Source: a virus
IMG/VR virus record: IMGVR_UViG_3300037116_000062
Location: 1-64,000 of that record
Length of the DNA: 64,000 bases
Direction: 5' to 3' (one strand)
This document shows positions 1 to 64,000 of the stretch, piece by piece; positions within the stretch are counted from its first letter, which is position 1; each line of letters opens with the position of its first letter. Below the pieces are notes generated by a model. That model was not told where the DNA came from, made no database searches, and saw only the letters and a list, made by a program, of their open reading frames with translations. The translations under genes were made by a program, and so were the position numbers.

Positions 1-52
1 AGGTTTGCTGCTTGTCTTTCGGTGTCTAGCACCGTCTGACTGAACTGTACCT

Positions 53-81
53 AGTATAAGCACTAGGGGTATACCTGTCAA
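53..81 (-). promoter_or_regulatory. Sigma-70 promoter firing off the left edge
   Basis: On the minus strand a perfect -35 (TTGACA, 76-81) is followed after 17 nt by TATACT (53-58). It points away from the window, so it would drive genes beyond the left end. Just downstream a 5-bp hairpin (CGGTG/CACCG, 21-35) would sit in the 5' leader of that transcript. Confidence 0.7.
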
Positions 82-84
82 GAA

Positions 85-576
85 CTATATTTCCTTTGTT
101 TTGTTAGTCTTGGCGAATACCCCGTGAAATGTTTGGGCCGCTACATCATACGCTTTGGCCGCATCCTGTACATTGTCGAAGTATCCAAGATGTTTGCGCA
201 CAGGGCCATACTTTATTGTCGCCTGCCAGCGTCCGCTGTTCTTGTGCCACGATACCCCTTTATATCCCGAGGTATTGCTGCTAGGCATGCCGCGGTTCTG
301 GCAGTTCTGCGAGGGTGTCGCCACGCGTAAGTTATACCTCTGGTTATTACGCCCGTCGCCGTCGATGTGATCGCCCTCTACGTTGCCGTCAATGAGTCCT
401 AGAACGAATCGGTGCATCCCCTCTTGAGAGCGATACCCCACCCACACACTGTGGTGTGCGTATATCTTGCCTGACTTGCTAAGGACTGCGAACCACGGGC
501 CCGCTGCTTTGACCTGCTCATAATCAGCGTCATCCACTTGGGCTACGTATCCCTTGGTTAGCGCGATAGTCTTCAT
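85..576 (-). CDS. HNH-AP2 homing-type endonuclease
   Basis: The 163-residue protein has an HNH_3-type nuclease region at about 54-95 (histidines in MHRF and GDHIDGDGRNN, followed by the NLR/N-rich helix) and an AP2-like DNA-binding domain at about 103-159 (SGYKGVSWHKNSGRW, then LGYFDNVQDAAKAYD). This arrangement is known from free-standing phage homing endonucleases, which cut double-stranded DNA at a specific site. The start at 576 has a strong G-rich Shine-Dalgarno and overlaps the stop of the upstream gene by 4 nt (ATGA), so it is translationally coupled to its two small neighbours. The exact target is not visible. Confidence 0.85.
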   Translation of the reverse strand: MKTIALTKGYVAQVDDADYEQVKAAGPWFAVLSKSGKIYAHHSVWVGYRSQEGMHRFVLGLIDGNVEGDHIDGDGRNNQRYNLRVATPSQNCQNRGMPSSNTSGYKGVSWHKNSGRWQATIKYGPVRKHLGYFDNVQDAAKAYDVAAQTFHGVFAKTNKTKEI

Positions 577-845
577 TGTTCCCCCCTTTCATGGGGCAGC
601 GTCACACGTGCGCATACGCAACCCTTCATGTGGCATCGCCCCTGCTTGTGAACCCATATCTCTTTCACCTTGACCGCGTGCAACATGAGCGGATGGCCAC
701 ACGTGCATGTATACGACGTAGATTCTTGAATCGGCCCGCTCTCATCTGCTTGCGTCACGTAGCGGTTGCCGTCATTGCGCGCGTTCAATTGCGCCGCCTG
801 TGCTTCTGCGATGTCCTTCGATTCGAATCCGTATTTGCCCTTCAT
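573..845 (-). CDS. Small cysteine-rich protein of unknown function
   Basis: This 90-residue protein is not recognised. Its C-terminal half carries CTCGHP and CHMKGCVC clusters separated by about 25 residues, which looks like a four-cysteine/histidine zinc-binding knuckle. The start at 845 is preceded by AAGGGGGC and overlaps the stop of the 52-residue gene upstream (TAATG), and its own stop overlaps the next ATG, so the three genes form one coupled unit. Confidence 0.6.
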   Translation of the reverse strand: MKGKYGFESKDIAEAQAAQLNARNDGNRYVTQADESGPIQESTSYTCTCGHPLMLHAVKVKEIWVHKQGRCHMKGCVCARVTLPHERGEQ

Positions 846-1003
846 TATTTGCCCCCTTCGAGTTCAGATGTCGGAGTGAACTTGACACCAGCAGCAACCG
901 TGAGAGCCCGCACCGTGCAATCGTTGTGCTCTATTGTACGGAACGCCTCACCTCTGACCTCTCGGATGTCATCTACCTTGAACCGCGAACCGTTGTATGT
1001 CAT
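845..1003 (-). CDS. 52-aa protein with a DCTVRAL motif, possible truncated cysteine-peptidase-like protein
   Basis: This short gene runs from an ATG at 1003 to a TAA at 845-847 that overlaps the next start. The segment HNDCTVRALTVAAGV resembles the N-terminal catalytic-cysteine motif (DCVVRAL-type) of papain-like phage proteins, but those are normally over 100 residues and the histidine half is absent. It may be a truncated remnant or an unrelated small protein. The -10 of its promoter ends 6 nt before the ATG, so its mRNA would be nearly leaderless, and no Shine-Dalgarno is seen. Confidence 0.5.
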   Translation of the reverse strand: MTYNGSRFKVDDIREVRGEAFRTIEHNDCTVRALTVAAGVKFTPTSELEGGK

Positions 1004-1009
1004 GAGTCA

Positions 1010-1038
1010 ATAATACGTCTATCCCATAGACTGTGCAA
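1010..1038 (-). promoter_or_regulatory. Sigma-70 promoter with palindromic operator in the spacer
   Basis: Minus-strand TTGCAC (1033-1038), a 17-nt spacer and TATTAT (1010-1015) form a good promoter for the three genes at 85-1003. A perfect palindrome GTCTA-N5-TAGAC (1017-1031) fills the spacer, the classic place for a repressor site. Further short palindromes follow upstream at 1033-1044, 1041-1052 and 1061-1075. Confidence 0.55.
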
Positions 1039-1110
1039 TAGCACGAAGGTGCAATGTCACGTGTATTCAGTACACTGTCCTTTAGTAACGTTTCATGCAA
1101 ACCAGGGGAC

Positions 1111-1155
1111 AGGCGGATAAGCGCCTAAGCGAACAATAGGCGAATAAGCGCCTAA
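1111..1155. repeat. Two direct copies of an 18-bp palindromic element
   Basis: AGGCG(G/A)ATAAGCGCCTAA occurs at 1111-1128 and 1138-1155, 27 bp apart and differing at one base. Each copy is itself an inverted repeat (AGGCG-N6-CGCCT). The sites lie upstream of the leftward promoter at 1010-1038 and could be regulator or replication-protein sites. Confidence 0.5.
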
Positions 1156-1975
1156 CCGTGGGGTGGGGTGTCGTTTCGCTTTCTGTTCGCTATTGATTGC
1201 TGACGTGTTCGCCATCTGTTCGCCCATGTGACGTGATTGATCCGTATGTGTGATTGGCCCTGGCAGGGCTAAAATGGCAATTCGGCCAATCGGCCAGACA
1301 TCCAAGCCTCTAGAGAGTATAGAAGACGTGATTACCTGTTCGCCTGCTGTTCGCTGTTACCGCAGCACGTGCGTCTGTGTACTAAATAGACAGGAGAATA
1401 GAAAGCAAATGCCTGAGCACTGTGTCAGCGCGGACACACCAAAGAGATAGCGAAAGCTCAGGCCATAGAGCCCGAGCGCGCCTTCGCTTCCTGTTCTATG
1501 TGTCCCGTGGGCCACGCCGCCATTCATTCGCCCCCAATTGTGGGCCGCATGCCCTGTTACAATTCGTCATTTTGTAACATGCACGTGCATCCCGTTGATT
1601 GCACTGCATTTAGACTGCATTTATAAACTCCACTCTGCATGTACCGCATTCGACAGCACTTAGCGCGGTTCGTTCTTTGTTCGCTCTGTGTCTCATATAG
1701 GACAGCGCAAGCCGTTGAGCCATAAGGGGTTAACAGGGGGTCAGTACTTAGCGGTTGAGGCGTGCCGCGGTCACCCCAGCCGGGTCGCGCCACGCCGCCT
1801 AGCTTGGCTTGGCCAACGCTACCTCCTATTTTCCGCCCTATTAGGGCGAGTCGACCGTCCTGCGATCGTCCATATCGCGAGGCACCCCCCTACGCAAAAT
1901 TTGTAATGTATTACGTACAGCGTTCGGGGCGTGGCTATGTTACTAGGGCAGGTGGTTACTACGCTTTTTGTTCGC
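1129..1975. repeat. Cluster of TGTTCGC heptamers in gene-free DNA
   Basis: TGTTCGC is present at 1184-1190, 1206-1212, 1217-1223, 1337-1343, 1348-1354, 1678-1684 and 1969-1975, and inverted (GCGAACA) at 1129-1135. Eight copies in about 850 bp is far above the roughly 0.1 expected by chance. The stretch 1004-2184 has no gene I can support: open frames in it lack ribosome-binding sites and protein-like composition. Several CTGCAT repeats lie at 1595-1640. Confidence 0.5.
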
Positions 1976-2123
1976 CGTGGGGTCGCGTGCCACTGACTGC
2001 CGCCCCCGTTTCAGGGTTCTATAGGATTCCATCTTGTACAAGGGACGTGAACAGTAGAGGCAATGTGGGTGGGACGCGACATCCCCGTGCCACAGTTGCG
2101 CCACGATCGCGCCCCATTAGACG

Positions 2124-2153
2124 CAAAAAAGCCCCAGGCGCGGGCCCAGGGCT
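2124..2153 (-). terminator. Rho-independent terminator of the leftward operon
   Basis: On the minus strand a 10-bp stem with two wobble pairs (arms 2144-2153 and 2130-2139) and a 4-nt loop is followed by a run of six T (2125-2130). It sits just downstream of the last gene of the long leftward operon and separates it from the gene-free region. Confidence 0.85.
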
Positions 2154-2184
2154 GAAAAATCGTCAACTCTATCATGTATACGCT

Positions 2185-2520
2185 TTATGGGTTCTGCCCG
2201 TCGTCCCGCATGCCGTTCGCATTGATGTAGCGCGCGTATTTAATCGGGGTGTTGACCAAGGTAAAGCTATTCGGGTAATTATTCTGGTAGATCGGGGGGT
2301 TGATCGAGGCGTAGCCTAGGGGCCAGGGCAGGCGCAATTCGAGAACCGTCGCAATCCTCTCCAGCGCGCTCGCCGCGCGTGAGGATGCGTCCGCCGTCAG
2401 TTGCGCCTCCGTGTTGATGGCTGGGGCCGATTCCAGTTTGAGGATCCGTGAATCCATTGCCTCCAGCACCAGTATGTTCAGATCCAGTATATTGTTGATG
2501 TGTTCTTGACTTCGTAGCAT
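2185..2520 (-). CDS. Small helical protein of unknown function
   Basis: This 111-residue protein is not recognised. Residues 1-65 are predicted helical with heptad-like leucine and isoleucine spacing (NNILDLNILVLEAM, then ALERIATVLEL), and the C-terminal third is proline-, tyrosine- and asparagine-rich. The ATG at 2520 follows GGAGGAAAC. It is the last gene of the leftward operon, immediately before its terminator. Confidence 0.6.
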   Translation of the reverse strand: MLRSQEHINNILDLNILVLEAMDSRILKLESAPAINTEAQLTADASSRAASALERIATVLELRLPWPLGYASINPPIYQNNYPNSFTLVNTPIKYARYINANGMRDDGQNP

Positions 2521-2534
2521 GTTTCCTCCTTGGC

Positions 2535-2738
2535 CTATTGGCCGATTCTTGGTACTCCCATCAAATCCATCTCCGCGTCACCGTAACTCAATTTGTGGAT
2601 GGATCCGCCGTTCAGATAGTGAACGAGCGCCCTCGCGAACTCCTTGTCGCCCCAGATCGTCTTCAGCCGGGTTGCCCCGTTTGGGTCTACGATGTAGACG
2701 ACCCCGTTGTCTTCATACCCTGTCCAAAGACTACTCAT
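2535..2738 (-). CDS. Small protein of unknown function
   Basis: The 67-residue protein is not recognised. I chose the ATG at 2738 because it overlaps the end of the upstream gene (ATGAGTAG), the coupled arrangement used throughout this operon; the longer open frame upstream is a shadow of the neighbouring gene. Visible features are a short beta-like segment (NGVVYIVDPNGATRLK) and a helical segment (KEFARALVHYL). Confidence 0.6.
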   Translation of the reverse strand: MSSLWTGYEDNGVVYIVDPNGATRLKTIWGDKEFARALVHYLNGGSIHKLSYGDAEMDLMGVPRIGQ

Positions 2739-3039
2739 GACAGTCGCCAGGATCCGCGTCATGCTTGGCCGTCCACTTCTTGTACAAAGACTCGTAGTCG
2801 ACCCCGTCCCCGAGATACCCTTCTTCGCATATCGCGTTGAGCGCGGCCCCGCGAGAAACCTGCTGTGAGAGCCAATCAATACAGCGGTGCCGCCAATTGA
2901 CGGGTGTTGGCGCAGCGACCACGGTGCTATGCCCAGGGGCGGAGTTGCCGCCCGCAATGCCGCCGAACGTCGTGATGGGCCGAAACTCAAATGTGGGCCC
3001 TGGCTCAACCCCTGTTCCTTCGCAATGTGTGCACTTCAT
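2731..3039 (-). CDS. Small zinc-finger-like protein
   Basis: This 102-residue protein begins MKCTHCEGTG, one CxxCxGxG unit of the type found in DnaJ-like zinc fingers; two further cysteines occur near residues 73 and 100. The start at 3039 has GGGAGG four bases upstream and overlaps the previous stop (ATGA). The middle is proline- and glycine-rich and the C-terminal half is helical. Function is unknown. Confidence 0.6.
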   Translation of the reverse strand: MKCTHCEGTGVEPGPTFEFRPITTFGGIAGGNSAPGHSTVVAAPTPVNWRHRCIDWLSQQVSRGAALNAICEEGYLGDGVDYESLYKKWTAKHDADPGDCHE

Positions 3040-3269
3040 AAACCCTCCCGCCACTTCGCAGTGGCACTTGAAATGAATGTCGCAATCTCCAGAAGGCAGA
3101 CGCTATCGAACAGCATGCCGCTCTCGGGGTGAAAGGTGTACTTCCGCCACGCTCCGCTGAATCGAACCATCCCCAGACGCTCGTGGGACTTGTTCTCGAC
3201 TGCGTAGGCGGGCATCTTCTTCCCCTCAGGGGTGCCCAAATCAAAGAAGTTCAGGAATGACGTAGACAT
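3036..3269 (-). CDS. Small protein of unknown function
   Basis: The 77-residue protein (MSTSFLNFFDLGTPEG...) is not recognised. The ATG at 3269 lies 8 nt after AGGAG and within the 3' end of the peptidase gene (29-nt overlap); its stop overlaps the next ATG. Its beta-rich middle with WRKYTFHPESGMLF may be a compact fold of its own. Confidence 0.55.
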   Translation of the reverse strand: MSTSFLNFFDLGTPEGKKMPAYAVENKSHERLGMVRFSGAWRKYTFHPESGMLFDSVCLLEIATFISSATAKWREGL

Positions 3270-3813
3270 GGATGCAACTCCTCTCTTCAATAACTAGAAT
3301 TCGGCCAATCCCTTTGTAATAGGCGAGCCGCCACAACAGCCACTTATACTGAGTTTTGGTCATCCTACGACTCAGGTCAAACGTCGTCCCTCGTTCATGC
3401 GTACTTGCTCGACTGCCGTCGACGTCCGTCGCATTGACGTTTCGTCGGCGGAGGTTGCGTTGGTCATCTCGGCTTCGAACTGCTGAATCCACGACCAGAC
3501 GTAATCTGGAATCACGGGCATCGGCAGATAGGGTATTGAAGAAGTCAACCGTCCCCCGTAATGCAACCCTTCGGTAGGCGGGCACTTTTCGGTTGCAGGG
3601 GATGCGGGTGAGCACTCCCCGTTCTGTGTCTGCTTCAATGTCTCGTCTGTCATCATACCTCTTCAGTCCTGCCGCGTCGGCACTTCTGTTCTCGGCGGGC
3701 ACGCTGTCCCTTGTTGCTGGGAACAGTTTGACGGGTTTGGCGTCTCGTGCCCACCCTGTCGATAACCCGGCCAGGATAATTAACACGGCCAGGATAGCCG
3801 CGCCAATCCTCAC
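3241..3813 (-). CDS. Secreted or anchored M15/DUF5715-like peptidase, candidate murein hydrolase
   Basis: The 190-residue protein has an N-terminal hydrophobic helix (residues 3-18, AILAVLIILAGLSTG) fitting a signal peptide or membrane anchor. Its C-terminal half resembles the VanY/M15-like or DUF5715 fold: LVVDSAVRS, then STHERGTTFDLS (H and D of the SxHxxGxxxD zinc motif) and a final HVYV in place of the usual HxH/HVH. Such enzymes cleave peptidoglycan cross-links in the periplasm, so a lysis or wall-processing role is inferred. The start is GTG with a 4-nt GTGA overlap to the preceding gene. The altered last histidine motif leaves activity uncertain. Confidence 0.65.
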   Translation of the reverse strand: MRIGAAILAVLIILAGLSTGWARDAKPVKLFPATRDSVPAENRSADAAGLKRYDDRRDIEADTERGVLTRIPCNRKVPAYRRVALRGTVDFFNTLSADARDSRLRLVVDSAVRSRDDQRNLRRRNVNATDVDGSRASTHERGTTFDLSRRMTKTQYKWLLWRLAYYKGIGRILVIEERSCIHVYVIPELL

Positions 3814-4361
3814 AGTGAGACGGCGACAACTGCGCGCCGAATGACGTCCAGTGCCTTCTCGGAGGTCGCGAACTGGGTTCGGAGCGACTTTATCACGTAT
3901 CGCAGATCATCCTGCTCCTTTTGGTACTCCAGCACTTCCTTCTGCGATTGCTCCAATGCCGCTTTGACATTGCTCAGACTTGCCTCCGCGGGCTTCTTGC
4001 GGTAATCGTTGAGTAGGGACTCCGCGCTCACGCGTAACACACCTTCCTGCTTGGCGATTTGCTGATATTGGCGCACTCGCCTGTTACAGAACTCCACTTC
4101 CTTGAGCAGGCTCTCATTCTGTGCCTTCAGATCGGCGATGAGTGCTTCCGTCGTGTTGCCCAAGGGCGTTCCACAATCATCTACGGGTGCGGGTGCCATG
4201 TCTTCGTACTTCTGATTCGTGCCGAGAACCTCTTCTAGGGAGATTTCATCGTCGCAGCCGTACCCAGCCTGCTGGCAACTGTCGCACACGTAGGGCAGGC
4301 ACACGCTGCACGCGGTCACTTCAACCTGATCTCCACACCCATTACATTCAATCTTTGTCAT
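3810..4361 (-). CDS. Zinc-finger plus coiled-coil protein
   Basis: The 183-residue protein starts with two CxxC-type pairs (CNGCG, CSVC, CDSC at residues 6-29), consistent with a treble-clef or rubredoxin-like zinc site. From about residue 70 it is a long, Glu/Gln/Lys-rich helix with heptad spacing to the end, a likely coiled coil. It ends in a GTGA overlap with the peptidase gene and begins inside the last codons of the GNAT gene. No specific function is recognised. Confidence 0.6.
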   Translation of the reverse strand: MTKIECNGCGDQVEVTACSVCLPYVCDSCQQAGYGCDDEISLEEVLGTNQKYEDMAPAPVDDCGTPLGNTTEALIADLKAQNESLLKEVEFCNRRVRQYQQIAKQEGVLRVSAESLLNDYRKKPAEASLSNVKAALEQSQKEVLEYQKEQDDLRYVIKSLRTQFATSEKALDVIRRAVVAVSL

Positions 4362-4791
4362 ACTTTCCTCCTCTTACGCCTCGGCGCATAAAAACCCCGT
4401 CCACATTGTTCGGGTAGTATCCCCGCGAAACCTTTTCTATCCGATATCCATTTTTCAAATATAACATTTGGGCGGGAGTGTTGTCAATCCTCGTGTTGAG
4501 GGTGATCTCGGGGAAGTTCCCGTGAACCTCATCTAACAGTTCCTGGGCATATCCGAGACGCCGAAAATCTTCTCCCACTGCCAGCGTCCAGAGATGGGGC
4601 TCTCCCTGCTTCAGTATGACAATAGCTAACCCTCTCGGCGAATAAATGCTGGGAACGAAAGTGTCATATGTTGTTGCATTGAACTCAAACACCCCGAACG
4701 ACGGCTGCTCTGCCTCACAGAAGCACGAGTTGTTGAGTTCGTGCAACTCCCGCAACAGGTCACCTGTGAATTGACCTTCTGTCAGTCTCAT
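4348..4791 (-). CDS. GNAT-family N-acetyltransferase
   Basis: The 147-residue protein has the acetyl-CoA pyrophosphate-binding signature LAVGEDFRRLGYAQELL at about 70-86 (R-x-x-G-x-A) and the downstream NTPAQMLYLKNGYRIE strand-helix typical of RimI-like GNATs. The family transfers an acetyl group from acetyl-CoA to an amine; the substrate here (host protein, small molecule or DNA-modification intermediate) cannot be read from the sequence. It overlaps both neighbours by about 4-14 nt in the leftward operon. Confidence 0.8.
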   Translation of the reverse strand: MRLTEGQFTGDLLRELHELNNSCFCEAEQPSFGVFEFNATTYDTFVPSIYSPRGLAIVILKQGEPHLWTLAVGEDFRRLGYAQELLDEVHGNFPEITLNTRIDNTPAQMLYLKNGYRIEKVSRGYYPNNVDGVFMRRGVRGGKYDKD

Positions 4792-5153
4792 CGGAACTTC
4801 CTCCCCTCGGTAATCCCCCAGTCGTCACTCTTCGGCTTCATCTTCACAGGCTTGAAGCCCGCGGTAGCTGGAGCGGGCGCATACCAACCCGCAGCCGACG
4901 ACGGTATCTTCCCTTCGGGCGAGTCCATCACGTGCCTGTGCAACTCCACGAACTCTTGCATTGCCCAGTCGATCTTCTCCGCGCTATCAGGGCGGGCGCA
5001 TGTGAGCGTCTGGTCGCACACATTGCAGGCGAGTTGCATCCTGTCTGTGGCGTATGCGAAGATGACTACTACGTTCCCGTTAGTCGCGGTCTTCACGTAC
5101 TGCATCATGTAGGGGACGACCCCCATCGGGCCCGAACTCGGGAAGTACGCCAC
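4788..5153 (-). CDS. Protein of unknown function with a CxxC pair
   Basis: The 121-residue protein starts from GTG directly after the stop of the small membrane protein. It has a central CNVCDQTLTC segment that could bind a metal, and a Pro/Lys-rich C-terminus. I do not recognise a family. Its stop overlaps the start of the GNAT gene (ATGA), so both are probably co-translated. Confidence 0.55.
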   Translation of the reverse strand: MAYFPSSGPMGVVPYMMQYVKTATNGNVVVIFAYATDRMQLACNVCDQTLTCARPDSAEKIDWAMQEFVELHRHVMDSPEGKIPSSAAGWYAPAPATAGFKPVKMKPKSDDWGITEGRKFR

Positions 5154-5155
5154 GG

Positions 5156-5326
5156 TTACAATCGATCCATGGCTACGTTCAGTAGAACGCTCTCAACGAT
5201 GAGCGAGATTCCCCAAATGACACACCCGTCTGTGTCGAGATGTACAAGGGAGTTCACCATACCTACCGCGGATAGGATCATTGCCGCGGAAATGAAACCG
5301 ATCGCGTAACTGATGAGATATCTCAT
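5156..5326 (-). CDS. Small two-helix membrane protein
   Basis: A 56-residue frame runs from the ATG at 5326, overlapping the phosphoesterase stop by 4 nt, to a TAA at 5156. It encodes two hydrophobic helices, residues 3-26 (LISYAIGFISAAMILSAVGM) and 35-52 (VIWGISLIVESVLLNVA), joined by a short polar turn. It fills an otherwise empty gap and shows the operon's usual coupling. A holin-like or membrane-anchoring role is possible but only inferred. Confidence 0.6.
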   Translation of the reverse strand: MRYLISYAIGFISAAMILSAVGMVNSLVHLDTDGCVIWGISLIVESVLLNVAMDRL

Positions 5327-6132
5327 ACGTCCATTCTGTCCAGGGCGTGATAGTCGCCCCCATTGAATTTAGTGTCGCCGTTCAAGCAGAACCCGCACTC
5401 ACACCCCGGCTCGTGAACGGTGGATCCCGCTCTCATATCAAACGTAGCCCTTTGCCCGCCTGTCTGAATCGGAAGTTCGTAGAAACCTTCTGGCCCTCTT
5501 TGCACAGAGATGCCCCCCATCCACGAATTTCCCTCATTTACGACGTCTACTCCTTCCACTCTGCCCGTATTATCGATCGTGTGGTGTGTTGGCCGTTTGG
5601 CCATTTCCGCTTCGATCTCTTCCATAGTCCACGGGCGAAAAGCATGGCTATCCACACCAATATCAAAACTCTTGCCGAGTCCCGCGAGAGCCCCGTGACT
5701 GTGTCCGTAAACATGCCAATGTCCTTTGTGACTTCCGTCCCACACGCGCTGCGCGAAGTGGTTGAGCGTAATTCTGTGCTTGTTCCAGGTGATGATTTCA
5801 GTCCCGCTCGCCTTGTTGCTGCCGACGATCCACGCGAAGTGTCTGCGGAGTACGGAATTCTTTTCCATCAACTCGTCGTGGTTCCCATAGATGACGGCGT
5901 GCGATCCATTAAGGCGGAACAGGATCTTCGTCGCTTCCTCCGCGGACATCGTATGCCAGAACATGTCGCCCAAGTGAATGGTGAGATGGTTCGGATTGTT
6001 GGGCACGACACTGTTGTGCTGCTCGATGATGTGCTCGTTCATCTGGTAGACAGAGGGAAACGGACGCGCGGCCAGTTTGATGATCCGCTCATGTCCATAA
6101 TGCTCATCTGAGGTTACGAAAACGGCGCACAT
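5323..6132 (-). CDS. Calcineurin-like metallophosphoesterase
   Basis: The 269-residue enzyme shows the full two-metal signature: SDEHYGH (8-14), GD (55-56), GNHD (83-86), and a late HWHVYGHSHG (137-146). These enzymes hydrolyse phosphoesters; phage members often act on nucleotides or nucleic-acid ends. Beyond the catalytic domain the C-terminal 90 residues contain CECGFC, a possible metal knuckle not part of the core fold. The ATG at 6132 follows GGAGG, and a 7-bp hairpin (GAACCGT/ACGGTTC, 6150-6177) lies just upstream. Confidence 0.85.
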   Translation of the reverse strand: MCAVFVTSDEHYGHERIIKLAARPFPSVYQMNEHIIEQHNSVVPNNPNHLTIHLGDMFWHTMSAEEATKILFRLNGSHAVIYGNHDELMEKNSVLRRHFAWIVGSNKASGTEIITWNKHRITLNHFAQRVWDGSHKGHWHVYGHSHGALAGLGKSFDIGVDSHAFRPWTMEEIEAEMAKRPTHHTIDNTGRVEGVDVVNEGNSWMGGISVQRGPEGFYELPIQTGGQRATFDMRAGSTVHEPGCECGFCLNGDTKFNGGDYHALDRMDV

Positions 6133-6192
6133 AAAGCCTCCAAAAAGTTTGAACCGTTTCTGTTGCTAGGTACGGTTCCAACCCCGAGCGAA

Positions 6193-6324
6193 CTACATTC
6201 CTGCAGTCGCGCTCATCGCTTTCGGCTTTTCAGTCGTAGCGGTTATTGGTTTAGTCTCCCGTAACGTGGGCAACTCATCCGACACGCAAGCAGTCTCTAT
6301 TCCAAGCAATCGAATCAATTTCAC
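6193..6324 (-). CDS. Possible 43-aa protein
   Basis: A short frame from GTG (6324) to TAG (6193-6195) has ordinary amino-acid composition and codon use resembling the neighbours. Its start overlaps the stop of an upstream short frame as GTGA, the coupling style seen at 3810-3813. The ribosome-binding site is poorly spaced, so this is tentative. Nothing is recognised in it. Confidence 0.3.
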   Translation of the reverse strand: MKLIRLLGIETACVSDELPTLRETKPITATTEKPKAMSATAGM

Positions 6325-6339
6325 CCCCACTCTAGACTT

Positions 6340-6473
6340 CTAATAGAAGCCCACAGTGGAGGTGGCGGGTACGACCCGCGTCTTGCCAGTATAGCTAAAG
6401 CCCTCGACGTGTGTAATTTTAGGGGCGTCACGCCCACCGGGATGGACTCGATAGCCCTCTGGAGTTCAGCCAT
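6340..6473 (-). pseudogene. Short frame needing a -1 shift (remnant or recoded gene)
   Basis: An ATG at 6473 with GCGAGG six bases upstream opens MAELQRAIESIPVGVTPLK. After that the same frame fills with rare codons, whereas the -1 frame continues with codon use typical of this phage (ITHVEGFSYTGKTRVVPATS) to a TAG at 6340. The switch would occur at a run of four A. This could be a lost base in an old gene, a sequencing deletion or recoding; the unshifted frame ends at 6321. Confidence 0.3.
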
Positions 6474-6613
6474 ATGAACCTCGCCCCAGCGTCTGACACG
6501 CTACCGACCTTCAGGGAATCCAACCCGGTGGACGTGACGTCCTCCACCAGTGATTTTTATGAGGGCTTGCCCAGACTTTCGTCGTGTAGTTTCCCTCTCA
6601 CTATTTAACTCTA

Positions 6614-6784
6614 TCAAAAGGCGGACGTGAAGTCAACATCTTTTTTCGGCATGCTTTCCCCGCAATAAATGCAGGGATTAAGCCCCTCATCCGACGCATG
6701 GTAGGGGAAGTCTTCCCAAGGTACGTCCCTGAGAACGTTCCGTAGAAACTGTTTGAATCCCCACTCGCTAGTTGGTGTTTCCAT
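6614..6784 (-). CDS. Small protein with a CxxC pair
   Basis: The 56-residue protein starts at ATG 6784, chosen over an upstream in-frame ATG because AGGAGG lies four bases before it. It contains one CIYCG motif near residue 38. It follows the DNA polymerase directly in the operon. The function is unknown. Confidence 0.55.
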   Translation of the reverse strand: METPTSEWGFKQFLRNVLRDVPWEDFPYHASDEGLNPCIYCGESMPKKDVDFTSAF

Positions 6785-6810
6785 AAATCCTCCTGATATG
6801 GTTTCTCGTT

Positions 6811-8805
6811 TCATTTTTTATAATAAAACCCCTCCCACCCTTCAGCGGCAAGTATAAAACCCATTCCTTCCGCCCACTCAGGGGTCGTAGTCATACATTT
6901 CAATAGTACCTCAAGGTTGAAGGCGGAGTCAATGGGCACTTCCAACACTATCTCGTCGTGAATCGTCATAATCACAGTTCCGCCTGCTTTTTCGGCAAGT
7001 AGCATACCCGACAATAGGATGTCGCGCGCGATCGCCTGGACAACGTTTTCGCAGATGAGTCCGCCGTAAAGCCGCTTGATCTGCTTGCCCTTCTTGTCCC
7101 ACGCCTCATATGAGACTTGCTTGCGCTTCGGCCCGCCCCACGGGGGAGCCTCCATGCTCACCTTCGGATTGTGGTAGTGGATGCACCTGCCGCTGGGCAG
7201 CTTGATCTTGAGCACGAGCGGATTGCGCCCGTCGACTATGACACCTTTCACATACACGCAGATGTTGCAATCGGTCGCGGTGACGACGGCTTTGTTCAGC
7301 GCCTCCCAGTACGCAGGGATCTCACTATACTTCTCACGGAACGCGTTCACATACTTCTTGGACGTCGCCTCGTCGATTGTGAGCCCGAATGTGGCAGCGT
7401 AGTCGATGAACTTCTCCCAGCCCATTCCGAACCCGCAACCCAAGATGATGACCTTGCCGTTTGCGCGCTCTGCCTTCGTGATGTCCTTGTATAGCTTCTC
7501 CAACAGGAAGGCCATGATGTCCTTGTACAGATCCAGCCCGCTCGCGTACGCGCCCATCATCGTCTGGCAGCCCGCGAGGACCGCGAGAACGCGCGACTCG
7601 ATTTGCGCCAAATCGCCCGCTACTAGCTTGTGCCCTGGCGCGGCAGCGAACGCGCTGCGGATGGTGGATGCGACCAGACTCATTTGGCTGTTCTTGCTGT
7701 AGATCTTCTTGCCGTTGCGGATGGCCCTTGTGTAGGTGTCTAAGAATCGTGAGACGTCCTCATCGCTCTTGTACAGATTCTGCAACTGAACTCCGCGCCC
7801 CGCCCACCGCGCGGTGTGCGCGCCATGGTAGACGAACTGGTCACGCAGCCTGCCGTCCTCACCCATGAGTGAGAGGATCTTCTCCAGCTTCTTATATGCG
7901 GACCCGCCCAGCTTCACTTTCAGTTCTAGGATTTCGCGGGCTTCGCCTTTCAGGTAGGGCAACTTCAAAGCCTCTTCAACGTGCTCCGCGTCAAGCGAAT
8001 CGTACGGGTACTTCCTGTCGCGGAGCCACGGGCCGAGTTGCGCTCCTGAGTTCGGGTTCTCCAGTTCCGTGATCGCCTTCATCGCGTCTAAGATCTGATT
8101 CGACTCCGCTTCGGCCATCTTGGACGCATTGACCACGTACGGCTGGTCGATCCAAACGCCCGTCTCGTTCATCCGTTGGTCGAGCAGCCACGCGGCCTTC
8201 TCGCCCTCTGTGAATGGGCACTTGAGAGCGATCGCGGCATCATCGACATCCCGCTCCGCGATGACGTCCTGAATACAATACTGCTTGAACTCTTCCCACT
8301 TCTCGGGGTGGGTATTCCAATCCTTGAAGTAAAACTCGGGCGCGGTCGGGTCTTTCTTCAACACGCGTTTCATCTGTTTGGACAGAACGGAAACGATCTT
8401 CGTCAACCGATCGTCGCCGATCAGGTGCGTCTTCTGCTCGCTCACACCCAGCGCCTGCCCCGCGCGGTGCAGTCCGACTGGCAGCGACATGTTCGCGCAG
8501 GTGATGGACGGGTCGTACCACCGCTCTTGAGGAATGGTGATCCCGAGTTGGTACTGCAGGATGTCTTTTTCGAAGTTGTAGTTCCACGCGCACAGTTCCA
8601 CGTTCGGGTCCGCTAGAAGGGCGGCCAGCTTTGCGGGCATAGGTTCGCCAAGGCAGGGCAGCCACAACTGGGGGTGGTTGCGGTCGATCGCCCAAGCGAG
8701 CATCAGGACTTCCGTCAATTTGGACTTCGCGTACCGATCCAAGCCAACCTTTTTCAGGTCGAGCCGCGAACGAGTTTCGAAGTCTAACCATAGTCGTGTC
8801 TTCAT
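6811..8805 (-). CDS. Family A DNA polymerase with 3'-5' exonuclease
   Basis: The 664-residue enzyme is the phage replicative polymerase. An N-terminal DEDD exonuclease is visible from LDFET (7-11), AWNYNFEKD (about 73-81) and YCIQDV (about 176-181). The polymerase half has HTARWAGRGVQLQNL (about 330-344), motif A GDLAQIESR (397-405), motif B RANGKVIILGCGFGMG (447-462; K then the glycine-rich O-helix) and motif C IHDE (615-618). No 5'-3' exonuclease domain is present, as usual for phage pol A. The ATG at 8805 follows GGAGGCGGG; the longer upstream frame is part of the iteron region. Confidence 0.95.
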   Translation of the reverse strand: MKTRLWLDFETRSRLDLKKVGLDRYAKSKLTEVLMLAWAIDRNHPQLWLPCLGEPMPAKLAALLADPNVELCAWNYNFEKDILQYQLGITIPQERWYDPSITCANMSLPVGLHRAGQALGVSEQKTHLIGDDRLTKIVSVLSKQMKRVLKKDPTAPEFYFKDWNTHPEKWEEFKQYCIQDVIAERDVDDAAIALKCPFTEGEKAAWLLDQRMNETGVWIDQPYVVNASKMAEAESNQILDAMKAITELENPNSGAQLGPWLRDRKYPYDSLDAEHVEEALKLPYLKGEAREILELKVKLGGSAYKKLEKILSLMGEDGRLRDQFVYHGAHTARWAGRGVQLQNLYKSDEDVSRFLDTYTRAIRNGKKIYSKNSQMSLVASTIRSAFAAAPGHKLVAGDLAQIESRVLAVLAGCQTMMGAYASGLDLYKDIMAFLLEKLYKDITKAERANGKVIILGCGFGMGWEKFIDYAATFGLTIDEATSKKYVNAFREKYSEIPAYWEALNKAVVTATDCNICVYVKGVIVDGRNPLVLKIKLPSGRCIHYHNPKVSMEAPPWGGPKRKQVSYEAWDKKGKQIKRLYGGLICENVVQAIARDILLSGMLLAEKAGGTVIMTIHDEIVLEVPIDSAFNLEVLLKCMTTTPEWAEGMGFILAAEGWEGFYYKK

Positions 8806-8814
8806 CCCGCCTCC

Positions 8815-9064
8815 AATCGCTGTCAACTCGAATCGAATCGCTGTCAATTCGCTGTCAAACGCTGACAGCGATTCATCTCTTGTGTTATCAACCGCTTAGG
8901 TCGAATCGCTGTCCGCTGTCATCTATATATACACATAGAAAAAAAAATTCGTCACGTATATATAGAGAAAAACTTGACAGCGATTCAAAACTTTCGTTGA
9001 TTCTAAAGGTACTTAACCTCAAACGAATCGCTGTCAAACGGTTGACAGCAATCTGACAGCGATT
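8815..9064. repeat. Iteron array with A/T-rich core, candidate replication origin
   Basis: The 11-mer AATCGCTGTCA or its complement occurs at 8815, 8836, 8847 (one mismatch), 8863, 8904 (one mismatch), 8975, 9026, 9043 (two mismatches) and 9054, in both orientations. In the middle (8921-8975) lies a strongly A/T-rich block with TATATATA and a run of nine A, fitting a DNA-unwinding element. The array is the only gap between the polymerase and primase-helicase genes. Some repeat arms include TTGACA and could also serve as -35 boxes. Confidence 0.65.
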
Positions 9065-11100
9065 CAACCCTCGTTCAGCCCGAACTTCTCTGTGCCTTTG
9101 TGGGTCTTGCCGACCACCACGATGACGCCCCCCATCAGCATAGCCTTCCACGAACGGTTGAACGTGTCCATGCCGCCGCTGCCCGCCCGATGAACGTTGC
9201 ACGCGTCCTGCAGTTGCTTCTTGGTCAGGAACTCGTGCTTGCGGAGTGACCGCCGCATGCTTTGTTCCATGCGCTCGACAAGATTGCCGTCGTCCACGGG
9301 GTACAGTTCCTCACGGAGGTAGATCTCATGTTCCGCCCAGGCGATGGCGCGGCTGACCTTCTCCTCGGTGATAGTCTGGTCGTCACTGAAAATCGTCCTC
9401 AGCAACAGGTCACGCTTGAAGTGAGACTCAAGGCGGGACGTCATGCCAGCGTCGACATAGTCGATGTCCATCTTGACTTTCTTCTTGGCGAGCGCCTTCT
9501 GGAACTCCTGCCGCATGGCGTTAGCCTCGTGCGTCTCGACAGGGATCCAACGTTCGCCCGATTGGGACATAGCCGTCGTCAACTCCCCCCAGCGGACTAG
9601 CATCTTGGCCGCGAGTGCATTGACTGCCGCCGTGTCCTGTTCGGCCCAATCGCCAATGTGAGTCACGCCATTGGTGTAGGCGAGAACGCAGCGGGACATG
9701 AACCCACTCCCCGCCGCACCCTTACCCGTGACCACTCGATCGAACGATGCTCTCGTGAAGCCGCCCGTGAACGAGATGGAGATGTCGCTGAACTCGCCGC
9801 CCTTGTTGGACAACGATCCCGCGCTACCTTCGCTGCGGTCATACAACTCGATCATCTTCGAGAGCAGTGTCGAGTTTTGTGCGGCCCCCTTCTCGAATAG
9901 CGTCTTCATCTCATCGAAGTAGACGACGACGTTGCTGTTGTCAAACCCCTCGCTGAGGTACTTCACCATGTGCTCGCCCGACGAGAACAGTCCCGCCTTC
10001 GGCAAGCCTACGCTGGTCTTGTTGATGTAATTGAGCAACGCGGACTCGCCTGTGCGCTTCCACGATTCGCCCTTGCCAGATTCGGGGTGGGCCGAGATCA
10101 GCATTGTCCAGTGCTTCATGTGCAGATCTTTTTGGTTCGGGAATCCGACCATACCATCTACGGACGCGCCGAGGATCGTCTTCAGTTGCGCACGAGCAAA
10201 CGCGGGCGGGATGAATGTCCCGTCGGTCACGAGGTGCGTCATGTCGCCAATCCAGTCGCCGTCAATCGCTATGTTGGGCGTCTCCACCAGACCTGTGTCG
10301 AGTTTCTTGCCCTCACCGAAGAACACGACGGGCGTTGACTCCGCCGCGTCGAACTTGTTGAATGCCGCGCTCGATATTTCCTTCAACTTGTCGTCGGGAT
10401 AGTTCTCGCCATCCTCGCAGTTGTTCGCCGCGAAGTTTTTCAGCGCCTCGTAAATCCCGTCTTCGTCCAAGCCCGCGTTGCGGAACTTCCCCGCCGCCGA
10501 CATGATGTGGGTACGGCGGTTGCCCAGCGAGATGAGATCCCCGCCGTCGGCCTTCGTCTTGAATACAGGCTTCTCCTTCTCAGCGGCCAACGCGACGAGC
10601 CCGGGCGGCAGAGGGATGATATCCACGTTCTTGTATATTGTATATTGCTTGCCTGAGGGGTGCCAGGATCCCGCCCCTACTACGTAACCACCAATCCCTT
10701 TGAAATCGCCCGAGGCTGTGCCGATCTGAAATTTCGTAGTGGGAACAGAGCCGCTGAAATATAAGTGCGCGCCAAATCCGTCGCGGCCAGACAGGACGGT
10801 GAACGTCTCAGGGATGCCGTGTTCTTTCTTCCACGCCTCGAATTGGGCGACGTCCTCAATACCCTTGTCTACGTCCAGCACGGTCAGGTTGGACATCCCG
10901 CAGGAGATTCCATAGTTGGCCTCTTCTCCAGCGGCCCACGGGGCGAGCGCAATCTTCGGATCACGGGTGCCTGAGTTGCAAGCATGCGGCGAGTACTTCG
11001 CGTAAGGATCCTTGCCATGGGGCATGCACGTGATGATGGCCAACCCGCGAGAGAGCGCGTCCTCAGCAGCGGCCTTCAGATCATTGACGATTTCGTTCAT
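9064..11100 (-). CDS. Bifunctional primase-helicase (prim-pol plus DUF3987-type ATPase)
   Basis: The 678-residue protein joins an N-terminal archaeo-eukaryotic-type prim-pol domain to a C-terminal ATPase. Prim-pol features are LDVDKG (75-80, catalytic DxD), the GRDGFGAHLYF segment with H112, and GYVVGAGSWHPSG (138-150). The ATPase has a Walker A-like HPESGKGES (338-346) and Walker B VVVYFDE (391-397), followed by helicase-like motifs as in DUF3987 phage proteins. It would synthesise primers and unwind DNA for the adjacent polymerase. The ATG at 11100 follows GGAGG. Confidence 0.88.
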   Translation of the reverse strand: MNEIVNDLKAAAEDALSRGLAIITCMPHGKDPYAKYSPHACNSGTRDPKIALAPWAAGEEANYGISCGMSNLTVLDVDKGIEDVAQFEAWKKEHGIPETFTVLSGRDGFGAHLYFSGSVPTTKFQIGTASGDFKGIGGYVVGAGSWHPSGKQYTIYKNVDIIPLPPGLVALAAEKEKPVFKTKADGGDLISLGNRRTHIMSAAGKFRNAGLDEDGIYEALKNFAANNCEDGENYPDDKLKEISSAAFNKFDAAESTPVVFFGEGKKLDTGLVETPNIAIDGDWIGDMTHLVTDGTFIPPAFARAQLKTILGASVDGMVGFPNQKDLHMKHWTMLISAHPESGKGESWKRTGESALLNYINKTSVGLPKAGLFSSGEHMVKYLSEGFDNSNVVVYFDEMKTLFEKGAAQNSTLLSKMIELYDRSEGSAGSLSNKGGEFSDISISFTGGFTRASFDRVVTGKGAAGSGFMSRCVLAYTNGVTHIGDWAEQDTAAVNALAAKMLVRWGELTTAMSQSGERWIPVETHEANAMRQEFQKALAKKKVKMDIDYVDAGMTSRLESHFKRDLLLRTIFSDDQTITEEKVSRAIAWAEHEIYLREELYPVDDGNLVERMEQSMRRSLRKHEFLTKKQLQDACNVHRAGSGGMDTFNRSWKAMLMGGVIVVVGKTHKGTEKFGLNEG

Positions 11101-11120
11101 CTAGCCTCCAAGAACTGCGA

Positions 11121-11137
11121 GGGCCCTGTGCGGGCCC
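11121..11137. other. Hairpin between the small early gene and primase-helicase
   Basis: GGGCCC (11121-11126) and GGGCCC (11132-11137) form a 6-bp GC-only stem with a 5-nt loop. No T-run follows on either strand, so it is more likely a processing or attenuation element in the leftward transcript than a terminator. Confidence 0.4.
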
Positions 11138-11157
11138 CCGTTCGTACATTGTAGAAC

Positions 11158-11547
11158 TTAGACTTCCGCGCTCTTGCGATTCTTGAGCACGGAGGTGATG
11201 TTGGCGTAGGTGCGGCCATCATTCTCTTTGTGCTCAATCACCACTTGGCACTTGACCCCGACCACGTCGTTGAGGTCGAACTCATCGGCGCTGCCGTCAA
11301 TGCCCAGCTTGTCGAGCAGGATGCCCAGGGACGACTTGCTGGTGATGACCTTGTTCACGCTCATGACAGCGTCAACGGCATCGCCCGCCTTGTCCTTCTG
11401 GTCAAGCGCGGTGAAAACGATGCGCGCCTTATCCTTGGTTCCGTACATCGTCTCCTGCGGGCCGAGATCATCGACTCGCGTAATAGTGACGTTGTGCAGA
11501 CCTTCAGACATCAACTCGTACTGCTTTTTCTTAATCACAAGACTCAT
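11158..11547 (-). CDS. Conserved phage protein, possible OB-fold replication accessory
   Basis: The 129-residue protein starts MSLVIKKKQYELMSEGLHNVTITRV and is beta-rich with conserved turns (GTKDKARIVFTALDQKD; VGVKCQVVIEHKENDGRTYANI). The pattern and its position as first gene of the replication operon fit a small single-stranded-DNA-binding or OB-fold accessory protein, but no diagnostic residue proves this. It is read from the strong promoter at 11643-11671 and precedes the primase-helicase. Confidence 0.5.
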   Translation of the reverse strand: MSLVIKKKQYELMSEGLHNVTITRVDDLGPQETMYGTKDKARIVFTALDQKDKAGDAVDAVMSVNKVITSKSSLGILLDKLGIDGSADEFDLNDVVGVKCQVVIEHKENDGRTYANITSVLKNRKSAEV

Positions 11548-11642
11548 GGCATACCTCTTTCTGCCCTCAAAAGGGCTAGTTCGTGTACTTCGTATACAGC
11601 GTTGGTCGTACAGGTGGGAACGGACTGCTCCCTTACTTTTCT

Positions 11643-11671
11643 AGAATAGCAGACCGCGAACCGAAAGTCAA
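11643..11671 (-). promoter_or_regulatory. Leftward extended -10 sigma-70 promoter
   Basis: On the minus strand TTGACT (11666-11671), 17 nt and TATTCT (11643-11648) preceded by TGC give a near-consensus extended -10 promoter. It drives the whole leftward replication operon. Its -35 is only 13 bp from the -35 of the divergent rightward promoter. Confidence 0.8.
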
Positions 11672-11684
11672 GTGACGATTTTCG

Positions 11685-11714
11685 TTGACATCGGCCCACC
11701 CCCTCTGCTAGAGT
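11685..11714 (+). promoter_or_regulatory. Rightward extended -10 sigma-70 promoter
   Basis: TTGACA (11685-11690), an 18-nt spacer and TAGAGT (11709-11714) preceded by TGC form a promoter for the two small genes at 11742-12141. It is arranged back-to-back with the leftward promoter, so a single regulator bound between them could control both. Confidence 0.75.
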
Positions 11715-11741
11715 TAAGAAGTGGAACTGAAAGGGGCACTC

Positions 11742-11936
11742 ATGAATATTGACCGCAAGACGAACCAAATCCTCAAACACGCCGACCTGTACGGTTCGGA
11801 CAGCGATTTCCGCAAAATGGTCGACAACACTGTGACCCTCACCCTGGAGCAGAAGTACGCGTCCGCCCGAGTGATGGACGACACCTACGGGACTGTCGCA
11901 GTGGATGACGCCGAGCGAGGGGCTCATGGCGCGTAA
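11742..11936 (+). CDS. Small early protein of unknown function
   Basis: The 64-residue acidic protein (MNIDRKTNQILKHADLYGSD...) is not recognised. The ATG at 11742 is used because transcription starts near 11721, so an upstream GTG at 11721 would sit at the mRNA end; AAAGGGG precedes it. As first gene of the short rightward transcript it may be a host-takeover or regulatory protein, which is inference from position only. Confidence 0.55.
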   Translation: MNIDRKTNQILKHADLYGSDSDFRKMVDNTVTLTLEQKYASARVMDDTYGTVAVDDAERGAHGA

Positions 11937-12141
11937 GCGTAAGAAACAGAAAGACTTGCGGGGCGTAAATCCTGAATCGGCTTCATACTGGGATGAGGTT
12001 CTACAGCGAGAAGGTCTGCAGATGGCCCGGGGGCGACACGAGAAGCTGTCCTACATCGGGTCCGCCCAGAATGTCGACTACGTGAACGACGTCGTTTCGA
12101 CAAAAAACGGAAGAGTTACCCCAAAAGGCGGAGCGGAGTAA
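11926..12141 (+). CDS. Small basic early protein of unknown function
   Basis: This 71-residue protein begins MARKRKKQKDLRG, a strongly basic N-terminus suited to nucleic-acid contact. The ATG at 11926 follows GAGGGG and overlaps the previous gene by 11 nt. It is the last gene before the terminator at 12406-12446. Confidence 0.5.
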   Translation: MARKRKKQKDLRGVNPESASYWDEVLQREGLQMARGRHEKLSYIGSAQNVDYVNDVVSTKNGRVTPKGGAE

Positions 12142-12405
12142 CTTTATTTTGGTTACTGATTCTAAAGGAGTTATAGGCATTTTCGAGGCGCAAAACACCC
12201 TCAAACCCTGGTGAAATCCTGTAGGGGTGAAGAGGAGAAACAAAACAGACTTTTGGCCAGCCGCGGGCCCACGGATTGAGTAGCGAATCGCAAGCTCAAA
12301 CACAGTAAACCACGGCACCCATTGATCCACACGAGAAACGGTGCCCTAAGTCGCTCAAAAGGCGGCTCTCCTCCACCCGCCCAAAGCGGGAAGGGCACCG
12401 ACATT
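12142..12405 (+). other. Untranslated stretch after the small early genes
   Basis: I see no supportable gene between the second early gene and the terminator. The region holds one short hairpin (CCCGC/GCGGG, near 12377-12391). Frames crossing it belong to an unused upstream extension of the first glycosyltransferase. Confidence 0.4.
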
Positions 12406-12446
12406 GAGCCCCTCCGCCGCTCTGGCGTCGAGGGGCTCTTACTTTT
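12406..12446 (+). terminator. Rho-independent terminator of the rightward early transcript
   Basis: GAGCCCCTC (12406-12414) pairs perfectly with GAGGGGCTC (12430-12438) across a 15-nt loop that can itself pair, followed by TTACTTTT. It ends the two-gene transcript from 11685-11714, so the glycosyltransferase genes need read-through or another promoter, which I cannot identify with confidence. Confidence 0.75.
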
Positions 12447-12498
12447 CGGATTGGCCGATTTGGCTTTTTCGTCTACGACATACATTTTAGGAGGAGAC

Positions 12499-13335
12499 AT
12501 GCGCACACTTTTGGCCATTTTCAGTTGCCACCAGTACGACTACAAGCATCCGCAGTTCGTGGACTGGTTCAAGCGGCCAGTTGCCGATCGCGTGGGTGCC
12601 ATCCGCGACACTTGGCTCAAGGATGTCATCGCCAGTGGCATCGATTACAAAATATTTTATGGACGCCCGCCCGCGAAACGTAGGATCGTTGACGCGCATT
12701 GGGTTGCTGACAAGAGTTTCCGTCAACCCGAAGCGGACGAAGTGTTCCTGCAGTGCCCCGACGATTATTACAATTCGGCCACCAAGATACGGCACATAGT
12801 TAACTACGCGTTGGACAACGGGTACGAGCGGTTAGTCAAGATAGACGACGATGTCTACACCTATGTCGAGCGGTTACTCGCCAACTTACCCACTAGGTGG
12901 ACAGGCGGCGGCAAACCTAACACTCCCGCGGGCCCATGCTACATACTAAGAAAAAGTGACCTACTTCTTCTTAGAGAGAACAGCGCGCCACCTTGGGCGG
13001 AGGATGCCTGGGTAGGCACCGTGTTACTCGGCCAAAATCAGACGCCCGTGTTTGACGACCGATACTACATCGCGCCGCAGACGCAGCACAATCAGTACAT
13101 CACTGACGAAGCCCTCGCGGAGCCGAACGATTACTTCACGATCCATAGTCTGAGCCCCGAGCAGATGCGCCGACATTACAAGGAGGAGTTATGCAAAAGA
13201 TTAAGTGCTCCCACTCCCCTTGCTATTGAACCCTCGGCAATCGTGCCTAGCATGACGCCGTCTTTGGTATCTCTAGGAACGTCGGTTCCTAAGGAGGAGA
13301 GCGATGCAAAGGATAAAGACGTATCCGTCATCTAG
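12499..13335 (+). CDS. GT31-like glycosyltransferase (paralogue 1)
   Basis: The 278-residue protein resembles beta-1,3-galactosyltransferase-type GT31 enzymes: IRDTWLKDV (the conserved R-x-TW segment), KIDDDVYTYVERL with the metal-binding DDD, and a later AGPCYILRKSDL and EDAWVG region. It would transfer a sugar from a nucleotide donor in the cytosol. The start at 12499 follows AGGAGGAGAC. Two relatives lie at 16756 and 21928. The acceptor is unknown; host surface glycans or phage particles are both possible. Confidence 0.7.
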   Translation: MRTLLAIFSCHQYDYKHPQFVDWFKRPVADRVGAIRDTWLKDVIASGIDYKIFYGRPPAKRRIVDAHWVADKSFRQPEADEVFLQCPDDYYNSATKIRHIVNYALDNGYERLVKIDDDVYTYVERLLANLPTRWTGGGKPNTPAGPCYILRKSDLLLLRENSAPPWAEDAWVGTVLLGQNQTPVFDDRYYIAPQTQHNQYITDEALAEPNDYFTIHSLSPEQMRRHYKEELCKRLSAPTPLAIEPSAIVPSMTPSLVSLGTSVPKEESDAKDKDVSVI

Positions 13336-14188
13336 TATCGGATGGGACGTGGACATCAGCCATCACTTCATGCAACGCGAGGAATCAGTTTCCATTCAAT
13401 GGGATGACGCGTTCAAGTTCGAAGACAAGGCGTGGTTCCGCGCGATGCACCATTGCGAACCCACGGACATCTTGAACGTCCAAGACAAACTCATCGCGAA
13501 CCACAAGTTCTACGATCTGATTATGACTTGGGACGACAGGGTGCTCAACTCCTGTCCCAACGCGAAGTTCTTGACGGAGTCGTGTTGTTCTTGGTTGCCA
13601 CGCATAGTGGGCAACCCGCAGAGCCATTTCATCCCTTCGGAACATCCCAACACCGTCGTGAAATACGACGCGCCAGACACCTCCGCTAAAAGGTTTGAGG
13701 TATCCTTCCTTACTAGCTCAAAAGGTTGGGCGGTAGGGCACCAACTCCGCCAGGAGATTTACGACCGTTTGTCGACAGCCCTCTCCACCCCCGCGGGCAC
13801 GCTTCCGATTTGGAAGCATCGCAGTCCGCCCCGCATTGATGATAAGCGGGTGATTCTTGAACCCGTTCAGTTCAGTATCGTGCCCGAGAACTCACGGCAC
13901 AACGGGTACTACACGGAGAAGATCGTCGACTGCTTCATCGCGAAGACCATCCCTATTTACTGGGGATGCCCCAGCATCGGGAAACATTTCAACCTTGACG
14001 GGATCATTCAGTTCGAGAACTACGATGACCTCGTTGTGAAATTGCAAAGCCTGACACCAGACTTTTACCACGACAGAGAACCTGCTATTGAGGAAAATTT
14101 CCGTCGGGCATTGCAAGGCACGCCACAGTGGACGCTGATAGAGAATTATCTCACTGAGGGTATCGCGGAGAAACATCGGAGGGGCTAA
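13304..14188 (+). CDS. GT10-family (alpha-1,3-fucosyltransferase-like) glycosyltransferase
   Basis: The 294-residue protein carries the GT10 C-terminal signature: FSIVPENSRHNGYYTEKI, then AKTIPIYWGCPSI. In this family these residues bind a GDP-sugar, normally GDP-L-fucose. The N-terminal half is a less conserved acceptor domain. It overlaps the upstream gene by 32 nt and abuts the next start (ATG at 14188). The GDP-mannose 3,5-epimerase encoded downstream suggests GDP-L-galactose as an alternative donor. Confidence 0.82.
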   Translation: MQRIKTYPSSSIGWDVDISHHFMQREESVSIQWDDAFKFEDKAWFRAMHHCEPTDILNVQDKLIANHKFYDLIMTWDDRVLNSCPNAKFLTESCCSWLPRIVGNPQSHFIPSEHPNTVVKYDAPDTSAKRFEVSFLTSSKGWAVGHQLRQEIYDRLSTALSTPAGTLPIWKHRSPPRIDDKRVILEPVQFSIVPENSRHNGYYTEKIVDCFIAKTIPIYWGCPSIGKHFNLDGIIQFENYDDLVVKLQSLTPDFYHDREPAIEENFRRALQGTPQWTLIENYLTEGIAEKHRRG

Positions 14189-14877
14189 TGAACGTAGGCG
14201 TGTACATTGCAGCGGGCCCGAACCCGATTTTCCTCCGGCTGTTTATGGCTCAATTGGCCCGACAGATAGTCCTCCCCCGATTCTTGTCCATCTACGAAAA
14301 TGGATGCGACAAGTCGGCCTTCGACTGGGCATGCAGCGCAATCGTGAAAGAGTTGACTGCGAAGGGCGTGCAAGTCCTGCACACCCACGAGTCCGCCCCC
14401 GCGAACACTATCAAGCGGTATTTCCTGCCGCTCCAGACCCTGCAGCACAAGACGGCCACCGACATCTTCTTGAAGATGGACCTGGACGACTTTTACACGG
14501 ACGATTATGTCCCGAACATGGCTCTCGCTCTCGGCAAGCACGACATCGCCATCAACTTGAACAACGCTATCTTGCTCGTGCGCCCCTTTCACGGAGACTT
14601 CAAGTACAAGCCTGTCGTGCAGATGAAGCACTCCCCGATTGGCGCGGCACCCGCGCACGTCTCATTCAACCGTAAGTTCGCTGAGAAGTATCTCGGCTCC
14701 CTCGCGGGCGCGATCGACCGTATAGACGTCGCTGATGACGAAATCATGGCGGCTGCGATGGAAGGAATGGACGTTCACCGTTTTGACGGACCCGTCGACT
14801 ACACCTACGTGAGTCACGGGAACAACCATTCGTCATACGCGTGGCAAGCGACAGGCGGACGAATCTATCTCGACTAG
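14188..14877 (+). CDS. GT-A fold glycosyltransferase
   Basis: The 229-residue protein has a KMDLDDFYTDDYV segment whose D-x-DD is placed like the donor-metal motif of GT-A enzymes, and a late DDEIMAAAMEGMDVHRFDG region. I cannot assign it to a numbered family with certainty. Its start shares a base with the GT10 stop, and its stop is part of the AGGAGG of the GT11 gene, so the three are tightly coupled. Confidence 0.65.
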   Translation: MNVGVYIAAGPNPIFLRLFMAQLARQIVLPRFLSIYENGCDKSAFDWACSAIVKELTAKGVQVLHTHESAPANTIKRYFLPLQTLQHKTATDIFLKMDLDDFYTDDYVPNMALALGKHDIAINLNNAILLVRPFHGDFKYKPVVQMKHSPIGAAPAHVSFNRKFAEKYLGSLAGAIDRIDVADDEIMAAAMEGMDVHRFDGPVDYTYVSHGNNHSSYAWQATGGRIYLD

Positions 14878-14885
14878 GAGGGGAA

Positions 14886-15617
14886 GTGATAACCCTAACG
14901 CTGAGTGGCGGGTTGGGCAACCAACTTTTTCAGTATGCATTTGGCCGATCGCTCATGGCAAAACACGACGTGACCTTTCTGCGGAATACTGGCGAGCGCG
15001 GATACCAACTGGGGAATTTCAACACGAAGGTGACCCTAGTCGATAAAGCGAACGGGCCATACCTCGATCAGCGAGATACGCGCTACAACCCAGACTATGC
15101 GAACCTGCCAGACCCGAGCACAGTGTGCTGTGGCTGGTGGCAAAGCGAGAAATATTTCTCAAACGTTTCCGCGGAACTCCGCGAAGAACTGACCCTCAAG
15201 AGTTGGCCGAGCCAATCCGCCCAGGACATAGCGCGTAAGATGCGCAACTGTGACAGCATCATTCTCTCGTTTCGACGAGGCGACTGTTACGAAACTGACA
15301 ACCGCCTGCCGATGAGTTACTACAACCACGCAATCGAACAGATGAGCGGATTGAAGGATCCACATCTGTTCATATTCAGTGACGTGCCGATCACCGAGAC
15401 GTTTCCGATCCCGGCTACGATCGTGCCGCATAGCACGCCTGGGGGCATCTGGCTCATGAGTATGTGCAAGCACGCCATCCTTGCGAATTCCACCTATCCG
15501 TGGTGGGGCGCATGGTTGAGACGTGAGGAAGGAATTACGATTGCCCCCAAGATGTGGTATCCCACGGGCGATCAGGACATAGTCCCCGAACGTTGGGCAC
15601 AAGTACAGAGTTTTTAG
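14886..15617 (+). CDS. GT11-family (alpha-1,2-fucosyltransferase-like) glycosyltransferase
   Basis: The 243-residue protein shows the GT11 hallmarks GGLGNQLFQYAFGR (8-21), the SFRRGDC donor-binding segment (family HxRRxDY) and NSTYPWWGAWL near the C-terminus. It transfers a sugar from a GDP donor, typically GDP-L-fucose; colitose is known for some members. The start is GTG at 14886 with AGGAGGGG directly upstream. It is followed at once by the GDP-mannose 3,5-epimerase gene. Confidence 0.88.
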   Translation: MITLTLSGGLGNQLFQYAFGRSLMAKHDVTFLRNTGERGYQLGNFNTKVTLVDKANGPYLDQRDTRYNPDYANLPDPSTVCCGWWQSEKYFSNVSAELREELTLKSWPSQSAQDIARKMRNCDSIILSFRRGDCYETDNRLPMSYYNHAIEQMSGLKDPHLFIFSDVPITETFPIPATIVPHSTPGGIWLMSMCKHAILANSTYPWWGAWLRREEGITIAPKMWYPTGDQDIVPERWAQVQSF

Positions 15618-15625
15618 GAGGGCGT

Positions 15626-16624
15626 ATGGCACGGATTCTCGTTACAGGCGCAGGTGGATTCATCGGACACCACTTGGTGAAGAAGTTGAAAGCCGCCGGG
15701 CATTTTGTCCGCGGCATTGACATCAAATATCCTGAGTACGAGAAGACCGCCGCGGACGAGTTCTGGATTAAGGATTTGCGTTGGGACTACAACGCTTTTG
15801 CTTCGTTCAATGGCGAACCGTTCTGCAACCGAGAGTTCGACGAAGTGTACAGCCTCGCGGCAGATATGGGCGGGATCGGGTACATCACTAGCCATCTCGC
15901 GGACATCGCACGGAACAACATCCTCATCAACGTGAACATGCTGGAAGCCGCGCGCCTCTTCGGAGTAAGCAAGTATCTCTATACATCCTCCGCGTGCGTG
16001 TACGCGCAGTCCAAACAGCACGACGCGAATGTCATCCCCCTCAAAGAGGAAGACGCATACCCCGCCGATCCCGAACCTGGGTACGGTTGGGAGAAACTGT
16101 TCGCTGAAGAAATGTGCAAGTACTACCGCAAAGACTTCGGGATGGACACGAAGATCGTGCGATTCCACAACGTGTACGGCCCCCTCGGAACATATGACGG
16201 CGGGCGTGAGAAATCCCCCGCGGCATTGAGCCGCAAGATCGCCAAGACCGCAGATGGTGGCGTTCTCGAAATTTGGGGTGACGGGAAGCAGACGCGCTCC
16301 TACATGTACATCGACGACTGCGTCAAAGGGCTCATGCACCTAATGGCGTCAGACTACCACGAGCCTTTGAACCTCGGCACGGATGAACTTCTTACCATTG
16401 ACCAGCAGGCGGAAATCACCTGCAAAGTGGCGGGCAAGACTCTTACCTTTCAGCACGACTTGACTAAACCGCAGGGCGTGCGCGGGCGCAACAGTGACAA
16501 CACGCGGCTCCGCGAAGTACTCGGATGGGAGCCAAAGACGACGTTCGCCGAAGGCATGGCAAAGACATATCCTTGGATCGCAGAACAGGTAACGTCCATA
16601 ACTATGGACACTAACCCCAGTTAG
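15626..16624 (+). CDS. GDP-mannose 3,5-epimerase-like enzyme
   Basis: The 332-residue extended SDR has NAD-binding GAGGFIG (8-14) and the family-specific LAADMGGIGYI (77-87). Catalytic residues known from plant GDP-mannose 3,5-epimerase are all present: C124 in SSACVY, Y153 and K157 in YGWEK, and K196 in GGREKSPAA. The GxGVRGRNSDN-type C-terminal signature is also there. The reaction converts GDP-D-mannose to GDP-L-galactose (and GDP-L-gulose). ATG 15626 follows AGGAGGGC. It sits between fucosyltransferase-family genes and other transferases. Confidence 0.88.
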   Translation: MARILVTGAGGFIGHHLVKKLKAAGHFVRGIDIKYPEYEKTAADEFWIKDLRWDYNAFASFNGEPFCNREFDEVYSLAADMGGIGYITSHLADIARNNILINVNMLEAARLFGVSKYLYTSSACVYAQSKQHDANVIPLKEEDAYPADPEPGYGWEKLFAEEMCKYYRKDFGMDTKIVRFHNVYGPLGTYDGGREKSPAALSRKIAKTADGGVLEIWGDGKQTRSYMYIDDCVKGLMHLMASDYHEPLNLGTDELLTIDQQAEITCKVAGKTLTFQHDLTKPQGVRGRNSDNTRLREVLGWEPKTTFAEGMAKTYPWIAEQVTSITMDTNPS

Positions 16625-16656
16625 CGACCATAACTGTGAACCCTAAGAAGGTGAGT

Positions 16657-16755
16657 ATGTGGATGAGGCGTTGCCCAAAGTGCGGCACGGATCTTCGCAA
16701 AAAACATCTAGGGGATATCCTGTGGTGTTTGTGTGGCTGGGTTTGGGGGGACTAA
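16657..16755 (+). CDS. Tiny zinc-ribbon protein
   Basis: A 32-residue frame runs from ATG 16657 (after AAGGTGAG) to a TAA immediately before the next ATG. It encodes CPKCG and, 15 residues later, CLCG, the spacing of a minimal zinc ribbon, with a Trp-rich end. It occupies the only gap between the epimerase and the next transferase. Confidence 0.45.
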   Translation: MWMRRCPKCGTDLRKKHLGDILWCLCGWVWGD

Positions 16756-17427
16756 ATGCCAAAGGTCTTAGTTGCCATATCTTCTTGTCAGAGTTATGAA
16801 GCATCTGGTCTGAATGACCCGATGCGCGAGACGTGGTTGACAGCCCTCCCCCAAGGCTGGGACTATAAGTTCTTCCACGGTCGCGGCGCACAGTCGAAGC
16901 ATGACGTCGTAGTACTTGACGTAGATGACGGGCTTGGCGGACTCACTGAGAAGGCGAAGGCAAAAGCGCGCTGGGCGATTGACAACGGATACGATTACAT
17001 CTTCTCCTGCTTCCCCGATACGTACGCGAACGCAGATCGTCTCGCGGCGAGCGGGTTTGAGAAGTTCGATTACCTCGGAAACGTATACAAGTTCCCGAAC
17101 GCGAACTCCAGTTTCTGTCAGGGCGGTCCTGGGTACTTCATGAGTCGCAAGTCTTGTGTGTATCTCGTAAACAATTCGGCCAGTTACCTGAACGACGATA
17201 CCTTCATCGGCGACACACTAAATCGCGCGGACATCCTGCGGTTCGACCACCGCGGCTTCACCACATGCGGCCCAGGTCCACTGAAGACAAATGACTCGAT
17301 CACGAACCACTTGAGCACGCAGCCCGGGGGGTTCACGGGGCACAACATGCGCGAGGAGCACGAGAGATGGCTAAAGTCTTTTACACATATTTGTGGCTCA
17401 GAGAAGACGGAACCCCCTACTATGTAG
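16756..17427 (+). CDS. GT31-like glycosyltransferase (paralogue 2)
   Basis: The 223-residue protein matches the plan of the genes at 12499 and 21928: MPKVLVAISSCQSYEASG, an R-ETWL segment, KAKARWAIDNGYDYIFSC and a GGPGYFMSRKSC acceptor-side motif. The metal motif is degenerate here (CFPDTYANADR where paralogues have DDD), so activity is uncertain. Its last 60 nt overlap the GIY-YIG gene, and the tail after about residue 203 is probably altered by that insertion. Confidence 0.6.
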   Translation: MPKVLVAISSCQSYEASGLNDPMRETWLTALPQGWDYKFFHGRGAQSKHDVVVLDVDDGLGGLTEKAKAKARWAIDNGYDYIFSCFPDTYANADRLAASGFEKFDYLGNVYKFPNANSSFCQGGPGYFMSRKSCVYLVNNSASYLNDDTFIGDTLNRADILRFDHRGFTTCGPGPLKTNDSITNHLSTQPGGFTGHNMREEHERWLKSFTHICGSEKTEPPTM

Positions 17428-17855
17428 GTAAAGGTTCTGGGAATAGGGGATTTACAAGCAAGAGACATAGGTTCAGACGCCCGCCCTGCGCCGAGCGTAT
17501 TGTTGCTCAGGAGTTTGTTTCAGAGAGGGATGCCCTCTTTGCCGAACAGTTGCTAATCGCCGTCTACGGAAGACAAGACCTCGGGACCGGGATATTGAGG
17601 AACCTAACAGATGGTGGAGACAACCCCCCTAGGGGCACCCCGTCCAGTTATGCTAAAGCGTCTCTGTCTCTACAAGGACGCCCCGGGGGTTTTAAGGGAC
17701 GCAGACATACTGAAGAGACGAGGGAAAAGATGCGCGCTGCTGCCGCTGCGATTGGCGCACGGAGGGGTCGCAATCGCGGTTTCCTTGTCTCCGAAGAGAC
17801 AAGAAAGAAACTGAGTGACCGAGCATGGCAACAACATCACCTGTTCGTATACTAG
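17367..17855 (+). CDS. GIY-YIG homing-type endonuclease 1
   Basis: The 162-residue protein starts with a GIY-YIG-like core, FYTYLWLREDGTPYYVGKG (5-23), with the conserved R and E further on (AERIVAQEF; LLIAVYG). The C-terminal GRRHTEETREKMR and LVSEETRKKLSD repeats are NUMOD3-like DNA-binding helices. It overlaps the upstream transferase by 61 nt and the downstream one by 31 nt, so it is wedged between them without its own spacer. It is a close relative of the gene at 20590. Confidence 0.85.
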   Translation: MAKVFYTYLWLREDGTPYYVGKGSGNRGFTSKRHRFRRPPCAERIVAQEFVSERDALFAEQLLIAVYGRQDLGTGILRNLTDGGDNPPRGTPSSYAKASLSLQGRPGGFKGRRHTEETREKMRAAAAAIGARRGRNRGFLVSEETRKKLSDRAWQQHHLFVY

Positions 17856-18481
17856 TTGGAGTCCCGTTCTTCCGCATCCCAGAACTATCGCGGCAGTGCT
17901 TGTCGTCCCTCATGGGGACACCCGCGGACATCCTTGCGATAGACAACGCCGCCGACGGCGACGTGAAGCAAGTCATCAGAGAATTCGGCAGCAGGGTGAA
18001 AGTCATATCGAACCCGACCAATGGATTTTGCAACGGTGGGTGGAATCAAATTCTGGAGTACGGTTTGGAGCACGAGTACGACATCATCGGACTCGGGTCT
18101 TCAGACGTAATCCTTCACAGGGGATGGTACGAATCCCTCGTAGCGCGCTCAACCGCCGCTACCGACGAGGTGTGGATCCCTCGGATAGGAACCCCGACAT
18201 CGGGAGTTGAAGTAGCCCAGAACATCGCGGGTTTCTTCACCTTCCTCCCGCTCGCCGCGGCGCGATTGGTTTGCCCAATCCCCCGAACGGTGAGGCATTG
18301 GTTTGGTGACCTGTACATGTTTCAGACGCTCCGCGCCGCGGGGTGGAAGACGGTCGTGTTGAACAGCATTTCCGCGGACCACAGTTGGTCTGCCGTCACC
18401 GCGAGAACACCTGAGGCTTATGCCGTAATTGCTCAGGACAAGATTGCATGGAGGGCCCTCGGATATCCGTGGGTCGATTAG
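17825..18481 (+). CDS. GT2-family glycosyltransferase
   Basis: The 218-residue protein starts as a typical GT-A enzyme (VRILVGVPFFRIPELSRQCLSSL), has LAIDNAADGD and NPTNGFCNGGWNQIL in the nucleotide-binding part, and GLGSSDVILHRGWYESLV at the metal-motif position, where DxD is replaced by SSD. Its start lies inside the end of the GIY-YIG gene. The sugar specificity is not visible. Confidence 0.7.
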   Translation: MATTSPVRILVGVPFFRIPELSRQCLSSLMGTPADILAIDNAADGDVKQVIREFGSRVKVISNPTNGFCNGGWNQILEYGLEHEYDIIGLGSSDVILHRGWYESLVARSTAATDEVWIPRIGTPTSGVEVAQNIAGFFTFLPLAAARLVCPIPRTVRHWFGDLYMFQTLRAAGWKTVVLNSISADHSWSAVTARTPEAYAVIAQDKIAWRALGYPWVD

Positions 18482-18488
18482 GGGGACT

Positions 18489-19355
18489 ATGAGAATCGAC
18501 GCGTTTCCGTTCAGTGATGAATTGAACATGCTGGAACTCAGACTCGGCCAACTGGACGAAGTCGTTGACAAGTTCGTTCTCGTAGAGACTGGCCGAACGT
18601 ACAGCGGTCTGCCTAAGCCGCGCTACTACCAAGAGAACAAGGAACGGTTCGCAAAGTGGAATCACAAGATCGTCGCGTCCGCCCCCGAGTTGGGCAACGC
18701 GGGATCCTGGGCATTCGAAGCGATCCAGCGGGAAGTCATCCCTGGCTTGATTCGCAGCTTCAACCCCGATCCGCAAAGCACGCTGACATTCTCTGATTTG
18801 GACGAGATCCCGAACCCCGAAGTCATCGCGTCGTACACGCCAGACATGGGATTGCGGAACCTCCTGCAGTGGACGTACTACTACAATTTCAATCGCCTGT
18901 TCAACTACGGCGAACGCTCATGGTCACGCGCACGCATCGGCACCGTCCAGCACATGTACGATCATGGCGCGGTCGGTTTCCGCGGCGGCTGGCCAGCAGG
19001 GCGCGACATGGATCACTCCTTCCCCTCCATCCCGAATGGTGGATGGCACGGGAGCTACTTTCACCCGACAGTTGACATCATCCGTAGGAAAGTCCACAGC
19101 ATCTCCCACGACGATTTGTGGGCCGAGTTCGACGCACGGACTGACGCGCAAGTTGCAGCAGACATCCACGAGGGCAAGGACATCTACCATCGCTACAACG
19201 CGACACGTGGCGTGGATTCGTTCTGGGGCACTTGGGTTGACACGGCTGGCGTAACTGCCGACCATCGTCTGCCGCCTTACTTCCTCGCGAATCAAGAGCG
19301 TTTCAAGATGTTCACGGACGCGCACTTCGTCGAGACGAACAAGCACCTATTCTAG
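18489..19355 (+). CDS. GT17-family glycosyltransferase
   Basis: The 288-residue protein fits the GT17 family (beta-1,4-N-acetylglucosaminyltransferase III type): it opens RIDAFPFSDELNMLELRLGQ, then VDKFVLVETGRTYSG, and has FSDLDEIPNPEV as donor-metal motif. These enzymes normally add GlcNAc to a mannose. The ATG at 18489 has GGGGGAC upstream. It is unusual to find this family in a phage. Confidence 0.78.
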   Translation: MRIDAFPFSDELNMLELRLGQLDEVVDKFVLVETGRTYSGLPKPRYYQENKERFAKWNHKIVASAPELGNAGSWAFEAIQREVIPGLIRSFNPDPQSTLTFSDLDEIPNPEVIASYTPDMGLRNLLQWTYYYNFNRLFNYGERSWSRARIGTVQHMYDHGAVGFRGGWPAGRDMDHSFPSIPNGGWHGSYFHPTVDIIRRKVHSISHDDLWAEFDARTDAQVAADIHEGKDIYHRYNATRGVDSFWGTWVDTAGVTADHRLPPYFLANQERFKMFTDAHFVETNKHLF

Positions 19356-19363
19356 GAGGAGTC

Positions 19364-20602
19364 ATGGGGATGCCGCCCTACGCATCAAATTTTAGCGAAG
19401 GGTTCATCCCAGGCGTCACCCCCGTCCTTTACTCGGGCCCCTACTGGGATCACCGCGAGTTGGAAATGGGGACGCAAGCGTTCCTCACGGGCAAGTGGCT
19501 CACGACAGGCGAGTACGTCGCCCGCTTTCAGAACAAGTTCGCCCAGCACTTTGGCGTGAAGTACGCGCACATGGTCAACTCGGGTAGTTCCGCGAATCTC
19601 GTGATGATCGCGGCGCTCAAGAAGCACATGGACTGGCAAGACGGAGATGAAGTCATCGTATCACCTGTTGGATTCCCGACAACGATTGCCCCACTTGTTC
19701 AGAACAATCTCAAGCCAGTTTTCGTCGACATCGAGATGAGCACGCTGAATTTCGACCTGAATTTGTTCAAATCGGCGATCACCCCAAAAACGGTAGCGAT
19801 TTTCGTATCGCCTGTTCTCGGCAACCCGCCGCACATGGACGAACTGAAGTCGATCGGCCTCCCCCTCATCGGGGACAATTGTGACAGCCTCGGCTCTAAG
19901 TGGAACGGGAAGTATCTCACTGAAGCCTACATCGCATGGAGCACTTCGTTCTACCCCGCCCACCACATTACGACGGGAGAGGGCGGAATGGTCTGCTCAG
20001 ACGACGCCGAACTCATGAAGACAGTGAAAAGCATGTCTTGGTGGGGCAGGGACTGCTACTGCGTGGGCGCAGCCAACCTTCTATCCTGCGGAACATGCGG
20101 CAAGCGTTTCGACAAGTGGATCGAGGGATCCGACTCTATCGTCGACCACAAATATCTGTTCACGAACATAGGCTATAACCTGAAACCGCTGGACATGCAG
20201 GGCGCAATCGGACTCGCGCAGATGGAGAAGATCGAGGAGATTGAACTCCTCCGCAGGAAGAACTTCCGCCAATTGGCCTGTCTGTTTGACATCCCAGGCG
20301 TGCGCGTGGCGACTTCCCATTCCCAAGCGGATGCATGTTGGTTCGGTGTTCCGATCATCTGCGATACCGCGGAGATCAAGAACAGCCTCGTCGCGCACTT
20401 GGAAGCGAACAAGATTCAGACTCGTCCGTACTTCGCGGGCAACATCCTACGCCACCCAGGATACAAAGCCTTGGGAGACGCGAGCATGTTCCCCAACGCA
20501 AATCAGGTGTGGGACAAAGTGTTCTTCATCGGTTGTCCGCCTCACTACGACAACACCATCATAGACTACATCGAGGGGGTTGTCGGGTCATGGAAAATCT
20601 AA
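19364..20602 (+). CDS. rfbH: RfbH/ColD-type PLP-dependent sugar 3-dehydratase
   Basis: The 412-residue protein is a DegT-fold enzyme in which the usual Schiff-base lysine is replaced by histidine (SFYPAHH, H200/H201), the hallmark of 3-dehydratases that remove the C3 hydroxyl of 4-keto-6-deoxy sugars. D171 is the expected cofactor contact. Cysteines C173, C231 and C233 are spaced C-X57-C-X1-C, as I recall for the [2Fe-2S] ligands of CDP-sugar E1/RfbH, with C242 or C245 as fourth; this favours the CDP-linked enzyme over cluster-free ColD. The next sugar gene, at 21087, fits the following reduction step. A GIY-YIG gene overlaps its last 13 nt. Confidence 0.85.
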   Translation: MGMPPYASNFSEGFIPGVTPVLYSGPYWDHRELEMGTQAFLTGKWLTTGEYVARFQNKFAQHFGVKYAHMVNSGSSANLVMIAALKKHMDWQDGDEVIVSPVGFPTTIAPLVQNNLKPVFVDIEMSTLNFDLNLFKSAITPKTVAIFVSPVLGNPPHMDELKSIGLPLIGDNCDSLGSKWNGKYLTEAYIAWSTSFYPAHHITTGEGGMVCSDDAELMKTVKSMSWWGRDCYCVGAANLLSCGTCGKRFDKWIEGSDSIVDHKYLFTNIGYNLKPLDMQGAIGLAQMEKIEEIELLRRKNFRQLACLFDIPGVRVATSHSQADACWFGVPIICDTAEIKNSLVAHLEANKIQTRPYFAGNILRHPGYKALGDASMFPNANQVWDKVFFIGCPPHYDNTIIDYIEGVVGSWKI

Positions 20603-21090
20603 CTTTTTACACATATTTGTGGCTCCGAGAAGATGGCACTCCCTACTATGTCGGGAAGGGAACAAAAAAGCGTGCATGGCGTAAAGGGAGCCCTCCGTCA
20701 GAACGTGTCCTAATCCAAGAGTTCCCTTCTGAAGAAGACGCCTTCCTGTCTGAAAGATTTCTTATCGCCCTGTACGGGCGTGAAGATTTGTTAGAAGGAT
20801 GTCTCATAAATCTTACAGATGGTGGCGATAATCCGCCCCTAAGTACCCCCGCAAGTAGGGCGAAGGCGGCAGCGACGACAAGAGGTCAGAAGCGACCTCC
20901 GCTTACGGCGGAATGGAGACGAAAAATATCCGAAGCTAAGAAAGGCAAGCCCCGTCCGTGGGAAGTGCTGACTGAATCGTCAAAGAAAAAGATTTCGATG
21001 GCCTTACGAGGTCGAACAGGTATTCCAAGAAGTCATAAAGGAAAACCTTGGTCTATCGCCCGACGAGCCGCTTATGAGAAGATGATATGA
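20590..21090 (+). CDS. GIY-YIG homing-type endonuclease 2
   Basis: The 166-residue protein has FYTYLWLREDGTPYYVGKG (6-24) nearly identical in DNA and protein to the gene at 17367, followed by ERVLIQEF and RFLIALYG, then helical repeats (WRRKISEAKKGK, SSKKKISMALRGR). Its ATG lies 13 nt inside the RfbH gene end and its TGA overlaps the next ATG, so the insertion is seamless. Confidence 0.85.
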   Translation: MENLTFYTYLWLREDGTPYYVGKGTKKRAWRKGSPPSERVLIQEFPSEEDAFLSERFLIALYGREDLLEGCLINLTDGGDNPPLSTPASRAKAAATTRGQKRPPLTAEWRRKISEAKKGKPRPWEVLTESSKKKISMALRGRTGIPRSHKGKPWSIARRAAYEKMI

Positions 21091-21959
21091 GCCTTACTAT
21101 TTTGGGCGGACGAGGTTTCGTCGGCAGCAATTACGTGAAAGCCTTCTACGACCCCGCGGTCGGCAACATCGCATCGATCAACGGTCGCGATAACTACAAC
21201 GTCTTCAGTAAGGACGTCCTGTACTTTATCAGCACCGTTCACAACTACCACGTGTTTGACGCGCCCTTGCGTGACATCGACACGAACCTGACCACCCTTG
21301 TTCAGGTGCTGGAATCATGGAGAGCGCGCCCTGACGCGCGTGATGGGGTGTTCAACTTCATCAGTTCATGGTTCGTTTATGGAGGCAGCAAAATTCGGCA
21401 CGACGTTCACGAGAGCGAGTATTGTGACCCGAAGGGGTTCTACTCGATCACCAAGCGTTGCGCGGAGCAACTGCTCGCATCCTACTGTGCGACGTACGGG
21501 CTGAAGTATCGCATCCTGCGATTGGCCAACGTCCTCGGGGATGATCTGAAAGCGTCCGCGAAGAAGAACGCGCTGCAGTATATGATCGGCCAGTTGAGCA
21601 GGAACGAACCTGTGCAGATCTACGGCACGGGCGACTTCCACCGGGATTACATCCATGTGAACGACTGCGTGACCGCGATCGACCTCGTCATCACCCACGG
21701 CGATCTGAATCAGATCTACAACATTGGCAACGGGAAGACGTGGAAGTTCAAGGATATCATTCAGCACGTCCGCGAACGCCTGGGCTCTAAGAGCGACGTA
21801 ACATTCATAGAGCCAAAAGATTTCCACAAGATTGTGCAGTCCACCAGCTTCTATATGAACGTGGACAGTTTGAAAGGGTTGGGTTACATCCCCACATTGA
21901 CGGAGGAGACATTATGGGAGTCAACCTATGAAAACTTTGATAGCAGTGGTGAATGCTAG
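21087..21959 (+). CDS. NAD(P)-dependent sugar epimerase/reductase, RfbJ-like
   Basis: The 290-residue extended SDR has GGRGFVGS (7-14), FISSWFVYGG with the catalytic serine region, and YSITK as YxxxK. The ISSWFVYG and GFYSITKRCAEQLL segments resemble abequose/paratose-synthase-like SDRs that reduce the product of RfbH to a CDP-3,6-dideoxyhexose. Together with the preceding RfbH-like gene it would complete a dideoxysugar from a CDP-4-keto-6-deoxyglucose supplied by the host. The exact product is not determined. Confidence 0.7.
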   Translation: MSLTILGGRGFVGSNYVKAFYDPAVGNIASINGRDNYNVFSKDVLYFISTVHNYHVFDAPLRDIDTNLTTLVQVLESWRARPDARDGVFNFISSWFVYGGSKIRHDVHESEYCDPKGFYSITKRCAEQLLASYCATYGLKYRILRLANVLGDDLKASAKKNALQYMIGQLSRNEPVQIYGTGDFHRDYIHVNDCVTAIDLVITHGDLNQIYNIGNGKTWKFKDIIQHVRERLGSKSDVTFIEPKDFHKIVQSTSFYMNVDSLKGLGYIPTLTEETLWESTYENFDSSGEC

Positions 21960-22680
21960 ACACCGCAGTGATTGGCGCGAGAGAATTCGCAAGACATGGG
22001 GCCCGCAAGTTCCCAGAGACTTAGGCGTTGACGCCTTTTTCTTTGTGGGGCGCGGCGCACCTATCGCTGACATGGACAGCGTGGTCGAACTCGACTGCAA
22101 TGACGACTACAAGTCGATCCCAGAAAAGGTACGATCGGTCGCAAAATGGGCCCGCGAGCACGGGTATCACTACATGCTCAAGTGCGACGATGACGTCGTC
22201 CTTCGCCCCAAAGATTTCGCAGCAAGCGGGTATGAGGCGCACAAGTATTCAGGTCGGGCCAACCGCCCGCCGCAACCGTACACAGTGCCCTACGGGTTCT
22301 GCTACGTGTTGGACGGCGAGTGTATGGATGTGGTTATCCAGAGCCCGCTGCCCACGGGTCACCCCGAGCCGTTCGACGACGAGCGGTGGGTCGCAGAGAT
22401 CCTGTGGAACCGAAACATCTCACTCACGGACGTGCGCAGGTATCAACTCTGCCACTACGTGAACTACGACAGGGATCCAAAGAACGCTTTCGCCTTCTGC
22501 ATCCATCTACCCGATGCCCAGGCGGTCAAGCTGCTTGAGTACGACAAGGTTTTCGCTCGATATGGCGACTCTGCTGGCGTCCCCTCGCTGGCCTTGCGCA
22601 ACGGGCAGGAGTTCGTGAATCGCCGACGAGGCTACGCGGACAACACCAATCTAGTTCAGAACTGGTGGGACACACATTAG
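21928..22680 (+). CDS. GT31-like glycosyltransferase (paralogue 3)
   Basis: The 250-residue protein is the third GT31-like copy: MKTLIAVVNARHRSDWRERI, RKTWGP, then MLKCDDDVVLRPKDFAASG with an intact DDD. VPYGFCYVLDGECMD and DDERWVAEILW correspond to the acceptor and catalytic-acid region. Its start is 32 nt inside the preceding SDR gene. It closes the sugar island. Confidence 0.72.
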   Translation: MKTLIAVVNARHRSDWRERIRKTWGPQVPRDLGVDAFFFVGRGAPIADMDSVVELDCNDDYKSIPEKVRSVAKWAREHGYHYMLKCDDDVVLRPKDFAASGYEAHKYSGRANRPPQPYTVPYGFCYVLDGECMDVVIQSPLPTGHPEPFDDERWVAEILWNRNISLTDVRRYQLCHYVNYDRDPKNAFAFCIHLPDAQAVKLLEYDKVFARYGDSAGVPSLALRNGQEFVNRRRGYADNTNLVQNWWDTH

Positions 22681-22688
22681 GAGATAAC

Positions 22689-23060
22689 ATGTCAGGAGCC
22701 GTTTTGAAACCCGCTGGCGACCAAACCGCTGGCGTACAACCCAAAGGCATTACGCAGCAGTATCAATTGGCTGCAACCAACAGCAACGTGGATACGTCCA
22801 CAGGCATCACCCCGTATGACAGCGGCACAATCCTCGGAACCGTGCCCCCGGGCAAAGCGGGACTGAAATTAGTTGACGGAACCGTTCAGCGTGCGTCACA
22901 GTTGCTGAGTGATTCTACCTCGGGTAACGTGGGCAATACCCTCGTTCCTGTGTACAACCTCGCCGGGTCTGGCGCAGCCGCTGGACAAGACGGAGTGCCG
23001 ACGCCGCCCACGGGCTCAACCCCTGCTGACGGTCTGTCGCAAGCACCTTGCACGGAGTAG
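22689..23060 (+). CDS. Protein of unknown function
   Basis: The 123-residue protein is Gly/Thr/Ser/Pro-rich with few charged residues and ends in a loose tail, like small phage structural or decoration proteins. No family is recognised. ATG 22689 follows AGGAGATA. Confidence 0.55.
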   Translation: MSGAVLKPAGDQTAGVQPKGITQQYQLAATNSNVDTSTGITPYDSGTILGTVPPGKAGLKLVDGTVQRASQLLSDSTSGNVGNTLVPVYNLAGSGAAAGQDGVPTPPTGSTPADGLSQAPCTE

Positions 23061-23068
23061 GAGGATTC

Positions 23069-23233
23069 ATGCACGTAATCATCGCAGCAGTAGTCGGCTT
23101 CGGAGTTGGGGTATTCTGCCCAGCCGTCGCCCGTGAAGTCAAGAAGGCGTTCACCGTCGAAATCTCGAAGGTGGATGCCGCAGTGAAGGCCGATGCGTCC
23201 AAGGTTGTAGCGGACGTGAAGTCGAAACTGTAA
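23069..23233 (+). CDS. Small membrane-anchored protein
   Basis: The 54-residue protein has one N-terminal hydrophobic helix (HVIIAAVVGFGVGVFCPAVA) followed by an amphipathic Lys/Ala/Val helix with heptad-like repeats. The ATG at 23069 follows GGAGGATTC. It is probably an inner-membrane peptide; the role is unknown. Confidence 0.55.
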   Translation: MHVIIAAVVGFGVGVFCPAVAREVKKAFTVEISKVDAAVKADASKVVADVKSKL

Positions 23234-23240
23234 ACGTATC

Positions 23241-23304
23241 GCGCGGGACGCCGCGCTTTAAGGGGCGGGTTGATAGCGGGTATCCCCGCAGTTTCCCCGC
23301 CCCA
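23241..23304 (+). terminator. Hairpin pair, weak terminator or leader structure
   Basis: GCGCGG-GACG-CCGCGC (23241-23256) is followed by TTTA. A larger structure pairs GGGGCGGG (near 23262) with CCCCGCCCC (near 23296) around an inner GCGGG-TATC-CCCGC hairpin. The T-tract is short, so partial termination or an mRNA-stability role is as likely. Confidence 0.45.
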
Positions 23305-23333
23305 CGCGTTCTGAGGAGAGTCAGGAGTTAGTC

Positions 23334-23501
23334 GTGAACAAGTTGTACGACTGCCTGCTAGACCCGTATCACGTGTACGAAGTAATAGAATCGGCGATGT
23401 CGCCACAGGAAATACAATCTCGGGGGAGAGTATGCCAAGGCCAAAAAGGAAGAGACGACCAACGCAAAATGTCCTCGCCATCCGCCTCTGGGAAGAGATA
23501 G
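23334..23501 (+). CDS. Possible small protein
   Basis: A 55-residue frame from GTG 23334 has a well-spaced AGGAG upstream. The first 30 residues (NKLYDCLLDPYHVYEVIESAM) look protein-like; the C-terminal part lies inside the next gene. It is supported mainly by the ribosome-binding site. Confidence 0.4.
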   Translation: MNKLYDCLLDPYHVYEVIESAMSPQEIQSRGRVCQGQKGRDDQRKMSSPSASGKR

Positions 23502-23782
23502 CCCACGATCCAAAATGTCCGTACACGTTAAAAGTGTTCTGCGCGAACGCGATCGCGGTAGCGACGAAAGTCATTGAAATGGAGTTGGTACTTCCCACTA
23601 CGAAGCCGCGCGCGCCCCTTGGGCGACCGACGCTAGACCAAGCCCCCGCGCTGGATGAAATGCCCCCGACGGAAGAGTTTGACGAGAACGCAGAAGCAAC
23701 CAAAATGTTGGAGGATCTCAATGCCACTCATCCCCAAGGTAACGAAGGAACAGACAGCGGCATTCGCCAAATGTTGGGATAG
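23432..23782 (+). CDS. Protein of unknown function
   Basis: The 116-residue protein has a basic start (MPRPKRKRRP), a helical middle (TLKVFCANAIAVATKVIEME) and an acidic, proline-rich end. It is not recognised. The ATG follows GGGGGAGAGT. The next gene begins within its last 62 nt. Confidence 0.5.
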   Translation: MPRPKRKRRPTQNVLAIRLWEEIAHDPKCPYTLKVFCANAIAVATKVIEMELVLPTTKPRAPLGRPTLDQAPALDEMPPTEEFDENAEATKMLEDLNATHPQGNEGTDSGIRQMLG

Positions 23783-23996
23783 TGGTGGTATCAAAATCAT
23801 CCTAGATAACACCGCAATCTCTTTTGCATGTGATTGGGCCAATATCGCACTGAAAAGTTTCGTAGCAGAAATCGCCCAAGACATGGCGAAGAAAATTGAA
23901 GCAAAGAAAGCAGCAGGCCCTCCTCCCGCGAAGATGCAGGGGGACATCACTGTTGCTCCCGAACCAAAGAAATCCAGCATCATTTTGACCGACTAG
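23721..23996 (+). CDS. Protein of unknown function
   Basis: The 91-residue protein starts at ATG 23721, six bases after GGAGG; an upstream in-frame ATG has no such site. It is mostly helical (ISFACDWANIALKSFVAEIAQDMAKKIEAKKA) with a Pro/Lys tail. No family is recognised. Confidence 0.5.
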   Translation: MPLIPKVTKEQTAAFAKCWDSGGIKIILDNTAISFACDWANIALKSFVAEIAQDMAKKIEAKKAAGPPPAKMQGDITVAPEPKKSSIILTD

Positions 23997-24174
23997 TTCG
24001 GTCATATCTCACGCCGCATTTCACGGCGGGGCGACGACTCGATCGTTCGCAGAATATAAACCCGGTGCAGAATCCTGCGCTACAACCCAAGCGGAACAAT
24101 CTGTTATCACTTGATTTGTAGTTGTCTTTCGGAATGTCCACGATCCTGCAATGTGGAATACCGAAAGGATAACT
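23997..24174 (+). other. Untranslated leader with an imperfect hairpin
   Basis: This 178-nt gap holds CGCCG/CGGCG (24013-24029) and, immediately before the next gene, an imperfect stem with CTTTCGG and TCCAC (from 24126) pairing with GTGGA and CCGAAAG (to 24168), whose right arm enters the Shine-Dalgarno. I tested the region as a tRNA and found no acceptable anticodon or T-loop. Confidence 0.35.
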
Positions 24175-24706
24175 ATGCCTATACTAGAAGGCGCGGGCGT
24201 TCCTCCCCCGCAACAGCAAGCCTTTACTCAGTGGAATGACCCGCAGGGAACGAAACTCATCGCGTTAAATCGCGACGGAACTATCTTCTGCGAGGGAGTT
24301 ACTCTTGATAGCGGGGCGACGCTTACATTTTTCCCCAACGGTCCAGTGATAAGGCGCGACCAACATACCTGTCATTTCACAGAGGCTTCAAGTCCTCAAT
24401 GCAACATCACCAGAATCTGTTTCGTTAACCGTCAGTTCTACCCAGATGGTCGCGGTGTCTCTGTATCTCTCCTCGTCGGGTTTGTCTGGAGCGGGGCATG
24501 AGGTGGTAGTGACTGTCTCCTACACTTGTGAACTCGGACCAGAGACTATTACTCTTACCGTGCCTCTGGACTCCCGAACTATCATGATGGAGACGTACCC
24601 GCTGCTGTGCCTTGCAGGGACGACTATTACTCTGAGCACAGTCTACGCTGGTGGGGCCACGAACGACCCCTATAATATTGACGCTAGATTGGTGCAAATG
24701 CCATGA
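24175..24706 (+). CDS. Virion-type protein split by a +1 frameshift
   Basis: The first frame (ATG 24175, AAAGGA upstream) gives MPILEGAGVPPPQQQAFTQW and runs to 24501, but past residue 59 it turns into unlikely sequence. The +1 frame is open from 24353 to 24706 and reads like a beta-rich virion protein (NATSPESVSLTVSSTQMVAV, then VVVTVSYTCELGPETITLTV). An ATG at 24446 in that frame has no ribosome-binding site. A join at ATA-AGG-C (24349-24355) gives a 176-residue protein. Programmed +1 shifting, mutation or a sequencing indel are all possible. Confidence 0.5.
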
Positions 24707-25530
24707 GCGATAACAAAAGAATGGGAAGTACCTCGGTAGACACAAGTACTCAGGGCATTCGATTTGCCGACGGAACATATCAGACCACTGCAGCGGTCCC
24801 CGTAACCAGCGCAGGAAACACAATCACTCTAGACAACACGGGCATCACCATGACAGACCCGTTCGGAGATGTTTTTCAACTCTCCCAAGACTACGCATTC
24901 TTCTCGCTGGACAATAGTGGTGGTGGTGTCTCGGTTTTCTATGACGGGGCGAACTACGGGGCGAGCATCTCCGACGGCAACGGGAACGCCCTATTGCTGG
25001 GTGACGGCTTCGGAAATTTCAACCTCTCAAACGAATCGGGACATGCGGGGATTATAAGCGCCAGCGGGGATACGTGTTCGGTTTATGGCAACCCTCTCTT
25101 TCTCGGAGTTGCTGGCGGCGTAGGCATCACGATTTCTCCATCAGGTATTTCTCTAGATGGCGTTGTGGTTTCGACAACTCCTCCCACAGCAGGACAAGTC
25201 CTAACCGCTTCATCCCCCACAGCGGCAGGATGGGTTACACCCGCGGGTGGTGCCACCAAGACAGCCCGCGTGGATATGGGGACTATCGCGTCCGCAACCC
25301 CGTCGTTGGTTACCACGTACACGTGGCCGACCGCTTTCGCGGATAACAACTATACCATCAATGGCTCCGTCGTCATTTTAGAGACGCCCCCTGCGAGTGC
25401 AGCGACTGCGATTGTTTGCGTCGGCAGCATTGAGTTACTGGCGAATGGCACGGGCTTCAATTTCGTAATTTGCAACGCAGACGGATTGTCACATCACGTC
25501 ATAGCCCAATTCATCGCAGTTCATGACTAG
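24703..25530 (+). CDS. Tail-fibre-like protein
   Basis: The 275-residue protein has the fibre-type start TQGIRFADGTYQTTA followed by Gly/Asn/Ser/Asp-rich repeats (FYDGANYGASISDGNGNALL) suggesting a beta-helix or triple-stranded fibre, and a C-terminal beta domain (about 185-275). Its ATG overlaps the previous stop. A receptor-binding or particle-surface role is inferred from composition. Confidence 0.6.
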   Translation: MSDNKRMGSTSVDTSTQGIRFADGTYQTTAAVPVTSAGNTITLDNTGITMTDPFGDVFQLSQDYAFFSLDNSGGGVSVFYDGANYGASISDGNGNALLLGDGFGNFNLSNESGHAGIISASGDTCSVYGNPLFLGVAGGVGITISPSGISLDGVVVSTTPPTAGQVLTASSPTAAGWVTPAGGATKTARVDMGTIASATPSLVTTYTWPTAFADNNYTINGSVVILETPPASAATAIVCVGSIELLANGTGFNFVICNADGLSHHVIAQFIAVHD

Positions 25531-25537
25531 GAGGTCT

Positions 25538-25705
25538 ATGATGTCAGGAGTTCTTTTGAAGAAAGGCAACGCGAACGGGTTGGTGAATATGTACCTCGCC
25601 GTCCCCGCGGATGACACCGCGCACGTGAGCACAGAACGAATAATTTTCGTCCCCGTCCCGCTCGATAGCACCTTCAAAGCCGAAGTCTGCAAGATTGCGA
25701 AATAG
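25538..25705 (+). CDS. Small beta-rich protein
   Basis: The 55-residue protein begins MMSGVLLKKGNANGLVNMYL after AGGAGGTCT and continues in alternating hydrophobic strands. It is unrecognised; a small virion or fibre-associated protein is plausible from its neighbours. Confidence 0.5.
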   Translation: MMSGVLLKKGNANGLVNMYLAVPADDTAHVSTERIIFVPVPLDSTFKAEVCKIAK

Positions 25706-25776
25706 GCTGTAGGAGATTAGCTCCAACAGCGATGTATCTGAAGTAAACGCGGCTACGCCGCAGAAGGAAAAACAAC

Positions 25777-26967
25777 ATGGCATCACCTAACCCAACCACA
25801 GGCCTGGGCGTAGCGACGAACGTAGTTCTCACGGGCACGGGCGTAGTTCGCACAGTCCCCAAAGTCGCGGGCACCCGCGGCGTAAGCGAGTTCTCAGTTT
25901 CGATTCCGATCGGCGGCACCGTGCAGATCACGGCCCTCCCGTTCGATGACGCGGGCAACGCAGTATCCGTCGGCAATGGCGGGCTGTTGGACGCCCATCT
26001 CGGCACCGCTGCGAATTTCGCCATCCTCGGCGCAAGCGCGGTCACAGGCAGCACTGGTGGCGGATCCACCATTAGCGGCGGAAACCTCGGTATCGCTCCG
26101 AACAACTCTTCGTCTGTCACGAACTTCCCGCCTTCCGTTCTGGTCGCCCCTGGCGTGGCTCATTACGCTGACGCGGTCGCGACACAGGCGCAGGTAGATT
26201 TGGCCGCGGCTATCGTCTACTTCCAAGGATTGACCCCGACCCTGTCGGGCCTTGGCAACCTTTCAGTCGGCGGCAACGGTTCGACCGCTGCAACTTACAC
26301 CGCTGGGAACTATTTCGGCGCGTCAAGTCTCGACATCCCTACCAGCATCACTCTGGACGCACAGGGCAATCCGAATGCAGTCTTCGTATTCGTGGCGGGC
26401 TCGACCATCACGCTGGAAAGCGGCGCATCGGTCATTCTCGCGAACGGAGCATTGGCCAGCAACGTCTATTGGGTGAACGGATCATCCTTCACTTCAGTCG
26501 ACGGCGGCGTCTCTGCTATGGTCGGAACGATCATGGCGCACACGTCTATCACGCTGGGTGGCGGAACCCTTTCGGGTCGCGCACTCGCGAACGTGGGCGC
26601 GGTTACCTTGAGCACGACCGAGGTTATCACGGTCCCTCCGACGGGCGTCACCCCCGGAGTTGGATACACAAACGCAGTGACCTTCGCCAGCGCACCGATC
26701 AGTGTCCCCGCGTGGTACAGGCCGAGTGCACAGGGCAAGAATTATCCTGGCGCATACATGGCTCCCGCAGTCGTGGACGACAACGACGCGAACCCGTGGA
26801 CGGTTCGCGGGCGCAGCGCAGGCCAGACGGTTATTGACTTCCAGATCCCGACCTTCGGGAATACGGAAGGTCAGAGTTTGGTGGACGTGAACGCAGTCAT
26901 GGACGAAACGTTCATCGACACTATTTACGCTTCTCTGCTCGTGACGGTCACAGGCGGCACAAGCTAA
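25777..26967 (+). CDS. Virion-type protein with an inserted DUF3494 (ice-binding family) domain
   Basis: The 396-residue protein contains a complete DUF3494-type domain at about 73-287: GTAANFAILGASAVTG, ISGGNLGIAP, TNFPPS, AQVDLAAAIVYF, NAVFVFVAGSTITLESGA, VYWVNGSSF, GTIMAHTSITL and GRALANVGAVTLS follow the family in order. The flanks (about 20-70 and 298-396) look like one Ig/BIG2-type domain, similar to the decoration protein at 35876, so the DUF3494 unit seems inserted into its loop. DUF3494 proteins bind ice or act as adhesins; no signal peptide is present, consistent with a particle component. Confidence 0.78.
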   Translation: MASPNPTTGLGVATNVVLTGTGVVRTVPKVAGTRGVSEFSVSIPIGGTVQITALPFDDAGNAVSVGNGGLLDAHLGTAANFAILGASAVTGSTGGGSTISGGNLGIAPNNSSSVTNFPPSVLVAPGVAHYADAVATQAQVDLAAAIVYFQGLTPTLSGLGNLSVGGNGSTAATYTAGNYFGASSLDIPTSITLDAQGNPNAVFVFVAGSTITLESGASVILANGALASNVYWVNGSSFTSVDGGVSAMVGTIMAHTSITLGGGTLSGRALANVGAVTLSTTEVITVPPTGVTPGVGYTNAVTFASAPISVPAWYRPSAQGKNYPGAYMAPAVVDDNDANPWTVRGRSAGQTVIDFQIPTFGNTEGQSLVDVNAVMDETFIDTIYASLLVTVTGGTS

Positions 26968-26979
26968 ACGGAGGCAACC

Positions 26980-27495
26980 GTGTACAAGTCCGTCTTTACT
27001 AAGATCATCGACGGCTTGTATTTGGGTGACAAGGAAGGCTTACCTGAAGCAGAGCGGCGGGGATATTCAGTTCTCGCCGCCTGCAAAGATGGCTCACCCG
27101 ATTGTCACCGCGCGGTCCTCGGCTACACAGAACTGGGCGCGCCCAAGGGCAAGAACTATTACTTCGTACAGCGTGGCGACCACATGGCGCTGAACCTTAT
27201 TGACGCGGAGACTGCAGACTTCATCCCCGATGAAGCGATTGACGCAGGATTGGACTTTCTTAAACAAGAAAGAGATGCAGGGAAGAAAGTTTTCGTCCAC
27301 TGCATCGCGGGCCACTCCCGCTCAGTAGGTATAATGATGCTTTTTCTCAGAGCCATTGGGGAACTGCCTGAAGGATTTCATAGGGCGTTGCACAAGTTCA
27401 CCGTTCTCTATCCAGAAGCGGATATGGGAAAAGGAATGTACCAACACGTCCGCCGTCGTTGGGCGGATATGAAAGACAAGTTTCTGTCGGCTTAA
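26980..27495 (+). CDS. Dual-specificity/tyrosine phosphatase
   Basis: The 171-residue protein has the phosphatase P-loop VHCIAGHSRS (106-115; C108 and R114) and the N-terminal IIDGLYLGDKE segment typical of DSP-like enzymes. It would remove phosphate from proteins, or possibly from RNA or sugar phosphates. The start is GTG at 26980, after GGAGGCAACC. Placement among particle-type genes is unusual for a regulatory enzyme. Confidence 0.82.
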   Translation: MYKSVFTKIIDGLYLGDKEGLPEAERRGYSVLAACKDGSPDCHRAVLGYTELGAPKGKNYYFVQRGDHMALNLIDAETADFIPDEAIDAGLDFLKQERDAGKKVFVHCIAGHSRSVGIMMLFLRAIGELPEGFHRALHKFTVLYPEADMGKGMYQHVRRRWADMKDKFLSA

Positions 27496-27553
27496 TTACC
27501 CGATGGAGGGCGAGGCTAGTCCCTCGCCCAACTCTAGACTAGGAGAGATTATG
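27493..27553 (+). promoter_or_regulatory. Candidate RBS-sequestering pseudoknot, HNH gene at 27551
   Basis: After TAATTACCCGA (27493-27503) an 8-bp stem GGGCGAGG/CCTCGCCC (27508-27515, 27522-27529) exposes loop CTAGTC. That loop is complementary to GACTAG (27537-27542), which overlaps the Shine-Dalgarno AGGAGAG. The same layout with different bases occurs at 36442-36511, so base pairing appears conserved. Confidence 0.6.
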
Positions 27554-28015
27554 CCTTACAAAACCAAAGAAGAAAAAGCTGCGTATGACCATGCCCGAGT
27601 AGCACAAAATCGAGAAGAAAAATCTGCTTATGATAAAAACTATCGTAGCACTCACCGCACGGAAAAAGACGCGTACAGTCGCAAACATCATCTTCAGAAG
27701 AACTTCAATCTGTCTTTTCAAAAATTTTTTGAGATGCTTACTGCACAGGATAATAAATGTGCCCTTTGTAGTGACTTATTCGAAGTAACTCCCGCTATCG
27801 ACCACGACCATTCGTGTTGCTCAGGAGTTAAGAGTTGCGGTAAATGTGTCAGGGGATTGCTCTGTCACCGTTGCAATACCGCTCTTGGAAGTTTCAGAGA
27901 TTCTCCAGAACTTCTTCGCAAAGCAGCAGATTACATAGAAAGAAAACGAAACGAGAATTTCAATGTCCCCATTTCGCTCGAAAGCACAAGCGGGCTACCT
28001 ACACAGTCATCCTGA
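27551..28015 (+). CDS. HNH endonuclease, endonuclease VII-like (1)
   Basis: The 154-residue protein has a helical Lys/Arg-rich N-terminus and the recombination-endonuclease-VII core: CALC, AIDHDHSCCSG, CGKCVRGLLCHRCNTALGSFRDSPELLRKAADYI. This gives a beta-beta-alpha metal nuclease with paired zinc cysteines, common in free-standing phage homing endonucleases. The ATG at 27551 follows AGGAGAG. Its last 53 nt overlap the next gene, so it was inserted tightly. Confidence 0.87.
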   Translation: MPYKTKEEKAAYDHARVAQNREEKSAYDKNYRSTHRTEKDAYSRKHHLQKNFNLSFQKFFEMLTAQDNKCALCSDLFEVTPAIDHDHSCCSGVKSCGKCVRGLLCHRCNTALGSFRDSPELLRKAADYIERKRNENFNVPISLESTSGLPTQSS

Positions 28016-28445
28016 AATCCTTGGAAAAGAGGGTTTAAAAGAGTGGGACGCTTCGTCAAAAGGTAAGCAATTACCTGAACATGTGAAACAGTACGACCAA
28101 GGCGGGGTAGTTTCACCGCAGAAGGATACCTCAATGACGGGAATATTTGACCAAATTACCAAAGGCGGTGACAAACCGAAAAAAGAAATTAAAGAAATGG
28201 TGCATACCAAAAGCCACAACGGGAAACACATTGTCACTCATAGACACCATTCGCCCGCGCATCACCCTGACGAAACGCACGTCATGAACGACATGGCGCA
28301 GTTGCACAGCCACATGGACGCCCACGCTGGTACACCGAACGACGGCGAAGCGGCTCCCGCCGATGGCGCGGCTGCTCCGGCTCCGATGACGGCAGCCCCG
28401 TCACCCGCGCCTGCTGGCCCCGCTGGCCCTGCAATGGGGGCGTAA
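27963..28445 (+). CDS. Histidine-rich protein of unknown function
   Basis: The 160-residue protein begins SPFRSKAQAGYLHSHPEILG, then has a His-rich middle (HIVTHRHHSPAHHPDETHV; HSHMDAH) and an Ala/Pro tail. The family is not recognised; its place just before the terminase suggests a head or packaging accessory. The His clusters could bind metal. Confidence 0.5.
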   Translation: MSPFRSKAQAGYLHSHPEILGKEGLKEWDASSKGKQLPEHVKQYDQGGVVSPQKDTSMTGIFDQITKGGDKPKKEIKEMVHTKSHNGKHIVTHRHHSPAHHPDETHVMNDMAQLHSHMDAHAGTPNDGEAAPADGAAAPAPMTAAPSPAPAGPAGPAMGA

Positions 28446-28446
28446 T

Positions 28447-29142
28447 ATGGGAATCTATGACAAAGTAGTCAACGCCGCGAAGGGTGCTGCCGCCGCAGTG
28501 AAAGCGGGCAACTCTGAGACGGAAGGTATTGGAAGCGAACTCGCCGAGCGCGCGAAAATGAATCGCCTCGCGATGGGAAAGAGCGACGAAGCAAAGCCTG
28601 TCGACAAGGAATCAGTCAGCCCGACCGCTGGCGGAAACTCCCCCTACGGATCCCGTAAGGGTGAGAAGAAATTGGACACGTCCTATCTGGACAAGCCCAC
28701 CGCGGTCAAAGCCCCCGTGTACGACAAGGGCGGCAAGATTATCGGGGGAACCAACATCCCAGCCCGCGTTTATGATAAGGGCGGCAAAGTCGATGTGAAT
28801 GACGGCAAACACCAAGTCGCGATTCTCAAGGAAGGCGAACGCGTTCTGACTGAGAAGCAGGACAAAGAGTATCAGAAGACGAAGGGCGAGCACGCCGAGC
28901 CCGACGCGGACGACTATGACGACGGCGGAAAGGTTCACACGCCTGAAGAGAAAAACCACTTCGCCCGCTCTATGAACCATCTGAACGCAGGTGGGTTGCA
29001 CCGTCACCTGGGCATTAGTGAAGACAAGCCGATTCCCCACTCTAAGAAAGTGGAAGCGTCAAAATCTGACAACCCACACGTTGCTGCGATGGGACGCCTT
29101 GCGGTTGCGATGTCGGGATGGAAACACCCCAAAAAGAAATAG
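28447..29142 (+). CDS. Charged low-complexity protein upstream of terminase
   Basis: The 231-residue protein is Lys/Asp/Glu/Gly-rich with repeated YDKGGK motifs (VYDKGGKIIGG, VYDKGGKVDVN, YDDGGKVH). These repeats are its most distinctive feature. It could be a small-terminase analogue or a minor head protein, but no helix-turn-helix is seen. The next gene starts 11 nt after its stop. Confidence 0.5.
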   Translation: MGIYDKVVNAAKGAAAAVKAGNSETEGIGSELAERAKMNRLAMGKSDEAKPVDKESVSPTAGGNSPYGSRKGEKKLDTSYLDKPTAVKAPVYDKGGKIIGGTNIPARVYDKGGKVDVNDGKHQVAILKEGERVLTEKQDKEYQKTKGEHAEPDADDYDDGGKVHTPEEKNHFARSMNHLNAGGLHRHLGISEDKPIPHSKKVEASKSDNPHVAAMGRLAVAMSGWKHPKKK

Positions 29143-29153
29143 TCGGAGGATCT

Positions 29154-31145
29154 GTGAACGTAAACGAACTGGTAGGCTTAGTCCAGAAACACAAGAACGA
29201 CAAAAACTACCAGTTCCGAGACTGGTCGTGGGAGCAGATTGACGCTGCCGCAAAGACCAGTTTCGATCGAATCACACCCGATCAGAAAATCCAAGTCATG
29301 AAGGTCTGTGCAGCCTATGGGCTCACGGACTCGAAGCAGATCGTCCGCTTCCGATTCATGGCGCAAACAAACCTTTTCTTTCTCTGCAAGCTGCTGGGGA
29401 CTTACAAGGACGTCTCGGACAAAGAGTATGTCTGGACGGATGGCAAGGTTCACAATACGCATGAGGAAATTTGCAATTCTTTTTTCGTAGAAAAGAACCC
29501 GACGTTCCCCTCATTCAAAGAGTTCGCGGCCCAGTACATCGATAAGAAAGAGCGTCTTCTGCTCGTACCCCGCGGCGGCTACAAGTCGTCGATGGATATG
29601 GCGGATTGCGCCCAGTGGGTGATCAACTTCCCCGAAGTGACTATCCTCGTACTCTGCGGAGTCCTCGCCCTGGCGAATGACTTCGTCGGCGAAATCAAGG
29701 GACACTTCACGTTAGAGCAAGGCGGGTCCGCGGGGCTGTTTGGTAAAACCCCTCTGCGCCCGAGAACGATGCACAGTGGTACTGGATCCATGTTTCAAGT
29801 CCTGTTCCCAGAGCACTGCATCGCGCCTGACACAGGCAAGAGTGATGAATATCAGACCCCAGCCGTCGCTGTCCGAGAGAAGGAAGGCACTGTATCTGCT
29901 GCCTCTATCGAACAGAGTCTGACAGGCTGGCACGTGTGCGTTCTGAAACTGGATGACGTTGTCACCAACGAAAACTCCCAGACTGTTGACCGCATGCGGA
30001 ACATCAACAAGCAAGTCAGCATCAACCAAGCCATGTTGCACCCGTACGGATTTTACGACAAGATCGGAACGTGGTACGACACTGAAGATACTTACGGTCA
30101 AGACATCAAGAGTTCCAAGAAGTACGCCGAAGACGGCGAAGACTTCCCGATGAAGATCTACATCCGTGCCGCGTGGTGGGCAACGGAAGACGCGATCAAG
30201 CAAGGTAAGATCGCGGACGAGATGGTTGAGACGGATTACAACTATTGGTTCAACGATCCGACCAACGCATCCTCGCTGACGTTCAAGTTCCTCAACCACA
30301 AGCGGAAGACCGATCCGTGGTACGCGATTAAGTACCTCAACGATCCGACGCAGATGCATGTGATCAAGTTCCCGCGAGAACTCCTCGTGCGGCGCACTAT
30401 CAACGCGGTCGAACTCCCCAGCACAGGGATGATCGTCTCCTGCGTTGACACGGCCTACTCGACCAAGACTTGGGCGGATTACACGGTCATCATCACCTCG
30501 CTGATTTACGGCGGGCGCTTCTACATCATTGACATGAAGCGTGGGCGATACAACGAATACGAACTCCCCGCAATGATTGCAGCGACGGCCCAGCAATGGA
30601 AGCCGAAGCGAATCTGCATCGAAGAAACTGGAGCGATCAAGTACATCCAGCGGGAAGTCTATCGTGAGATGGACAAACTGAAGGTGCGGGTTCCAATCGA
30701 ACTCGTCCCCCTCGGTCAAGGCAGCAAGGCCACTTCGAAGAAAACGAAAGCAGGCCCCGTCCTCAGGTTCCTGGGAGACGACAGGCTGCGGTTCATCAAC
30801 ACCTGCCCGTTTCTAGAAGACCTGTACGACGAACTCTCCAAGTTCGGTACGGCGGCAAGCACCCACGACGATATCGTGGATGCTCTGTCCATCCTCATAA
30901 ATCAGTTCTCATCCTACGCTGACATCGAAGGAAAGATGACGGCGTCCGGCGCGGGGTTTACCTCCGACCAGAAGATGCAGAACGCGCACAATCTGATGCA
31001 CTGCGACGGTAAGTACGGGAAACTGAATCAGCGGAACGACGTTCAACTGGAGTTCCCCGACCAATCACCGCAGTCCCTATCAAGAGACGCGGCATTAGAT
31101 GCGTATGAGGCATCCCAAGATCCATTGGGCGAACTTTTTGGTTAA
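29154..31145 (+). CDS. terL: Terminase large subunit
   Basis: The 663-residue packaging motor has a T7-like layout. The ATPase has a Walker A variant VPRGGYKSS (138-146) and a Walker B-like VLKLDDV (about 262-268). The nuclease domain shows SCVDTAYSTKTWADY (first catalytic Asp about 431), RICIEETGA (about 483-491) and STHDDIVDAL (about 568-577). It cuts and pumps DNA into the prohead at the portal. The start is GTG 29154 after GGAGGATCT. The small subunit is not identified. Confidence 0.92.
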   Translation: MNVNELVGLVQKHKNDKNYQFRDWSWEQIDAAAKTSFDRITPDQKIQVMKVCAAYGLTDSKQIVRFRFMAQTNLFFLCKLLGTYKDVSDKEYVWTDGKVHNTHEEICNSFFVEKNPTFPSFKEFAAQYIDKKERLLLVPRGGYKSSMDMADCAQWVINFPEVTILVLCGVLALANDFVGEIKGHFTLEQGGSAGLFGKTPLRPRTMHSGTGSMFQVLFPEHCIAPDTGKSDEYQTPAVAVREKEGTVSAASIEQSLTGWHVCVLKLDDVVTNENSQTVDRMRNINKQVSINQAMLHPYGFYDKIGTWYDTEDTYGQDIKSSKKYAEDGEDFPMKIYIRAAWWATEDAIKQGKIADEMVETDYNYWFNDPTNASSLTFKFLNHKRKTDPWYAIKYLNDPTQMHVIKFPRELLVRRTINAVELPSTGMIVSCVDTAYSTKTWADYTVIITSLIYGGRFYIIDMKRGRYNEYELPAMIAATAQQWKPKRICIEETGAIKYIQREVYREMDKLKVRVPIELVPLGQGSKATSKKTKAGPVLRFLGDDRLRFINTCPFLEDLYDELSKFGTAASTHDDIVDALSILINQFSSYADIEGKMTASGAGFTSDQKMQNAHNLMHCDGKYGKLNQRNDVQLEFPDQSPQSLSRDAALDAYEASQDPLGELFG

Positions 31146-31154
31146 GGGAGTGAT

Positions 31155-33284
31155 ATGGATGACGCTTTGATTGTATCTGACGGCAATGCCGATCAACACC
31201 TGACGACCGATAGCGTCAACAAAGACGGCATGATGAAGACGGTCGACCTAGACCTGTCCCTCGTCGTGCAGTCCGCGAGGATGTCCAAAGCGTTCATTTC
31301 GAACAAGCAATGGACACTCCTGTGGCGCGACGCTGACCTACTGTTCCAATCACCCCGACCGATGTCGACGTACGAAAATACGTACGTCCTTGAACCCAAC
31401 GTTCAGCGGTTCACGGTCGCGAAGGTCTGCAACGCGGTAGTTCCGCAACTTTACAAGGGTCTGTTCTACGATGACCCACCGATGTTACTCCGCCCGCGTC
31501 CTGGCACAAGTCAGAAGACGATCGACGCGAAGACAGCGATGTTCTCGTTCGTCCTCGACCAATGCGACTTCAAGAACCACGTCAAGTGGGGCTTGGAACA
31601 GATGGCCCACCAGGGAACGGGAATTTTCAAGTGGGGTTACGACTGGAAAGAGATTACCACTATCAAGCGCAAGGCGACTACGATCAAGGTAGAAGCCCCG
31701 CAGCCTGATGGGACCACAGACACTATTCACATCCCGAGTGACGAATCGCCGAGTATTACAGAAACGAGCAAGGTTCTACCCTTGCCGTTCTTCGAGTGGC
31801 GGCCCTTGGACAAAGTCCTTGTCGACTCGCAACTGGCGGTCAGCGATATCCGCATGGCGCGCTGGGTGATCGACGTCCGATACATGGACTGGTATCAGCT
31901 TAGTGACATCAAGAAGGCGATCGACGACGCGCGCGAAGCTGGTGAGACAGGCGCGGCAATCGAAGGATGGGACTTCCCAGACGACGCTGCCCTCAAGGCG
32001 ATGTGGGATCGGCCATTCAACGGCACGACCAATGAGGTGACGCAAGCCTCCTACATGGAAGGCATCATCCATCACAGCGAGAAGGAAAATCAGGACACCA
32101 GTCCCGACCCTCTCCGCCGCAAGATGGAAGTCCTCGAATACTGGGACAAGGGACGAAAGATCCTGGCCCTGAACGAAGAGAAAGTAATCTTCCGCGGCAA
32201 GAACGAATTCAAACGAATCCCGTTCCTGAGTGCGAACTGGTGGAACCGACCCCGTGCATTTTACGGCATGGGACTTGGGCTCATCGTGGGACAGAATCAA
32301 CGCGTCGACCAAGGCACCATTAACGCCATTCTTAAGATTCTGTCGTATGGCGTCAACCCTATCTATCTCCGCAATCGATCGGAGAACGCACCAACTCAGA
32401 CCATCCGCACCAACCTCGGCAAGATCATGTCGGTGACGGATGTGAAAGAATCATACGCCCTACTTGAGCAACCCAAAGTCCCCTCGGACATCTGGGGAGC
32501 GATCAAGGAAAGCGAATCGGCCACCGAGTCTTCCTCGGGCGCAGACCAAACGCTCGTACAGGGCAGTTCGGCTGGACCCCGTGCAGGTATGGGACGCTCC
32601 GCTACAGGCGCAAACCTGATGGCTGGCGCGTCCGCAACCCGACTGGACGGCCCGCTCGATAACTTCATCGAGCAGGTGTTCAAGCCGTGGTTGAGCATCA
32701 TTGACATGCTCGTGTTCAACTTCATGTCGGATGCCGCCATCCTCCACGTCCTGGGCAAGGAAATGGGTACGGAGTTCCTAACGGACGCCGACAGCCCGTT
32801 CCAGATCCAAGACTACCACGATGCTCAGATCGAGTACGAAGTGCTTGCTGGATCCTCACTCGCTGCAAAGCGGACGATGGCCCAGAGCATGGTCATGCTC
32901 ACCCAGATCCTCGACAACCCGAACATCCAGTCAATGCTGGCCGAAGCGGGCAAGAAGATCAACATCGAAGCAATCATCTCGATGTGGCTCGAAGCAAGCG
33001 AATGGAAGAACAAGAACGACATCGTTGTTCCGATGTCCCCCGCGGACATCCAGAAGCGGGATGCGAACTCAAAAGCCGCACTCCAGCAGCAACAGATGCA
33101 AATGAAACAGCAAGGCGACCAAGCAAAGTTCGCCGAGAAACAACAGTTGGAAGACCAAGCAAGTGACAACCGTATTAAGCGCGACATCACCCGAGAAGCA
33201 GCGAAGGCATCTTCGCTGAGTCAGACGGTTGAAGGCGTGCCGAGTACGGGTGGCTTGCAAGGTCAGATGCCGACTGTTGAGTAA
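31155..33284 (+). CDS. Portal protein
   Basis: The 709-residue protein directly follows the terminase and has portal-like composition: an alpha/beta N-terminal part with conserved Trp-rich segments (WTLLWRDADLLFQSPRP; FFEWRPLDKVLVD), a central GMGLGLIVGQNQRVDQGTIN helix region and a Gln/Lys-rich helical C-terminal barrel. It would form the dodecameric ring at the DNA-entry vertex. The start follows GGGAGTGAT. Confidence 0.85.
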   Translation: MDDALIVSDGNADQHLTTDSVNKDGMMKTVDLDLSLVVQSARMSKAFISNKQWTLLWRDADLLFQSPRPMSTYENTYVLEPNVQRFTVAKVCNAVVPQLYKGLFYDDPPMLLRPRPGTSQKTIDAKTAMFSFVLDQCDFKNHVKWGLEQMAHQGTGIFKWGYDWKEITTIKRKATTIKVEAPQPDGTTDTIHIPSDESPSITETSKVLPLPFFEWRPLDKVLVDSQLAVSDIRMARWVIDVRYMDWYQLSDIKKAIDDAREAGETGAAIEGWDFPDDAALKAMWDRPFNGTTNEVTQASYMEGIIHHSEKENQDTSPDPLRRKMEVLEYWDKGRKILALNEEKVIFRGKNEFKRIPFLSANWWNRPRAFYGMGLGLIVGQNQRVDQGTINAILKILSYGVNPIYLRNRSENAPTQTIRTNLGKIMSVTDVKESYALLEQPKVPSDIWGAIKESESATESSSGADQTLVQGSSAGPRAGMGRSATGANLMAGASATRLDGPLDNFIEQVFKPWLSIIDMLVFNFMSDAAILHVLGKEMGTEFLTDADSPFQIQDYHDAQIEYEVLAGSSLAAKRTMAQSMVMLTQILDNPNIQSMLAEAGKKINIEAIISMWLEASEWKNKNDIVVPMSPADIQKRDANSKAALQQQQMQMKQQGDQAKFAEKQQLEDQASDNRIKRDITREAAKASSLSQTVEGVPSTGGLQGQMPTVE

Positions 33285-33294
33285 GACTCACTGC

Positions 33295-33324
33295 TGGGCA
33301 ACAGGATAAACTGCCCAAATTTTT
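33295..33324 (+). terminator. Weak Rho-independent terminator after portal
   Basis: TGGGCA (33295-33300) and TGCCCA (33312-33317) form a 6-bp stem with an 11-nt loop, followed by AATTTTT. It could tune expression between portal and scaffold/capsid genes. Confidence 0.5.
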
Positions 33325-33334
33325 CGGAGGAGAA

Positions 33335-33673
33335 ATGCTGAAACCTTCCACAGAACCAAACATGTTCCGACCGACGTTCACCCTCGACAGTCGCCAACTC
33401 GGCGTGATGGCGGCAGCGATCAAGCAGGAGTGGTTCGATATCCTGCAGCGAATCATGGAGGAAGAACTCAGACTCATGAACGTGAACATGATGAACCAAG
33501 GTAGCGACGAAGCTATCCTGCAGGCCCATAAGTGGTCCCGCGGGGCGAGCATGTTCTACTCAGGCGTCATGGATCGTCTGCAGGAGATTACGCAAGTCGA
33601 CACATACAACAACTCAGGCGTCGGAACCCCCGAAAACCCTGAGACGTTGGCACTACCGCAAGAGTTCGAATAG
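33335..33673 (+). CDS. Small head-region protein
   Basis: The 112-residue protein is predicted mostly helical (DSRQLGVMAAAIKQEWFDIL; AHKWSRGASMFYSGVMDRL). Its place between portal and scaffold suggests a head-assembly accessory. No family is recognised. The ATG follows CGGAGGAGAA. Confidence 0.55.
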   Translation: MLKPSTEPNMFRPTFTLDSRQLGVMAAAIKQEWFDILQRIMEEELRLMNVNMMNQGSDEAILQAHKWSRGASMFYSGVMDRLQEITQVDTYNNSGVGTPENPETLALPQEFE

Positions 33674-33682
33674 GAGGAGCCT

Positions 33683-34762
33683 ATGCTTACGATTACAGAA
33701 TTGAACAACATGGACGCGGACGTTTACCGCGAGAACCTGAAGGATCCCGCATTCATGGAAGCGGTCAACCGCCTGAATACCCAGGCCGCGCCCCCACCTG
33801 CTCCCATCGTTGAGACGGTTGAGCCCGTAGTCGAGCCCGCCGCCCCCGCAGCGGAGCCCGTCATCCCCGAGTCGCGCTACGAGTATCAGCCGACCGACGA
33901 GCAAGGTCGCCCACTCGGCGGCAAGCAAGTTATTAAGTACACGACCCAGGAAGACTTCGCGGAGAAGTTCGCCGCGCAGAACACCCTCCTGATTCGCCAA
34001 CTCCGCAAGGTCAACAGGGAGCACCGTCTGGGCATCGCCCCGGAAGAGACGGTTCCCGACGCGTCCGAGCGGTTCAACGGCGACCTTCTTGAACTGAAGC
34101 CGAAGTCGTTGACAGTGGACGAGCGATTCCAACTCGCCCAGGATCTGACCGATCCCGAGAAGTTCACTGCCGCGCGCGACAAACTGATCGAGTCTGGACT
34201 GGGGATTCCCCTGGCGGACCTCGCGAAGGCGTTCAACGAACAGAAAATGGCCACACTCCAAGTGATGGCGAAACAAAATTTTGACATCTTCGCAGCGAAC
34301 ACGCCCGATTTCCTGAGCGCCGATGTGGAGAACAGACAGAACCTGACGGATTGGATGTTCAAGAAAGGGCTGGCACCCACCGTCGAAAATTTTCAAGCAG
34401 CCTACTCAAGCCTCAAGTCAGTTGGATTACTGAATGAGGCTCCGATCGTGCGATCGGAACCCGTACCCGTGGTGGAACCCGCTCCGAAAGCGCAGGAGCC
34501 AGTTGTAGCAGAGGTCCGCATTGACCCGACGCCGCAGCCGCAACCAAAGCGACATAGTCAAATACCGTCTGGCTTGAATGACCGAGTGTCTTCAGCAGCG
34601 GGCCCCGCGCCCGTGGACGCTTCTTTGACTCTTGCTGACATTGACCAAATGACTCCAGACGATTACAAGGCGAAGATCAGAGATCCGCGCTTTGCAAAAC
34701 TCGTCAACGAACTTGAACAGGCAGCCCTGCTCAAGCGGAGACAGCGTCTCGGTCAAGTCTAA
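33683..34762 (+). CDS. Scaffolding protein
   Basis: The 359-residue protein is acidic, Pro/Ala/Glu-rich and helical, lies between portal and capsid genes and has no enzyme motif, as expected for a capsid scaffold. Its two ends share one motif: TITELNNMDADVYRENLKDP (3-22) and TLADIDQMTPDDYKAKIRDP near the C-terminus. The repeat suggests duplicated capsid- or portal-binding ends. Confidence 0.72.
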   Translation: MLTITELNNMDADVYRENLKDPAFMEAVNRLNTQAAPPPAPIVETVEPVVEPAAPAAEPVIPESRYEYQPTDEQGRPLGGKQVIKYTTQEDFAEKFAAQNTLLIRQLRKVNREHRLGIAPEETVPDASERFNGDLLELKPKSLTVDERFQLAQDLTDPEKFTAARDKLIESGLGIPLADLAKAFNEQKMATLQVMAKQNFDIFAANTPDFLSADVENRQNLTDWMFKKGLAPTVENFQAAYSSLKSVGLLNEAPIVRSEPVPVVEPAPKAQEPVVAEVRIDPTPQPQPKRHSQIPSGLNDRVSSAAGPAPVDASLTLADIDQMTPDDYKAKIRDPRFAKLVNELEQAALLKRRQRLGQV

Positions 34763-34777
34763 AAAGGATAAACCTGT

Positions 34778-35809
34778 ATGAGTTTTTCTCCTAGCGGCAA
34801 CCAACTCAGTAACCTGCCCCAGTCCACGGTGAAGTACTACGACAAAAGATTCCGTGAGAACCTGAAGGCGCAGACCCCCTTCGTCCGTTGTTCCGAGCGT
34901 TTGGAACTGCCGATGAAGTCCGGTAACCAGTACGAACTGTTCATGTACGTTCCGCTGGCTGCCAACACCACGCCGACCACCGAAGGCACCGTGGGTTCGT
35001 CTCTGAGCATCAACGTGCTCACGAACACCGCGACCATCGGCGAGTACGCGGATTACGCCAACTTCTCGTCCTTGTCTCTCGCTACCGCGATCGACAACAC
35101 GGTCGAGAACGTCGCGAAGGAAATGTCCTATCGCTTGGGCGAGTCCCTCTCGGCTCTGGTGCGCGCGACTGCAGACGGTGCGAACAGCATCGACTCCAGC
35201 GTGCTGACTCAGCTTGCTGCGTCGAGCACCTCCAGCTTCACCGCCCTGTCGTTGTCTCAGATTCGCAACAGTGTCCAGTCTCTGGCTGGCCGCAGTGTGC
35301 GTCCGTTCAACGAGGCGAAGAAGACCTTCGCTGGCGTGATCCATCCGTTCGCTCTCGGCGATGTCCTCGCCGACAACAGCAACGACTCCCCCATCGACAT
35401 CCTGAAGCACACGCCTCAGGGTCAGATGAAGATGGAAGACCTGATCTCGGTCGATCTGACCGAAGTCATCGAACTGCCCTCCACGGGCGTGGAATTCCTG
35501 CAGACCAACTTGGTCACGCAGACCACGAACTACAAGGGTCAGACTGGTCTGACTGCTCTCCGTACCTACATTTTCGGTAAGGACGGCATTTTCTCCATCA
35601 ACCTGGGAGCCACCAACGACACCACCTTCGGTGATGGCGATTGGCGCAACATTAAGTGCAACGTGGTTCAGAACGCCGAGCCGACGGTTGCCGATCCCGA
35701 AGGGTTGATCCCTGGCTGGACCTCGTATCGTGTGCACTTCACCACGAGCTTGGGCCCAGACACCACCATCCGCATCCGTGAGATTGATGCGGCTTCGGCC
35801 ATCAGCTAA
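34778..35809 (+). CDS. Major capsid protein, N4-gp56 type
   Basis: The 343-residue protein matches the N4-gp56-like HK97-fold capsid family by its start (NLPQSTVKYYDKRFRENL, then TPFVRCSERLELPMKSGN) and the sequence of segments GAYADY-like IGEYADY, GESLSALVRATADG and HPFALGDVLADN. Codon use is strongly biased to C-ending codons, fitting high expression. A terminator follows at once. Confidence 0.88.
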   Translation: MSFSPSGNQLSNLPQSTVKYYDKRFRENLKAQTPFVRCSERLELPMKSGNQYELFMYVPLAANTTPTTEGTVGSSLSINVLTNTATIGEYADYANFSSLSLATAIDNTVENVAKEMSYRLGESLSALVRATADGANSIDSSVLTQLAASSTSSFTALSLSQIRNSVQSLAGRSVRPFNEAKKTFAGVIHPFALGDVLADNSNDSPIDILKHTPQGQMKMEDLISVDLTEVIELPSTGVEFLQTNLVTQTTNYKGQTGLTALRTYIFGKDGIFSINLGATNDTTFGDGDWRNIKCNVVQNAEPTVADPEGLIPGWTSYRVHFTTSLGPDTTIRIREIDAASAIS

Positions 35810-35817
35810 GTGAACCT

Positions 35818-35844
35818 GGGGCGGTAACCCCGCCCCTGTTCTTT
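35818..35844 (+). terminator. Terminator after the major capsid gene
   Basis: GGGGCGG (35818-35824) pairs with CCGCCCC (35830-35836) over a 5-nt loop, followed by TGTTCTTT. A second small hairpin (TTCAGC/GCTGAA, 35848-35863) precedes the next gene's Shine-Dalgarno. Confidence 0.7.
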
Positions 35845-35875
35845 AGTTTCAGCATTTGCTGAAGAAAGGTTTTTC

Positions 35876-36418
35876 ATGGCTAATCCTTCTCCCCAACCCA
35901 CCCCCACGAGCGGCGTGGGCACTGCAGCGTACGTCCAAGTTAGCGGAACGAACGTCGGCAACTGCTCACAGCCAGTCGCAGGGACAGGGCAGGGCACGGG
36001 CGCGATTCCTTCCACGAATCACCCTGTTGCGCAGTACGCACTCACGTTGAGTCTGGCAGCTAAGACCATCAACGGGGTCGCGTATGCTGCCACCTGCCAG
36101 TTGACCACGACCATTAAGGACGTGGCAGGCACGACTTTCACGGGCACCAATAGCCCTGTGTACAAGTCGTATGCGGATCCAGTCGGCGCTTGGTACAACC
36201 CGAGCAACGTTCCCGCCCCCGCGGGCGCGCCCGCATACAGCGGTCTGATCGCTTCCGTCAGCGGCAGCGGTTTGATCACTGGTTTGCACGTTGGCCAGTG
36301 CATCGTTGAAGTGCAGTACTCGACTTTCGACGATGTGCAGAACCCCGCGACCAACACGGGAACGGGCAATCCGTGGGCGATGATCTATGCACAGATCGTC
36401 GTCAACGTTGTGCCCTGA
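35876..36418 (+). CDS. Decoration-type protein with Ig/BIG2-like domain
   Basis: The 180-residue beta-rich protein follows the capsid gene, the usual position of a head decoration protein. Its C-terminal half (CQLTTTIKDVAGTTFTG, then GLITGLHVGQCIVEVQYSTF and AQIVVNVV) follows a BIG2-like pattern and resembles the flanks of the DUF3494 protein at 25777, suggesting paralogy. Confidence 0.62.
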   Translation: MANPSPQPTPTSGVGTAAYVQVSGTNVGNCSQPVAGTGQGTGAIPSTNHPVAQYALTLSLAAKTINGVAYAATCQLTTTIKDVAGTTFTGTNSPVYKSYADPVGAWYNPSNVPAPAGAPAYSGLIASVSGSGLITGLHVGQCIVEVQYSTFDDVQNPATNTGTGNPWAMIYAQIVVNVVP

Positions 36419-36441
36419 GCACCAATTCGACATCTTCGGAC

Positions 36442-36511
36442 TAATTACCCGAAGCCAGAGCGACCAGCACCTAGAATGCTGGTCGCTCGCTCTTTTCTAG
36501 GAGAGAATATG
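36442..36511 (+). promoter_or_regulatory. Terminator/pseudoknot element before HNH gene at 36509
   Basis: TAATTACCCGA (36442-36452) precedes a perfect 12-bp stem (36458-36469 with 36477-36488). Its 7-nt loop CCTAGAA is fully complementary to TTCTAGG (36495-36501), which overlaps the Shine-Dalgarno AGGAGAG. The stem is also followed by CTCTTTTCT, so it can act as a terminator of the capsid/decoration transcript. Confidence 0.65.
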
Positions 36512-36928
36512 CCCCGAAACACTGAAGCAGGAAGGCTCGCGTACAACAAATACATGCGAGAATATCGAAAGCGCCCCGAACAAGCCGCTAAAGAAACCGC
36601 ACGAAAAGCGGCTTGGATAGCGGCAAACCCAGAGAACGCGGAGAAACACCGTTTGAGCAGGTTTCGCGCCGCGAGAAGGGCCAGATGGGGTAACCCAGAA
36701 GAGTACGCCGCACGTCTCGCTAAACAGAATGGTTTGTGTGCGCTCTGTGGCGAACCTTTTGACGACACTAAGTTAGGCAGCCCTGTTCAAGATCACGACC
36801 ACGATACTGAAGAACTAAGAGAATTTTTGCACTGCCGTTGTAACCTTGCGATAGCAAATCTGCTGGATAGCCCTAGCGGATGTCGCAAAGCAGCGGAGTA
36901 TTTAGAGAAGCACGGGAGGAGAGGATGA
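36509..36928 (+). CDS. HNH endonuclease, endonuclease VII-like (2)
   Basis: The 139-residue protein has an Arg/Lys-rich helical N-terminus (AYNKYMREYRKRPEQAAKE) and the core CALCGEPFDD, QDHDHDTEELREFLHCRCNLAIANLLDSPSGCRKAAEYL. The ATG at 36509 follows AGGAGAGAAT. Its stop overlaps the start of a tiny membrane protein, again a seamless insertion. Confidence 0.85.
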   Translation: MPRNTEAGRLAYNKYMREYRKRPEQAAKETARKAAWIAANPENAEKHRLSRFRAARRARWGNPEEYAARLAKQNGLCALCGEPFDDTKLGSPVQDHDHDTEELREFLHCRCNLAIANLLDSPSGCRKAAEYLEKHGRRG

Positions 36929-37026
36929 AAGATACGAAGGCAGTAGTCAGAACTGTGTGCTCCATCGTGTCCGTCATTCTGCAGTCGATCGGGCTTTGGT
37001 TCATCATCACGCATACAGCAAAGTAA
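36925..37026 (+). CDS. Tiny single-span membrane protein
   Basis: A 33-residue frame from ATG 36925 (GGGAGGAGAGG upstream) encodes MKDTKAVVRTVCSIVSVILQ and a hydrophobic helix to residue 29. It overlaps the HNH stop by 4 nt (ATGA). The role is unknown. Confidence 0.5.
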   Translation: MKDTKAVVRTVCSIVSVILQSIGLWFIITHTAK

Positions 37027-37041
37027 CACCAAGGAGGACAC

Positions 37042-37317
37042 ATGTCGGAGGAGACATTCACGATTCAGGCTCTGCTCGAATCGAACAACATTTTGCAGGA
37101 AGAAGTCAGCCGTCTGCGCAACAGCAATAGGATTCTGCGCACAGTTCACAGCGCACTGCGCGCGGCCAACGAGAGCCTACGGGCCCAAGTCGAGTTGGCG
37201 AGGTTCAACGATGAGACATTCAAAGCGTTTTGTCAAGGTGAGTTTGATGCCCCATTTACCGAGTACGCGGAAGGTGGATTACTGACCGCGTCAAGTGTAG
37301 TGGAGCCCCTGGTCTAG
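37042..37317 (+). CDS. Small coiled-coil protein
   Basis: The 91-residue protein is a heptad-patterned helix from about 8 to 65 (LLESNNILQEEVSRLRNSNR, then ANESLRAQVELARF) with a short non-helical end. The start follows AAGGAGGACAC. Function unknown. Confidence 0.55.
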   Translation: MSEETFTIQALLESNNILQEEVSRLRNSNRILRTVHSALRAANESLRAQVELARFNDETFKAFCQGEFDAPFTEYAEGGLLTASSVVEPLV

Positions 37318-37322
37318 AACGG

Positions 37323-37470
37323 GGAGGAAGCGTCAGTGACGAGCGGAACTTATAATCCCGCGACGGGCTGATATGAAGGCATGAAAGGGCGGCTACCTCC
37401 AGCTTGACGAGTTGATATCTCGCCAATGGAGACTTATCGGGCTGGGGGAGCCACTTACAATTCGGAGGAG
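37323..37470 (+). other. Structured leader with competing pairings
   Basis: In this gene-free gap CCTCC (37396-37400) can pair with GGAGG (37323-37327, extended by AGC/GCT to enclose CGTCA-G-TGACG and GCGG/CCGC hairpins), with the GCTGGGGGAG near 37441-37450, or with the Shine-Dalgarno GGAGGAG at about 37464-37470. CGAG-TTGATAT-CTCG (37408-37422) is a further hairpin. A tRNA does not fit. Confidence 0.35.
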
Positions 37471-37472
37471 CA

Positions 37473-37667
37473 ATGAGAATTCATTTCGAGAGCAAGGTCC
37501 AGTGGCAGAAAAGATTCACGGGCACTGCCGTAGTCGGCGTATTTCTTATGGTATACGAAGGTCAACCGTCTATCGCGGACCCCGCGGGCATAGGCCTAAA
37601 AGGATTCAAGATAGGGGCTAGTGTCGGTTTCGGCACACTCTCTTGGGAAGTGAAATGTGCCAACTAA
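37473..37667 (+). CDS. Small protein of unknown function
   Basis: The 64-residue protein (MRIHFESKVQWQKRFTG...) has a hydrophobic stretch around 18-30 and a Gly-rich end. ATG 37473 follows CGGAGGAGCA. It overlaps the next gene by 11 nt. Not recognised. Confidence 0.5.
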   Translation: MRIHFESKVQWQKRFTGTAVVGVFLMVYEGQPSIADPAGIGLKGFKIGASVGFGTLSWEVKCAN

Positions 37668-38343
37668 CGCGGAGTACCTGGAGCGTTGGGAAAACGCCGC
37701 GCCAACCGCAGTAGTCAGCGACACACCAGTAGAAGCCAAGCGCACGAACGGGGACAACGGACTCCAGAGTTACATGGACGACCGCGAAGACCCCGCACTG
37801 CTGGAAGCCATCGCGGAGTACGCCGAACGAATCAGCGATGCAAAGCCCACTCAGGAAACTCTTGAGACGTACGCCGAGCGCAAAGAATACAACGACAACG
37901 TCGCCCGAGAATACCAGTGGGTGACCCCCGATGAGTACGCAGACGGCGGCGCTCGCATCGGAAGGATCATGCACTCATCTGCGTTCATCATCCGCCTTCA
38001 GCGGGCGGGAGTGAAGTGCTGGTATCGTAGGCATCCACAGCCGGGGAAGATGACTCTCGTTGTCCAACCGAAGCAAGCGACTCTACCGCCCGAAGTGGGC
38101 TGCTGGGTTCAGGGCGGCTTCATGCCTGAACTGAGCATCATGCGATTCGATGATCACGGAGTTCCAACCACGGAGAAGAACCGCGGCTGGCGAACTTGTC
38201 TGTTGCAACTGATCCTCAAGAGTCACATCAGCCAGCAAGTGGCTGACGAAGTTTTCGGAAAGCCCCCAACCACGGAGGCGTTCCACCGATACAACAACAC
38301 CCTCCGAGTATTTCGGGATCAGGGTGGAAGACTAGCAAGTTAA
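37657..38343 (+). CDS. Protein of unknown function
   Basis: The 228-residue protein has an acidic N-terminal half (YMDDREDPALLEAIAEYAER) and a more compact C-terminal half with Trp/Cys residues (GVKCWYRRHPQPGKMTLVVQ; VGCWVQGGFMPEL). No family is recognised; a minor virion or head-tail protein is possible from context. The start is GTG 37657. Confidence 0.55.
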   Translation: MPTNAEYLERWENAAPTAVVSDTPVEAKRTNGDNGLQSYMDDREDPALLEAIAEYAERISDAKPTQETLETYAERKEYNDNVAREYQWVTPDEYADGGARIGRIMHSSAFIIRLQRAGVKCWYRRHPQPGKMTLVVQPKQATLPPEVGCWVQGGFMPELSIMRFDDHGVPTTEKNRGWRTCLLQLILKSHISQQVADEVFGKPPTTEAFHRYNNTLRVFRDQGGRLAS

Positions 38344-38353
38344 AAGGAGGAGT

Positions 38354-39031
38354 ATGTCTAACGAATTGAAGAAGGAACTATCCGAGATTGAGAAGATCCA
38401 ACTGGAAGCCGCGCAGATGGCTCTCGAAACCGCCAAGATGGACCGCGAACTGAAGAAGGCGGACTTGGAAGCGAAGCAGCTTGAAAAGCAGGAGCGAGAA
38501 TATCACATTCGGGATTTGAAGGGCAGTCTTGCCAAACGCGATCTCGAAGAGATGCAGTTGAAGGAAAATCGCCAGCAACAGGGCGCGACCTTCGCCCAGC
38601 AAGCGGCCACTGACAAGTACCGTTTCAGCATCTGCACCCACAAGAAGGGCGGAACGGCCAACGCGCGCGACACCCGCTGCCTGACCACAGGCGGCAACGG
38701 TAACCAGTACGCAATCATGAAGCATCAGATGATCAACGGCGACATCTGGATCCGCTGCCTCCGCTGCGGCAAGACTTGGTGCCCGCCAGTCGAAATCAAC
38801 TTCTATTTCGACAAGCAGGGTCGTCAGGTCGCCCCGATCGACGGAATCTTCAGCAAGGAAGCGTTCAACGCGGCCACCGTCGAGTACCAGAAGGCGACGA
38901 TGTTTGAGACGAACAATACGATGTCAGGATCCGTGCAAGTTCGATTCTCCCGATACGATGCTGTCTCAGGCAAGATTGTGGACGGAAGCGACGTCTATCG
39001 TGAGTCCATCGCCAGCACCAACCTGCGCTAA
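38354..39031 (+). CDS. Coiled-coil and zinc-site protein
   Basis: The 225-residue protein has a highly charged helix at 1-80 (Glu/Lys/Leu heptads), then a domain with CTHKKGGTANARDTRC and RCLRCGKTWCPP, together able to form a four-cysteine zinc site. Similar modular proteins occur in phage structural operons; the exact role is unknown. Confidence 0.55.
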   Translation: MSNELKKELSEIEKIQLEAAQMALETAKMDRELKKADLEAKQLEKQEREYHIRDLKGSLAKRDLEEMQLKENRQQQGATFAQQAATDKYRFSICTHKKGGTANARDTRCLTTGGNGNQYAIMKHQMINGDIWIRCLRCGKTWCPPVEINFYFDKQGRQVAPIDGIFSKEAFNAATVEYQKATMFETNNTMSGSVQVRFSRYDAVSGKIVDGSDVYRESIASTNLR

Positions 39032-39037
39032 ACATTG

Positions 39038-39072
39038 TGCACAAACCCCTGAAAAAAGGGGGTTTGGTGCAT
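39038..39072 (+). other. Long imperfect hairpin between structural genes
   Basis: TGCAC plus AAACCCC pairs with GGGGTTT plus GTGCA around an A-rich loop, giving about 12 bp with a one-base bulge. No T-run follows, so RNA stabilisation or processing is more likely than termination. Confidence 0.4.
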
Positions 39073-39091
39073 AAGAATATAAAAGGACATC

Positions 39092-40159
39092 ATGGGCAAC
39101 TCCAGCTACCGACTTCAGGATCTCGTAGATATAGCAAGATCGCTAGGCGATCTCGCACCCACACTCCCTACAGGCGGAGCATATGAAACCGTCGCCACCT
39201 CGGCGGCCAATGACGTCATGACTAGCATGGTCGCGGGGAGCAGCAAGGGTTCCCCGTTCAATTTCAAGTGGAACCGCGTCATCATCCCGCCGTTCTTCAT
39301 CAACTCGTGGCAGCAAGATTACGCTTCCTCAGTTGTGAACCTCGGCTGGCTCGAATCGTGCGGCGCGTACAACACGTCCACCACTCAGACACCGAAGCCC
39401 TATCGCGTGGTTGAAGTGAAGCGGGACGTCCTGATTACGAACGCCCAGACTGCGTCCACCGCGAAGATCCAGTGGGAGCAGAACAACTCGCTCACATTCG
39501 GAACGTGGGGACAGTCTACCCCCAACAGCATTACGGGGATCCCAAACCCTGGCCCGGGCGCGGTGTACCAGAACCCGCTGGGCATGATTTCTCTTCCCTC
39601 CAACCCGATCACTCAGGTGAAAGACGCCTTCGGCAACCTGTGGATCGTGACAGGCTACGGAACCTGCGGCGGAGTCAACCCTTTTCTCACGAATCTCAAT
39701 CCCGTATTCCCCGACATCAACAATCCGACCACCGTCGCGACGACAGCCGCGGACGGGGGTGTCACTTGGACCGCGGTCAACCCGTTCGGACAGGGATTCC
39801 GTCTCAACCCGATGCCATCTCAGACAGGCCCCGTGTGGGAAGTCTGCCCCGTTGGCCAAGCCAAGATCGCGAAGTTCACATCCCTCGGTCAGTATCTTGA
39901 GCCGATCCCAGATGACTACTTCACGTATTTTCAGAACGGGTTCTTCGCCCAGTGCTATCGTCGATCGCCCGATCCGAAAGTAAGATCCAAGTTCAAAGAC
40001 GAGTGGGCGATTTTCATGAAGTCGCTCGATGAGTGTGTCGACCAAGCAAGTAGAGAACAGGACGACTGGGGATTCGTCCCGACCTATAACGTGATGGACA
40101 CGGGCTGGGCGTTTAACCCAGTCAACCCCGCAATGCCTTATGGGCCCTGGGCGGGCTAA
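39092..40159 (+). CDS. Conserved virion protein, probable tail or head-tail component
   Basis: The 355-residue protein is beta-rich with many Pro/Trp/Gly segments (FNFKWNRVIIPPFFINSWQQ; GPVWEVCPVGQAKIAKF) and a helical end. The place after the head genes and before adaptor and nozzle-like genes suggests a connector or tail protein. No catalytic motif is visible. Confidence 0.6.
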   Translation: MGNSSYRLQDLVDIARSLGDLAPTLPTGGAYETVATSAANDVMTSMVAGSSKGSPFNFKWNRVIIPPFFINSWQQDYASSVVNLGWLESCGAYNTSTTQTPKPYRVVEVKRDVLITNAQTASTAKIQWEQNNSLTFGTWGQSTPNSITGIPNPGPGAVYQNPLGMISLPSNPITQVKDAFGNLWIVTGYGTCGGVNPFLTNLNPVFPDINNPTTVATTAADGGVTWTAVNPFGQGFRLNPMPSQTGPVWEVCPVGQAKIAKFTSLGQYLEPIPDDYFTYFQNGFFAQCYRRSPDPKVRSKFKDEWAIFMKSLDECVDQASREQDDWGFVPTYNVMDTGWAFNPVNPAMPYGPWAG

Positions 40160-40169
40160 GGAGTACCAG

Positions 40170-40565
40170 ATGGAACAAAGTATCATGGATTCACAACTTG
40201 CTGCATTGAAGGAGTTGACAGATACGCGGTTCAAGGCATCGGAAACCGCAGTCAACACCGCGCTGGCAACACAGGAAAAAGCCGTCAACGCTGCACGCGA
40301 GACGGATCAAAAGGCGCTGGCTGCTGCATTGCAAGCGTCAGAGAAAGCCATCGCCAAAGCCGAAGCCGCACAGGCCGAAGTCAACAAGGTAATCGCTGAG
40401 TTACAGAAAGACGTTATCTCCCTCCGGGAATCCCGATCGCAGGGCACAGGAAACGACGCCGCTAAGAAGGGTGATAAGCAGCAGTCCAACTGGACGGTAA
40501 GTCTGTTGGTGACCATTGCTTTGGCGCTGATCGCAGTGGCTTTGAAGATGTTCATGCTTAGATAG
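40170..40565 (+). CDS. Coiled-coil protein with C-terminal membrane helix
   Basis: The 131-residue protein has an Ala/Glu/Lys coiled coil (about 15-88), a short charged linker and one hydrophobic helix at about 108-129 (WTVSLLVTIALALIAVALKM). This tail-anchored design occurs in phage membrane accessory proteins. ATG 40170 follows AAGGAGTACC. Confidence 0.6.
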   Translation: MEQSIMDSQLAALKELTDTRFKASETAVNTALATQEKAVNAARETDQKALAAALQASEKAIAKAEAAQAEVNKVIAELQKDVISLRESRSQGTGNDAAKKGDKQQSNWTVSLLVTIALALIAVALKMFMLR

Positions 40566-40573
40566 GAGGAGTG

Positions 40574-41002
40574 ATGTTCAAATTTCTTCGTAAGACTTTC
40601 CTGTGGGTGCTCTTAGCCCCGCTCGCATTCACGTGGCTTGGCGCACTATCCAATCAGGTAGTTTTGTACGTGAATCACGACACCTTCCCTGTAAGGTGGA
40701 ATGACTACAAGATATATCAATACAAGTTCGATCTTGAAACCAAATCCCAGAGTGAGGATGAGGACGTTGCTCTACAAGCCCAGATGAGTTTGGTGGCTCT
40801 TAAATCGGGATATCTCGACGATACCCACGTCATCATGACGAAGGATACGCACCTGAACCTTCTCGCGGATTGGTTTGACCTCCGCGGCGACGGGACTTAC
40901 AGCATCGGTGACGGGTTGATCTACCTCGGCGAATGGCTGAGTAGTTTTGCCGTCTACGTCTGGGGCGCGCTACTACTCAACAGCTTAAGGAAACAAGAAT
41001 AG
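40574..41002 (+). CDS. Membrane protein, DUF5317-like
   Basis: The 142-residue protein has an N-terminal hydrophobic helix (FLRKTFLWVLLAPLAFTWLG), a middle domain with NDYKIYQYKF and DDTHVIMTKDTHLNLLADWF, then YSIGDGLIYLGEW and a second membrane helix. The pattern resembles DUF5317 proteins, of unknown function. ATG 40574 follows AGGAGGAGTG. Confidence 0.6.
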   Translation: MFKFLRKTFLWVLLAPLAFTWLGALSNQVVLYVNHDTFPVRWNDYKIYQYKFDLETKSQSEDEDVALQAQMSLVALKSGYLDDTHVIMTKDTHLNLLADWFDLRGDGTYSIGDGLIYLGEWLSSFAVYVWGALLLNSLRKQE

Positions 41003-41012
41003 GACAATCCCG

Positions 41013-41957
41013 ATGGCGATCTCTACCAAAACGATTAGCAACACGATTGACTTTTGCAAGCGGCTGAGTTTTAACCGCAACCCCGTCATCGGGAATTCTC
41101 TTGAGCCCGCGCTCACAGCGGCACAGATTGTCATGCAAGTCATCCTTGGCCCGCCGTTCGAATGGTGGTGGAATAACGAGGAACTGGTCTTCACGTGCAA
41201 CCCTGTTCCGAACAGTGCTACGAGCACCGTGGTTAGCATCGTCAGCGGCACAATCACCGTGACCGCTGCGAACACCTTCTCTACAGGCGACTTAGTCCTG
41301 CCGAAGGGTTTTGTCACGCTCACCTCTTTGAACGGTTTACTGCTGGAGGTTGTAACCGCGACCGCGTCCACATTTACCGCAGCCGTAAACCTCCCGAACG
41401 GAACCGATACTGCGGGGACGTTCACGAACATCACCACTCAGGACTACCCCGTTGCCACACCAGAATTCTCACACATCGAGCATGCCTCGGTTCTGGACAT
41501 TGACGCGACAGGCAAGCCACTGAAGTGGTACGAACTGACCGTCAAGAACATGCTGTCTCTCGAAACTTCGGCCAACCGTCCTGAGTTCATCTCTCCCCAC
41601 ACGGAGAATGGGCAGGGCGTAACCGTGTTCCGCGTGACATCTGCTCCCGATAAGAAGTACCCCATCTCCATCCACATCCAGAAGGCCGCGCCCACCGTCA
41701 CCAGTATCAATCAGACATGGGCACCCATCCCCGACTTCATGCAATACATCTACACCTGGGGATTCATGGCACTCATCTGGCAGTTTGCGGACGACCCGCG
41801 CGCGACCTACGCGAACAACAAATTTGTTGCGGGCATACTCGCTCGATCCGAAGGTTTGGACGACGAACAGAAAAATATTTTTCTAAATAATTGGGATGAG
41901 ATGCGAATGAGTTTCGGCCCGATGAAACAGCAAGGTATCGCAGCGCGAGGACAATAA
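41013..41957 (+). CDS. Head-tail adaptor or tail tubular A-like protein
   Basis: The 314-residue protein begins with a helical segment (TKTISNTIDFCKRLSFNR) and has a beta insert (about 70-145) of Thr/Ser-rich strands, returning to helical sequence at the end (LARSEGLDDEQKNIFLNNWD). Its place before the large nozzle-like gene suggests the adaptor ring protein of a short tail. The assignment rests on context and size. Confidence 0.5.
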   Translation: MAISTKTISNTIDFCKRLSFNRNPVIGNSLEPALTAAQIVMQVILGPPFEWWWNNEELVFTCNPVPNSATSTVVSIVSGTITVTAANTFSTGDLVLPKGFVTLTSLNGLLLEVVTATASTFTAAVNLPNGTDTAGTFTNITTQDYPVATPEFSHIEHASVLDIDATGKPLKWYELTVKNMLSLETSANRPEFISPHTENGQGVTVFRVTSAPDKKYPISIHIQKAAPTVTSINQTWAPIPDFMQYIYTWGFMALIWQFADDPRATYANNKFVAGILARSEGLDDEQKNIFLNNWDEMRMSFGPMKQQGIAARGQ

Positions 41958-41968
41958 GGAGTTCCCGT

Positions 41969-42265
41969 ATGCCCCAGCTAGTCACTGTGTATGGGGGTTC
42001 CTTTCAGGACCCTAGTGGCAACCCGCTAACAGGCGGATTGACTTGCAGACTCGTGCAGGACATCGCCGAGAGTTCCAACCAAATCGCTGCAGGCCGATGG
42101 ACGAAGCTCTCGCTCGATGCGAACGGGAATATATCCCCGAGCCCGGGGGCGAAACTCTGGGGTCCCGCTCTCTACGACGTGATTGCATACACCTCGCAGG
42201 GTCTGGCCGCGTGGAGTGGGCAGATTACAGTTCCAGACGTGACATCATTCAGTTTTACCCCATAG
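41969..42265 (+). CDS. Small fibre-type N-terminal domain protein
   Basis: The 98-residue protein (YGGSFQDPSGNPLTGGLTCRL, ending ITVPDVTSFSFTP) consists of the same beta domain that opens the next protein. Such domains anchor fibres or decorate tails. ATG 41969 follows AAGGAGTTCCC. Confidence 0.55.
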   Translation: MPQLVTVYGGSFQDPSGNPLTGGLTCRLVQDIAESSNQIAAGRWTKLSLDANGNISPSPGAKLWGPALYDVIAYTSQGLAAWSGQITVPDVTSFSFTP

Positions 42266-42272
42266 GAGCAAC

Positions 42273-43313
42273 ATGCCCGCAACTAAATGCGTACTAACTG
42301 GCGGGGCCTTTCAGGACGCCGAAGGGAATGTCTTGGCGAACGGTTATCTGACGATGACTCTGTCCCAGGACTCTTCCGTATCTGGCGTTGGGAACATTGC
42401 CGCGGGGATTACGATTACCATCACTTTGGACACGAACGGAAACGTTGCAGGCAGTCCTGCGCAAGCAGTCTGGGGCAATGACGTTCTCTCGGGGAACACA
42501 TTCTATAGTGTTACGGGATACACACTCGCGGGCCAACCCGCCTACGGTCCCAATAATCAGCAAGTCGTAGGCAGCACTTTCAATGTAGGCACGTGGGTTC
42601 CAAATCAAGTCATCTCGTGGAGCCCTTCTGTCCAATCGACTCTGCTGGAGACGAACGGGACAAAGAACGGTTCGCAGGCTACGCTGAATCTCGCGGCAGG
42701 GGCGAACATCACCCTCGCAGATAATGGAAGCGGCACGATTACGATTGCCGCTGCAGCAGGCGGGAGCAGCTTCAGTGTCACCAATCAAGGCTTCTTCATC
42801 GCTTCAGGCATGACGGACCTCGCCTCAGCTTTCGTGGGTACTTTCATCGCCCCGATAACCGACTACAGTGCTAACGAGGTGATGGTCAACCAGTTCGTCC
42901 TACAGTCGGCGTGGACGCTCTCCAGCGTATCTTACCAGCTAACCACGACCAGTTCTGGCGGGTCTAATTTCAGCTTCGGCATATATAGCGCGGCTGGCGT
43001 GAAACTCATTGATAGTGGCGCGTTCGACGGCACCAGCAGCGCTGTCCAGACCCTATCATTCACCCCGGTCACTCTTCCCGCGGGCGTGTACTACTTCGCC
43101 GCGAGCGCAACTGACCTCACTATGCGTGGTATCGCAATGCAAACCGCCAACCCCGCGGTTATGCTGGCAACCATCAGCACTTCTTACCCATACATCGCAA
43201 CCGCGGCGAACGCCACCTCAGGGGGTGTTATGCCTGCCACCCTCGGCACGTTGACCGCGATCCTTACCGCGGCAAGCTGGGAAGGTATCCCGCTTTGTAT
43301 CTGGAAGGTCTAA
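42273..43313 (+). CDS. Tail fibre or surface protein
   Basis: The 346-residue protein starts with GGAFQDAEGNVLANGYLTMT, related to the preceding small protein, then continues in Gly/Ser/Thr/Asn-rich beta structure (LAAGANITLADNGSGTITI) typical of fibres, with a compact C-terminal domain (about 195-346). A receptor-binding role is inferred. Confidence 0.6.
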   Translation: MPATKCVLTGGAFQDAEGNVLANGYLTMTLSQDSSVSGVGNIAAGITITITLDTNGNVAGSPAQAVWGNDVLSGNTFYSVTGYTLAGQPAYGPNNQQVVGSTFNVGTWVPNQVISWSPSVQSTLLETNGTKNGSQATLNLAAGANITLADNGSGTITIAAAAGGSSFSVTNQGFFIASGMTDLASAFVGTFIAPITDYSANEVMVNQFVLQSAWTLSSVSYQLTTTSSGGSNFSFGIYSAAGVKLIDSGAFDGTSSAVQTLSFTPVTLPAGVYYFAASATDLTMRGIAMQTANPAVMLATISTSYPYIATAANATSGGVMPATLGTLTAILTAASWEGIPLCIWKV

Positions 43314-43326
43314 GGAAAGGTTCACC

Positions 43327-43836
43327 ATGAGTCAGATTGCAGCGAATGGCGGCCAGCCGCAGGTGGGGGATGTATTCGGGAAATGGACTCTCCTGTCTAA
43401 AACGGGACGAGGCTCCTACGTTTGTCGCTGCGAGTGTGGTATAGAAAAGCCTATTGGCTCTACTGAATTACTTCGTGGGGCTAGAAAGAAAGGGTGTCGT
43501 CGTTGTCAGATTGGTTTTTCAAAAGAGACTGCTCGTAGGAACGAGCTATATGGCAGCTATGTCCTGAATGCAAAAAAGAGGAAGTTGGATTTTGCGCTCT
43601 CTCGTCAAGAAGCAGAATTGATGTTTGTATCCACATGCCACTATTGTGGGAAACTCCCCTCTCCCAACAATGGGATTGACCGAATGGATAACTCTATAGG
43701 GTATTTTCCAACGAACTGTGTGGCATGCTGTGGTTTGTGTAATCGCATAAAGAATGTCTTGGGTTATGAGGAGTTTTTTGCTCACCTAAAGTCGATTCTG
43801 GAATTCCGGGGGTATCATGTCACAAATCGCGGCTAA
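43327..43836 (+). CDS. HNH endonuclease carrying the copied start of the downstream tail gene
   Basis: The 169-residue protein has CRCECG and CRRCQ cysteines and an HNH core CHYCGKLPSPNNGIDRMDNS, then NCVACCGLCNRIKNVLGYEEF. Its first 12 residues, MSQIAANGGQPQ, are identical to those of the tail protein starting at 43817, and the nuclease proper begins after them. It therefore appears to have captured the tail gene's original translation start, while the tail gene has a second, recoded start inside the nuclease 3' end (20-nt overlap). Confidence 0.85.
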   Translation: MSQIAANGGQPQVGDVFGKWTLLSKTGRGSYVCRCECGIEKPIGSTELLRGARKKGCRRCQIGFSKETARRNELYGSYVLNAKKRKLDFALSRQEAELMFVSTCHYCGKLPSPNNGIDRMDNSIGYFPTNCVACCGLCNRIKNVLGYEEFFAHLKSILEFRGYHVTNRG

Positions 43837-46800
43837 TGGTGGGCAACCTCAGAAGTCCCCTCGCTACGCGCCAATCTACTCGGGAAGGTTCTTTAACGGT
43901 CTGAACACAAATCGGTCCCCACTGCGTGCTGCGAGTGCGAATCACATTTACGAGAAGTTCTACAGCGACTCCTCAGGTGACGCACTCATCGCGGGTCTGA
44001 ATCTGGAAGTGTCGAACAGGCTGACCCTTATCCGTCGCCCAGGCAATCCGATTTACGATAACACGCACACGTACAACGACCCGTGGCACTTTGACGAGTT
44101 CCGCGTCAACAAGTTGCAGGATGACGTCCTCGGCTCCGTGCAAGAGCAAATCTTCACGCTCGTTGACGAGAGCGCGGGAAGCCAATACGGCGCGGGAACC
44201 GTTTACTCACTGACCCCGACTTTCGAACGCGGCGGCGACGCGACTGATGGCGGACTCAGTTTTGTGAAGGGCGCAGGCGCAGGCCAGACGTACTTCCAAG
44301 CAGTAGGCAACGAACTCTATTTTGGCGACGGCGTCGAGAACAAGAAATGGCTGCAGTCGATAATCAACCGCAATGCCGTAGGTGCGAATGGTTTCTACCT
44401 CCAAGGACCGCCCAACAATCCGTCGGGCGCGTACCCGTTTGGGACGTACCTCCTCGATTGGAATACGGGCAATCCCCAAGAGTTCATCGGAATCACGATC
44501 GGCACGGTGACGAATGTCGCCATGTCAGCGAACGTGCTCACCCTCACAGTAGACCTCGCAACCCCCTCAGCGGGGCTAACCGTTCCGAACGCTGATGTAA
44601 ACGATTACGTCGTGAACACGCCCTTCCAGTTGTGGGGCTTCACAGACGCGGACAACTTGTGGTTGAACGGGATTACGATTTTCCTTCAAGCGGCGTACAC
44701 CCACACCAACTCCTCGTCCACGACTTTCGTCGCGCAGGTGAATCACGCGACGAACTACACCCAGGCAGTCACATCCCCGAATTTGACTTACATCATCCAA
44801 TCGGGAACCGCGCCCGTAGTCGCACAACTCAGTACGACCACTATACCCACTTACAACACGCAAGTTCCGACTGCCGCGAATCTGTACCAGAGCGGACTGA
44901 CCCTAGACGGCAACACGGTCTGGGCAAATCGCGGAACTCCGTCCACGGGTGGATACAACCAGAATCCGAACGTAGAAAACTGGGGAATCCAACCCCCGAC
45001 AGGGAAACCGACATACTCCGTTTCGGGGTCTGAGCAGTCGTGGCAGAAGAACACCTATTACTCCCCTGCGTCCGTCTATGTTGGCCCAGGTGGGTATCTC
45101 TGGCAAATTTCCAAGGCGGGCACCACGGGAACGGGAACAGTGTTCCCGAATCCTCCCCCCGCCGTCGGCATAGTGCCTGCTACGTCCCAACAGGCTCTAA
45201 TCACGAATGTCTATATCTCAGGGAATGTCGCCTACTTCACGACGGCCACTCAATCTCTCGCGACGGGTAACATCGTGAATATTAGTGACCTCTCCGTCGC
45301 AACCTTCTTGAACGGAGAACAGCTTACTGTTCTTTCGGGGGCGACTCCTACATCTTTCTCGGCGACCGTATCCACTGTGTCTTACCCGACCACGCCCGAC
45401 TCAGGTCTTGTGACTCTGCCAGGGTATGTGTTACAGGACGGAACCGCGCAATGGACGGCGATCCAAACTCCTGCATCTCTCATCTGGGAACCGAATACGC
45501 ATTACAACATCGGGTCTTTCATCATAGCGACGACGTCCGCTGGACCGCAACTATTCCAACTCAGTGTGAATACCACATCCCTTGCGTTGAGCACCGCGAT
45601 TACCGCGGGGTGGATTGCCCAATCCAGCAGTTGGCAAGGCGCAGTTAGTCTATGGAATACAAACGACCCGAACGCTACCACACACGGTGGTGGTGGGCCT
45701 GTATTCTCTGCATTCCCAGGCGGCCAAACTGGACCCGTCCCCTCCCTTGATTGGAATGGCGTAGGCCCCGGCGGAACGATTATCGTTAACACGCTGAATG
45801 GCGCGGGCGCAATCATCCCGCCTCAAGTCCCTCTCCCGGGCAGCCCCGCTAATGGGCCATTCTGGGCAGCCGCGACAGGTTCTATGTTCATCCCAGCCCC
45901 GGGATCTTACGTCTTCACGATCACAACCGAAGACGCAGGGTTCTTCTCCTTCCAGACGACAGCTAATGCGTCTGGCGGAATCGCCTCTGTGTCGGGGAAC
46001 ACTTTCATTCCCCAAACAGGTGGGGTCGCACGACAGGTCACGGTAGTAGATGGGTACGGTAGCCTAACAGGAGGCACGTCCCTTTGTGGCACGGACAACA
46101 CTGGCGGGACAGGCACCACAGGGATGTCCTGCACATGGACATTCACGAAGGCGGGGAACTACAACTACGAAGTGGACTACGGACACAGGACGGGGACTCC
46201 CCGTTACATGACGCTCAAGTATGGCACGGCGCTCGAAATCCCGCCCTACCCGAGCGAGTCAGGAGCAACCGCGCCCCTATGGACACCTTTCACCACCACA
46301 GGGATGCAGTATGTGAACGGTCAGATTGTATGGCCCGCGACCGCGACCGACGGACAGTACACGTGGAACAACCTTGGCCCGATGACGGATTACGTCTATG
46401 TGGCCAACACTCCATACACGCTGCCCGCGAGCACGATTATCGATTCAAACGGCAACCAAGAAGGCGTGGCCGAAACGGGCATTTCGGATACGACTCAACC
46501 AACATGGCCCACGGCAATCAACACGGTTACCCCCGACACGGGATATCCGACCCTTCAGTGGCTTAATGAAGGCCCACTGGCCTCGTCAACCACTCCTGGC
46601 ACGATCGCAGCGACGTCCGTGCAGGGCTACCTTTATTGGATTGCCCTTGTGAACACGCTGGACAATTCTGTGTCAAACCTCGGCCCTGTGTCGTTGTCGA
46701 CGGGTTCGTTCATCAATGGGGTGGTATCCTTCAGCCCAGGTTCAGGATTGCCCACGGTAAATGGGGTGGTCACTGTTGACCCACAAGACGACTATGTCGC

Positions 46801-48082
46801 CATCTTCAGAACTGCGGATGGGTTTACGACGCCTCTGCTCATCCCAGGGTTTGTCACCTCGCCGTACACGGTTCCGCTGACTCAGTACATCCGAAATGGT
46901 TTCGTGGACAACTTCCCCGACACTGAATTGAATGACCTCGTGCAGGGTGCTGAAGCAGGCGAGAACACTCCCCCAATTGTGGGAGCAATCAATCTCACAT
47001 ATGCACTCAACCGCATCTGGTACAGCCTTGGAAACACCGTCTATTACACGACGGGCCCGCAAGCCCCAAGTGGGAACGGAATTGATGGCGCGTCCCCGAC
47101 TAACCTCTCTCCTTGTCCCTCACAGGTCAAGAGATTGGTGCCGACGGCGATTGGTATGCTGGTGTTCACCATCAGCGATATCTATATCATCCCAGGAAAC
47201 GGTACGACTCAAAGCCCCATCCAACCCGCGCTCCCGTATCTCACGGGCGTCGGCTTGGGAAATTACAACGGACTCGACATCAACGGTGGCATCATGGGCT
47301 TCTTCACGACTGACAAACAGTTCGTGATATTCGACCCGAGTGCCGGATTGAGTTACGTGGGTTATAACATCGGCGACCAACTCCGCCTCAACAACGGCAC
47401 GGCTGGTCAGTCATGGAACCCATCCACCGCATATGTCGCGTGGTATATCAACGGCGAAGACCAAGCGTGGTTCCTTGGTGACGCTGTCAATGGCTGGTAC
47501 AAACTCATCGCAACGCCTGCCCCCGAAAGCGGGAACGGCGTAGTCGCATGGAGCCCCTTCGGGACTATCGCAGGCGGATCCGTGAGTGCGATCAAGGCAA
47601 CGGAAGTCAGCCCTGGAGTCCACAGGCTGCTTGTTGGACAAACAAGTGCAACGGGTAGGATCCTGAATCGTGACCTGTCCGCAACCACGGACGCGGGCTC
47701 GACAGGAATCAACGGAACCACTTACCCCGCGTACGGAGTAATCGGATCCATCGTGTTGGCGCAACCTGGGCAAATCGCCAAGGTCGCGTTCATTACGACG
47801 GTCTGTGTTCGCACAGGAAGCCCGCCAATCCTTGGCGTTCTTCTGGACGAGGCTCTACCGTATTACACGGGCAGCTTCGACGTCCTGAAACGCTGGACGA
47901 ACGATCCCCCGAACCTGCCACAAGGTAAATCATTCTACAGGCAGCGATTTTACCTTTGTGAAGACGAGGAGACTTCGGCGTACTGCATGGACATGCAGAT
48001 CATGGTGCAGTTTCCAACCGAAGCCGCGCTCAACGAACTGCAGACGCTCACCGTGTTCGGTGCCTACGAAGTTGAGATGTAA
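43817..48082 (+). CDS. Large tail protein, probable nozzle (tail tubular B-like)
   Basis: The 1421-residue protein begins MSQIAANGGQPQ then PRYAPIYSGRFFNGLNTNRS, the N-terminal pattern of podovirus nozzle-type proteins, and is dominated by beta strands with regular Gly/Asn turns, as in a beta-propeller tube protein. The central part (about 250-900) is an extended Ser/Thr/Pro-rich insertion, larger than typical nozzle proteins (about 800 residues). No enzyme motif is seen. Its 12 N-terminal codons are a synonymous copy of those at 43327. Confidence 0.65.
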   Translation: MSQIAANGGQPQKSPRYAPIYSGRFFNGLNTNRSPLRAASANHIYEKFYSDSSGDALIAGLNLEVSNRLTLIRRPGNPIYDNTHTYNDPWHFDEFRVNKLQDDVLGSVQEQIFTLVDESAGSQYGAGTVYSLTPTFERGGDATDGGLSFVKGAGAGQTYFQAVGNELYFGDGVENKKWLQSIINRNAVGANGFYLQGPPNNPSGAYPFGTYLLDWNTGNPQEFIGITIGTVTNVAMSANVLTLTVDLATPSAGLTVPNADVNDYVVNTPFQLWGFTDADNLWLNGITIFLQAAYTHTNSSSTTFVAQVNHATNYTQAVTSPNLTYIIQSGTAPVVAQLSTTTIPTYNTQVPTAANLYQSGLTLDGNTVWANRGTPSTGGYNQNPNVENWGIQPPTGKPTYSVSGSEQSWQKNTYYSPASVYVGPGGYLWQISKAGTTGTGTVFPNPPPAVGIVPATSQQALITNVYISGNVAYFTTATQSLATGNIVNISDLSVATFLNGEQLTVLSGATPTSFSATVSTVSYPTTPDSGLVTLPGYVLQDGTAQWTAIQTPASLIWEPNTHYNIGSFIIATTSAGPQLFQLSVNTTSLALSTAITAGWIAQSSSWQGAVSLWNTNDPNATTHGGGGPVFSAFPGGQTGPVPSLDWNGVGPGGTIIVNTLNGAGAIIPPQVPLPGSPANGPFWAAATGSMFIPAPGSYVFTITTEDAGFFSFQTTANASGGIASVSGNTFIPQTGGVARQVTVVDGYGSLTGGTSLCGTDNTGGTGTTGMSCTWTFTKAGNYNYEVDYGHRTGTPRYMTLKYGTALEIPPYPSESGATAPLWTPFTTTGMQYVNGQIVWPATATDGQYTWNNLGPMTDYVYVANTPYTLPASTIIDSNGNQEGVAETGISDTTQPTWPTAINTVTPDTGYPTLQWLNEGPLASSTTPGTIAATSVQGYLYWIALVNTLDNSVSNLGPVSLSTGSFINGVVSFSPGSGLPTVNGVVTVDPQDDYVAIFRTADGFTTPLLIPGFVTSPYTVPLTQYIRNGFVDNFPDTELNDLVQGAEAGENTPPIVGAINLTYALNRIWYSLGNTVYYTTGPQAPSGNGIDGASPTNLSPCPSQVKRLVPTAIGMLVFTISDIYIIPGNGTTQSPIQPALPYLTGVGLGNYNGLDINGGIMGFFTTDKQFVIFDPSAGLSYVGYNIGDQLRLNNGTAGQSWNPSTAYVAWYINGEDQAWFLGDAVNGWYKLIATPAPESGNGVVAWSPFGTIAGGSVSAIKATEVSPGVHRLLVGQTSATGRILNRDLSATTDAGSTGINGTTYPAYGVIGSIVLAQPGQIAKVAFITTVCVRTGSPPILGVLLDEALPYYTGSFDVLKRWTNDPPNLPQGKSFYRQRFYLCEDEETSAYCMDMQIMVQFPTEAALNELQTLTVFGAYEVEM

Positions 48083-48111
48083 CTCGTTGAAAACAAAGAA
48101 CATTTAACCTC

Positions 48112-48140
48112 TTGACAATCTTCTCCTATTGCTGTAAACT
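48112..48140 (+). promoter_or_regulatory. Dedicated promoter of the HNH gene at 48159
   Basis: TTGACA (48112-48117), 17 nt and TAAACT (48135-48140) predict a start near 48147. The spacer contains the left arm of a 13-bp inverted repeat whose right arm covers the ribosome-binding site. Confidence 0.72.
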
Positions 48141-48158
48141 TAAGTAATAGGAGAAGAT
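48118..48158 (+). promoter_or_regulatory. RBS-sequestering hairpin overlapping the promoter
   Basis: ATCTTCTCCTATT (48118-48130) and AATAGGAGAAGAT (48146-48158) are perfectly complementary over 13 bp with a 15-nt loop, directly abutting the ATG at 48159. A transcript reading through from upstream would fold and hide AGGAG; a transcript starting at about 48147 lacks the left arm and would be translated. Confidence 0.75.
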
Positions 48159-48752
48159 ATGGAGAACAATCATCCACGATTCCGCCTTCAAGGGCGGGAG
48201 CAAGAGGTTATCGCCGCCTATCAAGGCGGCAGTTCAACTCCAACGATAGGGAAACTCTTTGGGGTAAGCCACGCTTCCATTCTGCAGGTGTTGAGGAAAT
48301 TCAACGTCCCTCGACGCACGCGAAGTGAAGCCAACATACAAACGCATTGCAAGAGGGGACACCCAATGGTGGAGGGCAACCTCTACTACATGAAGGGCGG
48401 GGTACGGAGTTGTTTGACTTGTCGCAAGGCAAATGGCAGACGTAGTCGATTTGGACTACGGCCTGAGGATATCGAAAGACGACTTCAGCAGCAGGAAGGG
48501 AAATGTGCTGTTTGTAGAAAGACTTTGAAAATCCCCCAAGCAGACCACGATCATTCCTGTTGTCCTGCGAAAACTAAAACTTGTGGAAAGTGTGTGCGAG
48601 ATTTGTTGTGCAGGAACTGCAACCTCGCTGTCGGGAACGTGAAGGACGATATCTCAATAGCAGAATCCCTCGTCGCTTACCTGAAGAAATGGAAAACCCC
48701 CAATGTCCACCCTAGCAGAACGACTGAAAACGCAATCGCTGCCGGGGTTTGA
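48159..48752 (+). CDS. HTH-HNH endonuclease, endonuclease VII-like (3)
   Basis: The 197-residue protein starts with a helix-turn-helix (about 16-50: EVIAAYQGGSSTPTIGKLFG, then VSHASILQVLRKF), a CKRG...CLTCRK linker and an endonuclease VII core CAVC, QADHDHSCCPAKTKTCGKCV, LLCRNCNLAVG. It has its own promoter and translation switch. Its last 50 nt overlap the next gene. Confidence 0.88.
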   Translation: MENNHPRFRLQGREQEVIAAYQGGSSTPTIGKLFGVSHASILQVLRKFNVPRRTRSEANIQTHCKRGHPMVEGNLYYMKGGVRSCLTCRKANGRRSRFGLRPEDIERRLQQQEGKCAVCRKTLKIPQADHDHSCCPAKTKTCGKCVRDLLCRNCNLAVGNVKDDISIAESLVAYLKKWKTPNVHPSRTTENAIAAGV

Positions 48753-49404
48753 GGCAGCCGAAAAATCAGTGAGCGCGCCCCCGGTATTACCCCCCGGGGT
48801 CGCTCCTCCTGCGAACAAATATATTCGCTGTCCGTTGCCGCCGTTCGCGGTGAACATCGACACGCTAAGGCAGTACAACGAGGGCGGCGCGGTGCCAACA
48901 CGCCGCGTCATCCCACTCCCTATTTCCGTGCAAGCGGGGTCGGGAACAACCATCAACAACTCTTTCGTTCAAAGTAGCAGTGGTGGAAGCAGCGGAGGAA
49001 GCAGCAGTGGAACAACACTGAAGGCGGTCACCGCGTTCGTGAACGTCTCTCCCTTGTCACCAATTGGCGTGTTCGCTACGACAGTTCAGATGGCAAAGTC
49101 GTTTCAACTCCTGCAGGTGACTTTCAGCCAGCCCTTGGAAATTCGGCTGTATGGAACCTCGCTCGCGCAGGTGAGCGATATGGCCCGGCTCACAGACAAC
49201 GCTCCGCCGTTCGAAATCAATCACGTGATCACAGATGTCGTACTTGACACGGCTCCATACCAGTGGAGTTGGCAGAATAGGATTTGCGCAAACGCGGACA
49301 ACCCCCAGACTACGACGATCTACATCACCATCGTCAACCCCTCAGGGAGTGTGGGAACGTCATCCGCGAGTGTGGCTATAACATATCTTCCTTTAGAGGT
49401 GTGA
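48703..49404 (+). CDS. Virion protein of unknown type
   Basis: The 233-residue protein has a low-complexity Ser/Gly hinge (residues 87-102) between an N-terminal Pro-rich part and a C-terminal beta domain (AVTAFVNVSPLSPIGVFATT, QLLQVTFSQPLEIRLYG). Its design suits a tail or fibre attachment protein. The start lies within the HNH gene. Confidence 0.52.
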   Translation: MSTLAERLKTQSLPGFEAAEKSVSAPPVLPPGVAPPANKYIRCPLPPFAVNIDTLRQYNEGGAVPTRRVIPLPISVQAGSGTTINNSFVQSSSGGSSGGSSSGTTLKAVTAFVNVSPLSPIGVFATTVQMAKSFQLLQVTFSQPLEIRLYGTSLAQVSDMARLTDNAPPFEINHVITDVVLDTAPYQWSWQNRICANADNPQTTTIYITIVNPSGSVGTSSASVAITYLPLEV

Positions 49405-49405
49405 T

Positions 49406-49708
49406 TTGAGTAACCGTGAAACGTATCCAGCTTCCCAATCGCCCCTGAAGGGCGACGTGTCAGGTCCCGCGGGCGCGACCCTAGTTACAGTGGTCGGGTT
49501 ACTCGGGATTCCAATCACGCCAAGCGCCCCCGTACAAGGGAACACGCTCGTCTATAACTCAGTTACTAACACCTGGGTGCTGGGCGGGGCGAACTCGAAT
49601 AACACGAGTATCCTGATCAATGGGGCGGGTTACAGCGACGACTATGACATCGCGTGTAACCTCGTTCTAGGTATAGCCAAAAGTCCTACGTTAGTCAATG
49701 GTGCATAG
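49406..49708 (+). CDS. Small fibre-like protein
   Basis: The 100-residue protein contains PLKGDVSGPAGATLVTVVGL and a NTLVYNSVTNTWVLGGAN turn typical of phage fibre proteins. It starts at TTG 49406, with GAGGTG upstream. It may be truncated at its end by the HNH gene that follows. Confidence 0.5.
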   Translation: MSNRETYPASQSPLKGDVSGPAGATLVTVVGLLGIPITPSAPVQGNTLVYNSVTNTWVLGGANSNNTSILINGAGYSDDYDIACNLVLGIAKSPTLVNGA

Positions 49709-49716
49709 GAGGAGTG

Positions 49717-50139
49717 ATGGGTAGAGATAAAGAACATTGGAACGCTTACATGCGGGAGTTTCGCAAGACCCATCCCAGGACCGCGGAGAAACGCGCGGCT
49801 CAAAATGCACGTAATAGCCGCAACCAACAGAATGAAAAGACAACCCCCGAAGGGCGGCTCAGGGTGAAGAACCGCTACTTTCTTCGGGAGCACGGGATTA
49901 CCCTAGAGCAGAGAAATGCCATCATTGTAGAACAGGACAATCTCTGCTTAATTTGTGGGCGTCTTTTAGGAGACGACAACATGGGGGCGCTCTCTCCTGT
50001 TGTCGACCACAGCCATCTCACAGGCAAACGTCGAGGCATACTACATCGAGTTTGCAATTCCGCCATAGGGTTGCTGGAAGATAGCCCTGATTTGCTCAGG
50101 CGTGCTGCTGACTACTTGGAGAAATCACAGTGTCCATAA
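49717..50139 (+). CDS. HNH endonuclease, endonuclease VII-like (4)
   Basis: The 140-residue protein has the usual Lys/Arg helical N-terminus and the core CLICGRLLGDDN, VVDHSHLTGKRRGILHRVCN, SAIGLLEDSPDLLRRAADYL. ATG 49717 follows GGAGGAGTG. Its C-terminal codons supply the GGAG and overlap the GTG start of the next gene. Confidence 0.86.
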   Translation: MGRDKEHWNAYMREFRKTHPRTAEKRAAQNARNSRNQQNEKTTPEGRLRVKNRYFLREHGITLEQRNAIIVEQDNLCLICGRLLGDDNMGALSPVVDHSHLTGKRRGILHRVCNSAIGLLEDSPDLLRRAADYLEKSQCP

Positions 50140-50603
50140 ATCTGAACGATTCAATCCCTGCGGCCCCAGCGGGTTCAACAAACGTAAAGTGGGCTGAGGA
50201 CACTTCTGGCAACGTAAGTGCATACACTTCGGGCGCGCCCGTGATCACTACGAGTTCCGTCGACCTGACGGGCCGAGTGGCCAACATCGGCGGGACGAAC
50301 CTCATCGCTTCACCGACAGCGGGATGCTATCGCATCTCGGTTTACATCGCAGTCACGACCGCAGGCGGGTCATCCTCGACTCTGCCAGCCACAGTGTTCA
50401 CGTGGAACGACCAGCAGAGCGGCTACGCAATGAGTCTGACACTCACACCAACCAACAGTGGCGACTCGCTGGGCACCTTCCAAGACGCCGTCGGATTCAT
50501 ATCGGCGAATACGTCCGCTATTCAGTACTCGACCACAGGGTATGTTTCCGCGGGCTCGCCCCAAATGGCCTATGCCCTCCATATAAGAATTGAGCAGATG
50601 TAG
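50130..50603 (+). CDS. Small beta-rich virion protein
   Basis: The 157-residue protein (SINLNDSIPAAPAGSTNVKW; CYRISVYIAVTTAGGSSSTL) is a jelly-roll-like beta protein resembling small fibre or baseplate C1q/TNF-type domains; the second half of the frameshifted gene at 24175 has a similar pattern. The start is GTG 50130. Confidence 0.55.
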   Translation: MSINLNDSIPAAPAGSTNVKWAEDTSGNVSAYTSGAPVITTSSVDLTGRVANIGGTNLIASPTAGCYRISVYIAVTTAGGSSSTLPATVFTWNDQQSGYAMSLTLTPTNSGDSLGTFQDAVGFISANTSAIQYSTTGYVSAGSPQMAYALHIRIEQM

Positions 50604-50621
50604 AGCGGTTTAAGGAGTTTC

Positions 50622-52187
50622 ATGGCAACGAACATCAACCTCAAAGGTGTCACGGAACTTCTAATCACAGGGATTACTTCCCCCTCCATCTCGCATGGCG
50701 TCGTATCATTCACGATCCCGGGGGCAGCCCCTGGCGGGTCAAGTGGCGACATTCAATACAATAACGCGGGAGTGTTTGGCGGCTCTGCTGCAACGGTGGA
50801 TGCCTCTGGCAACATCTCCGCGCTCACCGTGAATGCTACTACGGGATTTCAGATCGCAGGCGCAGCCCCTTCAGGGCATTTCCTTGTCGGCAACGGGACG
50901 AACTATGTAGACTCCACATCCCTGCCCTCAGGCACGGTATTGTGGAATCAGATCGGCAACGCCGCAGGCAACCTCACGCTCGCAAACGCGGGCTATACGA
51001 CGACCTTCAACCAGACAGGCGCGGTTGCTTGGATTTGGGCTAACACTACGGTAGGGACCGTAGGGAGTACCAACGCATCTCCACTGCTAGAACTCGCAGC
51101 ACAGTACTGGGCGACAGGGGGAGTAACTGGCACGGACTTGTGGACAGTCGGTATTGCAGCGTTGACTGCGGGATTGAACAGTCCTAGCACGCTGACGTTC
51201 ACCCATACAGGCAGCACAGGGGTAGCAGCCGTGCGAGTTCCCCTGCTTGACATCGGCGGAACCGACACTGGCCTCTCCCGCCTTGGCGCGGCATCTATTG
51301 CTGTTGGCAACGGTACTGCGGGGGACTTCACAGGAAACCTGAAACTAGCAACCGCGCAGCTAGTTTCAGGCGGGTCGGTGTTCCCCCAGTTGTCCGTCAC
51401 GAATACTTCTGCTGCAAACAGAGCGTCTTTCGATGTTACCAATGACATAGGTACTCAGTTTGGTGGTGAAGTGTTTGGGTCCGCATTCGGCGGTGGATTC
51501 AGCAACGGGGTGTTCATATATGCAGCCAGCGGGTCTACTCCTGCCCCGTTTCTTAGGTTTGTTTCCAGCGGGGAGGTAGCCAGCGGGGGAACCACGCCAA
51601 TTCAATTTTGCGCAGGTGGATTCAGTGTGCTCCCACAGTTGTCAATTCTGCCTACTGGAGCATTGCAAATTGGGGGAACAGATTTATCACTTTTCCGAAA
51701 CAGTGCGGGAGTCATCGGCATTGGCGATGGTACTGTCACCAACTTCGGCTCTATTCTAGCTGCTAACTACGGTGCTTTGGCTAATGGTCTGTTCAGATGG
51801 ACTAACGTAGCTAATACTGTGTATGACACAGGCATCTCCCGCCTCGGTGCAGCGTCCTTGGCGATTGGCAACAGTACTGCTGGGAACACGACTGGCAACC
51901 TGAGTTTCAATCGCGTTAGTTTAGCAGGAGCAGACTTTGCGGGGCAAGCAACCATTACGGCAGCGGCAACAACCGTCGCAGTGACCTTTGCAGCCAACTA
52001 CACAGGCACAAGGCAACCTGTAATTGTGTTGACGCCAACATCCGACCCACTCGCACTTGGTGTCCCTGTTGGATACTGGGTTACCTACAGCGGTAGTGCT
52101 GGAGCGTGGACGGGCTTTACTGTGAACATTCAGGCTGCATTGGCAGGTAATGTTACTTTCAACTACTTGGTTGTGGGACAAGCGTAA
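50622..52187 (+). CDS. Tail fibre or tailspike-like protein with internal repeats
   Basis: The 521-residue protein has a fibre-type N-terminus (GGSSGDIQYNNAGVFGGSAA; FLVGNGTNYVDS) and a repeated unit DTGLSRLGAASIAVGNGTAG / DTGISRLGAASLAIGNSTAG with a looser third copy (DLSLFRNSAGVIGIGDGT), then a C-terminal adhesion-like domain (about 435-521). It is a likely receptor-binding protein. There is no chaperone-cleavage motif I can identify. Confidence 0.7.
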   Translation: MATNINLKGVTELLITGITSPSISHGVVSFTIPGAAPGGSSGDIQYNNAGVFGGSAATVDASGNISALTVNATTGFQIAGAAPSGHFLVGNGTNYVDSTSLPSGTVLWNQIGNAAGNLTLANAGYTTTFNQTGAVAWIWANTTVGTVGSTNASPLLELAAQYWATGGVTGTDLWTVGIAALTAGLNSPSTLTFTHTGSTGVAAVRVPLLDIGGTDTGLSRLGAASIAVGNGTAGDFTGNLKLATAQLVSGGSVFPQLSVTNTSAANRASFDVTNDIGTQFGGEVFGSAFGGGFSNGVFIYAASGSTPAPFLRFVSSGEVASGGTTPIQFCAGGFSVLPQLSILPTGALQIGGTDLSLFRNSAGVIGIGDGTVTNFGSILAANYGALANGLFRWTNVANTVYDTGISRLGAASLAIGNSTAGNTTGNLSFNRVSLAGADFAGQATITAAATTVAVTFAANYTGTRQPVIVLTPTSDPLALGVPVGYWVTYSGSAGAWTGFTVNIQAALAGNVTFNYLVVGQA

Positions 52188-52197
52188 AGGGATAAAA

Positions 52198-52551
52198 ATG
52201 ATAACACTAGCAGCACAAGACATAACCAGCACCGCCAAGATGTTCAACGGTACCACCCTCACCACGGTCACTGACACGCTGTTCGTCTCCTATATTGAGA
52301 TCAACTTCGCAAGTGGCACGGTTGTCGCGATGATTCAACGCGGAACCATGGTCAATGGGGTCTTCACAGTGAACTACCCGACAATGCGGGTGGACGTCGC
52401 CCCCGACGGCACCTTCCAATCGCAAGACGGTCTATGGAGTGGCACTATCCCGAACTGGACAGCATCGCTCTCAGCCATCGCGGCACCTTTTGACGGACTA
52501 CTGTTGTCGTCTACAGTGACTAGCGGGACGGTAATCAAGGGGTCGCTGTAA
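52198..52551 (+). CDS. Small beta-rich protein in the fibre cluster
   Basis: The 117-residue protein (LAAQDITSTAKMFNGTTLTT) is beta-rich and uncharged, probably a fibre-associated or decoration protein. ATG 52198 follows AAAGGGATAA. Its stop overlaps the next ATG. Confidence 0.5.
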   Translation: MITLAAQDITSTAKMFNGTTLTTVTDTLFVSYIEINFASGTVVAMIQRGTMVNGVFTVNYPTMRVDVAPDGTFQSQDGLWSGTIPNWTASLSAIAAPFDGLLLSSTVTSGTVIKGSL

Positions 52552-52856
52552 TGCTTCCCGACCAGATTAACGTTCCCGTCGCAGAGGCTTCTGCGTCACA
52601 GGATGGATACGTCCACCGTGTGCTGGTCGCATTTGACGTCTTCGTGAACGTCCTCTTTAGGGGGCGGATGGACGAGACGATTTCGGCCCGATCCTATAGG
52701 GCAGCTCTCCAGGGCAAACTGTGGGGGAAAGTCATGAACGCCTTCCTCAACCTGTTCCAAGCGAACCACGGGGCGCTCGCCGCCGCGGGAGATTTGGAGC
52801 GCGCGGATAGCGTAGCAGGCACTGAACAAAAGACACTTGACACGCCGTCCAAATAG
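52551..52856 (+). CDS. Conserved small phage protein with ETISAR motif
   Basis: The 101-residue helical protein contains VFVNVLFRGRMDETISARSY, a pattern (a(l)n.l..G...eTlSaR.w) I know from widespread phage proteins near lysis or tail genes whose function is unknown. Its start overlaps the previous stop by one base. Confidence 0.5.
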   Translation: MLPDQINVPVAEASASQDGYVHRVLVAFDVFVNVLFRGRMDETISARSYRAALQGKLWGKVMNAFLNLFQANHGALAAAGDLERADSVAGTEQKTLDTPSK

Positions 52857-52865
52857 GTGTAATAT
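52837..52865 (+). promoter_or_regulatory. Sigma-70 promoter for 52884 onward
   Basis: TTGACA (52837-52842), 17 nt and TAATAT (52860-52865) are close to consensus, immediately upstream of the gene at 52884. It lies in the 3' end of the previous gene and probably drives the internal-virion-protein genes. Confidence 0.75.
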
Positions 52866-52883
52866 CAAGATAGGAGGAAATCT

Positions 52884-53114
52884 ATGTCCGAACCAACCAC
52901 ACCCCGAGTATCCGTCCCATTAACCGCTGAACAGGCCACCGCACTGCTGAAAGCGCACCACGAGTATCTGGCAGCGAAGGTCGCCCGATTGGAAGCGAGC
53001 GAAGTGGAACTGAAGGCGGCGAACGCCGTGAATCAGGTCATCCAATCAATCCCGCGTCCCGACGCAGGAAACTGGGAAGTAAACCTGAAGGATGGAACGA
53101 TCGACCCCAAGTAG
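52884..53114 (+). CDS. Small helical protein
   Basis: The 76-residue protein has one long amphipathic helix (about 15-55, ATALLKAHHEYLAAKVARLE). ATG 52884 follows AGGAGGAAATCT. Role unknown. Confidence 0.5.
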   Translation: MSEPTTPRVSVPLTAEQATALLKAHHEYLAAKVARLEASEVELKAANAVNQVIQSIPRPDAGNWEVNLKDGTIDPK

Positions 53115-53120
53115 GTGACC

Positions 53121-53516
53121 GTGATCCAGATCAACCCGTTTGACCCAACTCAGGACAGCCCCGCATTGCAGAAAGCGATCGACGGGGCTGTCTTCCATCC
53201 TGGCGCTTGGAAATTGGCCGATTTCCTGCCTGACGAGTCTACTAAAGTGTGTGCCGTCATCAGCGATCAAAATGGCCCTATCGCGTATACGAGATACACG
53301 AAGGTGCTCCGCGTCTGTTGCGTCTGGAATGATGAAGCAGACTATTCGCGCAATGCGAAAGCGGTCATCTTCGGAATCAAAGACGCCGTAACTCGGGCGC
53401 GCGCGAGCGGATTTTCTGAAGTCATTATCCAATCGGCCAATCCGAAATTGGCCACATTTCTAGAAAACGTCCTCAAGATGAAAAAGAGTGACGGCGAATT
53501 TCTGCTATACGTTTAA
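53121..53516 (+). CDS. Small alpha/beta protein, distantly acetyltransferase-like
   Basis: The 131-residue protein has alternating strands and helices (TKVCAVISDQNGPIAYTRYT; ASGFSEVIIQSANPKLATFL, ending FLLYV) reminiscent of a GNAT fold, but the R-x-x-G-x-G/A acetyl-CoA loop is not visible. Similar non-catalytic proteins accompany phage internal proteins. The GTG at 53121 is favoured by TAGGTG. Confidence 0.42.
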   Translation: MIQINPFDPTQDSPALQKAIDGAVFHPGAWKLADFLPDESTKVCAVISDQNGPIAYTRYTKVLRVCCVWNDEADYSRNAKAVIFGIKDAVTRARASGFSEVIIQSANPKLATFLENVLKMKKSDGEFLLYV

Positions 53517-53530
53517 CCAAGGACACCCCC

Positions 53531-54319
53531 ATGTGCAACGGCGATACTCTCATCGGCAAGGCGTTAGGCACTTCGACAAGCGCAGAGAACAATATCAACA
53601 AATCGATTCAGCAGTTCTCTGGCACGCTATTGAGCGAAGCGAAAACTGTGTTCGGGGACGCGAACCAAACCTTCAACACCCTCTCTGGACAGGCCACGTC
53701 AATATTTAATGGCGGGCCAAGCCAACTGGGTTGGAGCGCGGGCCAAGTGTCCGCGACGAATGCAGGTATCGTGAACAACGCCGCGACTGCAGAGCGCAAC
53801 TTGAAAGGTGCGGTAGTAGGCGGGTCCGCTCCTGGAGTTGGCGGAACTGAGAACCCGAACTTCGTAAACGCGGAAGCGAACCTGCAAAACCAGCAAGCAG
53901 TCGCAGAGAACCAAGCGACTCAGGAAGATTACGCCCAGGGCAACAAAAACTGGCAGACTTCTGCGGGGATATTGCAGAATGCCCCGAGCGTGTTTAACGC
54001 CGCCCAAGGGTATAACTCAGAAGCAGCGAGCGAACTGAACACCGCGCAAAAGTCTCAAACGGCCCTTGACAAGCAGAACAACTGGCAAGGCGGGCTCATA
54101 AAGAGCGGCCTCAATATGGCAGCGGATTTCGCCACGGGCGGGGTCAGCGGCGCGGTTGGCGCAGGACTAGGCAACATGTCCAGCGACAGTTCTCTCGGCG
54201 AGAACCTGGGCAACTTCTGGAGTGGGGCAATCAATCCGGGCGGCACAGGTACTATGCCTGGAGGTGCTGGTACGACCTCAGGACCGAATGGTATCGGTAT
54301 GGGACAATCGCAGGAATAA
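53531..54319 (+). CDS. Putative internal virion protein (small)
   Basis: The 262-residue protein is Ala/Asn/Gln/Gly-rich and helical (QNQQAVAENQATQEDYAQGN) with a Gly-rich C-terminus, typical of podovirus ejection proteins. It precedes two much larger putative ejection proteins. ATG 53531 follows AAGGACACCC. Confidence 0.58.
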   Translation: MCNGDTLIGKALGTSTSAENNINKSIQQFSGTLLSEAKTVFGDANQTFNTLSGQATSIFNGGPSQLGWSAGQVSATNAGIVNNAATAERNLKGAVVGGSAPGVGGTENPNFVNAEANLQNQQAVAENQATQEDYAQGNKNWQTSAGILQNAPSVFNAAQGYNSEAASELNTAQKSQTALDKQNNWQGGLIKSGLNMAADFATGGVSGAVGAGLGNMSSDSSLGENLGNFWSGAINPGGTGTMPGGAGTTSGPNGIGMGQSQE

Positions 54320-54328
54320 GGAGACAGC

Positions 54329-56656
54329 ATGCCAGTTAATCCGCCTACTACCACCGCAGGACAGAACGATCCGAATCCCCAGCCGATCCAGAATCCGAAC
54401 GCCCCTATGGGCTCGACGATTCAGCAAGATCCGACGCAGCCCAACACCTCGGCACAGCCCACGCAACCCACGGACAATAGCGCGTATGTCGAGAACCAAG
54501 GACGCCCCCAGCCGCAGGCACCCGCAAACGCGCCCATTATGGCCCATACGCCAGCCACGCCCCAAGCATCTCTACACGCGCGCTTATTTGACGGCATCCT
54601 GAAGAACCTTTCGGGCGGGCCGATCAAGGTTCAGCAGACCGACCCGACCACGGGCGACACCCGGGAAGTTGAAGTCCCGCGCTCAAAATCATCCATGGCG
54701 AACAGCGTCCTCGCTGGCGTCCTCAGTTCCATGTTCACGGGCGCACAAGGCCGAGGCTCTGATCCCGACTACAAGCCCGTCATGGGCAGTCACGGCACCC
54801 AGCACGCGGAAGACCAAGCCGCACAGCAGGCGAAACTCGACCAGATGCAAGACCGCAAGATGAAGGTTCTGGACACGAACCTGAAGACGATCCAAACCCA
54901 GATGGCCGCCGCTCGTTTGGGCGACGAAACCATGGACAAGCAGATCGCCGACGGCTCTCAGCAGATGGAGATGTCGCGGACGTATGACCAAGGCCTGCAG
55001 CCGGGGGAAGAACCGTCTATCAAGAAAGAACACCTCACGCACGATCAAGCCATGAGCATGATCGGCGATGGGAAACTCGGGCTGATTGCCGTCCCAAGTG
55101 GGCGCGCGAGCCACCTAGACCCCGCCACAGGTAAGGTCGTCAATGACGTCCAGTACTCGGTCATCGACCCCCACGTGAAGGTAAAACTGACTGAAGACGA
55201 TGTCAAAGCGATGGCACAGACCCGCCCCGCGCTCGCGAACGCATATCAGCAGAGTGGCGGAAACATAGAACTCCCGTTGGACGTGGTCAACAGCGCCCGT
55301 CTCGAACGTGGGAAGGTCTACAACGTTCAGGCAGGATTAGATCAGATCGTAAGCGACAAGGACGCCGCGAAGACGCTTGGGGTTAAAGACGGCAAGATCG
55401 GCAATCTGATGTCGATCGCTTCTGACCCGACATATCGCCAAGCACTTCAGAATACCGAAGCCCAGTTGGCGGCGCACGCGAATAGCGACAGGCACTACTC
55501 AGTTCTTGACGCCATGCTGTCAGTCCCAGGTGGACCCGCGCTCGCCAAGAAATTGGGTATTGACCCGACCAAGGCGAATGCGTGGCTCGACAGTGAGCAT
55601 GAGAAGCGCACCGCGGCAGACGCGATGGCGAAACTCGGCGGAGTCGGCGACAAGGCTATCGCAACCCCCGAAGCCAAGAAGGAAGTGGTCAACACGATTA
55701 GCGAAGACCCGACGCTGACCGACCCGCAGAAAGCAATCCTGCAGGCTGGCTTGTCCGATAACATGACAAACGGCCAAATCAAGGCTTTGAAGATGCAGGC
55801 CGAAGGGTTCAATAAGGCGAACCAGAACGATGCCGCGAAGACCAAACTGGCAGGCGGGGATCCGAAGGTCGCCGCGGAAACGGCCACCAGCATCGTTGAC
55901 GGTAACTTCGGAACGATCGAGAAACTCGCATCCCTCAGGGGTGACGCTCGACAAATTCTGAGCAACTCCGTTATTGCTGAAGCTAAGAAGCGCGGCTTGA
56001 CTGAGAGCAACTGGGGCCCCGACGCACTGGACGCCAAGTCCAAGATGTGGGCGGATTACCACAGCAACGACAAGAACAAGACGGGCTCAAACATCGGAGC
56101 GTTCCGTACGTTCTTGAACCACGCAGACGAAGCGTCGGAAATCAGTGACAAATGGAAACGCGTTGGCAGCCCAATTCTCGACAAGCCGATGGGCGAACTG
56201 GAGAAGACGGGATTCGGCGGCACTGAATTCGCGAACTTCGAACGCTCCTTGGAACCTGTCCGCAAAGAGTACATGTCGTTCTTGAATGCGAATAGGGCAG
56301 AACACGACGCTGACATCAAAGTCATGCAGACCGTTCTGAACTCCGCATCCACTCCGAAGCAAGTGACTGAGGCACTCTCGTACTTGGCGGAATCCGCCGA
56401 TAAGCGATTGGCCGAAGTCGCGCGTACATACAACGGGACGATGGGCACTACGATGCCCACGATTCTTTCGCCGCAAGCAAAGAATGTCCTACAACGGTTT
56501 GGCGTGAAGAGTATGACCGAACCTTTGATTGCCGATCTACCCAAGGGACAGGGTCAGAAGATCGACCCGAAGACTGCTGCGATATTCCAGGGCGCGGCAG
56601 GTGGGGATCTGAAGACCGCGCGTGAGATGGCGAAGCAAGCTGGATGGACTCTATAA
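54329..56656 (+). CDS. Putative internal virion protein (775 aa)
   Basis: The protein begins with a disordered Pro/Gln/Asn-rich stretch (about 1-70) and continues mostly helical and charged, without enzyme motifs. Its size, composition and place between the small and the 1286-residue protein suit an ejection protein released with the DNA. ATG 54329 follows AAGGAGACAG. Confidence 0.6.
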   Translation: MPVNPPTTTAGQNDPNPQPIQNPNAPMGSTIQQDPTQPNTSAQPTQPTDNSAYVENQGRPQPQAPANAPIMAHTPATPQASLHARLFDGILKNLSGGPIKVQQTDPTTGDTREVEVPRSKSSMANSVLAGVLSSMFTGAQGRGSDPDYKPVMGSHGTQHAEDQAAQQAKLDQMQDRKMKVLDTNLKTIQTQMAAARLGDETMDKQIADGSQQMEMSRTYDQGLQPGEEPSIKKEHLTHDQAMSMIGDGKLGLIAVPSGRASHLDPATGKVVNDVQYSVIDPHVKVKLTEDDVKAMAQTRPALANAYQQSGGNIELPLDVVNSARLERGKVYNVQAGLDQIVSDKDAAKTLGVKDGKIGNLMSIASDPTYRQALQNTEAQLAAHANSDRHYSVLDAMLSVPGGPALAKKLGIDPTKANAWLDSEHEKRTAADAMAKLGGVGDKAIATPEAKKEVVNTISEDPTLTDPQKAILQAGLSDNMTNGQIKALKMQAEGFNKANQNDAAKTKLAGGDPKVAAETATSIVDGNFGTIEKLASLRGDARQILSNSVIAEAKKRGLTESNWGPDALDAKSKMWADYHSNDKNKTGSNIGAFRTFLNHADEASEISDKWKRVGSPILDKPMGELEKTGFGGTEFANFERSLEPVRKEYMSFLNANRAEHDADIKVMQTVLNSASTPKQVTEALSYLAESADKRLAEVARTYNGTMGTTMPTILSPQAKNVLQRFGVKSMTEPLIADLPKGQGQKIDPKTAAIFQGAAGGDLKTAREMAKQAGWTL

Positions 56657-56665
56657 AGGAGCAAC

Positions 56666-59600
56666 ATGGGCGACGCATTCGATCAACTAGGTAATCAACC
56701 TCAACCGAATCAGACCGTCGCCCAACCTGCGGGCGGCGGGGATGCGTTCGATCAACTCGCCCCGTCCACTACCCAACCTGTACCTGTACCTGTTCCGCAC
56801 TACACGGACCCGCATCCTACAGGTACGATCTCAGCGACCACGCCCACCATCTTCGACCGTATTGAGAACATGTTCCGATACGCGAACCCGAACACCCGTC
56901 CGAACATCCAGCCCGAAGACAAGGCTGCGAATCGTGCGGGGGACATGCAACTCATCCGGCCCGAAGAGGCGATGACGGCGAGCGAACAGAAAGATCACCC
57001 GATGGCTACCGCTATCGGACAGGCAGCGGGCGGCATGACGTCGCCTGAGTCCCTCGCAATCATGGCGGCATTGCCTGTGGCAGGGCCGATGGCTCTGCAA
57101 TTGGCATCGGCGGGGTTCACCGCGCAGGCGCTAAAGAGCGCGTACGACACCTACCCTGAAATCAAAGCTGCGTTTGATCGCGGCGACGAGAGTGAAGTCG
57201 AACGTCTCGTCACCCACGCCACGCTGGATCTTGGGATGGCGGCGATGACTGCGAAGCACACTATCTCGGGAGAGCCCTACCTCAAAGGTAAGTCCACTCA
57301 GTTCGAGAAGGCTGTCGCAGATCGTGTTACTTCCCCTGAAGCACGCCAGGGCTTCGCGAACTATGAAGCGAAGACGGATGAAATCCACAACCCGCATGCG
57401 CCGAAGGCCGATCCTAAACTGCCAGCCTTCCGTCCGCACGACAAGACGATCGCAGGAGTCACGGCGAAGGAATCCGCACTGCAGCAGGAGAACCCAGGTT
57501 TGGCGACCCGCACTATGGGCGCTCTGACCTCGGACACCGCAGCGAAGGAATTCCAAGCAGGGCAGGCACCCGATTACACGAAGCAGGCAGTGAGCACGGT
57601 TGGCCAGAAGGTCGAAGACCGAGTGGCATCACACGACGCTCTCGTGAACGGCCAACCCGAGCCCGACCAGATCACTGGCACCGATACTGTGTCCAAACAC
57701 GACACGCTCGATGACATGCACAATGCTATGCGCAAGTCGTCTGAGCAGACGTATCAGAAGGCGGACGTCGAAGACCGCAAAGACATCGCGGCGTGGCAGC
57801 AGGAAGTCGCGAAGGCCCAGGCGGATTACAAGGACTCCGTCGCGCGCCACAACCAGAATATCGCCGACTATAACTCCACGGAGGAAGGCAAGAAGAACCC
57901 GATGGAGCCCGAAGCGTACAACCCCGAAGACGCTAAGGTTCCCGAGAAGCCAGACACCTACGCCCAGATGAAGAGTGATCTTCAAGCGGCACAGGAGAAC
58001 GCGAAGAGTGCTGATCCTGTCGTACGCCAGAAGGCGTTTGAGACAGAGATCCCGAAGGCGAACAAATCCATCGACAAATGGTTCTCCGATCACAGCGATG
58101 CAATCAGCGACCCCGAGTACCAATCGGCAAAGCGATTGCGCGCGGATTCTGAGAAGGTCAAGACGATGGCGCAGATGTTGCGCCAGCCCATACTGGACGG
58201 CAACCTGTCGTCTGGCAAGATGTCCTCAGTCGAAGCGGCCATCAACAAGAAGTCCGTTCGTGGCGGTTTCAGTGAGAACGCTTTCGCCAACCTACTCGGT
58301 CCCGAAGGGTACGAGAACTGGAATAGCGTAAAGGATTTGTTCAAGCCGATCAACGCAGGCAGTGGTGATTCGTGGGGTACGAGAACTCTGACCTATGTCG
58401 CCCAGAACCTTCTGGGGCACATCGTCGGACTTCCAGCGGCAGTCACGGGCATCGGCGGCGTCGGTACGGCGCTCGCTACATCCCGCGGCATGGAATGGTT
58501 TTCAAACAAGGTCATGTTCGATCCTGAGTTCGGTTCTTGGTTCAAGGATGCGACTGACGCACTGAAGAGTGCGCGAGGCACTGTTGCATCAATCCCAGGT
58601 GAACTCCGCAATCGTCTTGTCAGTTTGATGGACAAGATCAAGTCGAGTTCGCGGGGGTCCGCAGGTGCAGATGTTCCGCAAGGCAACGAGCCGATCACCA
58701 ACAAGTTCGGACGTAGTGGTCTGGGCGGCGGCGCAGCGGCAGACGCGGCAGCATCCGATCAGGCAGCGCAGATGAAGGCAGCGCAGATGAAGGCACAGAG
58801 CGACGCGCAAGCGGCCAAACCCGAGCCCCAGGTCGCATTTGACATGGAGCACGGCGTAGTGCCTGATGCAGACGGAACCCTTCACCACACGATGTCAATC
58901 GCCAAAGGCGACGAACATCTAGGCATGCTCAACATTGAACAGCAGACGCCCGATTCATGGACGGTCAAAGACGCAGCACTGAAACCTGATGCACGCGGGA
59001 AGGGTCTAGGCCCTCAAGCGTACGAGCAGGCATTTCAGAAGGCGACTGAGGCGGGCATGAAAACGGTGGAGAGTGACATCTCTAATACCCCTGCGGCACA
59101 AGGCGTATGGGAGAAACTAAAGGCGAAGTATCCTGCAGCCATCACCGAAGAGAACGGTCAGTATACTGCTGACCTCTCCAAACTGAATGGCCTACAGGAA
59201 GCGCCCCCAACCCCGAAGGCTCCGCGGGAGTCAATCGGCCCAGGTCACAACCCTGATCTGGAAATTTCTACGCGCGACGCAGGTGCGAACAACCCGACAG
59301 AGCATGTCACAGGTTGGGACGCGATTGAACAGGCGGAAGCGTCCAAGCCTGGGCACATCAAAAAACTTCTGAACGAAGTCATGAAGTATCCCGACTTAGG
59401 CGTGAAACTCAGTGAGGATGATATCGCCAACCCACGTCAAGGTTTGGAGAAGGTCGTCAATCAGTGGGCTAAGAATCTGGAATGGTTGCACAACAAGATT
59501 CCCGCGTCCATCAGGAATATCTCCAAGTTATGGTACGATTCGGCCAACAAGATGTCGAACCAATGGGCGGACACGTACAACGTAACCAAGCAGCAGGCGG

Positions 59601-60526
59601 CGGGCGTGATTGCATCACTCTCTCCGAAGAACCCATGGGACGTCAACGCAGGCCAAGGCAAGCGTATGATGGACATGTGGGCTAACCAACGCGGTCACGA
59701 GTGGTCACCTGAGATGGAGACGGAACTCAATCGGGCGATCGATAAGATCGAACCGAAGCTCGACAAGAAAACGGGGAAGGTGAAGATCGACAAGAAGACA
59801 GGCAAGCCGCAAGTCGACGCGTACAAGGAAGGGCTCCAGAGCATTCGCGGGAAAACGTTCGCGGAACTCGAAGATCCCCTCAAGCCGAAAGAATCTGCAT
59901 ACAAGCAGGCGCTTTGGTTCCGTATGATGGACGTCGCGCACGGATCGAAGATGACCGAACTATATGCCCCCGACGGAAGCGTCCGTGGACATATCAAGTT
60001 CAACTGGGGCATGCCAGAGCCTATGGCGAAAGCAGTCCAGATGTTGAAGAGTGACGGATCCACAGATGCCATCCACCAGATCATCGGTGACGGCCACAAG
60101 ATTCGGAACTTCTATAACAACATTATCAGTCCGAACTCCCCGAACGGTCACGCTACGATCGACACGCATGCGGGCAATGCCGACATGCTAGTCCCTCGCG
60201 GCAGCAATGACGCAGAGGTCACGGGCATCTTCGGCGGCGCACCATCTAACGCGAAGACGGGGCAGGCGGGGATGTACAGTCTCCACCACGAAGCCTACCG
60301 CAGGGCAGCCGAAAAGCTAGATCTTAAACCGCGGGAACTTCAGTCGATCACCTGGGAGGGCGTAAAGTCCCTCATGGGAGATGACAAGAAGACCCCCGCG
60401 CTGAAGACGGCGATCAGCGAGGTTTGGCAGAAGCACGTGGCAGGCGAACTAACCCTTGACGGCGCACGCGAGGCGATCGTGAAAGTGGCCAACGGATTCA
60501 CCCGTCCACCGTGGATGAACAAATAG
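56666..60526 (+). CDS. Giant putative ejection protein with GNAT domain and unknown C-terminal domain
   Basis: The 1286-residue protein has a Pro-rich N-terminus, long charged helices (about 90-680) with an Ala/Gln-rich stretch near 690-715, then a GNAT-like domain at about 735-835 (LNIEQQ..., LKPDARGKGLGPQAYEQAF with R-GKG-G at about 776-781, and NTPAAQGVWEKL). The C-terminal part (about 890-1286) is a distinct folded domain with SNQWADTYNVTKQQAAGVIA, SLSPKNPWDVN and HATIDTHAGNADM; I do not recognise its family. It may enter the host cell with the DNA and act there. Confidence 0.62.
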   Translation: MGDAFDQLGNQPQPNQTVAQPAGGGDAFDQLAPSTTQPVPVPVPHYTDPHPTGTISATTPTIFDRIENMFRYANPNTRPNIQPEDKAANRAGDMQLIRPEEAMTASEQKDHPMATAIGQAAGGMTSPESLAIMAALPVAGPMALQLASAGFTAQALKSAYDTYPEIKAAFDRGDESEVERLVTHATLDLGMAAMTAKHTISGEPYLKGKSTQFEKAVADRVTSPEARQGFANYEAKTDEIHNPHAPKADPKLPAFRPHDKTIAGVTAKESALQQENPGLATRTMGALTSDTAAKEFQAGQAPDYTKQAVSTVGQKVEDRVASHDALVNGQPEPDQITGTDTVSKHDTLDDMHNAMRKSSEQTYQKADVEDRKDIAAWQQEVAKAQADYKDSVARHNQNIADYNSTEEGKKNPMEPEAYNPEDAKVPEKPDTYAQMKSDLQAAQENAKSADPVVRQKAFETEIPKANKSIDKWFSDHSDAISDPEYQSAKRLRADSEKVKTMAQMLRQPILDGNLSSGKMSSVEAAINKKSVRGGFSENAFANLLGPEGYENWNSVKDLFKPINAGSGDSWGTRTLTYVAQNLLGHIVGLPAAVTGIGGVGTALATSRGMEWFSNKVMFDPEFGSWFKDATDALKSARGTVASIPGELRNRLVSLMDKIKSSSRGSAGADVPQGNEPITNKFGRSGLGGGAAADAAASDQAAQMKAAQMKAQSDAQAAKPEPQVAFDMEHGVVPDADGTLHHTMSIAKGDEHLGMLNIEQQTPDSWTVKDAALKPDARGKGLGPQAYEQAFQKATEAGMKTVESDISNTPAAQGVWEKLKAKYPAAITEENGQYTADLSKLNGLQEAPPTPKAPRESIGPGHNPDLEISTRDAGANNPTEHVTGWDAIEQAEASKPGHIKKLLNEVMKYPDLGVKLSEDDIANPRQGLEKVVNQWAKNLEWLHNKIPASIRNISKLWYDSANKMSNQWADTYNVTKQQAAGVIASLSPKNPWDVNAGQGKRMMDMWANQRGHEWSPEMETELNRAIDKIEPKLDKKTGKVKIDKKTGKPQVDAYKEGLQSIRGKTFAELEDPLKPKESAYKQALWFRMMDVAHGSKMTELYAPDGSVRGHIKFNWGMPEPMAKAVQMLKSDGSTDAIHQIIGDGHKIRNFYNNIISPNSPNGHATIDTHAGNADMLVPRGSNDAEVTGIFGGAPSNAKTGQAGMYSLHHEAYRRAAEKLDLKPRELQSITWEGVKSLMGDDKKTPALKTAISEVWQKHVAGELTLDGAREAIVKVANGFTRPPWMNK

Positions 60527-60544
60527 GGAGGGCACCGAGGGGGG

Positions 60545-60574
60545 TTGACAACAACCCCCGTCCTCTGTTACTAT
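60545..60574 (+). promoter_or_regulatory. Extended -10 sigma-70 promoter for 60593
   Basis: TTGACA (60545-60550), 18 nt and TACTAT (60569-60574) preceded by TGT give an extended -10 promoter starting about 10 nt before the Shine-Dalgarno of the next gene. Confidence 0.75.
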
Positions 60575-60592
60575 TCAAATAGGGAGAAAACT

Positions 60593-61069
60593 ATGAGCGA
60601 GCCAACCGGGCCGCCCGCTGATTTCGGCGGAGCGATCCTACCTAACCCGACGAACATCCAGCCTGAGGACGACAGCGTCCACACGCCTAAGGCTCAGGTT
60701 CATCCTGGCGGGGCTGTCATGGACGTGGGGAACGCGCCCCTCGGCGATATGAAGGGGGACACAGACAACGGGGTGAAAGACCCTGCGTCATTCCCCGCAC
60801 AGAAGCCTGATCAGGACTTCCGCAAGCTGTCTCATGAGCGGCCAACCGACAACGCAACGATGGCGGCGATGCGCGGCGCAGGGGTCGATATGACCCTTGA
60901 CAACTATCTGACGTGGGCGTACATGGGCGACGCGCCCGATCTGGACAAGTTGGACGGCGAGGACATCGCGATGATGCCCAAAGAGTTCCAGAAGGAAGTA
61001 CGAGACACGCTCGCGAAGGAAGCCGCGGCTAAGGCGAAGCCGAAGGCAGGCGAGAAGTCTACGAAATAG
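60593..61069 (+). CDS. Protein of unknown function
   Basis: The 158-residue protein has a Pro-rich N-terminal half resembling the Pro-rich starts of the neighbouring ejection proteins (NPTNIQPEDDSVHTPKAQVH) and a helical Lys-rich end. It is monocistronic or heads a small unit under its own promoter. No family is recognised. Confidence 0.52.
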   Translation: MSEPTGPPADFGGAILPNPTNIQPEDDSVHTPKAQVHPGGAVMDVGNAPLGDMKGDTDNGVKDPASFPAQKPDQDFRKLSHERPTDNATMAAMRGAGVDMTLDNYLTWAYMGDAPDLDKLDGEDIAMMPKEFQKEVRDTLAKEAAAKAKPKAGEKSTK

Positions 61070-61199
61070 ACGAATCGGCCAAACAGTTATGCGGTGTGGT
61101 ACGCTCAGGTAGATAGAGCGGTATCCAGTTGGTGGCCACCACTGGTGTCAGTCGCAGGCGGCGGTTTCCTGCCCACCCGCTCCCATATCAGGAGGAAGA

Positions 61200-61727
61200 G
61201 TGTTCTACGCGTACTTGTGGCTCAGATACGACGGCACCCCTTACTACGTCGGCAAGAGCCACGATGGGAAGAACAGTCGTGCGTTTAAGAGCGTTGGGCA
61301 TCACGTTCACAGACCGTCAGAAGAGTCTAGGATAATCGTTCAACACTACGACTCCGAAGACGAAGCGTTCGCCGCGGAGAAGTTCTTGATCGCGTTTTAC
61401 GGCAGGGCGGACTTAGGAGAAGGTTGCCTGAGAAACCTCACGGACGGCGGGGAGGGTACGACAGGCGCAATCCGCACGGAGCAGTGGAAACAGAACATCT
61501 CCAAGGGGTTGACGGGCAAGAAGAGAACTGGGCCTCAATACCAACGTACTGAGGAGCATCGTCGGCAACTTCGGGAGAGAATGAAATCGGGAGATGCAGC
61601 TAAGGCAGGACGCATAGGGGGTAGACGTATGGTAGAGAATCTAAAAGGTAGGTTTACCTTAGAGCAACGGCAAGCATGGTCTAAAAAAGTGCATGCAGCC
61701 CGTTGGGGGAAGGTGTCAAATTCTTAA
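61200..61727 (+). CDS. GIY-YIG homing-type endonuclease 3
   Basis: The 175-residue protein has the core FYAYLWLRYDGTPYYVGKS (2-20), ESRIIVQHY and KFLIAFYGRADLGEGCLRNL, then helical repeats (EQWKQNISKGLTGKK; EEHRRQLRERMKSG). The start is GTG 61200, after AGGAGGAAGA; TCCTG upstream can pair with CAGGA over this site. Its last 35 nt overlap the following hydrolase gene. Confidence 0.85.
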   Translation: MFYAYLWLRYDGTPYYVGKSHDGKNSRAFKSVGHHVHRPSEESRIIVQHYDSEDEAFAAEKFLIAFYGRADLGEGCLRNLTDGGEGTTGAIRTEQWKQNISKGLTGKKRTGPQYQRTEEHRRQLRERMKSGDAAKAGRIGGRRMVENLKGRFTLEQRQAWSKKVHAARWGKVSNS

Positions 61728-62130
61728 ACAAGACGCGTTCATCCAGGCGCAACTCGTCAACATGGGTTGGCGTTTCACTCAGTTCTACAACCAAGGGCAT
61801 ATGGGCGGCCAGATGGTCATGCATGCGCTCGCTAATAGATGCAGAGTTGGGTGGGCTCCTTGGCTACAAGTGATTGAGCGAGTCCCGCAGTTTATGGCGG
61901 AGAACGAACTCCCGCCTCTCGTATTCCCGTCCGTCTGGGATCCTGCCTTCGTGAAGCTACTTCACGCGGTCGAGGGTGTCATGGACGGCAGCGCCCCTGA
62001 TCTTACGAAGGGCGCTCTGTACTTCGGCGACCTCGCAAGGATTGAGCGGTCGTGGTTTATGGAGAAAGTGGTTCATGGGGAGAACCACGCTCGCGTGGCA
62101 TCCATGAACGGGTTGAATTTCTGGCGTTAG
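61693..62130 (+). CDS. SleB-like cell-wall hydrolase, candidate endolysin
   Basis: The 145-residue protein resembles SleB/Hydrolase_2 enzymes: QMVMHALANRCRVGWAPWLQ, a Trp/Phe-rich middle and VEGVMDGSAPDLTKGALYFG match the family plan (ANR..., D-T-GA-YF). It would cut peptidoglycan at lysis. An ATG at 61693 is in frame but has no Shine-Dalgarno, whereas ATT at 61720 lies 6 nt after GGGGGAAGG, so initiation may be at ATT. Holin-like genes follow. Confidence 0.6.
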   Translation: MQPVGGRCQILKQDAFIQAQLVNMGWRFTQFYNQGHMGGQMVMHALANRCRVGWAPWLQVIERVPQFMAENELPPLVFPSVWDPAFVKLLHAVEGVMDGSAPDLTKGALYFGDLARIERSWFMEKVVHGENHARVASMNGLNFWR

Positions 62131-62214
62131 GGCCAATATTTACGGGTATTTGGTCATCTTCAGCAACCTGACCTAGGTAACTTTCATCATACCGAGAGGT
62201 AGCTTAGGTTGAAC

Positions 62215-62243
62215 TTGACAGTCCTTGAAATGGGGTTTAGTGT
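62215..62243 (+). promoter_or_regulatory. Possible promoter for 62275
   Basis: TTGACA (62215-62220), 17 nt and TAGTGT (62238-62243) lie in the leader of the next gene. The -10 is weak. Confidence 0.4.
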
Positions 62244-62274
62244 GGCGGCGCAAAACAAATACGAAAAGGGTCAG

Positions 62275-62484
62275 ATGCCAAAATCGGTGAACATCTCTGA
62301 AATGGAGTATAACTCGCTCAAGGCTGCTGCAGAACTCGTTCGCTATCCGGATGTTCTGATGCGAACGCTGGATGCGGTAAACAATCGACAGCGAGCGGAA
62401 TCCGTGGAGGATGCTTTTAGTCAACCGGCTGGCCACTCTTCTGTGCGCGCATCGCATTTAGGGGGAGGGATTTGTGAGGTTTGA
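62275..62484 (+). CDS. Small protein of unknown function
   Basis: The 69-residue protein starts at ATG 62275 after AAGGG. The frame stays open upstream to a TTG at 62209, but that start would precede the possible promoter. The helical segment MEYNSLKAAAELVRYPDVLM is its main feature. It overlaps the next gene by 11 nt. Confidence 0.42.
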   Translation: MPKSVNISEMEYNSLKAAAELVRYPDVLMRTLDAVNNRQRAESVEDAFSQPAGHSSVRASHLGGGICEV

Positions 62485-62695
62485 AATGTTCAGTAAGTGG
62501 CTCAACAAATTAAACACAGACGGACACCTCGCTATCGGTTCCGCCATTTTTCTAATAGGTAGCGCGATTCACATTTACCACGGGCTAGATGCTTCGTTCG
62601 TGGCGTTCACTACCACCGTTTTGGGGTTTGTCGGGGGACATTCCTGGGTAAAATCACAAGGAGACTCCGATGATTCTGGACAGCCAAAACCCTAG
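62474..62695 (+). CDS. Holin-like membrane protein
   Basis: The 73-residue protein has two membrane helices (about 17-34, HLAIGSAIFLIGSAIHIYHG, and 40-58, VAFTTTVLGFVGGHSW) and a charged C-terminus, the size and layout of class II holins. GTG 62474 follows GGAGGGATTT. It lies just downstream of the SleB-like gene. Confidence 0.58.
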   Translation: MRFEMFSKWLNKLNTDGHLAIGSAIFLIGSAIHIYHGLDASFVAFTTTVLGFVGGHSWVKSQGDSDDSGQPKP

Positions 62696-62963
62696 CCCGA
62701 TTGTTTGGACGATCGAACACTTCTCAGCGGTAGGTTGGCCGACTTTGATTTACGCCGTGTGGCGCGTCACCCGCTTCTTCACTGTTGTCGAAACCCGAGT
62801 ATTGACTGCGGAGGAGCACATCACCAAGATGAGTTCCAACTGCTTCCCAACAATGCAGGCGAGTTTGCAGACGCAGGACGGTCTGATGAAGTCGATGGAC
62901 AGCTCACTGAAGACGCTGGCGAACGGCGCAGGCGGAACACCGCGTAGGCCAAGGAAACGGTAA
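62670..62963 (+). CDS. Small membrane protein, possible spanin or holin partner
   Basis: The 97-residue protein has an N-terminal hydrophobic helix (VGWPTLIYAVWRVTRFFTVV), then an amphipathic region and a basic tail (PRRPRKR). A lysis-accessory role follows from context. It overlaps the holin-like gene by 26 nt. Confidence 0.5.
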   Translation: MILDSQNPSPIVWTIEHFSAVGWPTLIYAVWRVTRFFTVVETRVLTAEEHITKMSSNCFPTMQASLQTQDGLMKSMDSSLKTLANGAGGTPRRPRKR

Positions 62964-62973
62964 AAGGACTGAC

Positions 62974-63002
62974 TTGACAACCGACAGAGGAACTGCTAAG
63001 AT
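62974..63002 (+). promoter_or_regulatory. Extended -10 sigma-70 promoter for 63020
   Basis: TTGACA (62974-62979), 17 nt and TAAGAT (62997-63002) preceded by TGC lie directly upstream of the last gene. Confidence 0.75.
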
Positions 63003-63019
63003 TAAGAAATAGGAGGACT

Positions 63020-64000
63020 ATGGCCAAAACTGATGGAACCATGCGCGACAAGATTGTCGCCGCGTTCACCAAGAACCAGGGCAACATCGCCGCCGTATCC
63101 CGTGAAGTGGGATGCAGCCGTAGCTCCGTGCGCCGCAACATCGCCAAGGTCGGCATGGGCAAGAAGCCCCTCGCTGGCGGCAAGCGCAAAGCCAAGATCC
63201 AGAAGAACACCGTTCCGAACACTGGCGTGAAACGGTATGTCATCACCTCCGCCCAGAACAACACACATATCCATCCCGAGTTTTGGGCGAACGTCCAGGC
63301 CCTCGCGAAGCACTACTCTGCGGAGATCCTCATCGGAACGTACTCCTATAACCAGAACAATTACGGCAAGCTCGCGGTCAAGAAGGGCACGAAGAAATCA
63401 TACCAGACGGAACTCTGGTTCGACCCCGCGCTCATGCATTACATCGCAGACGGCGACAGGAAGATCGAACTGGCCCCAGGGCTCACGTGGATCGGCACCA
63501 TGAATATCCTGCCGACCGAAGACAACCCGATCTCGGGGTTGGAGACGTACGGCGGTTCGTCCAGTGTGATCTTCCCACACGCTAAAGTGGAGATGCGCAG
63601 CATCGCAACCCCGCCCGACATGCCTGTCAAAATGATCTACACGACGGGTAGCGTCACGCTCATGAATTACCTGCAGAAGAAACTGGGCATCAAAGCCGAG
63701 CACCATCATCGCTACTCCTGCCTCGTCGTTGAAGTCAACGCGAAGGGAGAGTGGTGGGTTCGCCAAGTGAGCGCGCGCAAGAACGGGCTGAACATCCAAG
63801 ACTTGAATGTCATTGTAGACAGTGGCAAGGTCATCTCCACGGACGCGCCAATCGCGGCAATCGCGTGGGGCGACCTGCACGGGACTATCGCAGACCTGAC
63901 GGTTGTTGAGTCATCGCAGAAGATGCTGGATACGTTGCGCCCCAGGGTGCAGTACCTCCATGATGTCATGGAAGGCATCTCCATGAACCCGCACATGCGG
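63020..64000 (+). CDS. HTH protein with GDLHG motif (truncated at the right edge)
   Basis: The open frame runs 327 codons from ATG 63020 (AGGAGGACT upstream) through the end of the window. An N-terminal helix-turn-helix is seen (about 9-43: DKIVAAFTKNQGNIAAVSRE, then VGCSRSSVRRNI). Near residue 286 AIAWGDLHGTIAD resembles the GDxHG motif of metallophosphoesterases. It could be a DNA-binding phosphoesterase. The C-terminus is outside the window. Confidence 0.55.
   Translation, partial: MAKTDGTMRDKIVAAFTKNQGNIAAVSREVGCSRSSVRRNIAKVGMGKKPLAGGKRKAKIQKNTVPNTGVKRYVITSAQNNTHIHPEFWANVQALAKHYSAEILIGTYSYNQNNYGKLAVKKGTKKSYQTELWFDPALMHYIADGDRKIELAPGLTWIGTMNILPTEDNPISGLETYGGSSSVIFPHAKVEMRSIATPPDMPVKMIYTTGSVTLMNYLQKKLGIKAEHHHRYSCLVVEVNAKGEWWVRQVSARKNGLNIQDLNVIVDSGKVISTDAPIAAIAWGDLHGTIADLTVVESSQKMLDTLRPRVQYLHDVMEGISMNPHMR

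Follow-up and report, generated by a model that had tools for sequence, protein, structure and literature searches.

The known DUF3494 (Ice_binding, PF11999) domain is found here in a setting that is new within the open-access literature searched: phages have it in common and exchange it among themselves. At least 22 viral sequences carry one strongly supported DUF3494 clade on at least five protein backbones, and this clade is spread over phages whose terminases and head proteins differ. The starting point is a 396-aa protein encoded at 25777-26967 (+) of the window, the whole stretch of 64,000 nucleotides analyzed, which comes from an IMG/VR virus contig of 70,119 bases. The best-supported reading of the domain is an exchangeable, virion-displayed adhesive module, for which ice is the leading but unproven ligand.

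The reading frame of the 396-aa protein is open throughout its 396 codons, as the sequence-only reading had given it. Residues 83-283 match PF11999 in Pfam with 121 bits (E 6.4e-35; cut-off 28.7 bits), and the match spans profile positions 1-207 of 208, that is, its full length. All 13 PDB sequences that match the protein are DUF3494/ice-binding proteins. Using only proteins from the window and viral contigs as input, AlphaFold2 modelled the DUF3494 part (residues 71-287) at a pLDDT of about 70-94 as a discontinuous three-faced β-solenoid with a bracing α-helix; a long helix covers residues 133-150. The model aligns (VIA-align) with the Antarctic fungal protein AnpIBP (7bwx) at Z 31.2-31.4 and an rmsd of 1.3 Å over 200 residues, and with the other DUF3494 structures listed at Z of about 28-31. 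The protein thus carries a full-length DUF3494 domain, assigned to residues 73-287 (25993-26637, +) from the Pfam and PDB matches and the model. Profile, fold, tree and selection together rule out a chance or low-complexity match. An assembly chimera of a bacterium and a phage was also rejected, because the same architecture is found again in separate contigs. The GC content of the insert is similar to that of its flanks.

The sequences on either side of the DUF3494 domain each form half of a single BIG2-like decoration domain, given that both the joined flanks and the separate flank profiles match the decoration family. The N-terminal half comprises residues 1-72 (25777-25992, +) and the C-terminal half residues 288-396 (26638-26964, +). 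On the joined flanks the decoration-family profile scored 27.4 bits, whereas the best of 1,980 scored shuffles reached 10.5 bits. Profiles of the N-flank or the C-flank alone match decoration ORFs that are 176-247 aa long and lack DUF3494 in many relatives, the C-flank profile matching such uninterrupted ORFs with E values down to 3e-13 and the N-flank profile matching the window's own uninterrupted decoration-type paralogue (35876-36418, +; E 4e-6), which lies directly 3' of the major head protein gene. The break in the 396-aa protein falls between FDDAGNAVS (residues 56-64) and AWYRPS (residues 312-317), for which the counterparts in the plain paralogue are IKDVAGTTF (from residue 80) and AWYNPS (from residue 105). 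Pairwise BLASTP between the two proteins is weak. As the flanks have a pLDDT below 50 in the full-length AlphaFold2 model, sequence profiles, not that model, are the basis for the split domain. When the full protein was aligned jointly with plain decoration proteins, the middle strands came out misplaced, and that alignment was not used for folding.

The plain paralogue, modelled from 23 relatives at a pLDDT of 65, has Big_2 or Ig-like domains as its best structural matches (Z up to 9.5), and the model also resembles the Ig-like parts of Douge gp8, N4, phi29, lambda gpV and T5 pb6. Pfam Big_2 (PF02368) matches six of 23 decoration-family members (best E 8e-5), the protein encoded at 35876 having no match itself; the BIG2 assignment of the family is good but short of certain. 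PHROGs gave no clear family for the 396-aa protein or for the backbones that bear the domain. Three claims of the sequence-only reading therefore held: a full-length DUF3494 domain at residues of about 73-287 (Pfam, PDB matches and model), its insertion into a BIG2-like domain (flank profiles, with the reservation on the BIG2 label given above), and the kinship of the flanks with the decoration protein at 35876 (profiles, direct BLASTP being weak). A structure prediction lacking the DUF3494 β-solenoid would have refuted it; the solenoid was found.

The flat B-face typical of DUF3494 ice binders is kept in the window protein, ice binding itself being untested. Its B-face strands, aligned to those of AnpIBP, are SSVT, SAVTGS, GAVTLS, TSITLG, SSFTSV, STITLE and SSLDIP; 23 of the 27 outward residues are Ala, Gly, Ser or Thr, and the fourth column reads TTTTTTD, a ladder of six Thr. 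In AnpIBP, the B-face substitutions S153Y and T156Y reduce activity to 17% (PMC7277481). These four residues make up 86% of the B-face in the 22 phage rows versus 48% elsewhere, and 90% versus 46% in the bacterial rows. Two B-face strands of the window lineage include an Asp and a Glu (SSLDIP and STITLE). The kept B-face does not distinguish ice binders from other DUF3494 proteins, because PF11999 is found in many environments without ice as well (PMC12337378), and bacterial relatives of unknown activity have the same B-face composition. The phage domain is under purifying selection, with dN of 0.04-0.19 against dS of 0.42-1.65. By eye and hydropathy, without a dedicated predictor, no leader or signal peptide is evident in the proteins of the window, L009, L018, L020 and L043, whereas the bacterial DUF3494 relatives have clear leaders, which argues against a secreted host-protection protein.

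Scans of IMG/VR located 28 loci encoding a domain of this kind, and further loci were reached through relatives of the decoration gene and the terminase. In a careful tree a branch supported at 100/100 separates the 22 phage DUF3494 rows from all others, and a quick tree agrees (support 98). The nearest bacterial matches, mostly from Actinomycetota, reach 50% identity. In the phage rows shown, a GGNGSTAA segment (residues 165-172 of the window protein; 26269-26292, +) follows the helix; it is missing from the bacterial rows shown. Based on flank comparison, the domain is borne on a decoration domain with an internal insert (backbone A: the window, L008/L009, L010, L030/L031, L036, L043 and L044), on large probable tail proteins of 1.3-1.6 kaa (B: L011, L025, L028, L032 and L034), on a family of about 280-345 aa (C: L012-L017, L021-L024, L026, L027 and L035), on a 360-aa family (D: L019, L020 and L029), on backbone E (L018) and on a fragment, backbone F (L033). 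The labels A, B and C each change three times on the tree, indicating that the history of the domain differs from that of its backbones. A relative of the window terminase is found in only three of 14 domain-bearing contigs, some of which may be fragments, and the head proteins of domain-bearing phages belong to different PHROGs (phrog_1357 and phrog_9953). Outside these viral contigs, tblastn with three queries found no match in GenBank phages, and plasmids gave only ordinary actinobacterial DUF3494 forms of less than 60% identity. The only strong matches in a viral structure library were the DUF3494 proteins of the giant Hyperionvirus.

The window record belongs to a tailed phage, as its terminase large subunit gene (29118-31145, +; phrog_38, E 1e-42) indicates. 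This gene is followed by a portal-like (head-tail adaptor) gene (31155-33284, +; phrog_332 and phrog_156) and the major head protein gene (34778-35809, +; phrog_1357, E 8e-16), and this arrangement, with the decoration gene after the head protein gene, is conserved in the window lineage. In the window the DUF3494 gene is upstream of the terminase, with a phosphatase-like gene after it, and does not adjoin the head genes. In L043, L036/L037, L044, L009, L030 and L031, the DUF3494-bearing paralogue adjoins the decoration gene. In unrelated phages, the DUF3494 gene lies directly 3' of the head protein gene (L018) or is separated from it by one gene (L022) or two (L013). The domain is optional in the window lineage. 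Relatives such as L139, L145, L151, L155, L157, L160-L163, L167 and L169 extend more than 1.1 kb past the decoration gene yet have no DUF3494 paralogue there, and seven whole records whose decoration gene stands without one contain no PF11999. The large probable tail protein is likewise found with and without the domain. Four contigs of the window lineage (G001, G011, G012 and G026) have two PF11999 copies, one of them within a protein of about 1.6 kaa, and the window counterpart of that protein (43817-48082, +), with 46% identity, has no insert: its site at 47627-47698 is empty where the homologues in L028, L032 and L034 have DUF3494.

One locus may record a second acquisition of the domain. 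L147, which belongs to the window lineage by its terminase, encodes at 992-2500 a bacterial-type DUF3494 (PF11999, E 1e-58) that lacks the phage-only segment, within another protein that has a fibronectin-like start; the gene is upstream of the terminase and adjoins a similar phosphatase-like gene. Flank comparison grouped L147 with backbone A; by eye, the only likeness is an extra domain in common with L010. It looks like a separate acquisition, and if real this would favor selection for the DUF3494 domain, though an independent origin was not demonstrated (p-AU 0.258). The products of L010 9284-10906 and L147 992-2500 have in common a small repeated domain (about GSAVYTGNIVGGNSSAYAGVTFVVTGF...), possibly another exchanged module.

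Several further features of these genomes were observed. Free-standing homing-type endonuclease ORFs of the Endonuclease_7, HNH with AP2 and NUMOD3 types are found in the window at 85-576 (-), 17367-17855, 20572-21090, 27503-28015, 36476-36928, 48159-48752 and 61200-61727, the last without a Pfam match. Several of them adjoin structural genes, and in relatives similar endonuclease genes lie directly 5' of decoration-type genes. An endonuclease-like ORF at 43327-43836 and the tail-type gene just downstream (43817-48082) begin with the same 12 residues, MSQIAANGGQPQ, nine of the 12 codons differing by synonymous changes only. The endonuclease appears to have been inserted after codon 12 of the tail gene, together with a recoded version of that gene's first codons; the tail gene of relatives L171-L176 begins with the same MSQIAANGGQPQ motif. 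Neither L009 nor L031 showed such a start-duplicating endonuclease at its DUF3494 gene. In L031 (6814-8757), L009 (7913-8707) and L147 (11354-12868), the head protein match is shortened or split across two ORFs, possibly by introns or inserted genes. Genes resembling sugar-nucleotide epimerases, an aminotransferase and glycosyltransferases (ORFs read by eye) at 12322-22680 of the window may form a glycosylation island.

In the explanation we favor, the 396-aa protein would be a second, altered copy of the BIG2-like protein that decorates the capsid of this phage. Its split BIG2-like domain would anchor it to the head, and the DUF3494 solenoid, set in a loop of that domain, would face outward from the particle as an adhesive module. 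Given the kept flat B-face, rich in Thr, Ser, Ala and Gly, the leading ligand would be ice or ice-like water. Attachment to ice may let virions stay close to hosts associated with ice or concentrated by freezing, or may help the particles survive freezing. As a whole this explanation could as readily be wrong as right; display, anchoring and ice binding are all inferred. Its parts differ in strength. Presence on the virion, which the sequence-only reading had claimed, is likely and strongly suggested because relatives keep the gene by those for the head and decoration proteins, the phage proteins lack an evident signal peptide, and the domain is found on other probable virion proteins; this is an inference from gene neighbors and homology, without virion proteomics. 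Against display stand the lack of particle proteomics or structure and the position of the window gene upstream of the terminase, away from the head genes. The mode of anchoring to the head is likewise inferred. If the protein is displayed, ice is modestly favored as the ligand, without binding data; the claim that the domain could bind ice, particles or host glycans is not settled. Also counting against the explanation are the Asp and Glu in two B-face strands of the window lineage, the fact that bacterial relatives in general have this B-face composition, and the occurrence of PF11999 where there is no ice. A bolder reading, that several unrelated phage lineages display an exchangeable ice-binding domain on head and tail proteins and that their particles attach to ice, falls slightly short of an even chance in our view.

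The main rival keeps the same anatomy with another ligand. It is possible that the displayed solenoid attaches to glycans of the host surface, to extracellular polymer, or to mineral or organic particles, acting in receptor binding or retention. Phage adhesion domains are usually exchanged between backbones and present in only some relatives, PF11999 occurs in ice-free places (PMC12337378), and ComZ of Thermus, a proposed DNA receptor, bears an ice-binding-like solenoid whose ice-binding face is not conserved (PMC6561018). However, the window protein keeps the B-face pattern of ice binders, which ComZ does not, and none of the close structural matches is known to bind glycans. A second alternative, which appears unlikely, is a structural add-on that spreads by recombination and neighboring homing endonucleases and gives the head bulk or stability without a specific ligand. 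Endonuclease genes adjoin decoration-type genes in several relatives and are near the window gene too, and the domain is optional. Against this are the strong purifying selection, the kept B-face and the finding that the domain has neither duplicated ends nor repeats at its borders, apart from a single 8-base match taken as chance. Finally, an auxiliary gene whose product the infected host would make and secrete as protection from freezing, as three PF11999 genes of Arctic viral contigs have been read (PMC11515562), is very unlikely, as the phage proteins have no evident signal peptide while their bacterial relatives have leaders, the domain is fused to decoration-type and probable tail proteins, and the genes are located among virion genes in relatives.

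Among known systems, the DUF3494 proteins AnpIBP (7bwx), EfcIBP (6eio) and FfIBP (4nu2) have the same solenoid and bracing helix (Z of about 29-31), and the window protein resembles DUF3494 ice-binding proteins in its full-length profile match, small-residue B-face and Thr column. It differs from them in that the domain sits in a phage decoration-type domain without an evident signal peptide, GGNGSTAA follows the helix, and ice binding is only inferred. The flanks and the plain paralogue are similar to the Ig/BIG2-like decoration domains of the phages listed above, but here the displayed part would be an ice-binding-type solenoid inside the Ig-like domain. A functional analogue is T4 Hoc, in which variable domains are displayed on a capsid-binding domain (PMC10385173). 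In ComZ, a Thermus thermophilus competence pilin, an ice-binding-like solenoid is also inserted in a structural (pilin) domain of a surface appendage (PMC6561018; Z 13.4 to the window model), but ComZ is cellular, is longer and more irregular, and lacks conserved ice-binding-face residues, and DNA is its proposed ligand (PMC6561018). The Hyperionvirus proteins are also virus-encoded, but by a giant virus of eukaryotes and not a phage. The Arctic vOTU genes are virus-encoded as well; they were read as host cryoprotection, and the relevant sections report no virion fusion (PMC11515562). Synechococcus phage S-SKS1, tied to homologues in that study, has no PF11999 match. No paper on DUF3494 together with phage was found in the open-access literature searched, subscription papers and preprints being outside its scope, and other searches of that literature returned only the Arctic auxiliary-gene paper as relevant.

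The DUF3494 fold thus joins the small set of domains, like Ig-like domains, that are swapped between phage virion proteins, and viral PF11999 genes now assigned to host cryoprotection are worth checking for fusion to virion proteins. If ice binding is true, a link between viruses and freezing would be directly testable through partition into ice, freeze-thaw survival and host encounters in brine channels. If another ligand is the true one, a widespread fold would gain a tractable ligand other than ice. Should the bolder reading be true, attachment to ice would be a virus lifestyle that, as far as our searches reach, is undescribed.

Follow-up and report, generated by a model that had tools for sequence, protein, structure and literature searches.

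The window, a stretch of 64,000 nucleotides that forms part of a 70-kb virus record, carries two HNH homing nuclease genes, each preceded by a structured leader (Table 1). In both leaders a hairpin, P1, presents a loop complementary to a strand at the Shine-Dalgarno (SD) site of the nuclease gene. The preliminary description had read these hairpins and their complements directly from the letters, with the longer one pairing across the ribosome-binding site of its gene, and the sequence confirms them at both loci. Folded without the pseudoknot, the leader before 36509 has a z-score of -5.5 against shuffled sequences and the leader before 27551 a z-score of -3.2, with 0 of 200 shuffles folding as well in either case.

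Table 1. Positions of the two leaders and their nuclease genes in the window
Feature	Position	Strand	Description	Basis
P0 hairpin (27551 leader)	27483-27507	+	TCTGTCGG-[CTTAATTAC]-CCGATGGA	sequence, fold
Stop codon of upstream gene	27493-27495		inside P0 loop of 27551 leader	
P1 hairpin (27551 leader)	27508-27529	+	8 bp, loop CTAGTC 27516-27521	sequence, fold
P2 hairpin (27551 leader)	27532-27545	+	CTCT/GGAG around SD-side strand	fold
SD-side strand GACTAG	27537-27542	+	complement of P1 loop	
HNH homing nuclease gene	27551-28015	+	start ATG; Endonuclease_7 PF02945, E 2.4e-19	
P0 hairpin (36509 leader)	36434-36454	+	CTTCGG-[ACTAATTAC]-CCGAAG, 6 bp, with TAATTACCC motif	fold; covariation in 27 relatives
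P1 hairpin (36509 leader)	36458-36488	+	12 bp, loop CCTAGAA 36470-36476	sequence, fold
P2 hairpin (36509 leader)	36490-36505	+	around SD; competes with loop:SD pairing	fold; family-wide P2 test
SD-side strand TTCTAGG	36495-36501	+	full complement of P1 loop; overlaps SD AGGAG 36499-36503	
HNH homing nuclease gene	36509-36928	+	start ATG; Endonuclease_7 PF02945, E 1.7e-11	

Both leaders also contain TAATTACCCGA, starting at 36442 and at 27493, which had been taken as a shared beginning of the two elements. The shared letters are present in both, but they are not a sequence tag: TAATTACCCGA forms the loop together with the 3' arm of a further hairpin, P0, which covaries too, lies upstream of P1 and has a stem of 6-8 bp, TAATTACCC being its loop and the start of the 3' arm. 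Relatives mostly retain the P0 loop but vary on both sides of the stem (for example AGATGG/CCATCT in L039 and CTCTGG/CCAGAG in L166). Loops other than TAATTAC recur in different phages (CTTGATCA, YTTAGCGG and TCGACGGA), with variation of the P0 loop noted in L169, L276, L492, L523, L526, L550, L575 and L583. A third exact copy of TAATTACCCGA in the window (2271-2281, minus strand) is embedded in other sequence, with neither hairpin nor gene start, and as this is its only occurrence beyond the two leaders we rejected TAATTACCC as a general phage promoter.

Members of the leader family

The third member (L020) came out of a pattern scan of IMG/VR, two others (L025 and L039) were obtained from the flanks of nuclease homologues, and later members were collected by wider pattern scans and by a descriptor combining the hairpin, the loop:SD pairing and a start codon. 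The descriptor made 41 matches in 6.8 Mb compared with 7 on the reversed sequence, which serves as a chance-only control, and about two dozen of the 41 stand in a family context. Further copies in the same contigs were found with a covariance model, R1, that consists of P0 and P1 only and has no pseudoknot term. Among the matches listed there are at least 43 leader instances on about 26 viral contigs, and some phages hold several: four each on the L169 and L583 contigs, and at least three each on those of L039, L166 and L276. Related member sequences are not independent events, and because members came mostly from patterns based on TAATTACCC, the diversity of P0 among the matches listed is underestimated. 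The alignment of P0 is model-based, since a MAFFT alignment of this hairpin was partly out of register. In most members P0 and P1 stand side by side; an outer stem around both was recognised by eye in L158 (GTGTAGG/CCTACAC), L220, L223, L245, L261 and L306.

BLASTN of two members against cultured phages returned no relative. A pattern scan of genome_contigs gave chance matches only, with no locus yielding a member in the descriptor scan, and a model search of 781 bacterial genomes (385 of one class and 396 of a phylum) found no leader. The single weak match among the 385 genomes, L618, falls at the junction of two unrelated bacterial genes, lacks the pairing and was attributed to chance. Two weak model matches without loop:SD pairing (L166 12346 and L491 627) were rejected, and L102, where a hairpin with loop complementarity is followed by a 75-aa ORF and no nuclease, was left out.

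The genes that follow the leader are homing-type nucleases. Endonuclease_7 is found in most of them, in agreement with the suggestion of the preliminary description that the element travels with endonuclease VII-like genes, but the association proves to be broader, as leaders also precede genes with HNH/HNH_5 (L169 6476), HNH_3 with AP2 (L266) and GIY-YIG/NUMOD3 (L169 3605, L158, L245, L607 and L615). Other leader genes match PHROG endonuclease families only, and the genes of L609, L611, L220 and L617 have no Pfam match and were assigned to the nuclease class by eye. Leaders occur at 2 of 94 endonuclease VII-type loci, most such genes having none. Within the window, homing-type genes at 17367-17855, 61200-61727 and 49714-50139 (two GIY-YIG-like, one HNH) have no leader; a relative of the window's GIY-YIG genes carries one in L169. 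In L337 the HNH-like gene after the leader (1713-1796, minus strand) is split over two frames and is either broken or misassembled.

Covariation of P1 and of the loop:SD pairing

Complementarity between the P1 loop and the SD strand is kept in 43 of 43 instances while the sequence varies. Among 27 members aligned by the model, which have 22 different loops, the two strands pair over 6-7 nt in every case, and the entire P1 loop is paired in all except L255 (6 of 8 nt). The P1 pairs of these model-aligned relatives are likewise kept throughout (216/216), and the overlap of the loop-complementary strand with the SD is consistent across members. When partners are swapped between members, just 3.5% of the 690 combinations reach 6 bp or more.

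An ungapped alignment of 22 members gives the same picture for each helix position, with all eight P1 pairs and all seven loop:SD pairs varying on both sides. Across these two helices 330 of 330 cells are paired, compared with 66% in shuffles, the covariation is 0.914 compared with 0.217, and sliding the partner strand along the alignment destroys the signal. The rows of this alignment, however, were assembled in register around the complement, and tests on unselected samples therefore weigh more. When sites were selected by GGNNTAATTACCC, AGGAG and a start codon alone, those before nuclease-type genes had the hairpin and the pairing and those before other genes did not; one of these pairings (L291) needs a G-U pair, and two other matches have 4-bp stems and 5-nt complementarity only. 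Selection by P1 with a CCTA loop gave matches of which those with 7-nt complementarity were the ones then followed by a start codon. Nearly all of these 7-nt matches precede a nuclease-type gene; for L575 the sequence read shows just a 14-aa frame. Finally, the loop:SD pairing is present in 9 of 9 members first found by the pseudoknot-free model (L491-L497, L309 and L337), the one exception to that model's finds being L489, a P0 and P1 remnant with no nuclease gene after it.

Chance or the selection of examples, for which one could cite that short complementarities are common near purine-rich SD sequences and that the first members were found by a descriptor demanding the pairing, is already refuted by the samples picked without the pairing, which give the same result, and by the low reversed-sequence count and the swap test. 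Thus the view that stem and loop bases differ between the elements while pairing is kept, first formed on the two window leaders, holds across the family through compensatory changes, and the covariation test then proposed for related leaders, which now include the flanks of nuclease homologues, finds both the hairpin and strong covariation. Judged by sequence comparison, this is a single homologous RNA family in which P0, P1 and the loop:SD helix are kept by compensatory change.

Competing structures and proposed function

In minimum-energy folds the SD strand sits in a small hairpin of its own, P2. Across the 43 members P2 has a mean of 4.4 bp, compared with 3.2 for swapped partners, and the sum for own partners is 186 where the maximum in 5000 permutations is 158. 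P2 is 88.6% paired in the 22-member alignment (66% in shuffles), which is weaker than P1 or loop:SD, and two of five covariation measures do not exceed shuffles. Energies are about -4 to -10 kcal/mol for the loop:SD duplex, excluding the pseudoknot loop penalty, and about 0 to -9 kcal/mol for local SD hairpins. About half of the members have only 0-3 nt between P1 and P2, and in many members the P2 loop is exactly the 6-7-nt complement of the P1 loop. Because they draw on the same strand and the linkers are short, P2 and the pseudoknot are unlikely to be fully formed at once. The preliminary description likened the architecture to small H-type pseudoknot switches. This stands in so far as all members have the loop:SD pairing; the strand that pairs with the P1 loop, however, doubles as the loop of P2, which covaries too, and there may be more to the structure than a plain H-type pseudoknot.

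We think it probable that homing endonuclease genes of phages carry this leader as a mobile RNA that represses their translation in cis. On a long transcript that also covers the neighbouring genes, P1 would be the first to fold and its loop would capture the first two or three bases of the SD AGGAG. Through this pairing, through P2, which would hide the remaining SD, or through both, ribosomes would be unable to start the nuclease gene. P0 might, with less certainty, shield P1 from terminating ribosomes and the unfolding they cause, or it might bind a factor. The outcome would be a nuclease that is kept low, or that is on only under some condition, and a nuclease gene restrained in this way could reside among late structural genes without burdening the phage much. 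Since loop:SD pairing covers only part of AGGAG, translation might be reduced rather than blocked.

Another way to view the leader is as a regulated switch, in which the RNA alternates between the pseudoknot and P2 and the choice is made, probably via P0, by a ligand, a phage or host protein, temperature or ribosome traffic. We regard this as a tentative possibility. Both competing pairings covary, and the loop sequence of P0 is conserved while its stem varies. Mere masking of the SD would not call for a conserved loop (TAATTAC with a few alternatives that recur), which suggests that there is more going on. However, many members have a short, AU-rich P2, its covariation is weaker and in some members it is reduced to 2 bp; no ligand candidate emerged, the genes have no common metabolic pathway, and part of the SD would be hidden in both states. 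Rather doubtful is the more elaborate proposal of a modular, mobile bistable switch recombined among unrelated nuclease families, whose P0 loop would sense a shared host or phage factor and shift the SD between pseudoknot and P2, so permitting nuclease translation at a single point in the infection.

Two hairpins with complementary loops occur in RNA I/RNA II of plasmid ColE1, and P1 and P2 could in principle form together in the same manner, as intramolecular kissing loops with 6-7 nt fully paired. The exact match between the two loops in many members favours such an arrangement, but we consider it unlikely on geometric grounds, the 0-3 nt linkers of about half of the members being probably too short to span the far ends of two stems stacked on a 7-bp kissing helix. 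Guanidine-II kissing hairpins (PMC9300104) are also two hairpins with complementary loops. Here, by contrast, there is one leader, the linkers are mostly very short and the SD lies in one of the loops, so that simultaneous formation is doubtful, and alternation of the pseudoknot and P2 appears more likely than full kissing loops.

It is very unlikely that P1 is instead an intrinsic terminator, or a stabiliser of the mRNA 3' end of the upstream gene, with loop:SD pairing as a secondary feature. A GC-rich stem does stand directly after a stop codon, and the hairpin at 36458-36488 scored as terminator-like, with a TTTT tail. However, the element at 27508 is not terminator-like, the T content after P1 (1-5 of 8) is not conserved, with a T-rich tail in only some members, and the covariation of loop and SD strand would be left unexplained. 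The combination of GC-rich hairpin and U-tract that defines the intrinsic terminator class is not shared across members.

Mobility and relation to known systems

Most leaders start no more than about 15 nt from the stop codon upstream. Six different intergenic sites in syntenic phages hold both leader and nuclease, each site following a homologue of a window gene (26980, 28447, 31155, 35876, 25777 and 38354), and four of the six are empty in the window. Some nuclease stop codons abut or overlap the next start codon. From this joint presence and absence at different intergenic sites we conclude that leader and gene act as a single unit of insertion, and the original proposal that the element is mobile with homing genes agrees with their being gained and lost together in syntenic relatives.

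P0 and P1 in L489 (507-569; G014 16406-16468) lie directly after the end of another gene, with no SD strand or nuclease, and are probably a remnant after the loss of a homing gene. In L616 (minus strand) the nuclease ORF after CTATCGGAGGAAACATG runs on in frame into sequence whose end resembles that of the gene preceding the first leader of L169 (..FDAVTNTFKKL); a homing gene and a phage gene may have fused here.

The joint coming and going of leader and gene, the inverted repeats at the 5' edge and the gene-less remnant in L489 would also fit a DNA-level mobility element, with the repeats as insertion or recognition ends and no RNA regulator. This is highly improbable, however, as the structure ends at the SD and start codon with near-fixed spacing, the loop pairs with the SD, which is needless for a DNA site, and no matching element was seen at the 3' end.

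The preferred reading, a cis-acting repressor RNA that moves with the nuclease gene, has parallels in the T4 family, where the ribosome-binding sites of I-TevI, I-TevII, I-TevIII, segB and mobE (the last in Aeh1) are hidden in RNA structure, from which late promoters within or near it release them (PMC2988022, PMC3014915). Common to these cases and the leader would be an RNA structure acting in cis that, on a long phage transcript, hides the SD belonging to a homing nuclease gene. The T4-family hairpins, however, belong to individual genes, whereas the leader is one conserved family with a loop:SD pseudoknot and P0 that precedes several nuclease folds. Furthermore, a late promoter lies inside the T4-family hairpin, whereas no sigma-70-like promoter was found inside the two window leaders, phage-specific promoters being outside the reach of the scan. 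On present tests, the leader would appear to work like the T4 cases without being a member of them. Elsewhere in the window, the SD of the HNH gene at 48159 is part of a plain 11-bp hairpin (48112-48158, CTTCTCCTATT/AATAGGAGAAG), and a sigma-70-like TTGACA-17-TAAACT runs into the hairpin loop, the same logic as in T4 I-TevI and mobE.

A pseudoknot in a phage mRNA leader that controls translation, as the present one would, is also found in gene 32 of T4-type phages, where it lies well upstream of the ribosome-binding site as a nucleation site for gp32 autoregulation (PMC3014915). There the pseudoknot is apart from the ribosome-binding site, whereas here the SD lies within it and very different proteins follow. 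With preQ1-I and other small SD-sequestering pseudoknot riboswitches the leader has in common a hairpin loop that pairs with a downstream, SD-containing strand; unlike in those, its loop and SD strand vary in sequence and the genes are not metabolic. Rfam 15 gave no family for the leader at or above the gathering threshold, and permissive scans of the two window leaders (E up to 10) matched none, so that the absence of a preQ1-I match, already remarked from the letters, extends to both kinds of scan. At 6237-6412 on the minus strand of the window there is an Rfam match to permuted tmRNA (49.2 bits, threshold 47), where ARAGORN finds no tmRNA. The full-text literature, searched with subscription papers mostly outside its reach, contained the hairpins and the gene 32 pseudoknot and no such leader family.

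In T4-like phages, individual homing nuclease genes were already known to have hidden ribosome-binding sites. A conserved RNA associated with unrelated nuclease folds would mean that the regulator is itself a mobile module, and that restrained expression is a general condition for homing genes in phage operons. The family provides a covariance model and a pairing rule, by which the loop sequence predicts the SD strand, as well as a system for studying how competing helices switch an RNA and a marker by which homing gene insertions can be located in metagenomic phages.

Follow-up and report, generated by a model that had tools for sequence, protein, structure and literature searches.

Comparison with uninterrupted relatives shows, at the level of sequence, that an HNH endonuclease gene of a soil-type phage has taken over for its own expression the ribosome-binding site and the first 12 codons of a large tail-module gene, and that the latter now begins with a synonymously altered version of the same codons. 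On balance, we favour reading the locus as a free-standing HNH homing cassette that supplies the invaded gene with a synonymously altered start resistant to the nuclease. A more far-reaching proposition, which we put forward tentatively, is that such cassettes carry a built-in rescue. This would be a 5' end of the invaded essential gene that was rewritten by synonymous changes only and selected as invisible to the nuclease, the native start being used by the nuclease itself. They would then represent a natural home-and-rescue drive with at least two origins in one phage group. The window analysed here is the stretch of 64,000 nucleotides at positions 1 to 64,000 of the IMG/VR virus record IMGVR_UViG_3300037116_000062 (70,119 bases in all).

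Two reading frames with one N-terminus

The features of the locus are listed in Table 1. The HNH ORF and the 1421-aa gene overlap by 20 nt and have the same 12 N-terminal residues (MSQIAANGGQPQ), encoded by ATG AGT CAG ATT GCA GCG AAT GGC GGC CAG CCG CAG in the HNH ORF (copy 1) and by ATG TCA CAA ATC GCG GCT AAT GGT GGG CAA CCT CAG in the tail gene (copy 2). Nine of the 12 codons differ, every difference being synonymous, which confirms the counts and the placing of both ORFs given in an earlier note on this DNA. At the nucleotide level 25 of the 36 positions are identical and the longest common run is 5 nt, while the codon identity of the two copies (2/11, against 4.4 expected at random, P=0.11) is not significantly below the random expectation. 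Among 63,181 comparisons of adjacent gene starts (1.9 Mb) there was no other 12-aa match save one tandem duplication at a contig end, so that a chance origin of the shared residues is excluded. The stretch 43817-43836 doubles as the coding sequence of the HNH C-terminus with its TAA stop. This stop is formed within the altered codons GCT AAT; the ancestral GCG AAT gives no such stop.

Table 1. Features of the HNH endonuclease locus and of the start of the adjoining tail-module gene.
Feature	Position	Strand	Basis or remarks
Ribosome-binding region native to the tail gene (AAGGAAAGG), which now precedes the HNH ORF	43297..43326	+	Position and type as in uninterrupted relatives; SD duplex -7.8 kcal/mol
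HNH ORF	43327-43836	+	169 aa
Copy 1: tail-gene codons 1-12 with the ancestral codon set, captured and joined in frame to the HNH body	43327..43362	+	52/105 codon matches, 11 relatives
HNH endonuclease body and stop; Zn-ribbon-like N-terminal half, HNH motif	43363..43836	+	phrog_1035 8.6e-13, phrog_3118 7.7e-12; homologues begin here
HNH/PacI-like catalytic region, C104-x2-C107 ... GIDRMDNSIGYFPTN ... C-x2-CNRIK, intact	43636..43752	+	Alignments to the family and to PacI (3ldy)
Putative new ribosome-binding-like site for the tail gene, CCGGGGG, within the HNH 3' end	43806..43812	+	Predicted duplex -10.0 kcal/mol
Large tail-module structural gene	43817-48082	+	1421 aa; ordinary apart from the altered tract; relatives in IMG/VR and in Tunturiibacter phage Tunturi_3
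Copy 2: tail-gene codons 1-12, recoded	43817..43852	+	20/105 codon matches to relatives
Altered tract beyond copy 2, from codon 13 to roughly codon 26	43853..43894	+	Nucleotide and codon identity to relatives

Relatives of the 1421-aa gene were collected from IMG/VR by protein and by a degenerate DNA pattern encoding the N-terminal peptide, and all the close ones are metagenome contigs. The gene is uninterrupted in 11 of 11 distinct IMG/VR relatives, so that the HNH gene is an optional occupant of the site; a twelfth uninterrupted relative is a genome contig. In the IMG/VR relatives the gene follows another ORF and a GAAAGG/AAGGAG-type ribosome site, the same site that is found ahead of the HNH ORF in the window. 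When only codons for the same amino acid are compared, copy 1 matches the relatives at 52/105 and copy 2 at 20/105. The codons and the ribosome site shared with the relatives belong to the HNH copy; insertion of the nuclease was therefore behind codon 12, and the start that it now uses is the original one of the gene. The earlier note had proposed this insertion point and had regarded the tail copy as the recoded one; both proposals hold, and the ancestral codon set, which it had left to be settled by uninterrupted homologues, is that of the HNH copy.

The designation of the invaded gene as a tail gene is based on its gene neighbourhood, since the AlphaFold model of the C-terminal region was unusable (mean pLDDT 38.8) and was set aside. 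The structural proteins tested had no PHROG match, and the Tunturi_3 relative is annotated as a head decoration protein and lies beside tail-fibre genes. The phage group is distantly related to the Tunturiibacter phage Tunturi_3, a relationship that suggests acidobacterial hosts.

The HNH endonuclease

The PHROG matches, the family alignment and the alignment to PacI (GVDRSDSFEGY..N..CNRIK) all indicate an intact HNH (beta-beta-alpha metal) motif; a Pfam search gave no match for the protein. The HNH body is foreign in composition (G+C 45.6%, versus 55.3% for the window). Eight HNH homologues in other phages start approximately at the residue that corresponds to codon 13 (IGDVFGRLTV, TGQRYGRWTV etc.), and the codon for V13 of the window protein, GTG, is possibly the former HNH start. 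None of the eight carries MSQIAANGGQPQ; the earlier note had named HNH homologues with this N-terminus but no tail gene beside them as the observation that would speak against its reading.

Extent of the altered tract

The altered tract outruns the 12 duplicated codons and ends at about codon 26, a feature that was overlooked in the earlier note. Codon identity of the tail gene to its relatives, for the same amino acids, rises from 0.19 (codons 2-12) through 0.27 (codons 13-24) to 0.45 (codons 25-36), the values of other phages being 0.33-0.50 and 0.42-0.55 for the first two intervals. Nucleotide identity is 0.62 in nt 37-78 (0.69-0.76 in other phages) and 0.75 past nt 78. Over codons 6-26 the window phage has a codon identity of 0.28 to its close relatives, versus 0.39-0.51 in the other phages, and alone among the 12 has a higher value (0.34) with 13 distant relatives than within its own group; over codons 27-40 its value (0.46) is the highest among the 12. 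This low identity within the tract, ordinary afterwards, shows that a short tract of about codons 2-26 was exchanged or rewritten. The peptide is unchanged across the duplicated codons and beyond them stays near that of the relatives, the clearest residue change being R16 (codon CGC) in place of the K16 of the group; R16/CGC is present in distant relatives.

The earlier note had found the synonymous divergence of the two copies striking. It is unusual but not unique, as 3.7% (380/10,392) of the identical-aa 12-codon stretches of ordinary orthologs in the same phage group share two codons or fewer, which places the divergence of copy 1 and copy 2 at the level of distant orthologs. The unusual features are that both versions adjoin each other, the asymmetry between them and the sharp end of the tract. 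The codons of copy 2 were absent from all the phages sampled (IMG/VR gene starts and distant relatives), and a donor search in the genome collection yielded nothing beyond a relative with the gene uninterrupted (L044) and a match apparently due to chance (L043).

A second start capture

The IMG/VR contig 3300036790_000034 (L001), from a related phage, has an HNH gene of a different, Endo VII-like subfamily (3228-3605) that begins with MALAT, as does another structural-module gene at 3574-4518. Here the HNH gene has taken five codons from the structural gene together with its native start site; the ortholog in another phage (L040) carries no insertion. The sequence preceding the L040 gene aligns with the region ahead of the L001 HNH gene (score 24) and does not align with the new region ahead of the L001 structural gene (score -15). 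The duplicated five codons are identical at 13/15 nt, and the altered part comprises about 50 codons. Within codons 1-50 only 9/45 codons match at 96% amino acid identity, versus 136/221 codons afterwards, where amino acid identity is about 88%; a likelihood changepoint falls at codon 54. The start of this pair is the most extreme among 483 ortholog pairs, and its 9 matches are fewer than the 16.0 expected from random synonymous choice (P=0.013). The GC3 of the tract is 0.46, against 0.66 for the remainder of the gene. In windows where codon identity is 0.22 or lower, the median amino acid identity is 0.62, so that amino acid differences would also be expected from a diverged donor. It is therefore this pair, and not the window locus, that offers the best evidence for synonymous change that would be due to selection and not to descent.

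Proposed mechanism and competing explanations

In the mechanism that we propose, an HNH cassette has inserted right where a structural gene begins and uses the ribosome site and first 12 codons of that gene; the HNH protein would then start with MSQIAANGGQPQV. The cassette would bring a replacement start, and the corresponding anatomy is present: a ribosome-like site within the 3' end of the HNH ORF, an ATG that overlaps the stop codon of this ORF, and ~26 altered codons. The nuclease would recognise the ancestral sequence across the insertion point, of which copy 1 would retain half a site and copy 2 none. The tail gene may be translated from the new site CCGGGGG, for which a duplex is predicted (Table 1), perhaps coupled to HNH termination, and the structural gene of an invaded genome would still work, which is also the case in engineered home-and-rescue drives. 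Because the peptide is kept and the ancestral DNA is gone over codons 2-26, the HNH enzyme probably cuts the uninterrupted allele at the insertion site and spares its own genome. A tract that outruns the duplication fits the expectation of a recognition site spanning the insertion point. In favour of the homing cassette we count the second cassette, with another HNH subfamily and in a related phage, that shows the same capture and alteration. Against it we count that a few changes suffice for resistance, so that the near-complete recoding exceeds the need, that there are only two cases of capture, that other genes next to HNH ORFs are not clearly recoded, that R16/CGC occurs in distant relatives, and that the codon identity of the two copies taken alone does not fall significantly below chance.

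The main rival, which we regard as unlikely although it deserves to be taken seriously, accepts the same capture and sees in the altered start the ordinary gene start of a diverged donor phage, acquired by co-conversion; the tract would then reflect descent and not selected recoding. Co-conversion of flanks is the rule in homing (PMC2988022), the 3.7% of ordinary ortholog windows given above are equally codon-diverged, and a phage with the same peptide and an uninterrupted gene (L032) differs from copy 1 at 7/11 codons. The occurrence of R16/CGC in distant clades is a possible hint of such an import at the window locus. It fits less well with the finding that no sampled phage has the copy-2 codons, and with the second case, where the tract is better conserved in amino acids than the rest of the protein while its codon choice is close to random; the protein of a diverged donor ought to differ as well.

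It appears very improbable that a simple duplication came with the insertion and that its two copies then diverged neutrally. Purifying selection on the tail peptide would indeed leave only synonymous differences, but the divergence is asymmetric (copy 1 keeps the codons of the family and copy 2 has lost them), the tract outruns the duplicated part, and over an equal time the amino acids of copy 1 would have drifted. Slightly less probable still is the idea, raised in the earlier note, that the recoding prevents recombination between the copies, which would delete the nuclease. The longest run that they have in common is, as mentioned, very short, but this idea cannot account for codons 13-26, which are altered though they are not duplicated, nor for L001, in which five barely altered codons are duplicated and some 50 are altered. 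We give least credence to the HNH gene lying within a group I intron or an intein, or to the junction being an assembly artefact. HNH genes are often found in introns and the record is a metagenome-derived virus contig; against this, a search of 42900-44300 with Rfam gave no match at E up to 1 and no intron RNA structure around the HNH ORF, the HNH ORF ends at a stop codon of its own, the tail gene begins separately in a different frame, both reading frames are intact, and an independent contig has the same anatomy.

Known systems and significance

Genomes that acquire free-standing homing genes are assumed to be resistant, as the cleavage sequence is replaced by the donor version (PMC12724721), and the notion that a carrier is protected by a differing sequence is well established (PMC12724721, PMC2988022). 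In anatomy, the closest precedent is a mirror image, the mobile endonuclease ORFs of fungal mitochondria (Allomyces atp6; Glomus atp6, atp9, cox2 and nad3; PMC3630166). There too, an endonuclease gene lies within a host gene together with a second, largely synonymously diverged copy of a gene end, and the host gene is usable. In the fungi, however, it is the 3' end that is involved, the native end is left downstream and partly unexpressed, and the divergence has been read as horizontal transfer, whereas the phage locus involves the 5' end, with the native fragment upstream and fused to the nuclease as its own start.

SegF, SegG, MobA and MobE of T4 and its relatives (PMC2988022) are likewise nucleases between or inside conserved phage genes, with resistance by a different target and co-conversion. 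They differ in lying between genes or splitting a gene, with cut sites that are often hundreds of bp away, and among the literature searched there was no nuclease of this type that took a gene start and rebuilt it synonymously. For T4 gene 60, next to MobA, a change in the target gene was also proposed to protect against the adjacent homing nuclease while the gene still works (PMC5009743), but the protection is by a 50-nt insert bypassed by ribosomes and not by synonymous change. F-CphI and the homing endonucleases with an Endo VII motif (PMC6083498) resemble our case as free-standing phage nucleases of related HNH/Endo VII families in which an accessory change blocks self-cleavage; there, resistance is by an intron and no start is captured. 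In its working, the proposed cassette resembles the engineered home-and-rescue and toxin-antidote drives (PMC8996256, PMC9968759), in which the cassette contains, besides the nuclease, a recoded part of the target gene, so that invaded alleles are functional and uncut. These drives are synthetic, CRISPR-based and made for insects, and have no relation of descent to the phage locus. A 5' version with start-site capture in a phage was not described in the literature searched, which covers part of the field. The locus appears to be a free-standing homing endonuclease with 5' start capture and, apparently, a natural counterpart of recoded rescue.

If the tract does block cutting, a selfish nuclease could invade the start of an essential gene cheaply, using the native start signal and supplying a resistant replacement, and recoded-rescue drives would have a natural precedent. 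The signature of a common N-terminal peptide in neighbouring genes, together with a short tract of normal protein and abnormal codons, would then locate the targets of homing nucleases without biochemistry. It would also call for caution with phage phylogenies built on the 5' ends of genes.

Survey of endonuclease neighbours

No further start capture was found among about 240 other HNH-like ORFs in the fetched viral loci, some of which overlap, nor did a scan of 191 loci give a further HNH capture. Two candidates (L183 and L159) were rejected because they are not HNH genes and a third (L170:584/1129) as a contig-end tandem duplication. The latter (L170:574-1560) is a near-perfect duplication of ~480 bp in structural genes, with a short deletion, and may be an assembly artefact. 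In L034, a 72-aa ORF without HNH motif (6977-7203) has its first 16 nt (ATGTCGGAGGAGACAT) and MSEET in common with the next gene at 7204, possibly a start capture by another kind of small gene.

As a class, the starts of genes adjoining HNH ORFs in the group are only slightly lower in codon identity (P=0.0013, the pairs not being independent). The MGNSS gene and gene 48703, both adjacent to HNH ORFs, are not clearly recoded, so altered starts accompany the capture of a start, not the presence of an HNH neighbour as such. The window contains seven more HNH or GIY-YIG endonuclease ORFs (17367-17855, ~20335-21090, 27503-28015, 36476-36928, 48159-48752, 49714-50139 and 61200-61727), most of which run over the start of the following gene by 4-53 nt and do not share its N-terminus. 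Finally, the MPTNxEYxxRW gene of the window (37657-38343), with no HNH gene adjoining, has a start codon identity to L003 and L040 of 0.08-0.13, versus 0.47-0.48, which is a possible footprint of a lost element.

Follow-up and report, generated by a model that had tools for sequence, protein, structure and literature searches.

A Shine-Dalgarno-burying hairpin with a nested sigma-70-type promoter as a probable transcript-origin lock on a phage HNH endonuclease gene

How might an endonuclease gene lodged between two tail genes of a phage set its own expression when the surrounding operon is transcribed across it? The question is raised by a short leader in the window, the 64,000-nucleotide stretch of viral DNA analyzed here (IMG/VR record IMGVR_UViG_3300037116_000062, positions 1 to 64,000), in which an inverted repeat, a promoter and a Shine-Dalgarno sequence (SD) are packed together directly before the start codon. 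The initial annotation had proposed that transcripts from this promoter can be translated and that transcripts entering from the tail operon cannot.

Structure of the leader and energetics of SD opening

The SD-burying repeat with its nested promoter at 48112-48161 was confirmed as a real sequence feature, and its parts are listed in Table 1. Read directly from the sequence, the 13-nt arms ATCTTCTCCTATT (48118-48130) and AATAGGAGAAGAT (48146-48158) are perfect complements, and the repeat stops one base before the endonuclease ATG. Its left arm lies in the 17-nt spacer between TTGACA and TAAACT, hexamers that match the consensus at 10 of 12 positions. In the plus-strand RNA a G-U, a C-G and a U-A pair extend the stem inward, so that 16 pairs close a loop of 9 nt in a hairpin of -22.3 kcal/mol (z -8.2 versus dinucleotide shuffles, with 0 of 200 shuffles as good), compared with a weaker -16.2 kcal/mol on the opposite strand. 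No other perfect stem of at least 13 bp with a loop of 3 to 30 nt exists in the window, and dinucleotide-shuffled windows contained 0.03 such stems on average. A terminator was ruled out by the absence of a T run after the stem on both strands, and no Rfam match was obtained at 48112-48161.

The cost of opening AGGAG was computed as 17.0 kcal/mol in a read-through leader beginning after the tail stop and 0.5 kcal/mol in an RNA beginning at 48147. The high value was matched by none of 500 upstream-only shuffles, and among 111 control genes of the phage group the maximum was 7.5 and the median 2.0 kcal/mol. The HNH genes of the same group had a median of 2.35 versus 2.0 kcal/mol (p 0.11), and strong SD hiding as a general HNH trait of the group was thus unsupported. 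The stem starts 35 nt past the stop of the upstream tail gene at 48082, and a ribosome terminating there should therefore not melt it. The anatomy given in the initial annotation (a perfect 13-bp repeat ending at the ATG, a buried AGGAG and a left arm within the promoter spacer) was borne out, as was, in silico, the claim that long and short transcripts differ in SD access.

Table 1. Coordinates of the leader elements, neighboring genes and related leaders in the window
Feature	Position	Strand	Basis or remark
-35 TTGACA	48112-48117	+	Sequence reading, promoter scoring, module pattern
Left stem arm, within promoter spacer (13 perfect bp and 3 RNA pairs)	48118-48133	+	RNA folding
-10 TAAACT, in hairpin loop	48135-48140	+	Sequence reading, scoring, module pattern
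Right stem arm, holding the SD	48143-48158	+	RNA folding
SD AGGAG	48149-48153	+	Sequence reading, opening costs
Predicted transcript start (A), 6-7 nt past -10	48146-48147	+	Promoter geometry
Endonuclease_7-type HNH gene, 197 aa	48159-48752	+	PF02945 profile, Endo VII structures, AlphaFold
Upstream tail gene, 1421 aa	43817-48082	+	ORF; homologs in viral contigs and Tunturi_3
Next tail gene	48703-49404	+	ORF; adjoins upstream tail gene in HNH-less relatives
Module copy bearing the putative lock, TTGACA-17-TAAACT, ATG 48159	48112	+	Pattern search
Sibling module without lock, TTGACA-17-TAATAT, ATG 52884	52837-52886	+	SD opening 2.7 kcal/mol
Sibling module without lock, TTGACA-18-TACTAT, ATG 60593	60545-60595	+	SD opening 2.2 kcal/mol
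Sibling module without lock, TTGACA-17-TAAGAT, ATG 63020	62974-63022	+	SD opening 1.9 kcal/mol
Pseudoknot-type leader, HNH gene at 27551	27482-27553		Covariance model R1
Pseudoknot-type leader, HNH gene at 36510	36431-36511		Covariance model R1

Recurrence of the promoter as a module

The region shows no surplus of promoter-like sites by consensus scoring, which alone is therefore insufficient to prove a promoter. The good sigma-70-like promoter of the initial annotation gained support from a pattern search, in which TTGACN17-19TANNNT N3-8 ATAGG was found in four copies in the window, all on the plus strand, against 0.01 expected. Every copy places the ATG 17-18 nt beyond the -10 with the SD in between, and such promoter-SD-ATG units occurred in 0 of 15 shuffled windows. 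This fourfold recurrence with constant ATG spacing points to a reusable promoter-RBS module belonging to the phage, with a predicted leader of about 12 nt. A search for a phage-type RNA polymerase (PF00940), run without a positive control, gave no match in records G000 and G001. Two genes behind the sibling modules at 52837, 60545 and 62974 start with MSEPT.

The three siblings, computed in read-through RNA, have open SDs, with opening costs of 1.9-2.7 kcal/mol. Only in the endonuclease copy is the spacer complementary to the SD, which is the strongest evidence from within one genome to suggest an added lock.

Endonuclease gene and its optional position in the tail operon

The 197-aa product matched the PF02945 Endonuclease_7 profile with 51.2 bits (cut-off 23.6, E 1.2e-13), PHROG endonuclease VII families and the T4 Endo VII structure chains 1e7d/2qnf, and its DHDH and paired CxxC motifs are intact. 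Residues 14-47 form a predicted helix-turn-helix (HTH) with AlphaFold pLDDT 82-88, compared with below 60 for the rest of the protein, and Pfam HTH matches to this N-terminal domain were weak. Endo VII-type genes are numerous: the 70-kb record has 5, and its relative G001 has 14.

The 3' end of the HNH gene overlaps the start of the next tail gene by 50 nt. Homologs of the upstream tail gene were found in viral contigs at 51-68%, and the only isolate carrying one is the Tunturiibacter phage Tunturi_3, a podovirus of Acidobacteriota, in agreement with the podovirus-like nature attributed to the genome earlier. The HNH gene is absent from the junction in L086, L087, L088, L094, L097, L099, L105 and Tunturi_3; the tail genes stand only a few bases apart in all of these except L087, in which a 96-nt spacer takes its place. 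L100 and L101 carry another, different Endo VII gene in the same tail junction, and L085 carries an ortholog of the endonuclease with 51% amino acid identity. Given this presence and absence among relatives, the insert would comprise the promoter, the lock and the gene, and the switch would move with the gene. The product is probably a mobile homing-type HNH endonuclease, as annotated initially, a label that draws on the Endonuclease_7/HNH domain and on presence or absence at the junction.

The L087 spacer (9135-9230) holds a perfect TATAAT and a GC-rich inverted repeat. At the other end of the upstream tail gene, an HNH gene at 43327-43836 shares its 12 starting residues, MSQIAANGGQPQ, with the tail gene (43817-43852), the DNA of the two starts differing mostly at synonymous positions; the HNH start at 43327 looks like a captured gene start.

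The L085 ortholog and the pairing between spacer and SD

Orthologous genes numbered two (window and L085) in the collections searched; viral contigs yielded L085 only, genome contigs none and phage isolates none by DNA. Upstream blocks conserved in the alignment of the pair are CTTGAC, ACT at the -10, and GGAGAAGATATGGAGAA. The L085 promoter reads TTGACT-17-GATACT, and its stem UUUCUUGUCGC/GCGAUGGGAGA joins spacer to SD by 11 pairs, seven Watson-Crick and four G-U. Opening of the L085 SD costs 6.9 kcal/mol in the long leader versus 0.07 in the short one, and it was hidden equally well in 10 of 500 upstream shuffles and in 153 of 1000 spacer-only shuffles. Retention of the promoter and of a weaker SD-hiding stem in L085 is thus modestly supported.

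The last of these values, together with the small number of orthologs, is what would be expected if the promoter were real and the hairpin an accident of little effect, a pyrimidine-rich spacer pairing by chance with a purine-rich SD. We consider such an accident improbable, as the window stem lies far beyond chance in both the shuffled windows and the upstream shuffles, and the three sibling promoters all lack such a hairpin.

A second alternative is that the dyad acts as a DNA operator, to which the HTH of the endonuclease itself or another repressor binds, blocking the promoter. The dyad centre lies on or beside the -10 in the window, in L085 and at an HNH gene of L231 (G007:74483), the endonuclease has its predicted N-terminal HTH, and autorepression of I-TevI at its own late promoter is established (PMC2988022). 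Against an operator, the right arm of L085 is nearly unchanged and its left arm is not the mirror image, so that RNA pairing has outlasted DNA symmetry; the window stem extension includes a G-U pair, and inclusion of the whole SD in the repeat is not required of an operator. This reading is therefore unlikely as the sole role of the repeat; both might operate at once, the HTH domain occupying the DNA and the lock acting on the RNA.

In the survey of gene starts, a promoter spanned by a stem preceded 5 of 78 HNH-like starts versus 9 of 1228 other starts. The promoter of the gene at G007:74483 reads TTGACA-17-TACACT, and its -10 is flanked by the arms of an 8-bp repeat, CTGCACAG/CTGTGCAG; this case was not counted as a lock, the SD being downstream of the stem, and the repeat is a possible operator.

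Proposed mechanism

The reading that we favor, and hold to be probable, is a lock set by transcript origin, by which read-through RNA of the tail operon is silent and RNA of the nested promoter is translated. The anatomy, the energetics, the recurrence of the module and the layout of the ortholog were observed in the sequences; its start site, effect on translation, purpose and timing are inferred. A polymerase reading through from the tail gene would produce a leader with both arms, the 16-pair hairpin would cover AGGAG and all the bases between it and the AUG, and the endonuclease would go untranslated from the abundant structural mRNA. Transcription started at TTGACA-N17-TAAACT would begin within the right arm, near 48146-48147, and the predicted leader of 12-13 nt, missing the left arm, would expose a free SD. 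Endonuclease dosage would then be set by its own promoter only and insulated from the invaded operon. The shortness of this leader was considered as a point against the lock. If the sigma-70 promoter were constitutive or early, the order of events would be the reverse of that in T4, and late firing is also conceivable; insulation of dosage from the operon would follow irrespective of timing.

Alternatively, the stem could be an RNase processing site, cutting of the long transcript freeing the SD and so activating the read-through RNA. A long and nearly perfect stem fits such a site, but 16 pairs are short for RNase III substrates as generally described, and processing would make the nested promoter superfluous, though this is the best-supported part of the element. 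RNase E-type processing is documented near T4 segB and segG and Aeh1 mobE (PMC2988022). On balance we regard processing as very improbable here, and the transcript-origin lock is retained as the preferred explanation.

A pseudoknot leader before other HNH genes

Two further HNH genes of the window are preceded by a leader of another type (Table 1), consisting of a hairpin with an NYTAATTAC loop, a GC-rich hairpin of 8-12 pairs, and 6-7 loop bases that perfectly complement bases overlapping the 5' part of the SD. In an alignment of eight sequences, 16 of 22 pairs, the pseudoknot included, vary on both sides, with a covariation of 0.607 versus 0.179 in shuffled alignments (0 of 500 shuffles). 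A covariance model, R1, detected the leader in 10 of 16 phage-group records at E up to 0.01, some of these hits being weak, and does not detect 48112-48161. Copies are located at G001:20295, G001:32525, G002:34909, G002:36452, G003:83915, G005:3527, G005:12562 and G007:61828, and additionally in L272, L364, L366, L370 and L384-L386. A structure-only scan of 2.17 Mb also recovered pseudoknot leaders, and they occur in other viral contigs, mostly just 5' of HNH genes, and 5' of HNH genes in unrelated phages, among them Persistence, Phrank15 and Anekin, which are cultured phages of Arthrobacter. The genes behind them encode Endo VII and other HNH types. The leader had no match in Rfam and no description in the literature searched, and it is probably a new SD-hiding RNA family.

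Like the element at 48112, the pseudoknot leader would keep read-through RNA of Endo VII-type HNH genes from exposing the SD; unlike that element, it is built from two hairpins and a pseudoknot, and no nested promoter was recognized in it. At G001:16407-16468 (L269 1501-1562) a pseudoknot-type leader lacking the SD partner is followed by an apparent HNH gene 3' end, apparently an internally deleted HNH cassette.

Other features of the genome

Between the polymerase and primase-like genes, at 8835-9065, lies a cluster of inverted repeats whose arms are GAATCGCTGTCA, a possible origin or operator. On the minus strand, 6237-6412 matched the Rfam family tmRNA_permuted at 49.2 bits against a gathering threshold of 47, without confirmation by ARAGORN. 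The structural region of this soil phage encodes, at 25777-26967, a protein with an ice-binding-like domain (PF11999, E 6.4e-35).

Significance and comparison with known systems

A wider proposition, to which we give even chances, is that beyond T4-like phages mobile HNH genes bear purpose-built SD locks of at least two unrelated designs in a single genome, namely the sigma-70-promoter hairpin, possibly with inverted timing in which late structural read-through is silenced, and the pseudoknot leader, which is new, widespread and common to different HNH families. Taken together, the two would make control at the RNA level look like regular equipment of phage HNH cassettes. The element at 48112 suggests a way for a selfish gene to fix its own dosage within a highly active operon, and the three lock-free sibling promoters of the same genome offer a ready internal control.

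In T4 I-TevI, I-TevII, I-TevIII and segB and in Aeh1 mobE, leader hairpins bury the SD on RNA initiated upstream, and the RNA of the nested promoter lacks the 5' arm (PMC2988022). The I-TevI logic invoked by the initial annotation is an apt comparison for the buried endonuclease SD and the promoter whose RNA would skip the 5' arm, and the timing may differ, since the long RNA in the window would come from the structural tail operon, whereas in T4 the read-through RNA belongs to the early or middle period and the nested promoter fires late. Aeh1 mobE is likewise a free-standing HNH gene. The genes of this group use T4 late or middle promoters, in contrast to the sigma-70-type -35/-10 found here, and in contrast to the T4 leaders the promoter spacer itself forms the left arm, in a podovirus-like genome of Acidobacteriota. 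The T4 late promoter TATAAATA is absent from 48112-48158, and the putative lock is therefore described as working like the T4 class and is not filed as a member of it. In Aeromonas phage 25, seg43(25) also has a stable homing-gene hairpin near the SD, but this lies just upstream and leaves the SD free, whereas the window SD is inside the stem (PMC2988022).

A switch of the kind proposed here operates in the leaders of T4 gene 49 (recombination endonuclease VII), e and soc (PMC3014915). Gene 49 shares with the window gene both the type of switch proposed and, as the founding Endonuclease VII, the domain of the 197-aa protein. It encodes a resolvase of the phage and is driven by a T4 late promoter, whereas the window gene is an optional, probably mobile HNH gene with an additional predicted HTH domain and a sigma-70-type promoter. 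As a positive control, the survey picked up Endo VII genes whose TATAAAT-type promoter lies in SD-hiding stems (L147, L157, L158 and L144), the stems around this promoter being ACTCCAAAAAGTT/AACTTTTTGGAGT in L158 and CAATAGTTTG/CAAACTATTG in L147; judged by their promoter and clamp-like neighbors, they resemble gene 49 leaders of the T4 type. Locking by transcript origin is already known from the endonuclease genes of T4, and what is new here is its apparent construction on a sigma-70-type promoter, which suggests that a T4-style lock arose once more, in a phage lineage far from T4 and on a common -35/-10 promoter.
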